The notes beneath the pieces are model-generated. The model made no database searches. It was not told where the DNA came from and was given only the letters and a program-made list of their open reading frames with translations. This document shows, in pieces, positions 1 to 31,180 of a stretch of DNA of 31,180 nt (positions are counted from its first letter, which is position 1; every line of letters begins with the position of its first letter). The stretch covers positions 1 through 31,180 of IMG/VR virus record IMGVR_UViG_3300022540_000312, one strand, 5' to 3'. Source of the stretch: a virus. A program made the position numbers and the translations under genes.

Positions 1-1244
1 CAATCGGCGAACAGTTTGGTCTAACCAAAGAAGCTGAGAGCATGATTGATAACGGTCGCAGCATTGATGATATGAATCAATGTGTCGTTGATGAAATGAA
101 GAAGCGTGGCTTGAAATCAGTAGCTTCGCCAACTGGTAGAGATGCAGATATCGGCCTGTCAAAAGACGAAGCGCGTAAATTCTCTATTGCGAACGTTGTG
201 CGCGCCCTGGCATTTCCTAACAATAAAGTAATTCAGAAAGCTGCTAGTTTTGAAAAAGAATGTTCGCGCGCTGTTGCCGATGTGATGGGTAAGGAGGCAC
301 AGGGCTTTTTCTTGCCTAATGACGCTTTGCGTGCAACATTTGCAATAGATGGTAAACGCGATCTTGTTGTTGGTACTGATACAGCAGGTGGCCATCTTGT
401 ATCGACAGACCTATTAACCGGCTCATTCATTGATGCATTAATTAATGCACTTGCATTGACTAACGCAGGCACGACTGTGTTATCTGGATTAGTCGGCAAC
501 ATAGCTATACCCAAAAAGGTAAGCGGCGCGACTGCTTACTGGGTTGCTGAGGGCGTTGCTCCGACCGAAAGCCAGCAAGTTCTCGGTCAGGTTGCAATGT
601 CGCCTAACACAGTTGGTGCGTTCACTGATTACAGCCGTAAATTGTTGCTACAATCATCACTTGCGATTGAGAATTTTGTGCGAAACGATTTGGTTGAAAA
701 ATTAGTTACAGCTATTGATCTGGCTGGCGTTAATGGCTCAGGCACGGGTGCGGAGCCAGAAGGCATTATTAACACTACTGGCATCGGCTCGGTGGCTGGT
801 GGCACTAATGGTCTTGCGCCTACCTGGTCACACATCGTCCAGCTTGAATCCGCAGTAGCTAATGCTAACGCGCAAATGGGCAACCTGTCATATCTGACAA
901 ACACTAAAGTACGCGGCAAGTTGAAGGAAACTGAGAAATTCAGCGGCGGCGGTAAGGAAATTTGGGGCGAGGGTGATATGCCTCTGAATGGCAACAATGC
1001 AATCGTTAGCAATCAGGTTCCGTCTGATCTGACTAAGGGCACATCTGTCGGTGTTTGTTCTGCGATCATTTACGGTAACTTTGCCGATTTGGTGCTCGGT
1101 TTATGGGGCTCGCTGGATATCACAGTCGATCCATACAGCCAAAGCACAACCGGCGGCACTCGCATTGTCGCGCTACAGGATGTTGATTACGGTGTTCGAA
1201 ATGCGGCATCATTTGCTGCAATGTTGGACGCTTTAACCACTTAA
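1..1244 (+). CDS. Major capsid protein, HK97 fold (C-terminal part; probable protease-capsid fusion)
   Basis: The frame is open to the left edge, so the gene is 5'-truncated; the first complete codon is at 3 and the first ATG, at 42, is internal. The visible part has a linker-like Asp/Glu-rich segment, then a block FSIANVVRALAFP followed by EKECSR and a GFFLPNDALR-like segment, which are typical of HK97-type capsid proteins whose N-terminal part is a prohead protease. The body (TDTAGGHLVSTDLLTGSF, then SGLVGNIAIPK, VAEGVAPTES) matches the capsid E-loop and P-domain region. The C-terminus FGVRNAASFAAM-like (YGVRNAASFAAMLDAL) is also typical. It builds the icosahedral shell. A terminator follows directly. 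Family assignment is from recognised motifs; the fusion is inferred from the linker because the protease domain lies outside the window. Confidence 0.88.
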   Translation, partial: IGEQFGLTKEAESMIDNGRSIDDMNQCVVDEMKKRGLKSVASPTGRDADIGLSKDEARKFSIANVVRALAFPNNKVIQKAASFEKECSRAVADVMGKEAQGFFLPNDALRATFAIDGKRDLVVGTDTAGGHLVSTDLLTGSFIDALINALALTNAGTTVLSGLVGNIAIPKKVSGATAYWVAEGVAPTESQQVLGQVAMSPNTVGAFTDYSRKLLLQSSLAIENFVRNDLVEKLVTAIDLAGVNGSGTGAEPEGIINTTGIGSVAGGTNGLAPTWSHIVQLESAVANANAQMGNLSYLTNTKVRGKLKETEKFSGGGKEIWGEGDMPLNGNNAIVSNQVPSDLTKGTSVGVCSAIIYGNFADLVLGLWGSLDITVDPYSQSTTGGTRIVALQDVDYGVRNAASFAAMLDALTT

Positions 1245-1267
1245 AACGGTTTCATGGTGGTGGTCTT

Positions 1268-1298
1268 AAAGGGGAGGCGTTTCGCTTCCCCTTTTTTT
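1268..1298 (+). terminator. Rho-independent terminator after the capsid gene
   Basis: A GC-rich stem GGGGAGGCG (1271-1279) pairs with CGCTTCCCC (1283-1291), with one G-U pair and a 3-nt TTT loop, followed by seven T. It would attenuate transcription between the very abundant capsid mRNA and the downstream tail genes. Confidence 0.85.
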
Positions 1299-1353
1299 AT
1301 GGTTTAATATGCGCGACACAAACAATACACAATCGAATTTGAGGACAATAGTC

Positions 1354-1611
1354 ATGGCTGAAAAGAAACAAGAAATTAAAGAAAATATTTTAAATGCTGC
1401 CTGCCTGGTTGGTGGTAAACCTTTCTCACGTGGCGAAAATGCCGACTTTGACGATGAAGTAGTGGCGGATTTACGCGCAGCCGGTCGAATTTGTAAAACA
1501 AAGGAAGAGGCTGATAACGCTAAAAAAAGTCTTGTAGCCGCTAAAAAAAGTCTTGCAGCCGCTAAAAAAGCATCTGCAACCGACAAAAAGGAACCCGCAA
1601 CCACTGAATAA
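1354..1611 (+). CDS. Small Ala/Lys-rich protein between capsid and head-tail genes
   Basis: I start it at ATG 1354 (MAEKKQ) because GAGG lies 9 nt upstream; an in-frame ATG at 1309 has no such site and falls just after the terminator. The 85-aa product has a small globular part with LVGGKPFSRGENADF and then a C-terminal tail with near-repeats of AAKKSL / AAKKS (three copies), highly basic and Ala-rich. Genes of this size and place after the capsid often encode small connector or decoration proteins, but no family is recognised. Function unknown. Confidence 0.6.
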   Translation: MAEKKQEIKENILNAACLVGGKPFSRGENADFDDEVVADLRAAGRICKTKEEADNAKKSLVAAKKSLAAAKKASATDKKEPATTE

Positions 1612-1647
1612 CCAGCTAACAACGACCAATACCACCGGTTTAATCAA

Positions 1648-1935
1648 ATGCCGTTACAAATGAACCTTGATGCTTTGCTCAAACGCTTTGGGCGTGATGT
1701 TACGTACAATAATGGGCAAATTATCCGAGGTATTTATGACGAGCAGCCGATTAATTCCGGTGGTATCGATAGCATCATGGAAGTGCTAAAAATAAAAGAA
1801 TCTGATTTACCCGACCTGGCTGCAGACGATGAATTTGAGCTTTATGTTGGAGAATCTCAAAATACATATAAAGCAAAAGAATTCACACCGCAACGCTCAG
1901 GATTTTTATTGATTGAATTGGAATTACAGCCATAA
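1648..1935 (+). CDS. Putative head-tail joining protein
   Basis: 95 aa. The pattern LDALLKRFGRDVTY ... GIYDEQ ... LKIKESDLPDL ... YKAKEFTPQRSGF followed by LLIELEL at the C-terminus resembles the small beta-barrel head-tail joining proteins (lambda gpFII/Gifsy-2 type) that close the neck after DNA packaging. Position between capsid and tail terminator fits. An alternative start is ATG 1660 (MNLDALL); neither has a strong ribosome site. Its stop overlaps the next start by one base (TAATG), implying translational coupling. Confidence 0.6.
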   Translation: MPLQMNLDALLKRFGRDVTYNNGQIIRGIYDEQPINSGGIDSIMEVLKIKESDLPDLAADDEFELYVGESQNTYKAKEFTPQRSGFLLIELELQP

Positions 1936-2375
1936 TGCCACACGTTAGAAAACAGATTAGAGATAGAGCTGTTGTTGAGTTAACTGGACTCGCAACAACT
2001 GGTTTAAATATCTTTGCATCCAGGATCCGCAAATTTCAGGACAGCGAATTACCAGGTTTGCGTATTCATACACGCAATGAAGTCAGCGAACGCGCAGACA
2101 TGGACAACAATTTACATCGAAAGACCGAATTAGTTATCGAAGCCGTTGCAAAACAGGTTGATAGCATTGACGATTTGCTCGACACCATGGCCGTTGAAAT
2201 TGAAACTGCCATTGGTCAATCGAATTTAAACAATTTAGCAATCGAAGCCATCGAATTAGTCTCCACAAATACAGAAATATTGGATGATGCCAATCAGCCG
2301 GTAGGGGTTGCAACTTTAGTGTTTACGGTTCAATATTTCACCATTGATAATTTACCGGAAGCGACAACGCATTAA
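1935..2375 (+). CDS. Tail terminator protein (gpU-like)
   Basis: 146 aa. Starts MPHVRKQIRDRAVVELTGL and contains FASRI ... ELPGLRIHTRNEVSER ... ELVIEAVAKQVDSIDDLLD ... VEIETAI, then a C-terminal QPVGVATLVFTVQYFT strand pair. This is the recognisable layout of gpU-type tail terminators, which cap the growing tail tube and join it to the head. Coupled by TAATG to the joining protein. Confidence 0.75.
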   Translation: MPHVRKQIRDRAVVELTGLATTGLNIFASRIRKFQDSELPGLRIHTRNEVSERADMDNNLHRKTELVIEAVAKQVDSIDDLLDTMAVEIETAIGQSNLNNLAIEAIELVSTNTEILDDANQPVGVATLVFTVQYFTIDNLPEATTH

Positions 2376-2387
2376 ATAGGCATTAAC

Positions 2388-2546
2388 ATGGTAAAAATGT
2401 ATTATAAAAATAACTCTAAAGTTATTATTGACGTTGAAGAAAATCGCGTTGAAAATATGAAAAAAAGGGGTTATCTTCTAGAGCCTATCAAACAAGAACA
2501 ATCATCGAAGGCAAAAAAGCCCGCCGATACAACTAATAAAACTTAA
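2388..2546 (+). CDS. Small basic protein in the tail operon
   Basis: A 52-aa ORF starting MVKMYYKNN and ending KKPADTTNKT. It has VIIDVEENRVENMKKRGYLLEP followed by a Lys/Gln-rich tail. It fills the otherwise empty space between the tail terminator and tail tube genes, and is separated from each by about 12 nt. The 'ENRVENMKKRGYLLE' segment resembles a short motif common in small phage tail-operon proteins with Lys-rich C-termini. No function is assigned. Confidence 0.55.
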   Translation: MVKMYYKNNSKVIIDVEENRVENMKKRGYLLEPIKQEQSSKAKKPADTTNKT

Positions 2547-2558
2547 CGAGGCAATATC

Positions 2559-2963
2559 ATGTCAAGAATAACCGGAACATTGGGTGAAGTAAAAATCGGC
2601 GCTGTAGTAGTTGGCTCAGTAACAGAGTTTAATCTTGAGCAAACGCAGGACATGGTACCCGATGATGTTCTTGGTGATCTAAATAAAAACTTTTTGCCAG
2701 ATCGAACAGGCTGGACAGGCTCAATGACTGTCGGCTATGACAAGGATGATACGGCACAAACAACATTAAGGGCTGCAATCGCAAGCGGCGCATCACTGGA
2801 TGTGCATTTGATACCTGCTGGCGATACGACAGGTAATATTGATTTTAACGGCAGTGTATATCTAACAGCATTATCAATGCCAACAGCTGCAGGCGCAATT
2901 GTGACGCAAGCGTTTAGCGCACAAGGCACAGGCGCACTAGCTGAGACAACAATACCGATTTAA
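2559..2963 (+). CDS. Major tail tube protein
   Basis: 134 aa. The N-terminus MSRITGTLGEVKIGAVVVGSV and the centre DRTGWTGSMTVGYDKDD, then LDVHLIPAGDTTGNIDFNGSVYL and a Gly/Ala-rich end, are typical of short all-beta phage tail tube proteins. The gene sits at the conserved place between terminator and chaperone genes. SD AACGAGG precedes the ATG. It polymerises into the tube through which DNA passes. Confidence 0.72.
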   Translation: MSRITGTLGEVKIGAVVVGSVTEFNLEQTQDMVPDDVLGDLNKNFLPDRTGWTGSMTVGYDKDDTAQTTLRAAIASGASLDVHLIPAGDTTGNIDFNGSVYLTALSMPTAAGAIVTQAFSAQGTGALAETTIPI

Positions 2964-2984
2964 TCAAAAACGACGGGTAAAATT

Positions 2985-3362
2985 ATGTTATTGGGCGATC
3001 AATTATTAAGCGAAGCTGAAAAGGATTTTGAGGCTAAATTATCAGGCGATATGATTCAAATTTCTGTTCCTGAAATGGGAACAGAAAAAGAACCAGCTGT
3101 TTTATATTTCAAACCATCAACTCTGAAGCAGCGCGATAAGATTTATAGGGCTGTTGAGGCTGGCGGACTTGGATCATTGATTGAAATAATTATCGTTCGT
3201 GCCCGTGACGAGGATGGAAACTTAATATTTAATAATCGTCATAAGGCATTATTTCAGACTAAGATTGACCCCGATGTAACTATCCGTATCGTTAAAGAAT
3301 TGGGCGAGGCCGAGGGAATCGACATTGAGGACGCAGACGCAGAGCCAAAAAAGTCAAGCTAA
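2985..3362 (+). CDS. Tail assembly chaperone (gpG-like, zero-frame product)
   Basis: 125 aa with a predicted helical body (STLKQRDKIYRAVEAGG, HKALFQTKIDPDV) and an acidic C-terminus IDIEDADAEPKKSS. It lies between tail tube and tape measure genes, as the lambda gpG homologues do. It coats the tape measure during assembly and is not in the finished virion. Near its end it carries A-AAA-AAG (3347-3353), a canonical -1 slippery heptamer; see the frameshift product. Confidence 0.8.
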   Translation: MLLGDQLLSEAEKDFEAKLSGDMIQISVPEMGTEKEPAVLYFKPSTLKQRDKIYRAVEAGGLGSLIEIIIVRARDEDGNLIFNNRHKALFQTKIDPDVTIRIVKELGEAEGIDIEDADAEPKKSS

Positions 3363-3487
3363 GTCCAGAGGTTAAGTTTCGCTATCAACTGGCAACGCAT
3401 TTAAAAAAATTCGTTTATGAGCTTGACGATATGCCAGTTCCAGAATATCAGGGCTGGCAAGTTTATTTATCAGAGAGTAAAAGCTAG
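2985..3487 (+). CDS. Tail assembly chaperone, -1 frameshift fusion (gpGT-like)
   Basis: Slippage at 3347-3353 moves ribosomes to the -1 frame and adds the residues encoded at 3353-3487, beginning VKLSPEVKFRYQLATHLKKF and ending EYQGWQVYLSESKS. That extension has no start codon of its own near the junction. The pattern of an aromatic/Trp-rich helix (EYQGWQVYL) is typical of the T domain of tail chaperones, which contacts the tail tube subunit while the G domain holds the tape measure. The extension ends 2 nt before the tape measure gene. The frameshift is inferred from the heptamer, the frames and the conserved gene order. Confidence 0.8.
3347..3353 (+). promoter_or_regulatory. -1 programmed ribosomal frameshift site A-AAA-AAG
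   Basis: In the zero frame the codons are CCA AAA AAG, giving the heptamer A AAA AAG, the most efficient class in Escherichia coli. The zero-frame stop lies two sense codons later (TAA at 3360-3362). No convincing stimulatory hairpin was seen downstream. Confidence 0.82.
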
Positions 3488-3489
3488 CC

Positions 3490-5259
3490 ATGCCACGCAA
3501 TGATGTGCAACTCACCATAGGCGCAAAGGATAGGACTAAAAATGCGCTAAAATCTGTTCGCAGCGGATTAAATCAAACTGTAAAAGCCGCTGGGCTTTTA
3601 GGTACCGCTACAGTTGCGGCAATGGCCGCATTGGTCAATCAGTCGCGCCAGGCTCAGGACGAAATCGGCAAACTATCAACCAGGCTCGGTATTTCTACTG
3701 AGGCTTTATCACAATACAAGCACATAGCCGAATTATCCGGCATATCGTTTCAAACTCTAACAATGGGATTTCAGCGTCAAACGCGCCGAATTGCTGAGGC
3801 CGCACAGGGGTATGGCGAGGCAAGGGGCGCGCTAAAAGAACTTGGCTTAGAGGCCGGAGTGTTAAATCGCCTATCACCCGAAATGCAATTTGAACGGATT
3901 ACAGAAGCCATGTCAGGCGTTACAAATCAGGCCGACAAAGTCAGACTTGCGATGAAGTTATTTGATTCTGAGGGCGTGGCGCTGATACAAACAATGGATA
4001 TGAGCGCGGAAGCTATTGAGAAAGCCAAGCAACAAGTCATTGATTATGGCGCGGCTTTAGATGGCTTTGAAACAAAGCAAATCGAGGAAATGAATGATGA
4101 ACTGACCAGCGCCAGCCTTGTCATGGACGGCATTAGCAAGCAATTAACGCTACAACTCTCCCCATTTATCCGTCAAATGGCCGTTGATTTTCAAGATAGC
4201 GCCAAAGCAGGCAAGGGATTCGGCGGCGTGATTGAAAAAGTGATTGAGAATCTTATCGGCGGCATTGGATTTATGGCCGACGCATGGCGCGGTCTTGAGT
4301 TTATCTGGAAGGGCTTGCAATTAGTTTTTGCCCACGTCGCTGAATTCATTTTGGATGAAATCCATACCATTATGACCGGCTGGAATGATCTTAAAGCGTT
4401 ATTTGGTTTCGAGCCTGATCCTAACGCCGGAATTCAGGGGGTTTTGACCGAGGCTAAAAACAGAACGACTGAATTAAAAGATGAGCTTGCCGCGCTTGTT
4501 ACTCAGGAAATGCCATCAGATATTATCAATGAATGGGCTGAAAATGCAAAGATTCAAATGTTTAATGTATCTCAAGCGGCAAAAGATGCCATGGGCAATG
4601 GTGAGGACGGCGAACAAACAAAGTTATCATTCATCATGTCAGATGATGAATTTGAAGCAGAATTTGAGCGCGCTGAAAAACAATTTACTGGCTTAAATAA
4701 GTTATATAGCGGAAATCAGGGCCACTTTAGCAATATCTGGAAAAAAGGACTTGAGGAGCGCGAGAAGTTTCAGAAAAAATCAGGTGGAGCGCAGGTAGCT
4801 CAAGCAATGGGTGATTTTGGAAAAATGATAAGTGGCGCCACACAAAGCAATAAAACGCTATTCAATATTAATAAAATGGCAGGCATTGCAAATGCTATTG
4901 TTAACACAGCGGAAGGCGTAACGAAATCATTATCAGCGTATCCATACCCTATTAGCATAGCAATGGCTGCGGGTTCTTTGGCAGCCGGTCTCGCACAAAT
5001 AAACACAATTAAAGCGCAGCAATTTGGCAGTGGCGGATCTCCTTCTCTACCATCAGGCGGTGGCGTATCAAGTGAAGCAATTGCCGAAACAACCACGACC
5101 ACAGGCGAAGGAGCGGAAGCAATAACAACGAGCCAGAAAACAACAATAACTCTAAACATATCAAGTGGCATTTATGACCACAACGCCCTAATAGAATTAG
5201 CCGAAAACCTCAGCGAATTAGCAGGCGATGGCTTAGACGTCCGCGCAACAGTGGTGTAA
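3490..5259 (+). CDS. Tail tape measure protein
   Basis: 589 aa. The N-terminus (LTIGAKDRTKNALKSVRSGL, then ALVNQSRQAQDEIGKLSTRLG, then LSQYKHIAELSG) is the recognised tape-measure N-terminal region. There are long helical segments, hydrophobic stretches near residues 245-285 (IGGIGFMADAW, LVFAHVAEFIL), and a C-terminal Gly/Ala-rich hydrophobic part (SIAMAAGSLAAGLAQINTIKAQQ) followed by a Gly/Ser/Thr-rich tail. Length sets tail length; at about 0.15 nm per residue this would give a rather short tail near 90 nm. It follows the chaperones directly. Confidence 0.85.
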   Translation: MPRNDVQLTIGAKDRTKNALKSVRSGLNQTVKAAGLLGTATVAAMAALVNQSRQAQDEIGKLSTRLGISTEALSQYKHIAELSGISFQTLTMGFQRQTRRIAEAAQGYGEARGALKELGLEAGVLNRLSPEMQFERITEAMSGVTNQADKVRLAMKLFDSEGVALIQTMDMSAEAIEKAKQQVIDYGAALDGFETKQIEEMNDELTSASLVMDGISKQLTLQLSPFIRQMAVDFQDSAKAGKGFGGVIEKVIENLIGGIGFMADAWRGLEFIWKGLQLVFAHVAEFILDEIHTIMTGWNDLKALFGFEPDPNAGIQGVLTEAKNRTTELKDELAALVTQEMPSDIINEWAENAKIQMFNVSQAAKDAMGNGEDGEQTKLSFIMSDDEFEAEFERAEKQFTGLNKLYSGNQGHFSNIWKKGLEEREKFQKKSGGAQVAQAMGDFGKMISGATQSNKTLFNINKMAGIANAIVNTAEGVTKSLSAYPYPISIAMAAGSLAAGLAQINTIKAQQFGSGGSPSLPSGGGVSSEAIAETTTTTGEGAEAITTSQKTTITLNISSGIYDHNALIELAENLSELAGDGLDVRATVV

Positions 5260-5261
5260 TT

Positions 5262-6032
5262 ATGCCGGGTGATATTTTATATAATAATTTAATGATACAC
5301 GCTGATACCGTATTAACGGCGACAAGCGAGACTACAGGGTTCGAGGTTGAGAATTTAAGCAATTGGAATGTTTATGATCAATGGAAACCATCAGCCACAA
5401 TTAGCGAAATTGTCTCAATAGATTTAGGCTCAAGTAAGGCAGTGGATTCATTTGCTATATTCGGCCATTCATTAGCCGATGAATCCGCATCATTAGCTTT
5501 TCAATGGTCTAATGACGGATCCACTGGCTGGACTGATTTGTTTACAAGTTTTACACCATCTGACAATAACATCATATTTAAAGAATTCACTTCTGTTACG
5601 AAGAGATATTTCAGAATAATCGCAAATTCAGCCGCCGGTTATCCATCCATTGCAATTGTATTTGTTGGCGAAAAAATGACCCTGGAAAAAGGTTTTCGTG
5701 TTGGCCACATGCCGACGGGCTTAATGGATGACGCTAAAACCATTCAAAATGTATCAGAAACAAGTTTGCCGCTTGGTAGATCAACTATTGTGCAGCCTGG
5801 TAAGTTCACCATACCTCAAACATTATTAACACCAGCCTGGGTACGCTCAGATTGGATTCCATTTTTAGAGCACGCCAAATCATTGCCGTTTTTCTTTGCA
5901 TGGGATTATGATAATAATCCAGATGAAACAGTGTTTGCATGGACAAATGGCAAACCATCTGCGCCGGTTAAATATAGTCACGCTGCGCGTATGTCAGCAT
6001 CAATAAAAATCCTCTGTCAGAAAAAACTTTAA
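5262..6032 (+). CDS. Distal tail protein with discoidin/F5-8C-like domain
   Basis: 256 aa. Residues about 20-130 form a jelly-roll-like pattern (VSIDLGSSKAVDSFAIFGHSL, LAFQWSNDGSTGWTDL, KRYFRIIANSAA) typical of discoidin-type carbohydrate-binding domains. The C-terminal part (FLEHAKSLPFFFAWDYDNNP) resembles phage proteins encoded directly after the tape measure that form the distal tail ring. It starts 2 nt after the tape measure stop. It may bind host surface sugars or act structurally; the domain call is by pattern only. Confidence 0.55.
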   Translation: MPGDILYNNLMIHADTVLTATSETTGFEVENLSNWNVYDQWKPSATISEIVSIDLGSSKAVDSFAIFGHSLADESASLAFQWSNDGSTGWTDLFTSFTPSDNNIIFKEFTSVTKRYFRIIANSAAGYPSIAIVFVGEKMTLEKGFRVGHMPTGLMDDAKTIQNVSETSLPLGRSTIVQPGKFTIPQTLLTPAWVRSDWIPFLEHAKSLPFFFAWDYDNNPDETVFAWTNGKPSAPVKYSHAARMSASIKILCQKKL

Positions 6033-6046
6033 TTCAGGTGTAAGAA

Positions 6047-8068
6047 ATGAGTGGAATAGAAACTAAACCAGATACCAGTTATATTGTTAATGCTGATGAC
6101 TATATCCCATCAGTAAACAATGCCGGGACCGTTGGAAAAAGTCTCATCCCTCAACAAATTATAAAAGCTGCAGCGGCGTTTAATGTTGCAGACAAAGCCG
6201 AGGCTGCTACCCATACGCCTGTTGCTGGCCAGACTATGTATATTCGTAGTGCAGATGGTCGCGGGAATATATGGAGGGCTGTTACGGGTTTAACAGGCGC
6301 GGTATCAGATAGCGTTAATTATTGCGGCACGCGAATTGTTGATGCCAGTTGGGGCGGGGCTTTGGCTTGGGATAGGGATTATCAAGGCAACGCTCATGGT
6401 GCGTGGTTTGGTATTACTTACGATAATGTAACAAATGACAGAGACCCCTTGCAAGAAGCAGTAACATGGAGTGAAACAACCAATAAATGGGTTGAATTAG
6501 AGTCCGGTAGCAGTTTGCTAATAAACAGCAATATTGCTCTAACAGGTGGAGCTAAAATTCTTGGTAATTTTTGCACCATAAATAAGAACTTTGATGGTAT
6601 CGGTCTTACATTAACTGGCGGGGCTACTTTTAACTACCTTTGGGATTTAAATATTAATGGTTATGGTGTTGGGCAATCTGAGAAGGATGGAACAGCCGCA
6701 ACATCAGGGCATGGAATTTATGTAAACGGCAATCGTATATCGTTTAGGAATGTTCACGCATCAGAACATAAAGGGAACGGTATCGACGTTAATTCTTCTG
6801 GAAATATGAACCGCTCTGTATGGGGCAATGGCGGCAAAGTTCGCTCATCGTTTAACGATGGAGACGGGTTTAATTTTTATGGAACAAATGATAATTCGTC
6901 AATTTGGTCTAATGTATTTTTAATTGCCAACCAAAACTACGGACTAGGTATTCGAACCTCTGATGACTGGCTGGGCCGTCAGATACAAGGTTATATTTAT
7001 CTTGAGGATAATGCTAAAGGTGGAGCCTATGAGCCTACGGATACAGGCAGCGATGATACCTCGGTTAGTGCTGCGTTTATGACGGATACGACAAGAGCTT
7101 TTGAACCAAATACTCTTGTCGGAAAAGTTATAACAAATATTACGACTTCGGCTACCGCAACAATCACAGCTAATACTGGAACAACAATTACAGGGACTTT
7201 ATCGGCAGGAACATGGGATTCTGGTGATACTTATTCAATAGATTATGGATACGGATGTGCTAATTATATTGGTGGATTAAGGTATTCTGATATTTTCTTT
7301 TACGCAGAAGAAAATCAGGTCGCGGTTCCTGCCATCACTAAAGATATTGTTTTAGGCATCTATACAAGGAATAATGAATTAATACCATCAAGACTCAATC
7401 GCTGGGCTGAACACGGTGTAGATAATAAACTTAAATATGGCAATAAAGAACAGAGCTGGAATGCGCAGAACAGATACCTAAACAGACGCGGTATTAGTAT
7501 GTCAGTATCTACTGACTATATGGAAGAATATTTCCAAGGTAGTAGCTCTGTCGGGCAGTTTGGTCATAAACGCTGGTATGGTGATGGATCTTATGAAATA
7601 AAACATATAAGAGTAGCAACTCCTAACAGAACTATTACTGAAAAATTCGCACACCCCTACAAAATAATTGTCACAAATATGGACGGTAGTAGCACAGCAC
7701 TAGGCGCTACAATCTCACGTAATAACCGAGGCACAGAAAACATACCGCTCGCGTCAATTATAGGAGATACTATTGGCGGTGCTATAATCCAAACACATAA
7801 TGGTGCAACATGGAAAACAGTTGGTAAAGTTGAATACGAAATAACTGGCGACGTAGCTGACAAACCCGGAGCTAAATATAACGTATATGTAACACCTAAC
7901 GGCAGCGGTGTTCAAGTATTAGCATTCAGTTTCAATCAGAACTCAAGAATGAAATTTGGCGTTGTGCCCACAGTATATGCTGATAACGCAGCAGCTAAAA
8001 CAGGAGGTCTTGTTGATGGTGAGGTTTATAGATTATCAACTGGTGAACTAATGGTTGTGTATACCTAG
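6047..8068 (+). CDS. Tailspike / tail fibre with right-handed beta-helix
   Basis: 673 aa with SD AGGTG. N-terminal residues 1-60 look like a tail-attachment segment. Residues about 130-330 have the repeating short-strand pattern (GGAKILGNFCTINKNFDG, GHGIYVNGNRISFRNVHAS, KGNGIDVNSSGN, NDGDGFNFYGTND) of parallel beta-helix spikes of the pectate-lyase-like kind. A Thr/Ser-rich beta domain follows (TTSATATITANTGTTITG). The C-terminal region (DGEVYRLSTGELMVVYT) looks like a compact trimerisation or chaperone end. Such proteins bind and often cleave surface polysaccharide. No catalytic residues can be assigned with confidence. Confidence 0.7.
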   Translation: MSGIETKPDTSYIVNADDYIPSVNNAGTVGKSLIPQQIIKAAAAFNVADKAEAATHTPVAGQTMYIRSADGRGNIWRAVTGLTGAVSDSVNYCGTRIVDASWGGALAWDRDYQGNAHGAWFGITYDNVTNDRDPLQEAVTWSETTNKWVELESGSSLLINSNIALTGGAKILGNFCTINKNFDGIGLTLTGGATFNYLWDLNINGYGVGQSEKDGTAATSGHGIYVNGNRISFRNVHASEHKGNGIDVNSSGNMNRSVWGNGGKVRSSFNDGDGFNFYGTNDNSSIWSNVFLIANQNYGLGIRTSDDWLGRQIQGYIYLEDNAKGGAYEPTDTGSDDTSVSAAFMTDTTRAFEPNTLVGKVITNITTSATATITANTGTTITGTLSAGTWDSGDTYSIDYGYGCANYIGGLRYSDIFFYAEENQVAVPAITKDIVLGIYTRNNELIPSRLNRWAEHGVDNKLKYGNKEQSWNAQNRYLNRRGISMSVSTDYMEEYFQGSSSVGQFGHKRWYGDGSYEIKHIRVATPNRTITEKFAHPYKIIVTNMDGSSTALGATISRNNRGTENIPLASIIGDTIGGAIIQTHNGATWKTVGKVEYEITGDVADKPGAKYNVYVTPNGSGVQVLAFSFNQNSRMKFGVVPTVYADNAAAKTGGLVDGEVYRLSTGELMVVYT

Positions 8069-8083
8069 ACGGAGATAGAGCAG

Positions 8084-9910
8084 ATGACAATATCTGAAAT
8101 AATTAGATGGCCATCTGGTGATGCAATCAAATGGCCTTCTGGGGAGTCTGTCACCTGGCCTACAAGCGAAAAAAATAAACAAGGCCGTGAACCGTTTGAG
8201 ATTGTCGAGCTTGATCTGGATTTCTGCAATAACACTTTCAGTAATTCGCCTTGTACAGCGTCAGGCACGGCAGGTACGGAATGCTACAACACGCGAAACA
8301 CTTGCCAAGACCCCGATAACTATGATGCAGGCGTCAAAACATATCGTTTCTGTACTGCAGGCGGAAGATTGCCACTCGGTGAAGGCTTAATTCCGTGTCT
8401 GTTATCCGCCGGTATCACATCACCACAAATCAACCTCAGTCAATCGGTAGGCTTAAAGGGCTCAGTTAGAATTGAGTTACAGGATTTTACACACCATGAC
8501 CTGGGCGTTGATCCTTATGTCGCAACCAGGACTTACACGCCGGAAAATCAAGGTACATTCTTTGGTAAATTAAAGGCGCGGAATATTTATTATCAATCAC
8601 GCCCGGTCAGGGTGTATAAAGGTTATTTTACAGAACCGTTTGATATCAGTAATTTCGATAAATACGAATACTTTGTAGATCGTTTTGAAGGGTTATTAAA
8701 AGGCGGCAAGTTTAGAATCATCGCAAAAGACCCGTTAAAGCTCGCGGCTGACGATCGGTCAAAATGCCCGATTCCAACGTCGGGCACAGTGTTTGCAGAT
8801 TTCACAGCAGCGGCTACAACATTTGATTTATCACCGCCCGGCATTGGTGATGATGAATATCCAGCAGGTACTTTTAAAATCAGGGTGGGCGATGAAATAA
8901 TCACAGCTAACAGGGCAGCGGCAAGCGATACTTTAACCTCATTAGTACGCGGTGAGAATGGAACAGAAGCAGACGATCACGAAGCCAACGACAATGTGCA
9001 ACTTTGCAAAGAATGGATAGAGGAAAACGTCGTTGATGTAGTTGAGGACTTACTTAAAAACTTCACTGAGATACCGGATTCTTATATTGATTCAGCGCAA
9101 TGGACAACACAGAAAGACGGTTTTTTATCATCAAATATTATTAATGCAATAATTTCTGAACCGGAAGGCGTTGAAACCCTGCTCAATGAAATAATTGCGG
9201 TTAATTTAATCAATATATTCTGGAATGACCGGACCAGTTATATAATTTTAAACAGCCTTATTCCAGAGGATATAAATTCAACACCTGCGTCGATCACTGA
9301 AAACAAATCATTTATTCGTGATTCGGTCAGCATTAAAGAAGAGCCGAAACAACGTATTTCACAAGTCAGGATTTTATATGAGCCACGCGATGCAACTAAA
9401 TATGGTGAGCAAGGCGACTTTAAAGAGGCGTACATTGCAGCCGATTTAAACGCGGAGTCGCCCGATCAATACGGGGAGACTCGTATAAAAACAATTATGA
9501 CGCGGTGGCTGAGTGCTGCAAGGCGTGGAATTGCTATCCAGGCAGCAAGCCGTTTATTGAATTCATACCGCGACAACCCTATCCGGGCAGATTTTACACT
9601 CGACCCGAAAGATGCTGTGCATGAATTGGGTGCTAGCTTCAGGATTGATTCACGCCAACATCAGGACGTCGATGGCTCAAACGATACACAGCGAATGAAA
9701 GTGGTATCTATTACGCCACCTGCGAAAATTGGCGGCAATTATAAATACAGCGCCACATCAATCAAATTCAGTGGTCGCTATGGATTTATTGCACCCGCTG
9801 GAACGCCTATGTATAGTTCTGCCACTGACGCGCAAAAAGAAGCCTATGGATTCATATCACAGGCTGATGGCACCATGCTAGACGGCTCAGACGGTTATTT
9901 GATACTATAA
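8084..9910 (+). CDS. Tail tip / hub structural protein with Cys-rich N-terminus
   Basis: 608 aa. It begins with two near-copies of WPSG spaced by a few residues and a WPT. Residues about 45-80 carry a Cys-rich block (CNNTFSNSPCTA, ECYNTRNTCQD) that I recognise from conserved structural proteins of siphoviruses. The body (FFGKLKARNIYYQSRPVRVYKGYF, then FRIIAKDPLKLA) is typical of tail hub or baseplate proteins. The C-terminus has WPSG-like short repeats of another kind (QADGTMLDGSDGYLIL). It lies between tailspike and small tail genes, consistent with a tail-tip role. Confidence 0.65.
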   Translation: MTISEIIRWPSGDAIKWPSGESVTWPTSEKNKQGREPFEIVELDLDFCNNTFSNSPCTASGTAGTECYNTRNTCQDPDNYDAGVKTYRFCTAGGRLPLGEGLIPCLLSAGITSPQINLSQSVGLKGSVRIELQDFTHHDLGVDPYVATRTYTPENQGTFFGKLKARNIYYQSRPVRVYKGYFTEPFDISNFDKYEYFVDRFEGLLKGGKFRIIAKDPLKLAADDRSKCPIPTSGTVFADFTAAATTFDLSPPGIGDDEYPAGTFKIRVGDEIITANRAAASDTLTSLVRGENGTEADDHEANDNVQLCKEWIEENVVDVVEDLLKNFTEIPDSYIDSAQWTTQKDGFLSSNIINAIISEPEGVETLLNEIIAVNLINIFWNDRTSYIILNSLIPEDINSTPASITENKSFIRDSVSIKEEPKQRISQVRILYEPRDATKYGEQGDFKEAYIAADLNAESPDQYGETRIKTIMTRWLSAARRGIAIQAASRLLNSYRDNPIRADFTLDPKDAVHELGASFRIDSRQHQDVDGSNDTQRMKVVSITPPAKIGGNYKYSATSIKFSGRYGFIAPAGTPMYSSATDAQKEAYGFISQADGTMLDGSDGYLIL

Positions 9911-9915
9911 TCGCC

Positions 9916-10137
9916 ATGAGCGATGAAAACCAGAAAGAATCAACAGAAGATGTGCAAAACAATCTCTTTGTACATTGCCCCAAAGTGACCTTTAATCTCA
10001 CCCGCGCAATTCTTTGCAGTGATTGTGAGTATTTTAAATCAATGCTTCGTGTATCTGATGATAATCGTCAAGAAGTGGCACTTCGCGTTGTCTGCGCTCA
10101 CCCGATAACACGATCATTAACGGTGGTTAATTTATGA
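9916..10137 (+). CDS. Small four-Cys protein of the tail-tip operon
   Basis: 73 aa, with Cys arranged C-x13-C-x2-C-x22-C around FVHCPKVTFN, LCSDCEYF and VVCAHP. The spacing suggests a small zinc-binding module. Proteins with this C..CxxCxYF..C layout are often encoded beside tail-tip genes in phages. It starts 5 nt after the hub gene and overlaps the next gene by ATGA. Function unknown. Confidence 0.6.
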   Translation: MSDENQKESTEDVQNNLFVHCPKVTFNLTRAILCSDCEYFKSMLRVSDDNRQEVALRVVCAHPITRSLTVVNL

Positions 10138-10541
10138 CAGCTTGGGTGACAATTCCAGACGGTGACATTGACCCTGATAGTCCGCTTACGACGCCGTTAT
10201 TGACTGCGTTGCGTGATAATGTCGCCGCATCATTTGAGAAAGCATCCGGCGCGCCGGTATTGGTTGATGATTATGTTACTGCTGCAATGTTAAAAACTGA
10301 TTCTTTAACAAGATCATCATTAACGATTGCCGCATCAGCAGCAACAATTATTCCGGAGGGGCTTTATGTTTTTACTTTTATTGCTGCTTCCGTAGATTTG
10401 GAGGTAAGAGATTCCGGGGGAACATGGAGGGGCTCAACAACTAATGCCTTTGTTGGGGGCGCAATTATAAGTGATGGTGTTAATGTTAGATTCAATAACA
10501 CAAGTATCGTCTCTACAGCCTATTATATAAAAATGGGGTAA
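10134..10541 (+). CDS. Small tail-tip protein with W-x-T-I-P-D N-terminus
   Basis: 135 aa. The N-terminus MTAWVTIPDGDIDPDSPLTT followed by LLTALRDN is a recurrent signature of small phage tail or tail-fibre accessory proteins. The rest is beta-rich (ITIIPEGLYVFTF-like, GGTWRGSTTNAFVGG). It is translationally coupled to the upstream Cys protein through ATGA. A structural role is inferred from signature and location. Confidence 0.6.
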   Translation: MTAWVTIPDGDIDPDSPLTTPLLTALRDNVAASFEKASGAPVLVDDYVTAAMLKTDSLTRSSLTIAASAATIIPEGLYVFTFIAASVDLEVRDSGGTWRGSTTNAFVGGAIISDGVNVRFNNTSIVSTAYYIKMG

Positions 10542-10546
10542 TTAAA

Positions 10547-10816
10547 ATGAAAATATTATTCTTACTATTGTTTACGCCTTCATTATTAATGGCTGACTGC
10601 TATCGTGAATGTGAGGACTGGGATACATTCTGTAAATCACCAGAACAAATAGTAGCTACCAAGTGTCGTTTAGGGATTCCTGTTAAGCAGGAATATTGTC
10701 AGGTGCTCAATATTCCAAATCGTTACCTTATTCGTGGCAGCGGCTCTTTAGTTGAAGCATTACCCTGCACTGATGAAAAAGCCAAAGAAATAAAATTGCG
10801 CCATCGTAGGAAATAA
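10547..10816 (+). CDS. Small secreted Cys-rich protein
   Basis: 89 aa with a clear signal peptide (MKILFLLLFTPSLLMA; likely cleavage before DC). The mature part has six Cys (CYREC, FC, KC, YC, PC), so disulfides in the periplasm are likely. No lipobox is apparent because the residue before the first Cys is Asp. It lies between tail and lysis genes, 5 nt after the previous stop. It could be a periplasmic moron-type product, for instance superinfection exclusion, or a lysis modulator. No family is recognised. Confidence 0.65.
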   Translation: MKILFLLLFTPSLLMADCYRECEDWDTFCKSPEQIVATKCRLGIPVKQEYCQVLNIPNRYLIRGSGSLVEALPCTDEKAKEIKLRHRRK

Positions 10817-10904
10817 CTGCAAACACAGGCGCTAGAATAAAATCAATATATCAATTTAATTAGCCAGATAAGAATAGAGTAAATGCGTGTAGAAGGGCGT
10901 TGAG

Positions 10905-11345
10905 ATGACAAAACCAATAAATCATAAACTGTCTAAAAATTTCAAGCTGAAAGAGCTTGTACATCTTGATATTATCGAGCGCGTTGGAATCAGGGCGGCA
11001 GATTTCTTGCACCCATGTTTAGTTCCAACATTACAAGTTCTTAGGGATAAATTCGGACCTGCTGTTGTGAACGGGGTATTTAATAATAGAACGTATACAA
11101 ACAGCGGATTAAGATTGCCGAATAGCTCAATAGGCGCACCATTATCAACGCACAGATTTGGTAATGGTGCAGATGTGAAATTTAAAAAGAATACTCCTCT
11201 TGCCGTGCAAAATTACATACTTAATAATCAGGATATTTTTCCGCATATTACCCGCCTAGAAAATGCAATGCTGACAAAAACATGGTTGCACTTGGAGGTA
11301 GGGGATAGAAAGGATGGCGAAACCATAACTGTTTTTAACCCTTAA
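10905..11345 (+). CDS. Endolysin, peptidase M15-like (zinc D-Ala/L-Ala endopeptidase fold)
   Basis: 146 aa, single domain. The metal-binding pattern of M15 enzymes is visible: STHRFGNGADVKF gives His83 and Asp90, and TWLHLEV gives His129. SGLR precedes the first motif as in the family. The N-terminal FKLKELVH segment is also common in M15_3 phage endolysins. It would cleave the peptide cross-links of peptidoglycan. It opens the lysis cassette; an 88-nt spacer precedes it. No signal peptide, so release depends on the holin. Confidence 0.8.
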   Translation: MTKPINHKLSKNFKLKELVHLDIIERVGIRAADFLHPCLVPTLQVLRDKFGPAVVNGVFNNRTYTNSGLRLPNSSIGAPLSTHRFGNGADVKFKKNTPLAVQNYILNNQDIFPHITRLENAMLTKTWLHLEVGDRKDGETITVFNP

Positions 11346-11359
11346 AAAAGATATTAGCA

Positions 11360-11620
11360 ATGCCGTGGAAAGAAAATCATACAATAATAGAGCACGCTCA
11401 ACAGCTCTGGCCTTATATCTCAGGACTATTCCTAATGCTAACAGCAGGAATTAAACTGTGGCGGTATGATCGCAATCAGACTAGAAGGCTGATAAATGAC
11501 AATCATACTGTAATGGTAAAGGAAATACGCGATTTGAGGGAGCACACTGAGCAACAGAACACAGATTTAGTGAAGTCGCTTACAGATCAAATGATAGCTT
11601 TGTTTAACGGGAAATCATGA
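11360..11620 (+). CDS. Small one-TM lysis-cassette protein
   Basis: 86 aa: a short N-terminus, one membrane segment near residues 16-32 (LWPYISGLFLMLTAGIKLW), then a charged coiled-coil-like C-terminus (VKEIRDLREHTEQQN). Its place after the endolysin suggests a holin accessory, antiholin or spanin part. Stop overlaps the next start by ATGA. Confidence 0.6.
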   Translation: MPWKENHTIIEHAQQLWPYISGLFLMLTAGIKLWRYDRNQTRRLINDNHTVMVKEIRDLREHTEQQNTDLVKSLTDQMIALFNGKS

Positions 11621-11892
11621 ACATTAAAGATATAAATGTCCCTTTGGTAATGGTTGCAGCAATTGTCATGTTCATCATATCTGGTGTATTTACTATTGAA
11701 TATCGGTATGCAAAAGCAGAAGATATGCAACAATTTCAATATAATGAAGCTGTACAGTCAAAAATGCTGTGGGTTGAATTGTTAGAAATAAAGCTGGAAA
11801 AAGCGGAAACAACAGAAGAAAGAGAGCGCATTAAAAGACAGATTCGACGCACAGAAGAATCATTACTTATTAACCTGGAGAAAATGAAATGA
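11617..11892 (+). CDS. Small one-TM coiled-coil protein (candidate i-spanin)
   Basis: 91 aa. One N-terminal membrane segment (LVMVAAIVMFIISGVFTI) is followed by a long charged helix (LEIKLEKAETTEERERIKRQIR). This is the topology of Rz-type inner-membrane spanin subunits, with a TM anchor and a periplasmic coiled coil. Overlaps upstream and downstream genes by ATGA. Assignment rests on topology and place only; no Rz1-like lipoprotein was found. Confidence 0.5.
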   Translation: MNIKDINVPLVMVAAIVMFIISGVFTIEYRYAKAEDMQQFQYNEAVQSKMLWVELLEIKLEKAETTEERERIKRQIRRTEESLLINLEKMK

Positions 11893-12317
11893 AAATGCCT
11901 AATTTAAATGAATGTGTTGAGTGCGTAGCGGTTGGCTTTGTCTCGCTGATTTTGCTTATTTCTGTAGCGTTATATTCGTATAACGCTTTTGCTGCTGGTA
12001 AGGGTGATCCGCACCATCAAATTCCAGAACCTGTGATTAATATCATTGAGATAAACAATTACGCTCAGATTGTTGACTACGACCGCCTGGACAGCTTGGG
12101 AAACGCCTTAAATTCCATGAGCGCATTATCATCTATACCGTCTTTAAACCGGAGCATGGGTGGTACTACAGGCGTAGGCGTGGGCTTTGGCGGATATGAC
12201 GGGCAAGGCGCAGCAATAGTGCTTGAGCATTATGTCGGAAATATGTCATATCGTGCAGGGGTGGGGCATTCTGGTGGCGAGGAAATTGTCAACTTTGGTG
12301 TGATGGGGAGTTGGTGA
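11889..12317 (+). CDS. Protein with N-terminal TM/signal and YadA-like outer-membrane anchor
   Basis: 142 aa. Residues about 13-35 are hydrophobic (VGFVSLILLISVALYSYNAF) and may be a signal anchor or cleaved signal. The C-terminal about 65 residues (ALSSIPSLNRS, then TGVGVGFGGYDGQGAAIV, LEHYVGNMSYRAGVG, ending GVMGSW) match the pattern of YadA-type trimeric autotransporter anchors: a short helix, then four amphipathic strands with a terminal aromatic residue. Such a domain forms a 12-strand outer-membrane barrel as a trimer. Inside a lysis cassette it may link or disrupt the outer membrane, in place of an o-spanin. The domain call is from sequence pattern; the role is inferred. Confidence 0.62.
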   Translation: MKMPNLNECVECVAVGFVSLILLISVALYSYNAFAAGKGDPHHQIPEPVINIIEINNYAQIVDYDRLDSLGNALNSMSALSSIPSLNRSMGGTTGVGVGFGGYDGQGAAIVLEHYVGNMSYRAGVGHSGGEEIVNFGVMGSW

Positions 12318-12775
12318 TGAGCTTTGACCCACTATCAGCAGCCTTAGAGTTAGGCAAATCTGCCGTCGAGCGTATCTGGCCAGACCCTATCAGGCAGGCA
12401 GAGGAAATGCGCAAGCTGGAAGAGCTGCACCAGAAAGGTGATGCTGCACAGTTAAACGCACATGTTCAGTTAATGCTTGCGCAGCTTGATGTAAACAAAG
12501 CAGAAGCGCAGCATAAATCAATATTCGTAGCCGGGTGGCGTCCATTCATCGGTTGGGTTGGTGGCTTTGCTTTAGCTTGGCAGTTCGTTATATATCCTAT
12601 GTTAATGTGGTTATGGATGATTGCGGCGGCAATGGGTAAGATTCCGGATAGTGTTGAACCTCCGCCAATACTTGAAACAGGCGCGTTATTCGCTATGATT
12701 ACCGGGATGCTTGGTATTGGAACAATGCGAACTATTGATAAAAAGAATGGTACTCAGACTAATTCAATAAGATAA
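12317..12775 (+). CDS. Holin of the 3TM family
   Basis: I start it at ATG 12317 (MSFDPLSAAL, 152 aa), which overlaps the previous stop (TGATG) and has GGGGAG 6 nt upstream; TTG and GTG codons just before are less likely. The centre AGWRPFIGWVGGFALAWQFV, followed by a second TM (MLMWLWMIAAAMG) and a third near FAMITGMLGIGTM, is the signature of the 3TM phage holin family. It makes the membrane lesion that releases the endolysin. The stop codon TAA is the first part of an attC-like element. Confidence 0.82.
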   Translation: MSFDPLSAALELGKSAVERIWPDPIRQAEEMRKLEELHQKGDAAQLNAHVQLMLAQLDVNKAEAQHKSIFVAGWRPFIGWVGGFALAWQFVIYPMLMWLWMIAAAMGKIPDSVEPPPILETGALFAMITGMLGIGTMRTIDKKNGTQTNSIR

Positions 12776-12851
12776 CCAATATCATCAGCAGGAAAAGCTA
12801 ATCTTTCTGCCTATTCTAATATTCCACATTCTGTGTTATACATTGTTAGGT
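12773..12851 (+). repeat. attC-like element at the holin / leftward operon junction (weak)
   Basis: TAACCAAT (12773-12780) pairs with ATTGTTA (12842-12848) leaving one C unpaired, and the right end GTTAGGT (12845-12851) fits the integron core GTTRRRY perfectly. The holin stop TAA lies in the left box and the stop of the leftward 28-aa gene (TTA, 12846-12848) lies in the right box. The inner stem is poor; GCAG...CTGC (12787-12810) forms a small hairpin. The same polarity is seen in the 23.5-26.0 kb array. Confidence 0.4.
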
Positions 12852-12932
12852 ATTAATATTTATACTAGATGCAATAATGGATAAAGCATCTGCCAATTTT
12901 CTTATCTCATTAACTTGTATTACTTTACTCAT
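12846..12932 (-). CDS. 28-aa peptide at the end of the leftward operon
   Basis: MSKVIQVNEIRKLADALSII... with a Ser/Ile/Asn end; GGAG lies 7 nt before the ATG. The peptide is amphipathic-helix-like. It is the last ORF of the leftward set and its stop codon lies in the GTTAGGT box of the adjacent attC-like element, as for the genes in the cassette array. It could be a chance ORF. Confidence 0.4.
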   Translation of the reverse strand: MSKVIQVNEIRKLADALSIIASSININT

Positions 12933-12997
12933 AATCATTCTCCAATAAAAAGTCTTTAATATGGCAATATCCCGCCTAAAGGCTATCCATGCAGTTG

Positions 12998-13336
12998 TTA
13001 AAGATACTCAAACTCAATTCGATTCACGGGTTTATAGCGCCAACATTTATAATGCTCGCATAACATATCAACAAACTCTGTAGCTGACATGTCCGGGAAA
13101 CCTTCAAGTTTGCAGTCATTATCATTCATATCTGCCAATCTCTCTTTTGAGACTGATACAATTTTAATTAAGCCGAGCTTTTTTATTTTCTCGCCTTTCT
13201 GTAATCCCATTGCTTTCTCAACACCGCAAACAACATCCCCTGGTTTCAAAAACCACCATCCAAAACGTCGCGTCACTGTCTTGGTTCTGTTTTTAAATTG
13301 CTCTGTAGTCAGCGCAAAACTCATATTTCGTGCCAT
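12998..13336 (-). CDS. ASCH/PUA-like domain protein
   Basis: 112 aa. MARNMSFALTTEQFKNRTKT then VTRRFGWWFLKPGDVV, then AMGLQKGEKIKKLG and EGFPDMSATEFVDMLCEH, ending RIEFEYL. This is a very common phage protein with an ASCH-type (PUA-like) fold, thought to bind RNA or modified bases. Start overlaps the upstream stop by one base. It is followed by a 65-bp spacer containing a small hairpin (GCC TAAA GGC). Confidence 0.7.
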   Translation of the reverse strand: MARNMSFALTTEQFKNRTKTVTRRFGWWFLKPGDVVCGVEKAMGLQKGEKIKKLGLIKIVSVSKERLADMNDNDCKLEGFPDMSATEFVDMLCEHYKCWRYKPVNRIEFEYL

Positions 13337-13668
13337 TACTTCTCTCCGCCAGAATAATGCTCTCTAGCACAGTAAATACAAAAGCCGTTGCGGAATGCAT
13401 CTTCCTTTTCGCATATTTTGCATATGTGGCCTGGTGATGATGTTCTACGAATAGCTGAAATAACATCAGATACCTGAAGCATTCCGCCAGAACCTCCATC
13501 ATATGTTTCACTCAATACTTCTGCTATTACTTCATTAAGCACCATTGATATAATTTCATCAACATCCTTAATGGCTAATACTAGCTCAACCTGATGTTCT
13601 GTTAAATATTCTTTTGGAGTAGAAACGCTTACGCGTTTATTTGCTATATTCTCTCTTAAATCACTCAT
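13336..13668 (-). CDS. Hypothetical protein with C-terminal zinc finger
   Basis: 110 aa. N-terminal two thirds is helical and acidic (VELVLAIKDVDEIISMVLNE). Near the C-terminus CKICEKEDAFRNGFCIYC makes a CxxC-x10-CxxC zinc knuckle. Coupled to the ASCH gene. The zinc motif suggests nucleic-acid or protein binding; function unknown. Confidence 0.6.
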   Translation of the reverse strand: MSDLRENIANKRVSVSTPKEYLTEHQVELVLAIKDVDEIISMVLNEVIAEVLSETYDGGSGGMLQVSDVISAIRRTSSPGHICKICEKEDAFRNGFCIYCAREHYSGGEK

Positions 13669-13705
13669 CTTTATTCCTTCTCATAAATAGCTTCAAGGTA
13701 GACTA

Positions 13706-14203
13706 TCATCTGTAATTCTCTTTAATCATTTTCGTTGTGTTCTCTGAGCGAGTCATAAAACAACAGTTATCAGGTTCGTAGTTGCCACCACTATCAATTC
13801 TGTCAATCGTTAGTCCTTCTTTGAATCCATTACTCATACCCCATTCAACAAACGCTTCGACAGACCCCATCCATTCATCACATATTTCTACGCCCTTTGC
13901 GCCATACCAGCGATAGTTTTTATTCGATGAGTCATAACAACGCTTTATCATGTCGATTAGCGTTCTGTATAGCGGATGATCTGCCAACCCATGCTTATAG
14001 AACATTAACGCATGAACATCTCTACTCAGGCACCCACATGATCTTGTATGACCAGACGTTAGATGCCCATGAATAACCGTACATTTATTCCCGCATGAGC
14101 ATTGACACTCCCATATCGTTTTACCGTGTTCATTCTTTGCGTATCTCGCAATAACGGTTAATCGGTCAAACACTTCGCCAATAAGATTAAGCCTCTTTTT
14201 CAT
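13706..14203 (-). CDS. HNH-type homing-endonuclease-like protein with zinc-ribbon N-terminus
   Basis: 165 aa. Residues about 33-58 have CQCSCGNKC ... HTRSCGC, a zinc-binding region that often precedes DNA recognition in this family. The C-terminal half has YRWYGAKGVEICDEW, EAFVEWGMSNGF, LTIDRIDSGGNYEPDNCCFM, the well-known HNH-related core of freestanding phage homing nucleases. Asp and Asn of DRID...N are present, so it may be active. It overlaps the next gene by 17 nt. Such genes are mobile and need not serve the phage. Confidence 0.72.
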   Translation of the reverse strand: MKKRLNLIGEVFDRLTVIARYAKNEHGKTIWECQCSCGNKCTVIHGHLTSGHTRSCGCLSRDVHALMFYKHGLADHPLYRTLIDMIKRCYDSSNKNYRWYGAKGVEICDEWMGSVEAFVEWGMSNGFKEGLTIDRIDSGGNYEPDNCCFMTRSENTTKMIKENYR

Positions 14204-14408
14204 AAATCCACTTTAATTCATTAATGGCTTTTTCTGTATCACCGGCAATAATATCTATGCCGAATTTCTTGCATACGATAACTAAGCATCGAGGGTCCTG
14301 GATTGTCCATTGCTCACCTCCTATTGATCGTCTATCTTCTGGAGCCCAATAAGTTTCAGTTATGTAAATTTTACATTTTTCAGCAAACCATTCATTAATC
14401 TCTTTCAT
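14187..14408 (-). CDS. Small hypothetical protein
   Basis: I choose ATG 14408 (MKEINEWFAEKC, 73 aa) because longer upstream starts run deep into the preceding gene; AGAG lies upstream and the overlap becomes 14 nt. The product is acidic with Trp-rich segments (TYWAPEDRRS, INELKWIYEKEA). No family recognised. Confidence 0.5.
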   Translation of the reverse strand: MKEINEWFAEKCKIYITETYWAPEDRRSIGGEQWTIQDPRCLVIVCKKFGIDIIAGDTEKAINELKWIYEKEA

Positions 14409-14778
14409 CTTTATTCTCTGGTGATGATGGTGGGAGTGGATGCCAATGGGTAAAAGCTTTAAAATCAATGCCCCGTTCTCCATATACACACCAATGCTTA
14501 CCTCCAAACTCATGTAGATAACCACACGTATTTACATATTCATTATCTACTTTAGTTGCGCCATTATTTGCATGGCGATTAAAATCTATTAAAGCTACCA
14601 TTTGCCCTAAGACAGGCGGAGTATTAAGACTATTCCATTCCTGCTCAAAGTGTAATTTGCAGAGGGAGATTATTTCCGGCAAGTCTGATACAAGTATCGC
14701 TCTTTTATTGCCACAAATACCACCTAAGTCAAAATCATATTTCTTTGTAATATCTTTTATCAGTTCTTCATCTGTCAT
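14395..14778 (-). CDS. DUF551-like small phage protein
   Basis: 127 aa. The N-terminus (MTDEELIKDITKKYDF) is variable; the middle GQMVALIDFNRHANNG and the end FKAFTHWHPLPPSSP carry the H-W-x-P-L-P signature typical of DUF551-type phage accessory proteins. Start overlaps the upstream stop (ATGA-type). Function unknown. Confidence 0.55.
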   Translation of the reverse strand: MTDEELIKDITKKYDFDLGGICGNKRAILVSDLPEIISLCKLHFEQEWNSLNTPPVLGQMVALIDFNRHANNGATKVDNEYVNTCGYLHEFGGKHWCVYGERGIDFKAFTHWHPLPPSSPENKDERD

Positions 14779-15017
14779 TTGATTAAACCTCGCTTTACAG
14801 CATCAATTATCTCTTTGTGGGCATCGCCTTTGTAGATATAATTATGTATTGCGTCAAGTTGTTGCCTGCTTTCTAGTGTGTTGGAAAAAGGATTAACACG
14901 AGCATGCTCTTTATCATAGTCAAACCTGAGCCAGTAAAATTCAAATTTATAAAATGATACTGCATAACCTGACTCAACAAGTATCCCAGCACATTTCTGT
15001 AGTTCTTTTTCTGTCAT
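14775..15017 (-). CDS. Small hypothetical phage protein
   Basis: 80 aa, acidic/aromatic (VSFYKFEFYWLRFDYDKEH) with ESRQQLDAIHNYIYKG, a short pattern seen in many small phage early proteins. Overlaps both neighbours by a few bases, so it is translationally coupled. No function assigned. Confidence 0.55.
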   Translation of the reverse strand: MTEKELQKCAGILVESGYAVSFYKFEFYWLRFDYDKEHARVNPFSNTLESRQQLDAIHNYIYKGDAHKEIIDAVKRGLIK

Positions 15018-15337
15018 TATTCTTTATCCATAGTTGAAATGATGAAGTCTTTAGTTGCTTTGTCGATTCCGTAACAATAGATTTGCCAGTTAAAACTTTG
15101 GTGATTTCCGCCATATAGCTTATCCGTAAACAGCTTATCAAATACAGGCATACGCTGATTAAGATCGTCGTAGGGTCTATACCAAAATCCAATCTTGCTA
15201 AAAAATCTCTCAAAGTCAGTATCATCTTTTGCTTCCTTTGTACAAAATAACGATGATTCACTATTACTTTCTTTTGCTGACGGTTTAATGCTGTAACCTA
15301 TAACCTCAGCACAATATTTGTTGAATTTATCTTTCAT
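15017..15337 (-). CDS. Hypothetical protein, possible phage ABA-sandwich-like domain
   Basis: 106 aa. The N-terminal KFNKYCAEVIGYSI and the central YDDLNQRMPVFDKL are reminiscent of the small ABA-sandwich proteins of phage early operons; the C-terminal KATKDFIISTMDKE is helical. Overlaps the next gene by one base. The family hint is weak. Confidence 0.5.
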   Translation of the reverse strand: MKDKFNKYCAEVIGYSIKPSAKESNSESSLFCTKEAKDDTDFERFFSKIGFWYRPYDDLNQRMPVFDKLFTDKLYGGNHQSFNWQIYCYGIDKATKDFIISTMDKE

Positions 15338-15351
15338 TTTATTAGTCCTAA

Positions 15352-15519
15352 TTATTTACTCGTCAAATGCCAAAATCCACAATATCCGCATTTATAAGCA
15401 TTTTTTACTTTGCATTTTGTAAACCCTTTCCGCTTTCCGCTCATATTTATTAATTGCTGCATTTTGTTTTCAGCCGTTTTCTTTGAGAAATATTTTATTT
15501 TTGTGCAGGGTTTTATCAC
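15352..15519 (-). CDS. 55-aa zinc-ribbon protein, GTG start
   Basis: The GTG at 15519 overlaps the stop of the nuclease gene (GTGA), which supports coupled translation and decides the start. Sequence features: IKPCTKIKYFSKKTAE, then KCKVKNAYKCGYCGFWHLTSK at the C-terminus split over two parts (KGFTKCKVKNAYK; CGYCGFWHLTSK). The C...CxxC-FWHLTS end is a well-known tiny zinc-ribbon pattern of phages. Role unknown; likely nucleic-acid binding. Confidence 0.65.
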   Translation of the reverse strand: MIKPCTKIKYFSKKTAENKMQQLINMSGKRKGFTKCKVKNAYKCGYCGFWHLTSK

Positions 15520-16694
15520 GACTTATATACACCGAACCGGCTTTCATGTTTCTCGATTAAGCATTCCGCCTCGATATCTTCTCTGGCCGCGTCATTTTTG
15601 TCTGGATAAAATGCCTTGATAAATGCATTCACATTGCCGCCGGTTAGATTGATTGATTTCAATAACGCCCGATCCATCGGATGATCATCAGTATCATCCA
15701 TGAAAAAATGCTCAACAAGTAAAGCAGCGGCATTATCTGACGCGACCCGTTTGGTTTGCTTCCTAAAGCCCACGTAGCCGCCATGCACCTCGATTGCACT
15801 CTCTGCTGTATGAGCTTTCAACGCCTTGATTAAATCCTTGCGCTGGGCCTCCAGGGTGGCCAGGGCGACCGCTTCATCCTTCGGGTGCTTGCTGTATTGC
15901 TCAAGACAATCATCACAAGCAGCGGAATACCAGCAATTCAGGCAACCGGCTCCTGGGCGCGCCTCGCGTGTAACGTCCATTGCACCGCAAAGCATTAATA
16001 TTTCTGTTTTCCATGTGTTGAGCAGCGCCTCGCCTTCATCGTCCAATAATATTATGTTTCTATGCGTACCCCATGTTTGCAAGTTAACAACCTCTTGAAC
16101 GATTGCCTGCGTACCCGGATTATGTAGCCAAGTTAAAACAGCCTGCCCACGCATTTGGATGGTATCGAGCTCGGCGGCATTGGTTGGGAAGGCTGATTTG
16201 TAGTCGCGAACTACGATTGCATCAACAGTGTAATTTTCATCCTCTATCAATTCAGGGTAGGTGAGATCTAAAATTGCCTTCCATCTACACTCCTGTGCCT
16301 CGTAGTCACACGGAGCGCCCTTATCCGTCATGCCTATGCCCCTCTCGTACTTGCCATCGTTAGGGAGGCTCCCATTGCCTCTAAAGTAGTCTAAAGCTAT
16401 CTCTTTTCCCAAAAACGCACTATCTGGCTTGATCGGAGGCTCATGTATCCCATCGAATGCCCTGCCCTCTGTCATGCAAATCTTGACTACTGCATTAGCA
16501 ATCTCTGTCATTTTGTCGAAATCTTCGAGATTTACTTTTAATTCGCCAAATTTCTGAGCGACTGCATGCGCCACGATGCCCGCCTGAAATATATCTCGGT
16601 CAAATGGCGCGTTGTTTTCCATATATTCAAGGGCTTTAGGGCAATTATTATTAAATATCTTTGCTGATGATGATCTGTGTGTTTTAGTTTTCAT
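15516..16694 (-). CDS. PD-(D/E)XK nuclease with Cas4/AddB-like Cys cluster
   Basis: 392 aa. Asp143 (ILDLTYP) and Asp164-x-Lys166 (VRDYKSA) give the catalytic D...DxK core. One N-terminal Cys (Cys18 in NNNCPKALEY) and a C-terminal group Cys251, Cys254, Cys260 (GCLNCWYSAAC) have the layout of the four-Cys iron-sulfur cluster of Cas4 and AddB nucleases. It probably degrades DNA ends. It lies two genes after an SbcC-like ATPase, a pairing common in phage recombination modules, so the two likely act together. A C-terminal 100-residue extension follows the Cys cluster. Confidence 0.75.
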   Translation of the reverse strand: MKTKTHRSSSAKIFNNNCPKALEYMENNAPFDRDIFQAGIVAHAVAQKFGELKVNLEDFDKMTEIANAVVKICMTEGRAFDGIHEPPIKPDSAFLGKEIALDYFRGNGSLPNDGKYERGIGMTDKGAPCDYEAQECRWKAILDLTYPELIEDENYTVDAIVVRDYKSAFPTNAAELDTIQMRGQAVLTWLHNPGTQAIVQEVVNLQTWGTHRNIILLDDEGEALLNTWKTEILMLCGAMDVTREARPGAGCLNCWYSAACDDCLEQYSKHPKDEAVALATLEAQRKDLIKALKAHTAESAIEVHGGYVGFRKQTKRVASDNAAALLVEHFFMDDTDDHPMDRALLKSINLTGGNVNAFIKAFYPDKNDAAREDIEAECLIEKHESRFGVYKS

Positions 16695-16915
16695 TTTTTC
16701 GCAGCGCCCTCATTTGTAGTTAAATCAACCATAGTGCACCCGCAATCACTTGCCACAGGTCTTTCACGCCCATACACTTTTTTGTATTCTTCATTTCTAA
16801 TGGCGTCAAGAATATCTGCCGGGCAATCATCGTCCGTTATCCATGCTCGATTCTCGTATGGAGAATGCTGGTAGATTATTTCTTCGATTTTCTTTTTTAG
16901 CTGTTTATCGTTCAT
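16691..16915 (-). CDS. Small hypothetical protein
   Basis: 74 aa from ATG 16915 (MNDKQLKKKIEE), chosen because AGGA sits 7 nt upstream and the overlap with the preceding gene disappears. A charged helical N-terminus is followed by DDDCPADILDAI and a Cys pair (DCGC). Overlaps the nuclease start by ATGA, suggesting coupling. Function unknown. Confidence 0.5.
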   Translation of the reverse strand: MNDKQLKKKIEEIIYQHSPYENRAWITDDDCPADILDAIRNEEYKKVYGRERPVASDCGCTMVDLTTNEGAAKK

Positions 16916-16919
16916 CAAA

Positions 16920-17117
16920 TTATCCTTTGCGACCGCCAAATCCTTGATTCATCCAGCTATACATTTGCTCTTGACTGCCAAAATTTTCAGGAAATACCGC
17001 GTATTTTGTACACTTTTCACTCATGTTTTTAATGTTTTCTTTATCTTGTTTTGACAATATAACCATCATTGGCACAGCGTTGTTTGAAAACACATAATTA
17101 CCGATTTTAATTTTCAT
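16920..17117 (-). CDS. Small hypothetical protein
   Basis: 65 aa from ATG 17117 (MKIKIGNYVFSNN), preceded by GAGG; a further in-frame ATG 12 nt upstream is less well placed. Contains PMMVILSKQDKENIKNM and ends QGFGGRKG. Lies between the ATPase and the nuclease. No family recognised. Confidence 0.5.
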   Translation of the reverse strand: MKIKIGNYVFSNNAVPMMVILSKQDKENIKNMSEKCTKYAVFPENFGSQEQMYSWMNQGFGGRKG

Positions 17118-17165
17118 TTTTAACCTCAATAAATAAAGCCATCCCTGGCGAGTTACAGCGCGAAT

Positions 17166-18644
17166 TTAATTAACTTTTTTAACCATGCCATCTTCTATGA
17201 CGATTCCAATATCACCAGATTCATCAACTACCTCAACCCATACCTGGAAGTCGTTTTTATCGGCCATTTCCTCAATGATCTTGAATGAATCACTATCCAT
17301 CAGAGAGCCATCAGTAATGCGTATCACCCTGAAATCAGGATTTGAAGCCATGGCCATCGCCATTGATACGCGTAATTGTTCGGCCGATGATGCTTGTTCG
17401 AAAGGTAGATTGTTGAACAATACAACACCATCGTCGAACGATAAGCCGTCAACCGGGAACGTCGCCGACGTCATCAGGCTGGCTTTCTCAGCGTCAATTT
17501 CGTCCAGCCGTTCACATAATCGCTCGACTTCTTTTTCAGTCATATCAACCGATGTTTTTTTATCGTTGAATGCTTGTTTTTTGCGAACAAGTATATTGAT
17601 GTTTTCCGCCTCGCCTAAAGCAAGTTGAAGCGCCTCGATATCTGGTGCCTCGCCTTTTTCCTTAAGGGTAGCGTTAAACCGTTTTATATTTTCTTGAGCG
17701 TTAGATAATTGCGACTCACGATCGATCACCGATTGTTTTAATTTCTCGGTTTCGCTTTCAAGTATTGCGCTGACACGCTCAGAACTTTCAATATCAGCCG
17801 CCATATTATTAACGACCTGCCTGTGCTCAATAGCATTGCTTAACTCGAGTTGTAGCGCTTCGATGTCAGGCGCTTTGCCTTTTTCTTTCATCGCGGCTTC
17901 GGTTGTTTTTATTTTTTCCTGGGCGTTAAATAATCGTGATTCACTATCAAGCAAGTTTTCTTTTATCAATTCTATATTGCTTGTTAATTCCGCCATGCCG
18001 CGCTCAAGCTGTCCACGATCGCCCTCTATAGCCTTAATAGCTTGCCCGCGCTTAACGGCCAGATTGATTTTTTCAATAAGCGCAGACTGATCGACTTCAT
18101 CCTTTTGAGTTTTACTAATCTCAGGAAAATGCAAACTGTCACGCTCAACAACTAACGCCTTTAATTGACGATTAGCATCAGTTCGCTGCAGAAATACCCC
18201 GGCGCGCTCTTCATCCAGTACGTCAATATCGCCATCGATCACAACAATTTCGCGCAACATTTCAAACTGTTGCTTTGCTGGCAGGCGCGAGAATTCAAGC
18301 GGATCGAATGCCAAGTTTCCGATCAGCTCATCAAGCACAGATTGCGGCGAAGTCATTGGTGCGCCAGTTGGTTTAGTTACGCGCAACGTGGTGCCTTTGC
18401 TGCTGAATTTACGCTCTACTGTTAATTCACCAAGCTCTAATTTAATTGATGCTTTGTTAGCGCCTTCATGGATCGGTACGTCCTGAATATTTCGCGTGCC
18501 TGACATTGCCCAATAGATAGCATCTAATACCGATGTTTTCCCGTTGGCATTTTTACCGGTGATTTTCACGACGTTTCCGTTTGGTTCGATTTCAACCGCG
18601 GTTAATCGTTTGATGTTTTCAGCTTTTAATTTAATTATTCTCAT
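17166..18644 (-). CDS. SbcC/RecF-like AAA ATPase with coiled coil
   Basis: 492 aa. Walker A is GKNANGKTS at residues 30-38, after an N-terminal MRIIKLKAENIKRLTAVEIE typical of RecF/SbcC/Rad50. A long coiled coil spans residues about 180-400, and the C-terminal lobe has the signature SSAEQLRVSMAMAMASNP followed by a degenerate Walker B/D region (RVIRITDGSLMDSDSF). There is no CxxC zinc hook. Residues about 233-280 and 308-355 are near-copies (both contain EKGxAPDIEALQL), a 75-residue internal duplication of the coiled coil. It likely processes DNA ends with the nearby PD-(D/E)XK nuclease. Confidence 0.78.
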   Translation of the reverse strand: MRIIKLKAENIKRLTAVEIEPNGNVVKITGKNANGKTSVLDAIYWAMSGTRNIQDVPIHEGANKASIKLELGELTVERKFSSKGTTLRVTKPTGAPMTSPQSVLDELIGNLAFDPLEFSRLPAKQQFEMLREIVVIDGDIDVLDEERAGVFLQRTDANRQLKALVVERDSLHFPEISKTQKDEVDQSALIEKINLAVKRGQAIKAIEGDRGQLERGMAELTSNIELIKENLLDSESRLFNAQEKIKTTEAAMKEKGKAPDIEALQLELSNAIEHRQVVNNMAADIESSERVSAILESETEKLKQSVIDRESQLSNAQENIKRFNATLKEKGEAPDIEALQLALGEAENINILVRKKQAFNDKKTSVDMTEKEVERLCERLDEIDAEKASLMTSATFPVDGLSFDDGVVLFNNLPFEQASSAEQLRVSMAMAMASNPDFRVIRITDGSLMDSDSFKIIEEMADKNDFQVWVEVVDESGDIGIVIEDGMVKKVN

Positions 18645-18691
18645 CTTTTTAGTCCCGTGGTTAGTTAATTATCATTAACCTAATTGGTTAA

Positions 18692-19171
18692 TTATTTGTT
18701 TCTCATTTTTTGCGCATTAATTGCCTTTTCTAAAATATCGTCCAGCAGCTCAATAACTTTCTCAAGCTGCAAAACGTCGTCATTGGTTAGTATTTGGCGC
18801 TTATGTGCCCGGGTAACCGTTAATAGTTGCTCGCGTATATCATCGGGGTTAATTGCTAAGGATAGTTTTATGCTGACAACGCTCTTGGATCCTGGCGTTA
18901 ACACATCAACAACGGCTGACGCTAATTCTCTTATAAACATTGCATACTCGCTATCACTAAGCATGCGCCCGTCATCTGCAATCTCCCCGCCTGGCTCAAA
19001 CGTAATATCCGTGCATTCGCCGATTAACTTATCCGGCTCACCGTATTTATCTGTTGTGTATAACTTGCCTTTCATTTTTGGTGGGCGGGGACGTCTAAAT
19101 ATATGGTGTTCGCCGCCACTTAAAACGATCCGACGACCGCTTGGATAAAGTGTAACTGTTATATTTTTCAT
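18692..19171 (-). CDS. Conserved hypothetical protein of the recombination operon
   Basis: 159 aa. N-terminus beta-rich (ITVTLYPSGRRIVLSGGEHH), then RRPRPPKMKG, and a C-terminal helical half (IFRELASAVV-type, LQLEKVIELLDDILEKAI). The Pro/Arg block and its place between the Gp3-like and ATPase genes recur in phage recombination modules, but I cannot name a family. Two bases separate it from the upstream stop. Confidence 0.5.
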   Translation of the reverse strand: MKNITVTLYPSGRRIVLSGGEHHIFRRPRPPKMKGKLYTTDKYGEPDKLIGECTDITFEPGGEIADDGRMLSDSEYAMFIRELASAVVDVLTPGSKSVVSIKLSLAINPDDIREQLLTVTRAHKRQILTNDDVLQLEKVIELLDDILEKAINAQKMRNK

Positions 19172-19173
19172 AA

Positions 19174-19998
19174 TTATTTACTCGGTAATGACAGCGACTC
19201 ACTGTCCTCTAATAATTCCTGATCTGATTGCATATCGATAAGCGCCATTGATGATGATCCGGACAGCTGTTCAAAATTCTGCGCTTGCAGTGTAAAAAAT
19301 TGAACTGGGTCAGCTTCGGGCGTTATCGTGACAACTGGGAACGATGTTTTTTTAGCCGGGTTAGTTTTCTTTGATAAAACCATCATAAAAGGGAACCCAA
19401 ACAAGGAATATTCTTTTATGCCTAAATGCTTTGTTACATTTTCGATGTATTCAAAGAATCCAACCAGGTTGGCGCAAGTGTTCCAGGATCCTGTGCTGAA
19501 TTTTGTTAATGGTGTTGGAAACGCTACACCATCCAGCCAGCGCAATCTAAACAACAGCCTTGAGAATGGTTTGCACATTGGCTTATCGCCAACACGAAAT
19601 TCGCACTTGTCACCAGGGCATACAATCTCGTTAAATTGATTCGGATCGTTTTGATTGTCAGCGTATCGCAGGGCCGTGGTTCCGTTGCCTGTACACATAG
19701 GCTGTTTATTTGGATGCTGTTTGCCGCCCAGGGTTTGAGCCTTAAGATAGTATTCAAAACAATCATCACGGGTAGCATGGATTAAATTGCCCCTGATAAC
19801 CTTCCTTTTTTCAGGTGGCGCAGCATTGAATGAGTTAAACGCCGGGTGTGGCTGGCGCACTTTGTTAGCGTCCTGCATAGTTGAAACTATATGAAATCTA
19901 TCGGTTTCATGAGGAAATCCGCGCGCTGACTTTTTACCGATTGATAAAATAGCTCCGATTGGTTCGCGTGACTGTAAATCTTTTATTTCTTTTTTCAT
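19174..19998 (-). CDS. Gp3 / recombination-directionality-factor-like metal-binding protein (tentative)
   Basis: 274 aa. IGAILSIGKKSARGFPHETDRF, then MCTGNGTTALRY, a Cys group CPGDKCEFRVGDKPMC, and LFRLRWLDGVAFPTPLTKF with STGSWNTCANLVGFFEYI. This arrangement resembles the Gp3-like family, which includes some recombination directionality factors and is often annotated in phages as a 'hydrolase or metal-binding protein'. Four or more Cys suggest a metal site. No integrase is visible in the window, so an RDF role is unproven. Overlaps the upstream gene by ATGA. Confidence 0.45.
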   Translation of the reverse strand: MKKEIKDLQSREPIGAILSIGKKSARGFPHETDRFHIVSTMQDANKVRQPHPAFNSFNAAPPEKRKVIRGNLIHATRDDCFEYYLKAQTLGGKQHPNKQPMCTGNGTTALRYADNQNDPNQFNEIVCPGDKCEFRVGDKPMCKPFSRLLFRLRWLDGVAFPTPLTKFSTGSWNTCANLVGFFEYIENVTKHLGIKEYSLFGFPFMMVLSKKTNPAKKTSFPVVTITPEADPVQFFTLQAQNFEQLSGSSSMALIDMQSDQELLEDSESLSLPSK

Positions 19999-20285
19999 GA
20001 CGGAATACTCACATAAGCGTTACAGTTTGATTTAAGGCCGCAATCGCCAGCCGGTATTTCTCTGATCCATCTGAAGGAATCACCAGCCTGGCTTTCTTGC
20101 CATCCCTTACCGCTTGGCTTTGTTTTAGGCGTTGACGTTTCATAAGCCGGTTTTGATTGCCACATCATGCAGGTTGAGCCGATACAATTATTACGCTCAC
20201 CATTAAATACAGCCATCGCATCAACTTGTTGATAGCTTAAAAACGGGATAGGGCATAATTTTTTTAACGCGTCTTTTTCTTTCAT
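19995..20285 (-). CDS. Small Cys-containing protein
   Basis: 96 aa from ATG 20285 (MKEKDALKKLCPIPFLS), chosen because it overlaps the upstream stop exactly (ATGA). Cys at CPIP, NNCIGSTCMMW and the C-terminal DCGLKSNC form a possible metal site. The CPxx...C-x4-C-x-x-W pattern is common in small phage early proteins. Function unknown. Confidence 0.5.
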   Translation of the reverse strand: MKEKDALKKLCPIPFLSYQQVDAMAVFNGERNNCIGSTCMMWQSKPAYETSTPKTKPSGKGWQESQAGDSFRWIREIPAGDCGLKSNCNAYVSIPS

Positions 20286-20572
20286 TTGTAATGACTCCTT
20301 TTTTCTGATTCGCAAAACTCACCACAAGTTAATTTGTCATTCTTCTGGTAGTGTTTTTCAGCGATGTTTTTGTCAGTAAATATAATCGGCTTACCGCAGC
20401 ACCAGCAGGTAGTCATGCCATAAGCGCGAACTGTTTCAATTTGTGAGTTAGGATATTTATGCTGCAATACCGCGGCCAACCACTTGCATGTGTTTTCTGT
20501 ATTTAATCCATTGAATATAATTTGCCCGTCTGGATGCTGGATTGTGTTTGTATAATATGGGGCATTGTTCAT
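20282..20572 (-). CDS. Small zinc-ribbon protein
   Basis: 96 aa. The C-terminal half has TTCWCCGKPIIFTDKN ... LTCGEFCESEK, two CxxC/CxxxC pairs that form a zinc ribbon. The N-terminal part (ENTCKWLAAVLQHKYPNSQIE) is helical. It starts inside the end of the methyltransferase gene (4-nt overlap). Role unknown. Confidence 0.55.
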   Translation of the reverse strand: MNNAPYYTNTIQHPDGQIIFNGLNTENTCKWLAAVLQHKYPNSQIETVRAYGMTTCWCCGKPIIFTDKNIAEKHYQKNDKLTCGEFCESEKRSHYK

Positions 20573-21543
20573 AACGAACTATCCTTTAAGTTTTTAAAAA
20601 TGTGCGCAATTACATCAATCGTCCAGCCGTTGCCTATCATTTTGTATCTCTGTGTTTTACTGACGTGATCAGTATAATTATCTGGCAATGTTTGCAGTCT
20701 TTCGCATTCCGTAGGATGAAAGTGACGTATACACTTTTCATCCTTTAATACATTATATGGGACACCTTTAAAAAAGTTAGCGACTACCGCTGCTGATTTG
20801 TCGTTTTTAATGTCTGAATGGTGCAAAAAATCCCAATGATTTCGACCGCCTTTTACTTTTCTGTTCATATAAGCCAGCGCCTTATCAGAAAGCAATAATG
20901 ATGGGATATGCCCGCCTCCCGCTGCTGTTCTTATTGTTGGTGATTTATCTAAAAATGTACGATGTTTTTTTTCACCAAATCCGCCATACAAATTGTGCAT
21001 ACATACTGGACCATCTTGAAAATTCGCTTCGTTAAAAACAATATCTTTCAGCATGTTTCCTTTATCATTAGGTTGCTCAATACCCTCAATATTTGTCCAA
21101 TACCATCTAACTCTATTCTGTGCTGATACCAATGCCGAGTTTATTTTGATCGGTTTAATACCCAACGTCTGAGTTATCACATCAAGATATTCTTTCTTCA
21201 TGTTTACGTTTTCAAGCATGAAATACTTTGGCTTTATTGTTTTTAACGCATGAACAAACTCAAAAAATAATGCTGATCGCGGATCACTGAAATTTAATTG
21301 TTTTCCAGCAAAACTAAATCCCTGGCATGGACTTCCAGCTATTAATAAATCAATTTTAGGCAGCATTTGATAATTAATAGTTTGTACATCGCCGAGCCGA
21401 ATAATGTCAGAATAATTTGCCTTGCTGACAATGGCTGCATATTTATCAATTTCAGAGGCGTAATAATTGGTCACTGGAATGCCCGCCCTTTCAAGCGCAA
21501 TCATTCCGCAGCTCATACCATCAAATAGACTTAATACATTCAT
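20569..21543 (-). CDS. C5 cytosine DNA methyltransferase
   Basis: 324 aa from ATG 21543, whose ATGA overlap with a small upstream gene decides the start. Motif I is LSLFDGMSCGMIAL, motif IV is GSPCQGFSFAGKQ with catalytic Cys73, motif VI is ENV (111-113), motif VIII is QNRVRWYW (about 142-149), and motif X is MIGNGWTIDVI near the C-terminus. The segment SPTIRTAAGGG and HPTECERLQTLPDNYT are also typical of the family. No restriction endonuclease gene is nearby, so it probably protects phage DNA from host restriction or modulates expression. Confidence 0.9.
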   Translation of the reverse strand: MNVLSLFDGMSCGMIALERAGIPVTNYYASEIDKYAAIVSKANYSDIIRLGDVQTINYQMLPKIDLLIAGSPCQGFSFAGKQLNFSDPRSALFFEFVHALKTIKPKYFMLENVNMKKEYLDVITQTLGIKPIKINSALVSAQNRVRWYWTNIEGIEQPNDKGNMLKDIVFNEANFQDGPVCMHNLYGGFGEKKHRTFLDKSPTIRTAAGGGHIPSLLLSDKALAYMNRKVKGGRNHWDFLHHSDIKNDKSAAVVANFFKGVPYNVLKDEKCIRHFHPTECERLQTLPDNYTDHVSKTQRYKMIGNGWTIDVIAHIFKNLKDSSL

Positions 21544-21635
21544 CCTGCCACCAAAAACAACACACACAAATTAATAACAAGCATTATCAGTATGGGTACG
21601 ATAAAGCGGGTTTCTTCTATTGGTTCTTTGTTCAT
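21540..21635 (-). CDS. 31-aa single-TM peptide, first gene of the leftward operon
   Basis: MNKEPIEETR followed by about 21 hydrophobic residues (FIVPILIMLVINLCVLFLVA). AGGA lies 8 nt upstream of the ATG, and its TGA overlaps the methyltransferase ATG, so it couples methyltransferase translation. It may be a leader peptide or a small membrane protein. It is the first gene after the leftward promoter. Confidence 0.55.
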   Translation of the reverse strand: MNKEPIEETRFIVPILIMLVINLCVLFLVAG

Positions 21636-21661
21636 TGATATAGTCCTGTGTGATTATTTGC

Positions 21662-21678
21662 CGAGATAGTCATTCTCG
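21662..21678. promoter_or_regulatory. Inverted repeat near the leftward start site (possible operator)
   Basis: CGAGA (21662-21666) and TCTCG (21674-21678) flank a 7-base loop. The repeat falls just downstream of the leftward -10 box, where it could be an operator for a repressor or a short 5'-UTR hairpin. Confidence 0.35.
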
Positions 21679-21687
21679 ATTAACTGT

Positions 21688-21716
21688 AATATAATCCCGA
21701 TTTGGTAATAAATCAA
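21688..21716 (-). promoter_or_regulatory. Leftward sigma70-like promoter for the methyltransferase/recombination operon
   Basis: On the minus strand the -35 is TTGATT (21716-21711), the spacer is 17 nt and the -10 is TATATT (21693-21688). The start would be about 45 nt before the first small gene. Confidence 0.6.
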
Positions 21717-21732
21717 GATATTTAAAATAAAT

Positions 21733-21761
21733 TTGCAATAAATAATAAATAAATTTAAAAT
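21733..21761 (+). promoter_or_regulatory. Rightward sigma70-like promoter for the RHH/HTH operon
   Basis: The -35 is TTGCAA (21733-21738), the spacer is 17 nt and the -10 is TAAAAT (21756-21761). It lies in very AT-rich DNA, about 26 nt before the GTG of the RHH gene, and faces away from the leftward promoter. Confidence 0.55.
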
Positions 21762-21787
21762 ATACCTAAATTAAACGGGGGTGATAA

Positions 21788-21913
21788 GTGGAAAAACAAT
21801 ATATTTATGTAGAAGTACCAGAGGCGATAAAAAAGAAGGCGATCAGACTTGCTAAAAAATCTGATTTAAGTCTTAGGCAATGGGTTACTAAATTAATCAG
21901 AGACGCCAAATAA
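21788..21913 (+). CDS. Ribbon-helix-helix (Arc-like) protein, GTG start
   Basis: 41 aa. YIYVEVPEAIKKKAIRLAKK then SDLSLRQWVTKLIRDAK gives a strand, helix, turn, helix layout of Arc/MetJ repressors. GTG is preceded by GGGGGTGA about 6 nt upstream. Its stop overlaps the next start (TAATG). It probably regulates the divergent promoters directly upstream. Confidence 0.62.
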   Translation: MEKQYIYVEVPEAIKKKAIRLAKKSDLSLRQWVTKLIRDAK

Positions 21914-22158
21914 TGAAAAATAAAAAACCTTATACATCTTTAACCATTAATGATTATGACTTTTTAATTGATGTTGATTTTATAGAAGTTATAAATGATT
22001 TGTTATCATTCCCCGGTATTACAATGGAGAAAATAGCGTATCGTGTTAATTCGTCAAGCACGGCTATTGATAGATATAAAAATGAGGGAGTTACTCCTAA
22101 ATTCCATGTTGGCGTTAATCTTTTAAAGATGCGCGATAAATTTTACAGAAATATTTAA
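21913..22158 (+). CDS. Small HTH protein (Cro/CII-like)
   Basis: 81 aa. FIEVINDLLSFPG then ITMEKIAYRVNSSSTAIDRYKNEG reads as a helix-turn-helix in which the recognition helix is SSSTAIDRYKN. Coupled to the RHH gene by TAATG. Likely a second regulator of the early switch. No larger CI-like repressor is seen next to it. Confidence 0.6.
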   Translation: MKNKKPYTSLTINDYDFLIDVDFIEVINDLLSFPGITMEKIAYRVNSSSTAIDRYKNEGVTPKFHVGVNLLKMRDKFYRNI

Positions 22159-22178
22159 TAACCAAGAGGACTAAAACA

Positions 22179-22658
22179 ATGCCAGAAATAGCACTAAATA
22201 AAACACAAGCAACAATCACTAAAGTCAATCCACGCAAAGAAAAGCATGGAGATAAAAACGTGCTGGCCTGCGACGTGGTCATGTCAACTCGCATCCCAGC
22301 ATCCGTTTTATCCTGCCTGGATTTAGCCGGGCAATCCATTGAGCAACACTTTTGGGATAATGGGCTACCACGATTCCCGCAGATTAACGCGCTGACATTC
22401 GAACAAAAATTCGAGCATCATAAAATCAAGATTGGCGCGTCCGAATATAAGGACGTGAAGATATGCAAATTAAAAGTTAATCCACTGGAAGGCGGCATGG
22501 CATTTTTACATTTCACAGTTCAAATACGGCCATCAAAGCAACAGGTTGGAATATTGGCTGATCTGACCGAGGAACAGGTTGATATTGAAATAGAGGCGCT
22601 GCAGGGTGATTTGTTGGATGAGGCTATGAATCGCGAACAGGAAGATAGCGCGGATTAA
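22179..22658 (+). CDS. Conserved phage hypothetical protein
   Basis: 159 aa. ITKVNPRKEKHGDKNVLACDVV, then STRIPASVLSCLDLAG and HHKIKIGASEYKDVKICKL, and an acidic C-terminus (LTEEQVDIEIEALQGDLLDEA). This pattern, a beta-rich domain with a K-E-K-H-G-D motif, recurs in phage early regions near recombination genes, where a single-strand DNA-binding role is sometimes supposed. I cannot confirm it. SD GAGG precedes ATG. Confidence 0.55.
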   Translation: MPEIALNKTQATITKVNPRKEKHGDKNVLACDVVMSTRIPASVLSCLDLAGQSIEQHFWDNGLPRFPQINALTFEQKFEHHKIKIGASEYKDVKICKLKVNPLEGGMAFLHFTVQIRPSKQQVGILADLTEEQVDIEIEALQGDLLDEAMNREQEDSAD

Positions 22659-22679
22659 ATCAGAACACCAAGAGAAGAG

Positions 22680-22775
22680 GGCTGACCGTACAGTCTGAGC
22701 AATGTTGGCAGATCACCAACAGGAGTCGCCGAGAAGATATAACAATTGCTCCAGTCTAAAATAGTTTTTTTAGGT
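22680..22775 (+). other. Structured non-coding stretch between the early gene and its terminator
   Basis: No ORF with a plausible start is present from 22,659 to 22,816. GAGCAAT (22697-22703) can pair with ATTGCTC (22745-22751), enclosing a GTTGG/CCAAC hairpin (22704-22708/22716-22720), and GCTGAC...GTC-TG-AGC can pair just before. A T-run lies at 22764-22771. It could be a small RNA or a structured 3' UTR. The folding is by eye. Confidence 0.3.
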
Positions 22776-22816
22776 ATACGGTGAATTAATCAACAATCTC
22801 CGTTAACCATTTAGAG

Positions 22817-22846
22817 GGCGCTGGCGATATGCTAGCGCCTTTTTTA
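22817..22846 (+). terminator. Rho-independent terminator of the rightward RHH/HTH operon
   Basis: GGCGCTGGC pairs with GCTAGCGCC (one G-U) around the loop GATAT, followed by six T. It faces the leftward RuvC gene, whose stop codon lies at its right edge, so it separates convergent genes. Confidence 0.85.
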
Positions 22847-23311
22847 TGCCTCATATGATGTTGCTGTAATAGCAACAGCCAGCGCCGCCCATATATCCTT
22901 GCTGCATCCATAGAGTGCGCCCGGCTCTGATTTAATACCTATTGCAGCTCGCCTTGTGCTTCCATACATATCCATTATTGCTTGTCTAATATTTGAGTCC
23001 TTTGCCCTTGTTTGGCCGCATAGAAACATTTTTACATCTTTCCGGTAGACAAACTCAAAGTTCTGGCAACCCCCAAACGCCTCGATAAATCGGCCTATCC
23101 ACACGCAGGTTTCAAAAACCGTCTTGCCTACTGGCATTCCATAACTTGCCACCATTTCAATATATAATTTTGAGCAATTATTTATTGATTCAGAATCATG
23201 CAGCATTTTTCTAAATTCGTGGTTTTCAATTATTCCTTTTTCCCTGATTACGCCATCATTAAAAATAACATAGGCGCTTTGTGTTGTGCCTGGATCAACT
23301 GCTAATATCAT
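22844..23311 (-). CDS. RuvC-like Holliday-junction resolvase
   Basis: 155 aa from ATG 23311 (MILAVDPGTT). An ATG 12 nt earlier lies inside the ribosome site GGAGGG, so it is rejected. RNase-H-fold acidic residues are Asp6 (VDPG), Glu52 (YIEMV) and Asp139 (SKDIWAAL). The region KDVKMFLCGQTRAKDSNIRQ matches phage-type resolvases. It would resolve branched DNA after replication and recombination. It follows a 68-aa gene by 14 nt. Confidence 0.8.
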   Translation of the reverse strand: MILAVDPGTTQSAYVIFNDGVIREKGIIENHEFRKMLHDSESINNCSKLYIEMVASYGMPVGKTVFETCVWIGRFIEAFGGCQNFEFVYRKDVKMFLCGQTRAKDSNIRQAIMDMYGSTRRAAIGIKSEPGALYGCSKDIWAALAVAITATSYEA

Positions 23312-23325
23312 ATAACCCTCCAAAG

Positions 23326-23532
23326 TTAATCATTTTCATTAGTCACCACCCGGCCAGGCTCGCCAATAGTTAACTCATAACAATCAGTCCCCCATCCGCG
23401 CACCTCGAAGCGATCACGTCCGATATTTTTAACGTGCTGATCGATTATCTCAAACGCTTCCTTTTCTGAATTTGCAATAGTAAAAAAACTATATTGTCCG
23501 TGGCCTGTGGGCTGATAAGCGTATAAGTTCAT
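23326..23532 (-). CDS. Small conserved phage protein
   Basis: 68 aa: MNLYAYQPTGHGQYSFFTI, then ANSEKEAFEII and a WGTDCYELTIGEPG...NEND end. This compact pattern is common in phage early regions. It precedes the resolvase and may be in the same transcript. Function unknown. It lies just left of the attC-like array (its stop is TAA followed by C, but no palindrome follows). Confidence 0.55.
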   Translation of the reverse strand: MNLYAYQPTGHGQYSFFTIANSEKEAFEIIDQHVKNIGRDRFEVRGWGTDCYELTIGEPGRVVTNEND

Positions 23533-23553
23533 AATTATTTTGTATTAAATATT

Positions 23554-23612
23554 GTGTTATACAGAATGTGGAATATTGAATATTTCACCATCTGTCTAAT
23601 ACACCGTTATAC
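23554..23612 (+). repeat. attC-like element J
   Basis: Left arm GTGT (23554-23557) ... CAGA (23562-23565) pairs with TCTG (23591-23594) ... ACAC (23601-23604), with unpaired bases, and ends in CGTTATAC; GTTATAC (23606-23612) is close to GTTRRRY. The TTA is the stop of the 71-aa gene. No TAACAA box is at the left. The 16-base string ATATTCCACATTCTGT, in reverse complement here, recurs at about 12,822. Weakest of the array's palindromes. Confidence 0.45.
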
Positions 23613-23822
23613 AGCCTTGGCGTATCTGCGTTGTTCTGCTCTTAAAATAACTAATTGCAATATCTCCAAATCAATCGGATCGTTAACCTGTAGATGCAGA
23701 TAAATACCTGGTGCCTGTATGTTTACAACTGGTCCCGGAGCAGGCGGCCCCATAACAAGTCGCTCAACAACGGACGCTTCGCGTCCTGCGGACTTTTCAT
23801 GTTTAGTTGTAACATCACTCAT
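23607..23822 (-). CDS. Cassette ORF: small hypothetical protein
   Basis: 71 aa. VERLVMGPPAPGPVVNIQAPG then IYLHLQVNDPIDLEILQLVI, ending RAEQRRYAKAV. SD GAGG precedes ATG. It shares one cassette with the 62-aa gene, separated by a 45-nt spacer that ends in an attC remnant (TTAGCTAAATCGTTA). No family recognised. Confidence 0.55.
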   Translation of the reverse strand: MSDVTTKHEKSAGREASVVERLVMGPPAPGPVVNIQAPGIYLHLQVNDPIDLEILQLVILRAEQRRYAKAV

Positions 23823-23849
23823 TGTGGTATCCTCGTAGTTCAGTTATTG

Positions 23850-23873
23850 CGCCGGTTAGCTAAATCGTTATAT
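23850..23873 (+). repeat. attC right-end remnant F
   Basis: GGTTAGCTAAATCGTTATAT matches the right end of element B (TTAACTAAATCGTTA) and element E (GGTTAGCTATGTCGTTATAT). The left arm of a palindrome is missing. The TTA at 23868-23870 is the stop of the 62-aa gene. Confidence 0.5.
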
Positions 23874-24056
23874 TCCATCAATATTCAAAGCCCGTTTAAC
23901 GCGTTTCCATATTATAGACTCTAAGCGAAAAAGGTCATTGTCAATTGTCATCGGCTTAATAGGGCTGTCATCGCCGTTTAGTTCAATGCGTAATTCCATA
24001 ATAGTTTCACTAATAGCGTTGTAAACTTCCTGTCTTTTCTTCTCGCTCATATTCAT
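23868..24056 (-). CDS. Cassette ORF: small hypothetical protein
   Basis: 62 aa (or 60 from the second ATG at 24050). MSEKKRQEVYNAISETIMEL then DLFRLESIIWKRVKRALNIDG; helical, charged. It lies between element H and remnant F. Function unknown. Confidence 0.5.
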   Translation of the reverse strand: MNMSEKKRQEVYNAISETIMELRIELNGDDSPIKPMTIDNDLFRLESIIWKRVKRALNIDGI

Positions 24057-24085
24057 AATAAATACCTGTATATAATAAATAAATT

Positions 24086-24158
24086 AAGCGCGACTGTTCT
24101 AGCCGCCGTTGTTTTCCTGCATTGCCTGGTGAGCAGCGCCTTATTCAAGGCGTTATAT
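24086..24158 (+). repeat. attC-like element H
   Basis: AAG-C-GCG-A-CTG (24086-24096) pairs with CAGCGCCTT (24134-24142): 9 bp with two unpaired bases, C24089 and A24093, in the left arm. The right end is GGCGTTATAT with core GTTATAT (24152-24158). A second hairpin CGCCTT/AAGGCG (24137-24152) overlaps. The left TAAC box is degenerate (TATAATAA). The TTA is the stop of the 59-aa gene. Confidence 0.6.
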
Positions 24159-24332
24159 TAAAAAACCAATATCTATCATTATCTTTTCAACTACCAAATA
24201 CCACGAGTAAAAGGGTAGGCATATACTCAGCGCCGTCAGCCAAAAGCCTTTTGCTAAAACAACGCCCATAATCCAGGTTATTACCGCTAAGGAAAACCCG
24301 ATATTTCTTAAAATCAAATTTAATTCACTCAT
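24153..24332 (-). CDS. Cassette ORF: 59-aa membrane protein
   Basis: MSELNLILRNIGFSLAVITW starts the product; about two hydrophobic segments follow (IGFSLAVITWIMGVVLA and LTALSICLPFYSWYLVV). SD GGAGCGG lies 5 nt upstream of the ATG. It is the sole gene of its cassette between elements G and H. It could be a small membrane regulator or exclusion factor. Confidence 0.6.
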   Translation of the reverse strand: MSELNLILRNIGFSLAVITWIMGVVLAKGFWLTALSICLPFYSWYLVVEKIMIDIGFLI

Positions 24333-24352
24333 GTTACCGCTCCAATTAATTA

Positions 24353-24410
24353 ATATAACAATGCAATAAACCGGACGTAAAATACACGCCGGTTATTTAT
24401 AACGTTAGCC
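24353..24410 (+). repeat. attC-like element G
   Basis: Left box ATATAACAA (24353-24361). AATAA-A-CCGG (24365-24374) pairs with CCGGTTATT (24389-24397): 9 bp with one unpaired A in the left arm. Right box AACGTTAGCC, core GTTAGCC (24404-24410). At 58 bp it is close to the smallest known attC sizes. The TTA is the stop of the 143-aa gene. Confidence 0.7.
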
Positions 24411-24836
24411 ACCTAAAGTTGGGCATACACTTAAATCTATAAGTTTGTAATACCCATCAATTTGTATATTGCAGCCCAGTCTTCCGTGGGGCTTCTTTTC
24501 AACTGTACCGATAAGCTTCCCGTTAATACCATCGGCTATATGCACCATTAAATCCACCGCATCAACACAGGTAGTAACCCACGGTACTGCAATCAAATCA
24601 AGGTCGCGCTCTTTAGATCCATGCTCTCCGATAGCGTAACCAACTTCTCCGGCCAGGTGCCTTATACGATCAACTGGTGGCAGCTTCGGATCTTTCCAGC
24701 CTTCGTATGGTATAAAAGTTTCAGTTCCACACTTCCAGCATTTTTCACCTTCTCTGCGCGAATGACACTGGTTGCAATATCGATGGCTAACAAAACGCTC
24801 AACCGGACTCGTTTCTACGCATTTCGTTTCTCTCAT
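24405..24836 (-). CDS. Cassette ORF: zinc-ribbon phage protein
   Basis: 143 aa from ATG 24836; the GTG 15 nt earlier is an alternative. N-terminal zinc ribbon: CNQCHSRREGEKCWKC. Then PPVDRIRHLAGEVGYAIG, LDLIAVPWV, and a conserved end KKPHGRLGCNIQIDGYYKLI with DLSVCP. The 'VDRIR.LA.EVGYAIG...DLDLIAVPWV' motif is a recognised phage hypothetical family. It shares a cassette with the HTH gene upstream. Role unknown. Confidence 0.65.
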   Translation of the reverse strand: MRETKCVETSPVERFVSHRYCNQCHSRREGEKCWKCGTETFIPYEGWKDPKLPPVDRIRHLAGEVGYAIGEHGSKERDLDLIAVPWVTTCVDAVDLMVHIADGINGKLIGTVEKKPHGRLGCNIQIDGYYKLIDLSVCPTLGG

Positions 24837-24852
24837 TGCTCCGTTCCTCACA

Positions 24853-24872
24853 GGTTAGCTATGTCGTTATAT
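24853..24872 (+). repeat. attC right-end remnant E
   Basis: GGTTAGCTATGTCGTTATAT, nearly the same as remnant F, with no left arm. The TTA (24867-24869) is the stop of the HTH gene. It suggests fusion of two cassettes after loss of most of a site. Confidence 0.5.
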
Positions 24873-25154
24873 TTCTAAAAGATCATCAGCACTTAACTGT
24901 AATTCAAGGCACAATGGTCTTAGAGTTTTAATTGTCATTGACTGTTTGCCTCCTTCGATATTTGCAAGCGATGTTCTGCTTATACCTACAGCTTCTGCGA
25001 GTTCAGCCTGTGTTAATCCATAATCTTTTCGTGCATTTTGGATTTTTAGGCCGGCGGCTCTTTTGGGATACCCGTCAGCTTCATCCTCAAGCCTTGCAAG
25101 CTGCAACTTTGTATCTGCAATCTTCTTTTTTAATTTATCTGCTTTAGTGCTCAC
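24867..25154 (-). CDS. Cassette ORF: XRE-type HTH regulator with N-terminal coiled coil, GTG start
   Basis: 95 aa. Residues 5-30 form a Lys/Leu coiled coil (KLKKKIADTKLQLARLEDEA). The HTH follows: IQNARKDYGLTQAELAEAVGISRTSLANIEGG is split as LTQAELAEAVG and SRTSLANIEGGKQS, a textbook XRE helix pair. The C-terminus LRPLCLELQLSADDLLEI is typical. SD AGGTG precedes GTG. It may be a cassette-borne repressor or an antitoxin whose partner is elsewhere. Confidence 0.75.
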   Translation of the reverse strand: MSTKADKLKKKIADTKLQLARLEDEADGYPKRAAGLKIQNARKDYGLTQAELAEAVGISRTSLANIEGGKQSMTIKTLRPLCLELQLSADDLLEI

Positions 25155-25172
25155 TATTCACCTATAATAAAA

Positions 25173-25260
25173 ATATAACAATAAAATTAACGCAGACCGC
25201 CCATACGCTGTTTGGTTTCTAATAGACCAGTGGGCGGCTGGTTATTAACAGTCGTTATAC
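25173..25260 (+). repeat. attC-like element D
   Basis: Left box ATATAACAA (25173-25181). CAG-A-CCGCCCA (25193-25203) pairs with TGGGCGGCTG (25231-25240): 10 bp with unpaired A25196 in the left arm; an inner TGGT/ACCA (25213-25216/25226-25229) continues the stem. Right box GTCGTTATAC, core GTTATAC (25254-25260). The TTA is the stop of the ASCH gene. Confidence 0.72.
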
Positions 25261-25584
25261 GTTTCTAATCTCTAAAATTTTACCCAATGCGATAACAAAG
25301 TATTGTTTATTATTGTCAAGCGGCTCGTTATTTTCTGGTTCACAGCTCCCACCCCTAAGAATACCCATACCAACGAACTTGCATCTTAAAAAAGGTCTGT
25401 CATTGCCATAGCCATTTGTAAAATGCACCTCATCAAAATTCTTGTGACCGCCTCTTTTCCCTGCTTCGCTTTTTCCTAGCAATCGGCTGATCCAGTGTTT
25501 TTTATATTCCCTGTATTCAAAGCATTTATCACCAGATGCAATAAGGTCAAACCATTCTTTTTTTAGCGTTAGTTTTAAGTCCAC
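25255..25584 (-). CDS. Cassette ORF: ASCH/PUA-like domain protein, GTG start
   Basis: 109 aa. MDLKLTLKKEWFDLIASGDK, then FEYREYKKHWISRLLGK and NFDEVHFTNGYGNDRPFLRC, matching the ASCH pattern of WFDxIxSGxKxxEYR...W..RL followed by the F..GYG..RP strand. GTG is preceded by AAGGGGG. Distinct from the ASCH protein at 12,998-13,336. ASCH domains are linked to RNA or modified nucleoside binding; the role here is unknown. Confidence 0.72.
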   Translation of the reverse strand: MDLKLTLKKEWFDLIASGDKCFEYREYKKHWISRLLGKSEAGKRGGHKNFDEVHFTNGYGNDRPFLRCKFVGMGILRGGSCEPENNEPLDNNKQYFVIALGKILEIRNV

Positions 25585-25603
25585 GCTTCCCCCTTAAGGT
25601 CAC

Positions 25604-25665
25604 GCATAACAATTCGTTTGTTCGGAACTCCGCTTCGCTACGTCCGCACAACTCTGACGTTAGGC
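25604..25665 (+). repeat. attC-like element C (best match to classical attC)
   Basis: Left box GCATAACAATTCGTT, the same as the start of classical aadA-type attC sites (TAACAATTCGTT). GTT-T-GT-T-CGGA (25616-25626) pairs with TCCG-C-ACAAC (25643-25652 region), with one unpaired T and one mismatch. Right box GACGTTAGGC with a perfect core GTTAGGC (25659-25665). 62 bp. The TTA is the stop of the 82-aa gene. Confidence 0.75.
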
Positions 25666-25908
25666 GTTCAGTATATTGTCTGGTGTTATTGATTTAATGC
25701 TTTGTTTTCCTGTGTGTAGCCGCACTCGTACATAACCATAGCGCCCGCCGTCATATCCTATTACTGTGCAACCAGACGGGTATCTCTGCCCACTCATAAT
25801 AAACACATTAATATTTTTTCCTTTTGGATATAACTGCTCAAGCTCGACAATTACCTCATTTTCTGCTTTTACTAAAGCTTGTAATTTTTTATTTAATTTT
25901 GAGTTCAT
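25660..25908 (-). CDS. Cassette ORF: small hypothetical protein
   Basis: 82 aa. A helical N-terminus (LNKKLQALVKAENEVIVELEQ) and a beta-rich basic end (PSGCTVIGYDGGRYGYVRVRL). SD GGAG is 7 nt before ATG. Sole gene between elements B and C. No family recognised. Confidence 0.55.
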   Translation of the reverse strand: MNSKLNKKLQALVKAENEVIVELEQLYPKGKNINVFIMSGQRYPSGCTVIGYDGGRYGYVRVRLHTGKQSIKSITPDNILNA

Positions 25909-25921
25909 ATCAATGCTCCGC

Positions 25922-26006
25922 GCCTAACAAGCCGTTCAATTTGACGGTCAACCCGCCGTGTTTTTCAAAAAGTTCTGTGTGCCGCAAATTAACTAAATCG
26001 TTAATT
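25922..26006 (+). repeat. attC-like element B
   Basis: Left box is a perfect RYYYAAC, GCCTAACAA (25922-25930). GTT-C-AATTTG-A-CGG (25934-25947) pairs with CCGCAAATTAAC (25982-25993): 12 bp with two unpaired bases, C25937 and A25944, in the left arm, 7 nt apart. These correspond to unpaired G and T on the bottom strand, as in known attC hairpins. Right box ATCGTTAATT, core GTTAATT (26000-26006). The TTA is the stop of the 49-aa gene. Confidence 0.78.
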
Positions 26007-26150
26007 TTTCAAATAATTAACCATAAATTCAGCAAAAAGCTCACTATAAATAAGCACAAAACCAAATATCACAAAGCCGAAATATGCGACGAAAAACATT
26101 GCTATTAATCGCATTAATGGTTCGATTGTTCTTATGTATTGTTTAATCAT
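26001..26150 (-). CDS. Cassette ORF: 49-aa membrane protein
   Basis: MIKQYIRTIEPLMRLIAMFF begins the product; one to two hydrophobic segments follow (MRLIAMFFVAYFGFVIFGFVL). ATGA overlaps the upstream stop. AGGA is upstream. Its stop is in element B. Function unknown. Confidence 0.55.
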   Translation of the reverse strand: MIKQYIRTIEPLMRLIAMFFVAYFGFVIFGFVLIYSELFAEFMVNYLKN

Positions 26151-26323
26151 TTTCTATTTTTCCTATGATAGTTTCGCACAGCAAAGACCGTCCTAACGTG
26201 CTGTTCAGCCTTTATGCGCATATCGTCCGGTACTTCCAACAACCTGGCTGCGCGGGCTTCTTTTGATTTGCCTTGCAGGACGTATGCGTTTGCTTGGCCC
26301 TGTGTTTTAAAGTTCATTTTCAT
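26147..26323 (-). CDS. 58-aa hypothetical protein, first gene of the leftward cassette transcript
   Basis: MKMNFKTQGQANAYVLQGKS, then KEARAARLLEVPDDMRIKAE and a basic end (RNYHRKNRK). ATG 26323 or 26317. Coupled to the 49-aa gene by ATGA. It lies directly after the second divergent control region, so it is probably the first gene transcribed leftward. No family recognised. Confidence 0.55.
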   Translation of the reverse strand: MKMNFKTQGQANAYVLQGKSKEARAARLLEVPDDMRIKAEQHVRTVFAVRNYHRKNRK

Positions 26324-26339
26324 ATCGTCTTTTAAATTT

Positions 26340-26392
26340 TTGTTGATTGTAATACTATTTACGTATAATATGCAAACACTATTTACTTATAA
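26340..26392. promoter_or_regulatory. Divergent control region with two direct repeats
   Basis: Rightward: -35 TTGTTG (26340-26345), 18-nt spacer, -10 TATAAT (26364-26369). Leftward: -35 TTGCAT (26375-26370), 18-nt spacer, -10 TACAAT (26351-26346). Two 15-bp direct repeats ACTATTTAC(G/T)TATAA lie at 26354-26368 and 26378-26392, with a 24-bp period, inside both promoters. Likely operators for the RHH protein encoded just to the right. Confidence 0.5.
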
Positions 26393-26411
26393 AACATAAG
26401 GGCGCAAAAAA

Positions 26412-26576
26412 ATGGCGAACGAGTCAAAGACAGAAACAGTTGGAATACGACTAACAGCAGAAACCAGGGATTATCTTTTGTCTGAGGCACAAGCTGATGA
26501 AAGGTCGTTGTCGTTTGTGGCTGGAAAAATACTCACAAATTATGTGAACGAAAAGAAAGCTGAATTAAATAAATAA
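26412..26576 (+). CDS. Ribbon-helix-helix protein
   Basis: 54 aa. ETVGIRLTAETRDYLLSEAQ then ADERSLSFVAGKILTNYVNEK is a strand, helix, turn, helix as in CopG/Arc repressors. AAGGG precedes ATG. It overlaps the replication gene by TAATG, so it is co-translated with it. Likely autorepressor acting on the direct repeats 20-60 nt upstream. Confidence 0.65.
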   Translation: MANESKTETVGIRLTAETRDYLLSEAQADERSLSFVAGKILTNYVNEKKAELNK

Positions 26577-27268
26577 TGTCTGATTATTCCTGGATATCAT
26601 TGCATCGCAGGTTGCGATCATCGGGCATCTATAAAGATTCACAGGCCGTGCATTTATGGGTTCATTTATTGTTATCGGCGAACCACAAAGATAAAAAGGT
26701 ACTCGTTGGAAACGGCTTTGTTGAGATAAAAACAGGACAGCTATTAACGGGAAGAAAGGCGCTGTCAAAAGCGACAGGGATAAATGAAAGCAAAATATTC
26801 AGGCTACTAAAACTGTTTGAAAGTGATCGTCAAATCGAACAACAAAAAACGACAAAATATACAGTAATATCAATAGTTAAATATAGTCAGTACCAGAGAA
26901 GCGAACAACAAACGAACAACAAACGAACAACAAACGAACAACAACTGAACACAAACAATAATAACAATAATATAAATAAAGACAATAAAGATCAAAAGAC
27001 TGCGCGATTCGCGCCACCAACGATCACAGAATTACAGAATTACATCACAGAAAAAAATATATTTAGTATCGACGCTGAAATATTTTTTAATCACTACGAA
27101 CAAAACGGCTGGAAGGTTGGCAAAAATAAAATGAAGTCATGGAAACTTGCTATCAGTGGATGGCATAAACGAAACACAAAACAAAATAACGGTGGAAATA
27201 ATGCAAATAGAAAACTCTCAGCAGTTGAGCAAGTTGAGCAAGCAACCAGATCAAGAAATAACTTCTGA
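26576..27268 (+). CDS. Replication initiator, lambda O / DnaD-like
   Basis: 230 aa. Residues 1-105 form a winged-helix region (SWISLHRRLRSSGIYKDSQA, GQLLTGRKALSKATGINESK, then YTVISIVKYSQYQ) as in phage replisome organisers. Residues about 108-142 are a low-complexity Gln/Asn/Thr linker encoded by tandem 11-bp repeats. The C-terminal domain (TELQNYITEKNIFSIDAEIF, ...HYEQNGWKVGKNKMKSWK...AISGWHKRN) is the DnaD/O-type end that contacts the helicase loader. Overlaps the P-like gene. The repeats inside the gene are probably the origin. Confidence 0.75.
   Translation: MSDYSWISLHRRLRSSGIYKDSQAVHLWVHLLLSANHKDKKVLVGNGFVEIKTGQLLTGRKALSKATGINESKIFRLLKLFESDRQIEQQKTTKYTVISIVKYSQYQRSEQQTNNKRTTNEQQLNTNNNNNNINKDNKDQKTARFAPPTITELQNYITEKNIFSIDAEIFFNHYEQNGWKVGKNKMKSWKLAISGWHKRNTKQNNGGNNANRKLSAVEQVEQATRSRNNF
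26902..26945 (+). repeat. Tandem 11-bp iterons inside the initiator gene (probable replication origin)
   Basis: Three exact copies of CGAACAACAAA (26902-26912, 26913-26923, 26924-26934) are followed by a fourth with one change (26935-26945) and a degraded fifth starting TGAAC. An AT-rich tract follows (about 26,951-26,999). Eleven is not a multiple of three, so the protein reads the unit in changing frames; selection on DNA is likely. The layout of iterons followed by an AT-rich tract inside an O-like gene is that of lambda ori. Confidence 0.68.
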
Positions 27269-27713
27269 TGATATTGATGAAGTTTATCGAAGAATGTCCA
27301 GGCTATATGGGCATAGCTTCGTTAGTAGTTTCGGAACCTCGGATGATGGTACATGGTTGATGGCGCTCTCAGGATTGAAGAAAAGCGACTTATCTCGCGG
27401 ACTGACGATGTTATTAAATTGCTCAACAGACTGGCCGCCTTCAGTACCGAGATTTAGACGTATGTGCCTTGGAATAACAGATAAACATATCGAGGCAAGG
27501 GCGATAGAGCTCGCAAGTGGTAGTGATAACTATAATTTCTATAAATTACCTGAGAAAGATATTTATTTTCGGGTAAAAGAAAAAAGAGATCAAGCATCTG
27601 AAGAACTAACTACTGAATTCTTAAAATTAGCCAGCAATGGCCTGCTTAGAAGTGAATTAGAAAAGCGTCCAAAACTAACTTATAACGAACCATATTACGG
27701 GAACGTATTATGA
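27201..27713 (+). CDS. Replication protein P-like (helicase loader)
   Basis: 170 aa from ATG 27201 (MQIENSQQ), chosen because GGTGGA precedes it; upstream TTG codons are weaker. It overlaps the initiator gene by 68 nt. Motifs: VYRRMSRLYGHSFVSSFG, DGTWLMALSGLKKSDLSRGL and CSTDWPPSVPRFRRMCLG, typical of P-type loaders that deliver the host replicative helicase to the origin-bound initiator. Confidence 0.7.
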   Translation: MQIENSQQLSKLSKQPDQEITSDDIDEVYRRMSRLYGHSFVSSFGTSDDGTWLMALSGLKKSDLSRGLTMLLNCSTDWPPSVPRFRRMCLGITDKHIEARAIELASGSDNYNFYKLPEKDIYFRVKEKRDQASEELTTEFLKLASNGLLRSELEKRPKLTYNEPYYGNVL

Positions 27714-28117
27714 GCGATGACCGCCCCGCAAAAATTGAAGATGTAGATCGGATTGCAAGCATTATCGAAAATAGAAAAGCTAGTAATAGCAGCGAGCCTC
27801 ATGGCATACCAGCTCAAACCATGCAGGGCGCTCATTGGTGGATAAAGTTTTTAGAACCGCGACAGCAATACGAGGTTGATAGATTTTTAAAAAAGGCGTG
27901 GCAGCTGCCATATCAAAACAGAATAGCCGATTGTTTGATTATTTATTATAAGTTATCAGGACGCGAACAAAGCGAATTACTTGCTATGCGTGAACGCGAA
28001 ATATACTGGCGTGGTGACAGTCTTGAGTTTATGCGAATACGTCAAAAAGTTGATATGAATAAACTTGATAAGGCGAATATGAAGCAATTGCTTAAAAAAA
28101 TAATTAAAAGAGCTTAA
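27710..28117 (+). CDS. Hypothetical protein after the P-like gene
   Basis: 135 aa, ATGA overlap with the P-like gene. QTMQGAHWWIKFLEPRQQYE, FLKKAWQLPYQNRIADCLII and a basic C-terminus (MKQLLKKIIKRA) suggest a helical nucleic-acid-binding protein. Its place after P resembles that of lambda nin-type or antitermination genes, but no family is recognised. Confidence 0.5.
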   Translation: MSDDRPAKIEDVDRIASIIENRKASNSSEPHGIPAQTMQGAHWWIKFLEPRQQYEVDRFLKKAWQLPYQNRIADCLIIYYKLSGREQSELLAMREREIYWRGDSLEFMRIRQKVDMNKLDKANMKQLLKKIIKRA

Positions 28118-28119
28118 TT

Positions 28120-28287
28120 GTGACAAAAATCAAGCTAAAAAACCAAAGCGGTGAGTTGCTCGAAACCATGAAAATCAAATCCACCCCGACTAGATTTATT
28201 TTAATCCGAGGCCGGTTATTTGAATGGGACACAGTGCAGCCAGACGAATACGAATACACTGAACGACCATACCTTGAAATAAATTGA
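28120..28287 (+). CDS. 55-aa hypothetical protein, GTG start
   Basis: TKIKLKNQSGELLETMKIKS then RFILIRGRLFEWDTVQPDEY, with an acidic/aromatic C-terminus. GTG is 2 nt after the preceding stop; AAAAGAG lies upstream. A small beta-rich product in the post-replication gene group. Function unknown. Confidence 0.45.
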   Translation: MTKIKLKNQSGELLETMKIKSTPTRFILIRGRLFEWDTVQPDEYEYTERPYLEIN

Positions 28288-28296
28288 GGACTAAAA

Positions 28297-28602
28297 ATGA
28301 ACACAAAACCAACAGAGCCAAGAATAACTATACAAGCAAAAGATAATGACGGTACAGTCAAAAACCTGACCTGTTTATCGTGGAGCAAGATCACTGGATC
28401 ACCAACAGACACAATTCGATATCTTTACAGACGAAATAAATCTGGCAAAATAAATATCTCTAACAGGCAAGTTATCGGGCTTGATGAATTACCAAAACCA
28501 GCATTTAATAAAAACGCGGCTATAACCAAAAAACAAAAAGCAATCACACGGAATCAATTAATGTCTGCATTTTTAAGAAAGCGATTAGTGCCGGGCAATT
28601 AA
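28297..28602 (+). CDS. Hypothetical protein, possible DNA-binding
   Basis: 101 aa, SD GAGG. LSWSKITGSPTDTIRYLYRR then NISNRQVIGLD could be a helix-turn-helix, and the C-terminus is very basic (NAAITKKQKAITRNQLMSAF, RKRLVPGN). Ends one base before the next GTG. Assignment is weak. Confidence 0.5.
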   Translation: MNTKPTEPRITIQAKDNDGTVKNLTCLSWSKITGSPTDTIRYLYRRNKSGKINISNRQVIGLDELPKPAFNKNAAITKKQKAITRNQLMSAFLRKRLVPGN

Positions 28603-28603
28603 T

Positions 28604-28810
28604 GTGACCGCGACCTGTTTACTGGATAATGGCGAATTTTATATCTACAATGCCGCTTCAAGAATTGACAGTAGACCATACGATCAGGCTATTTTTAAAT
28701 ACATTGGCGACGGCATTATTGGCTCGGTAAACATCAAGGGACAGACGGTTTATTACAAAGGAAAAACGCGGCTGAGTTTTTATGTTTTGAAAAAGCGAGG
28801 GCGATTGTGA
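28604..28810 (+). CDS. Small hypothetical protein, GTG start
   Basis: 68 aa. LLDNGEFYIYNAASRIDSRP then YYKGKTRLSFYVLKKRGRL; beta-rich with a basic end. The GTG is one base after the previous stop. No family recognised. Confidence 0.45.
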   Translation: MTATCLLDNGEFYIYNAASRIDSRPYDQAIFKYIGDGIIGSVNIKGQTVYYKGKTRLSFYVLKKRGRL

Positions 28811-28837
28811 TATTATCCAGAAAAACAGGCGCACACG

Positions 28838-29200
28838 ATGACAAAAACCCTCCCCTCAATTATTGGCGAACTTGAATTAAATATTATCGATGGTGTTGCC
28901 TTGCCGCTACATTTTGATATTACAGACAACGAAACCGGCGACGTTATACCGCTGACCGGATATACAGCAAAATTTCAAATCAGGCCGTCAACATCGGATC
29001 AAAACGCCGCGCTCGTTGATTTGGCATCACCCACAGATATAGTTATCGATGAATTACTCGGAACCGTTGATCTGATAATCCTTGGTCAATCGTTTGGTGA
29101 TGATTCGCTGGTATGGGGGCTGCAATTAATCGATGCGTCAGCGATACCGGATATTGTTCTTGGCGGTATTCTTAATAGCAAAAAAGAGGCTATTCAATAA
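28838..29200 (+). CDS. Virion-associated beta-sandwich protein
   Basis: 120 aa. PLHFDITDNETGDVIPLTGY then TAKFQIRPSTSDQNAALVDL, with later strands LLGTVDLIILG and VWGLQLIDA. The pattern matches small Ig/BppU-like proteins encoded with tail or neck genes. Its stop overlaps the next start by one base (TAATG). It marks the return to structural genes. Confidence 0.5.
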   Translation: MTKTLPSIIGELELNIIDGVALPLHFDITDNETGDVIPLTGYTAKFQIRPSTSDQNAALVDLASPTDIVIDELLGTVDLIILGQSFGDDSLVWGLQLIDASAIPDIVLGGILNSKKEAIQ

Positions 29201-29838
29201 TGGCTAGTCAAGTCAAGGTTGCTGTAATTGATAACAAAATAAAAGTTGCCGTTACCAGTGGAGCGAGGAATTTAGGCGGCTTGGGAGATGTTGAGCTCAG
29301 CTCTGTCAAAGAAGATGATACCTTGCTTTATGATAGCGTCGCAGGGAAATTCAAAAACCAGGACAATCACGCAGTAGCAACGCATTTAAAAGTTAGAAAT
29401 ATATCAGGCGCGACAATGAATACAGGTGATGCTGTTGCTTTAGTTGGTTACAGCGTCGGCCAGGAAGCAATAGAAGTAATATTAGCAGATCAAACCACAA
29501 GTTTATCGTTTGGACTCATTGAGGAGCCTCTTTTAAATAATGAAAATGGATTTATTATTATCTCAGGCGTTATGGAAGGAGTGGACACAAGTGCGTTTAC
29601 CGAGGGAAATGTTTTATATGTTAATAGCACGGGCAAATTAACAGAGACAGAACCAACAACCGGGTTTATGCAGCCTATTGCATTTGTTTTACGATCACAT
29701 GCAAGTAGTGGTGTCATTCAAATATTGGCTGATTATCCAAAACAAGACGCGACCGATGTTAGATATACTGGAACGCTATTATCAACAAACGTAAAAGAAG
29801 CATTAAACGAATTGCACGCGCTAATACTTGCGCCTTAA
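29200..29838 (+). CDS. Virion fibre/whisker-type protein
   Basis: 212 aa. LSSVKEDDTLLYDSVAGKFK, then LKVRNISGATMNTGDAVALV, IISGVMEGVDTSAFTEGNVL with YVNSTGKLTETEPTTGFMQP and IAFVLRSHASSGVIQILADY. These are recurring segments of phage fibre or whisker proteins. The C-terminal STNVKEALNELHALI helix could trimerise. A structural role is inferred. Confidence 0.55.
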   Translation: MASQVKVAVIDNKIKVAVTSGARNLGGLGDVELSSVKEDDTLLYDSVAGKFKNQDNHAVATHLKVRNISGATMNTGDAVALVGYSVGQEAIEVILADQTTSLSFGLIEEPLLNNENGFIIISGVMEGVDTSAFTEGNVLYVNSTGKLTETEPTTGFMQPIAFVLRSHASSGVIQILADYPKQDATDVRYTGTLLSTNVKEALNELHALILAP

Positions 29839-29857
29839 AAGCTAACCGGAGAATAAC

Positions 29858-30244
29858 ATGAAACACATACTATTTTTATTACTGGCAATCTCGTTTAATG
29901 CCCTGGCTGACTCTATAACAGTTGACCCTAATATTAAACCAGAACAGATCATCAATTGTACACTTCCAACAGAGCGCGAAGATAACGCGCCGCTTGATGT
30001 GTCTGAGATATTAAATATTAATTGGTATATCGGCATGGCCTCTGGCGATTACATGGAGAAAATACCAACAGAAACATGCCAGATAACTCTTGATCTAACT
30101 CAATATGCTGACGGTAAGTATTATATTGCTGCTACAACAGTTGATACAGATTTCCGCGAATCAGGTTACTCGGCTGAGAGTGATATGACGGTAAAGCGAC
30201 AAACGCCGCCTGCCCGAATGGCAGCACCGGCGTTCGTACGATAG
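29858..30244 (+). CDS. Small exported protein with Ig/FnIII-like domain
   Basis: 128 aa. Signal peptide MKHILFLLLAISFNALA with cleavage before DS. The mature part has ITLDLTQYADGKYYIAATTV and DTDFRESGYSAESDMTVKR, a fibronectin-III-like pattern. SD GGAG precedes ATG. Immediately after its stop the -1 frame stays open to 30,333. It may act at the cell surface or be a structural protein with an unusual N-terminus. Function unknown. Confidence 0.6.
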   Translation: MKHILFLLLAISFNALADSITVDPNIKPEQIINCTLPTEREDNAPLDVSEILNINWYIGMASGDYMEKIPTETCQITLDLTQYADGKYYIAATTVDTDFRESGYSAESDMTVKRQTPPARMAAPAFVR

Positions 30245-30343
30245 ATGGAATTCTATGCACCCCGAAAGAGTGTAAAAACTACTACTGGCCTGACAAGCAA
30301 TTAATTAAAAGATGTAAAGAGGCGTTGAGATAATGCGAGCGAT

Positions 30344-30970
30344 ATGCCTCAACAAATAATTGACATTACAGTAGATATAAAACAAGCCAAAAAGAAATTA
30401 AAGGGATTTGAGAGGGTTGTTGATCGGGCGGCTAAATCTGCATTAATCAAAACGGCTAAATCAGCCGAGTCATTCACCGTTAGAAGTATGGCGGCTAATA
30501 CAGGGTTAACAGTAAAGGTTACGCACAAATTCATAATGTTAAATATTAGTGTTGGCGCGACTGGATTATCTGCTGTTATCAAGCCTACTAAAAGACACCC
30601 GAACCTTATTGAATTTATGAGCCGCGCACAGATCAACAGAGCGCTAACCCGCAAAGGAAAGAAAGGGGGTAGAGGCCGCCCATTAGGTAAAGGTATTAGC
30701 TCTAAATCGTGGGGCAAATCAAAAGTATATAAAGGCGCATTTGTTGGGCGTGGTAAAACAAGCGGTAAGCTATTGGTTTATACACGAGAGAATGCAGAGG
30801 GTAAGAAAAGCGGAATAAGAGCTTTACCCGGGGCGTCCCCTTTTGCTGAGTTCCAACGACCTGACTTTTACGATGTACTTAAAGCAGTGTCGCACGCGAA
30901 CTTCAAAAAGAACTTCAAGCGTAATATTAAGTTCTTTATGGCTAAGGAAGGTATTTCTGTGCGCGGGTAG
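30344..30970 (+). CDS. Minor tail protein (gpZ-like)
   Basis: 208 aa. ITVDIKQAKKKLKGFERVVD with RAAKSALIKTAKSAESFTVR, a Lys/Gly-rich middle (RKGKKGGRGRPLGKGISSK), then VYKGAFVGRGKTSGKLLVYT with REN, and a C-terminal helical end. This is the layout of prophage minor tail protein Z, a tail-completion or neck protein. Here it is far from the other tail genes and close to the expected terminase side of the genome. Confidence 0.68.
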   Translation: MPQQIIDITVDIKQAKKKLKGFERVVDRAAKSALIKTAKSAESFTVRSMAANTGLTVKVTHKFIMLNISVGATGLSAVIKPTKRHPNLIEFMSRAQINRALTRKGKKGGRGRPLGKGISSKSWGKSKVYKGAFVGRGKTSGKLLVYTRENAEGKKSGIRALPGASPFAEFQRPDFYDVLKAVSHANFKKNFKRNIKFFMAKEGISVRG

Positions 30971-31112
30971 TGGCTATAACCACAGCCGCCCGGTGACTAA
31001 CCGGGCTTGATAAAGGCCGTGAGGCATGGACTAGGTGCCGGGGTTGATTATACATGCCATTAGTGCTGTTATATACTTGAACGCATAAGCTATTAAATAA
31101 ATTAAATTATCA
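30971..31112 (+). other. Structured, GC-rich non-coding spacer
   Basis: No ORF. GCCCGGT (30988-30994) and ACCGGGC (31000-31006) make a perfect 7-bp hairpin with a GACTA loop; GTGG/CCAC and GGCT/AGCC lie just before, and GGCA...TGCC just after. No T-run follows, so it is not a plain terminator. A weak promoter (TTGATT 31044-31049, 17-nt spacer, TGTTAT) may serve the last gene. It could be a structured RNA, a processing site or a packaging signal. Confidence 0.35.
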
Positions 31113-31180
31113 ATGACTTACAATACATATTTAACGCAAGGTACTACCAGAGTGTTGCAAGCCTATGTGGGTAACGCTGC
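31113..31180 (+). CDS. Start of a gene cut by the right edge
   Basis: ATG 31113 opens MTYNTYLTQGTTRVLQAYVG and stays open to the end. No clear ribosome site; the upstream region is AT-rich. Too short to assign; a gene between the gpZ-like gene and the expected terminase/portal genes would fit. Confidence 0.4.
   Translation, partial: MTYNTYLTQGTTRVLQAYVGNA

Follow-up and report, generated by a model that had tools for sequence, protein, structure and literature searches.

We analysed a 31,180-nt stretch of viral DNA (IMG/VR record IMGVR_UViG_3300022540_000312, positions 1-31,180; hereafter the window), in which small genes at about 23,554-26,006 are separated by palindromes resembling the attC sites of integrons. 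Within positions 23,500-26,100, CGTTA occurs 12 times on the plus strand, and eight of these 12 place the TTA at the end of a minus-strand open reading frame (ORF) of at least 45 aa; among the other TTAs of the window, only 4.3% end such an ORF. The boundaries lie at 23606, 23867, 24152, 24404, 24866, 25254, 25659 and 26000, exactly where an earlier reading made from the letters alone (the sequence-only reading) had put them, and G^TTA is kept in all eight. That reading counted six palindromic elements. The elements are real, but there are seven complete ones, all on the plus strand, and boundary 23606 carries a right half only (Table 1). The half site is either attI-like or an attC remnant, and its position would suit an attI role. 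With at least two attC sites and no intI nearby, the array belongs with the CALINs, as judged from an incomplete record; it does not count as a complete integron, since this record holds no intI.

Table 1. Coordinates of the array and its flanking genes (CM, attC covariance model).
Feature	Position	Strand	Details
RuvC-like Holliday junction resolvase gene	22844..23323	-	phrog_1770, 2.6e-21
68-aa gene, attI-facing flank	23326..23532	-	homologue (44%) adjoins attC in contig L215
Half site, CGTTA boundary 23606	23590..23612	+	no left arm; attI-facing end of array; no CM match
Cassette gene, 71 aa	23607..23822	-	no family match; TAA stop from crossover TTA
attC site 1	23750..23873	+	crossover G^TTA after 23867; CM 31.9 bits, E 8.6e-6
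Cassette gene, 62 aa	23868..24056	-	ORF; no family match
attC site 2	24070..24158	+	crossover after 24152; own scanner 37.5; CM 9.7 bits
Cassette gene, 59 aa, membrane-like	24153..24332	-	phrog_16613, E 1.8e-15
attC site 3	24353..24410	+	crossover after 24404; CM 39.1 bits, E 1.6e-7
Cassette gene, 148 aa, zinc-ribbon-like	24405..24851	-	phrog_35913, profile match
attC site 4	24785..24872	+	crossover after 24866; CM 30.7 bits, E 1.7e-5; overlaps 5' end of ORF 24405-24851
Cassette gene, 95 aa, XRE/Cro-type HTH regulator	24867..25154	-	Pfam HTH_19, 2.5e-11
attC site 5	25173..25260	+	crossover after 25254; CM weak, 7.8 bits
Cassette gene, 109 aa, ASCH-like	25255..25584	-	phrog_625, profile match
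attC site 6	25604..25665	+	crossover after 25659; CM 33.3 bits, E 4e-6
Cassette gene, 82 aa	25660..25908	-	ORF
attC site 7	25922..26006	+	crossover after 26000; CM 31.3 bits, E 1.2e-5
Membrane-like ORF, 49 aa	26001..26150	-	TAA is last crossover TTA; promoter-proximal array end
First gene of leftward operon	26147..26323	-	overlaps 26001-26150; relative in attC-bearing contig L227

The sequence-only reading had proposed a covariance-model search as a check. We built an attC model (CM R1) on 30 attC sites, all of them bacterial, and obtained five significant matches in the array, all on the plus strand, at 30.7-39.1 bits (E 1.7e-5 to 1.6e-7). Together with the eight ORF-ending boundaries, these matches bear out the proposal that an array of attC sites bounds small genes in a phage genome. 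The same model run on 1.04 Mb of other phage DNA gave 10 matches above 16 bits, several of them in pairs or threes, and it scored the attC sites of phage TJE1 at 32-36 bits, like the window sites. Our own box-and-stem scanner found six real matches, compared with 0.025 per shuffled copy of the region. An Rfam search of the window, which is not informative for attC, yielded no match at gathering thresholds.

Alignments to the model showed paired L arms in the significant sites, the left arm alone having unpaired bases. Both outer boxes (RYYYAAC and GTTRRRY) are perfect in site 6 (GCATAAC ... GTTAGGC), the left box is perfect in site 7 and the right box is nearly so in site 3. Sites 1 and 4, starting at 23750 and 24785, overlap the 5' ends of their own ORFs, site 1 through its long variable loop. 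The remaining two sites, 24070 and 25173, have attC architecture and CM scores that are not significant alone: the former has a degenerate left box (TAAT in place of TAAC), and the latter has a TAACAA box, paired arms with one unpaired A, and CGTTA. As the sequence-only reading had noted, left arms carry unpaired bases, a C and an A; these lie on the plus strand, the arrangement of a canonical attC top strand, and the minus strand, on which the genes are encoded, would therefore be the recombinogenic bottom strand. When the minus strands were folded, that reading was borne out only in part. Free folds were weak, producing the expected central stem in the sites at 24353 and 25172 only, and the other sites had energies near those of shuffled sequences; z-scores were 0 to -2.5 for window sites (-2.5 for the attC-like stem of site 5), compared with -4.7 for an aadA1-type site. 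The case for attC hairpins thus holds as a prediction from architecture, not from folding energy. Since two of the seven sites are weak by the model and several fold energies approach those of shuffles, some sites may be decayed.

All cassette genes lie on the minus strand, whereas the attC sites read canonically on the plus strand, so that all seven genes are inverted relative to attC. In each cassette gene, the TAA stop is the crossover TTA of G^TTA read on the opposite strand. This inversion, which went unremarked in the sequence-only reading, separates the array from bacterial cassette arrays. The backwards layout recurs in dozens of virus records, some of which include an integron integrase: inverted arrays outnumbered canonical ones by 52 to 9 among viral contigs found by attC pattern and by 17 to 5 among those found by IntI. 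By contrast, bacterial genome contigs were 1 inverted to 32 canonical, and class 1 and Vibrio sites 0 to 60. A stretch of plasmid R100 (20-45 kb) contained no integron.

We rejected the idea that the inversion is an artefact of ORF calling on the basis of these bacterial controls, of family matches and of substitution patterns. In two shared cassettes, substitutions in the inverted frame fell on the three codon positions as 12/7/56 and 15/7/37, a pattern that marks the inverted frame as the coding one. In one array called canonical (L186/L274), changes fell mainly on codon position 1, the pattern that an antisense ORF would give. That attC polarity merely follows the genes was likewise rejected, by box order, CM strand and geometry next to intI. 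Beside viral IntI, attC sites are oriented away from intI, as in ordinary integrons (67 of 72, as L-); thus, the genes are the flipped part.

Matches to protein families support the minus-strand reading of four of the seven cassette ORFs, and the window's own cassette genes recur elsewhere as inverted cassettes. Genes 58-61% identical to the ASCH-like gene are inverted cassettes in two other phages (L442 and L443), and homologues of the 148-aa gene adjoin attC sites in L167 and L168. For the 82-aa gene, relatives amounted to two short, weak matches. No attC of its own was seen for the 49-aa ORF at the promoter-proximal end. At the opposite end, the RuvC-like gene occupies the position that intI has in phage integrons possessing one. 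A megablast search of positions 17,000-31,180 against 50,697 phage records returned no match, and no near relatives of the phage were found, the best matches being 59% for the major capsid protein and 52% for RuvC. Because its relatives are this distant, no gain or loss was seen in the window's own array.

The sequence-only reading had seen no integron integrase, and this agrees with our search of the incomplete record, in which neither TIGR02249 nor PF00589 had a match and no tyrosine recombinase was detected; sister phages do encode IntI. Some viral records contain an integron integrase scoring above the TIGR02249 cut-off, with catalytic and IntI-specific residues kept, and these proteins fall mostly in virus-only clades. 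In some records, intI lies directly upstream of a phage terminase, integrase or primase gene and is co-directional with inverted cassettes. The IMG/VR records are metagenomic contigs, and we considered whether the viral contigs were mis-binned bacteria. This was true for some: L299 and L312 carry canonical arrays, and their IntI proteins group in bacterial clades. The inverted contigs, by contrast, have IntI in mostly virus-only clades, and several adjoin terminase or portal genes. One profile identified a terminase in only 24 of the 86 distinct records searched, a count to be read with the insensitivity of that profile (phrog_2) alone, which missed records with a phrog_15 terminase.

Comparison of related phage records, another check raised by the sequence-only reading, revealed cassettes gained, lost and exchanged exactly at G^TTA. 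Two phage contigs, L219 and L201 (99.2-99.8% identical), are distinguished by a single 249-nt cassette whose cuts fall at CTTG^TTATATGG and CTACG^TTATGCG. Another pair, L189 and L226, has one whole cassette in common (90%) and nothing else. Many cassettes code for DNA methyltransferases, Mom or restriction alleviation proteins. The sequence-only reading had pictured the array as a vehicle for moving cassettes between hosts. We do not regard this as the best reading, since the inverted polarity and such phage-type genes favour a pool circulating among phages over captured bacterial cassettes.

One could still see in the array a piece of a bacterial chromosomal integron picked up by the phage, now a passive CALIN. 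Temperate phages, Vibrio phages among them, are known to capture such cassettes (PMC9892861), and the record has no IntI. However, captured bacterial cassettes stay canonical, as the bacterial contigs illustrate, the seven attC sites diverge widely among themselves, which those of a Vibrio-type array do not, and the genes are related to phage proteins; we consider this origin very unlikely. Even less credible is the proposal that the palindromes are intergenic regulatory hairpins (terminators, processing sites or T4-type PeLS) that resemble attC by convergence. The elements do sit between genes of one operon, and some could be weak terminators, though without excess over shuffles. Against this stand matches to a model of true attC at E values down to 1.6e-7, the outer boxes, spacer, unpaired C and A and G^TTA all in register, insertion and exchange exactly at G^TTA in related records, and IntI encoded beside such sites in sister records.

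The array might instead be a relic, made by IntI in an ancestor, with most sites since decayed, the order fixed and the cassettes kept as normal phage genes. The lower CM scores and weak folds of several sites, the missing left TAAC at 24070, the half site at 23606 and the lack of a detected IntI in the record are all compatible with this account, which we nevertheless find somewhat unlikely: the scores of five sites resemble those of phage sites with demonstrated activity, and G^TTA is intact at every boundary.

Taking these results together, the stretch at about 23,554-26,006 is very probably a phage-carried integron cassette array of inverted type, as judged by its sites, their polarity, the stop position, the IntI of sister records and the exact gain and loss in phage pairs. 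On the coding strand, each unit would run attC, gene, TAA stop, within a leftward phage operon whose probable start is near 26.3-26.4 kb and which extends into the RuvC-like gene. IntI would fold the minus-strand (bottom-strand) attC hairpins and insert or remove single cassettes at G^TTA. Because attC polarity fixes one cassette orientation, every captured gene would be read by the phage operon. The best reading is that the integrase acts in trans or sits in missing sequence; its source could be the host, a co-infecting phage or prophage, or an unsequenced portion of this incomplete genome. In sister phages, intI sits at the attI end and is transcribed in the direction of the cassettes. We also think it likely that there is a distinct integron type belonging to tailed phages, which would have IntI lineages of its own and draw on a separate pool in which all cassette genes are inverted relative to attC. 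Cassettes and intI would form one operon (array, intI, then terminase, integrase or primase), small genes including anti-restriction genes would be exchanged between phages, and the window would be an integrase-less or incompletely sequenced member. With cassettes and intI in one phage operon, expression would follow the phage programme instead of Pc.

Phage-borne attC clusters (CALINs) are already described, for example in Tetrasphaera phage TJE1, two of whose attC sites were recombined by IntI1 (Qi et al. 2023, PMC9892861); their presence alone is therefore not new. Like those CALINs, the window has attC sites bounding small genes, no neighbouring intI and similar CM scores, but the window and most viral contigs found here run their genes against attC. 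Class 1 (aadA1, cmlA and others) and Vibrio integrons share with it the R''-L''-L'-R' boxes, the unpaired C and A, G^TTRRRY, one gene per cassette and attC pointing away from intI. They differ in that phage gene polarity is inverted, that intI and cassettes are co-directional in phages with intI and that phage cassettes would be read from an operon promoter far from attI, whereas Pc lies at attI. In Treponema-type atypical integrons, intI is flipped and transcribed toward attI while the cassettes remain canonical (PMC3607928); in the phages it is the genes that are flipped, and intI has its normal direction with respect to attI and attC.

Bottom-strand selectivity is held to orient the cassette gene toward the Pc promoter (PMC8946536), and the window departs from this rule with an orientation equally strict but reversed. 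This raises the question of whether inverted phage cassettes form a pool apart from the bacterial one, and which came first. Mosaicism of phage genomes is usually ascribed to illegitimate or homologous recombination. T4-type PeLS and other intergenic mosaic boundaries, promoter or stem-loop repeats between small phage genes in regions of variable gene content, are used by homologous recombination, whereas the crossover in the window is tied to one base within an integrase site. If phages have a site-specific system dedicated to cassettes, this would account for their swapping small early genes singly. The contents of the cassettes, many of them DNA modification and anti-restriction proteins, suggest a swappable counter-defence store that may benefit the phage, and such arrays would offer a direct route to new counter-defence genes.

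The sequence-only reading had proposed that integron attC-like palindromes bound a run of small genes in this phage genome. A covariance model whose training set was 30 attC sites of class 1 and bacterial chromosomal integrons, with no phage sites, bore this out: five window sites were significant (E 1.6e-7 to 1.7e-5, 31–39 bits), all on the + strand. The elements starting at 24070 and 25173 scored at background level, with boxes, arms and position kept. The same model gave ten matches above 16 bits in 1.04 Mb of unrelated phage DNA and scored the three attC sites of Tetrasphaera phage TJE1 at 32–36 bits, equal to the window sites. IntI1 recombined five of six tested sites of virulent phages, TJE1 included (Qi et al. 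2023, PMC9892861). When the minus strands of the window attC sites were folded freely, several gave weak folds, and some may thus be poor recombination substrates. We conclude that the small genes of this phage form an array of integron cassettes, a CALIN (attC cluster without integrase) of an inverted variant, its genes antisense to the attC top strand.

The window record (linear, 31,180 bp, IMG/VR virus) has tailed-phage gene content. No terminase or portal gene was recognized in its ORF list, and the record is therefore probably incomplete. At eight consecutive boundaries of the short genes, the + strand carries CGTTA, whose TTA, read on the opposite strand, is in 8 out of 8 cases the TAA stop of a minus-strand ORF. 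The cassette region holds 12 CGTTA copies, of which exactly the eight boundary copies end minus-strand ORFs of at least 45 aa; elsewhere in the window, 4.3% of 736 TTAs terminate a minus-strand ORF of that size. Two copies of GTTATACAG, 51 bp apart, span the half site at 23606, possibly a remnant of attI or of a lost attC.

Positions of features in the window and in compared viral records (L-numbers)
Feature	Position	Record
Capsid protein	42-1244	window
Tail genes	up to about 10 kb	window
Replication and recombination genes	leftward block	window
Seven short genes, all (7/7) minus strand	within 23,607-26,000	window
Pair of GTTATACAG copies	23549-23613	window
ASCH-like gene	25255-25584	window
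Short stretches, 78-94% identity to window 13181-14293	4833-5011	L234
As above	6884-7039	L253
About seven attC on one strand, with ASCH-like cassette	1210-3187	L442
Single inverted cassette	2374-4758	L271
249-base unit	1490-1738	L219
Same locus, reverse complement	around 2454	L201
intI overlapping or abutting next phage gene	6001-8854	L283
As above	1991-4869	L284
As above	6001-8891	L318

Class 1 and Vibrio cassettes have their stop codon at the left-box TAAC, and their genes follow the attC top strand (canonical). The window has the opposite polarity, with the attC top strand on + and the cassette genes on minus. Scanning IMG/VR with an attC pattern returned 95 matching stretches, and polarity was scored from the longest ORF (at least 70 aa) ending at either outer box, in symmetrical windows. 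By site, the viral set comprised 120 inverted and 58 canonical cases; by contig, which is the safer count because sites within one contig are not independent, 52 and 9. Bacterial loci chosen by IntI similarity gave 4 inverted and 87 canonical sites (contigs, 1 and 32), and class 1 plus Vibrio sites 0 and 60. Within the records that had a terminase match, inverted cases outnumbered canonical ones 35 to 11, leaving out L242/L250, in which a phage is joined to a canonical bacterial-type integron. Changes at codon positions 1/2/3 in two cassettes common to different contigs (12/7/56 and 15/7/37), together with recognized products of inverted ORFs (DNA methyltransferases, Mom, SSB, RtcB and a restriction-alleviation protein), show that the inverted frames are real genes. 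The L271 cassette encodes a 794-aa helicase and N6/N4 DNA methyltransferase fusion, a size uncommon among cassette genes.

The two nearest relatives of the window ASCH-like gene (61 and 58%) are inverted cassettes in the L442 and L443 arrays, the former in a 39.7-kb viral record; its distant relatives had no flanking attC. In L167 and L168, relatives of the window gene at 24405 adjoin inverted attC sites; IntI is encoded in the record of L168. Two attC-bearing records, L234 and L253, have non-cassette DNA in common with the window near 13.2–14.3 kb, which indicates that the array type recurs within the same phage group. Four phages picked solely for a RuvC relative (L008, L040, L044 and L049) hold small attC-like clusters by the covariance model; such arrays may often lie near a resolvase gene.

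Breakpoints at G^TTA, which the reading had proposed to look for in related phages, were found. L201 and L219 are 99.2–99.8% identical along about 3 kb, and between CTTG and TTATGCG, L219 contains a stretch of 249 bases (TTATATGG...CTACG) that is absent from L201. In this unit lie a single inverted ORF and a single attC, which scores 40.3 bits; the difference, precise at G^TTA, is exactly what insertion or excision there would produce. The two also carry different genes at a boundary without attC (L219 264–610 versus L201 3333–3757). L189 and L226 have one complete cassette in common (about 850 bp, 90% identity), crossover-bounded in both, with nothing else alike detectable between them.

IntI scored above the TIGR02249 cut-off in 4 of 50 attC-bearing records. 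An IntI-alignment scan yielded 311 viral stretches with related sequence, and the 80 best of them were read. The attC sites near viral IntI were oriented away from intI (67 of 72 left of a rightward intI), the usual integron geometry, while the cassette genes face it. Maps of L318, L284, L283, L347 and L281 showed the order array, intI, next phage gene, in some with an overlap of four bases or less. Directly after intI, L283 and L284 have the gene for the terminase large subunit, L347 one for a phage integrase and L281 one for a primase; in L318, the ORF after intI is one of 642 aa, ahead of portal and head protease genes. Overlapping or abutting the terminase gene or the pre-portal ORF, intI appears to lie inside the packaging operon of L283, L284 and L318. 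Among 30 genes downstream of viral intI, nine matched phage integrase and five terminase profiles. In a quickly built IntI tree, beyond whose reach lies the number of origins, several virus-only clades carry inverted arrays. L299 and L312, viral contigs of canonical polarity whose IntI fell among bacteria, are probably host DNA. As IMG/VR records that combine canonical arrays with bacterial-clade IntI, they and L242/L250 probably consist of host integron sequence joined to a prophage, which calls for care in phage integron surveys. In the bacterial loci L363–L367, from MAGs of Actinomycetota, Omnitrophota and Planctomycetia in which sites were detected, attC lies downstream of intI, the Treponema-type flipped intI.

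Phage integrons and CALINs have been described (PMC9892861), but TJE1, the phage of that study examined here, has canonical genes, whereas those of the window are inverted. In Treponema integrons, intI is flipped (PMC3607928); in the inverted phage type, the genes are. Neither inverted-gene phage cassettes nor an intI embedded in a phage terminase operon were described in the literature searched, which consisted of open-access papers without preprints, so any priority is tentative.

The sites, their polarity, the position of the stop codons, the IntI of sister records and the natural G^TTA junctions are read directly from the sequences. We infer that IntI would bring together a pair of minus-strand hairpins, or one such hairpin with the attI-like half site at 23606, for a single-strand exchange at G^TTA. 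As the window itself yielded no integrase, the enzyme would be supplied in trans or encoded in the missing part. With orientation set by attC polarity and the genes inverted, the leftward phage operon would read each new gene, which would supply its own stop codon. New cassettes enter beside the promoter in an ordinary integron, whereas in the inverted phage type their entry point would be the promoter-distal end, adjoining intI.
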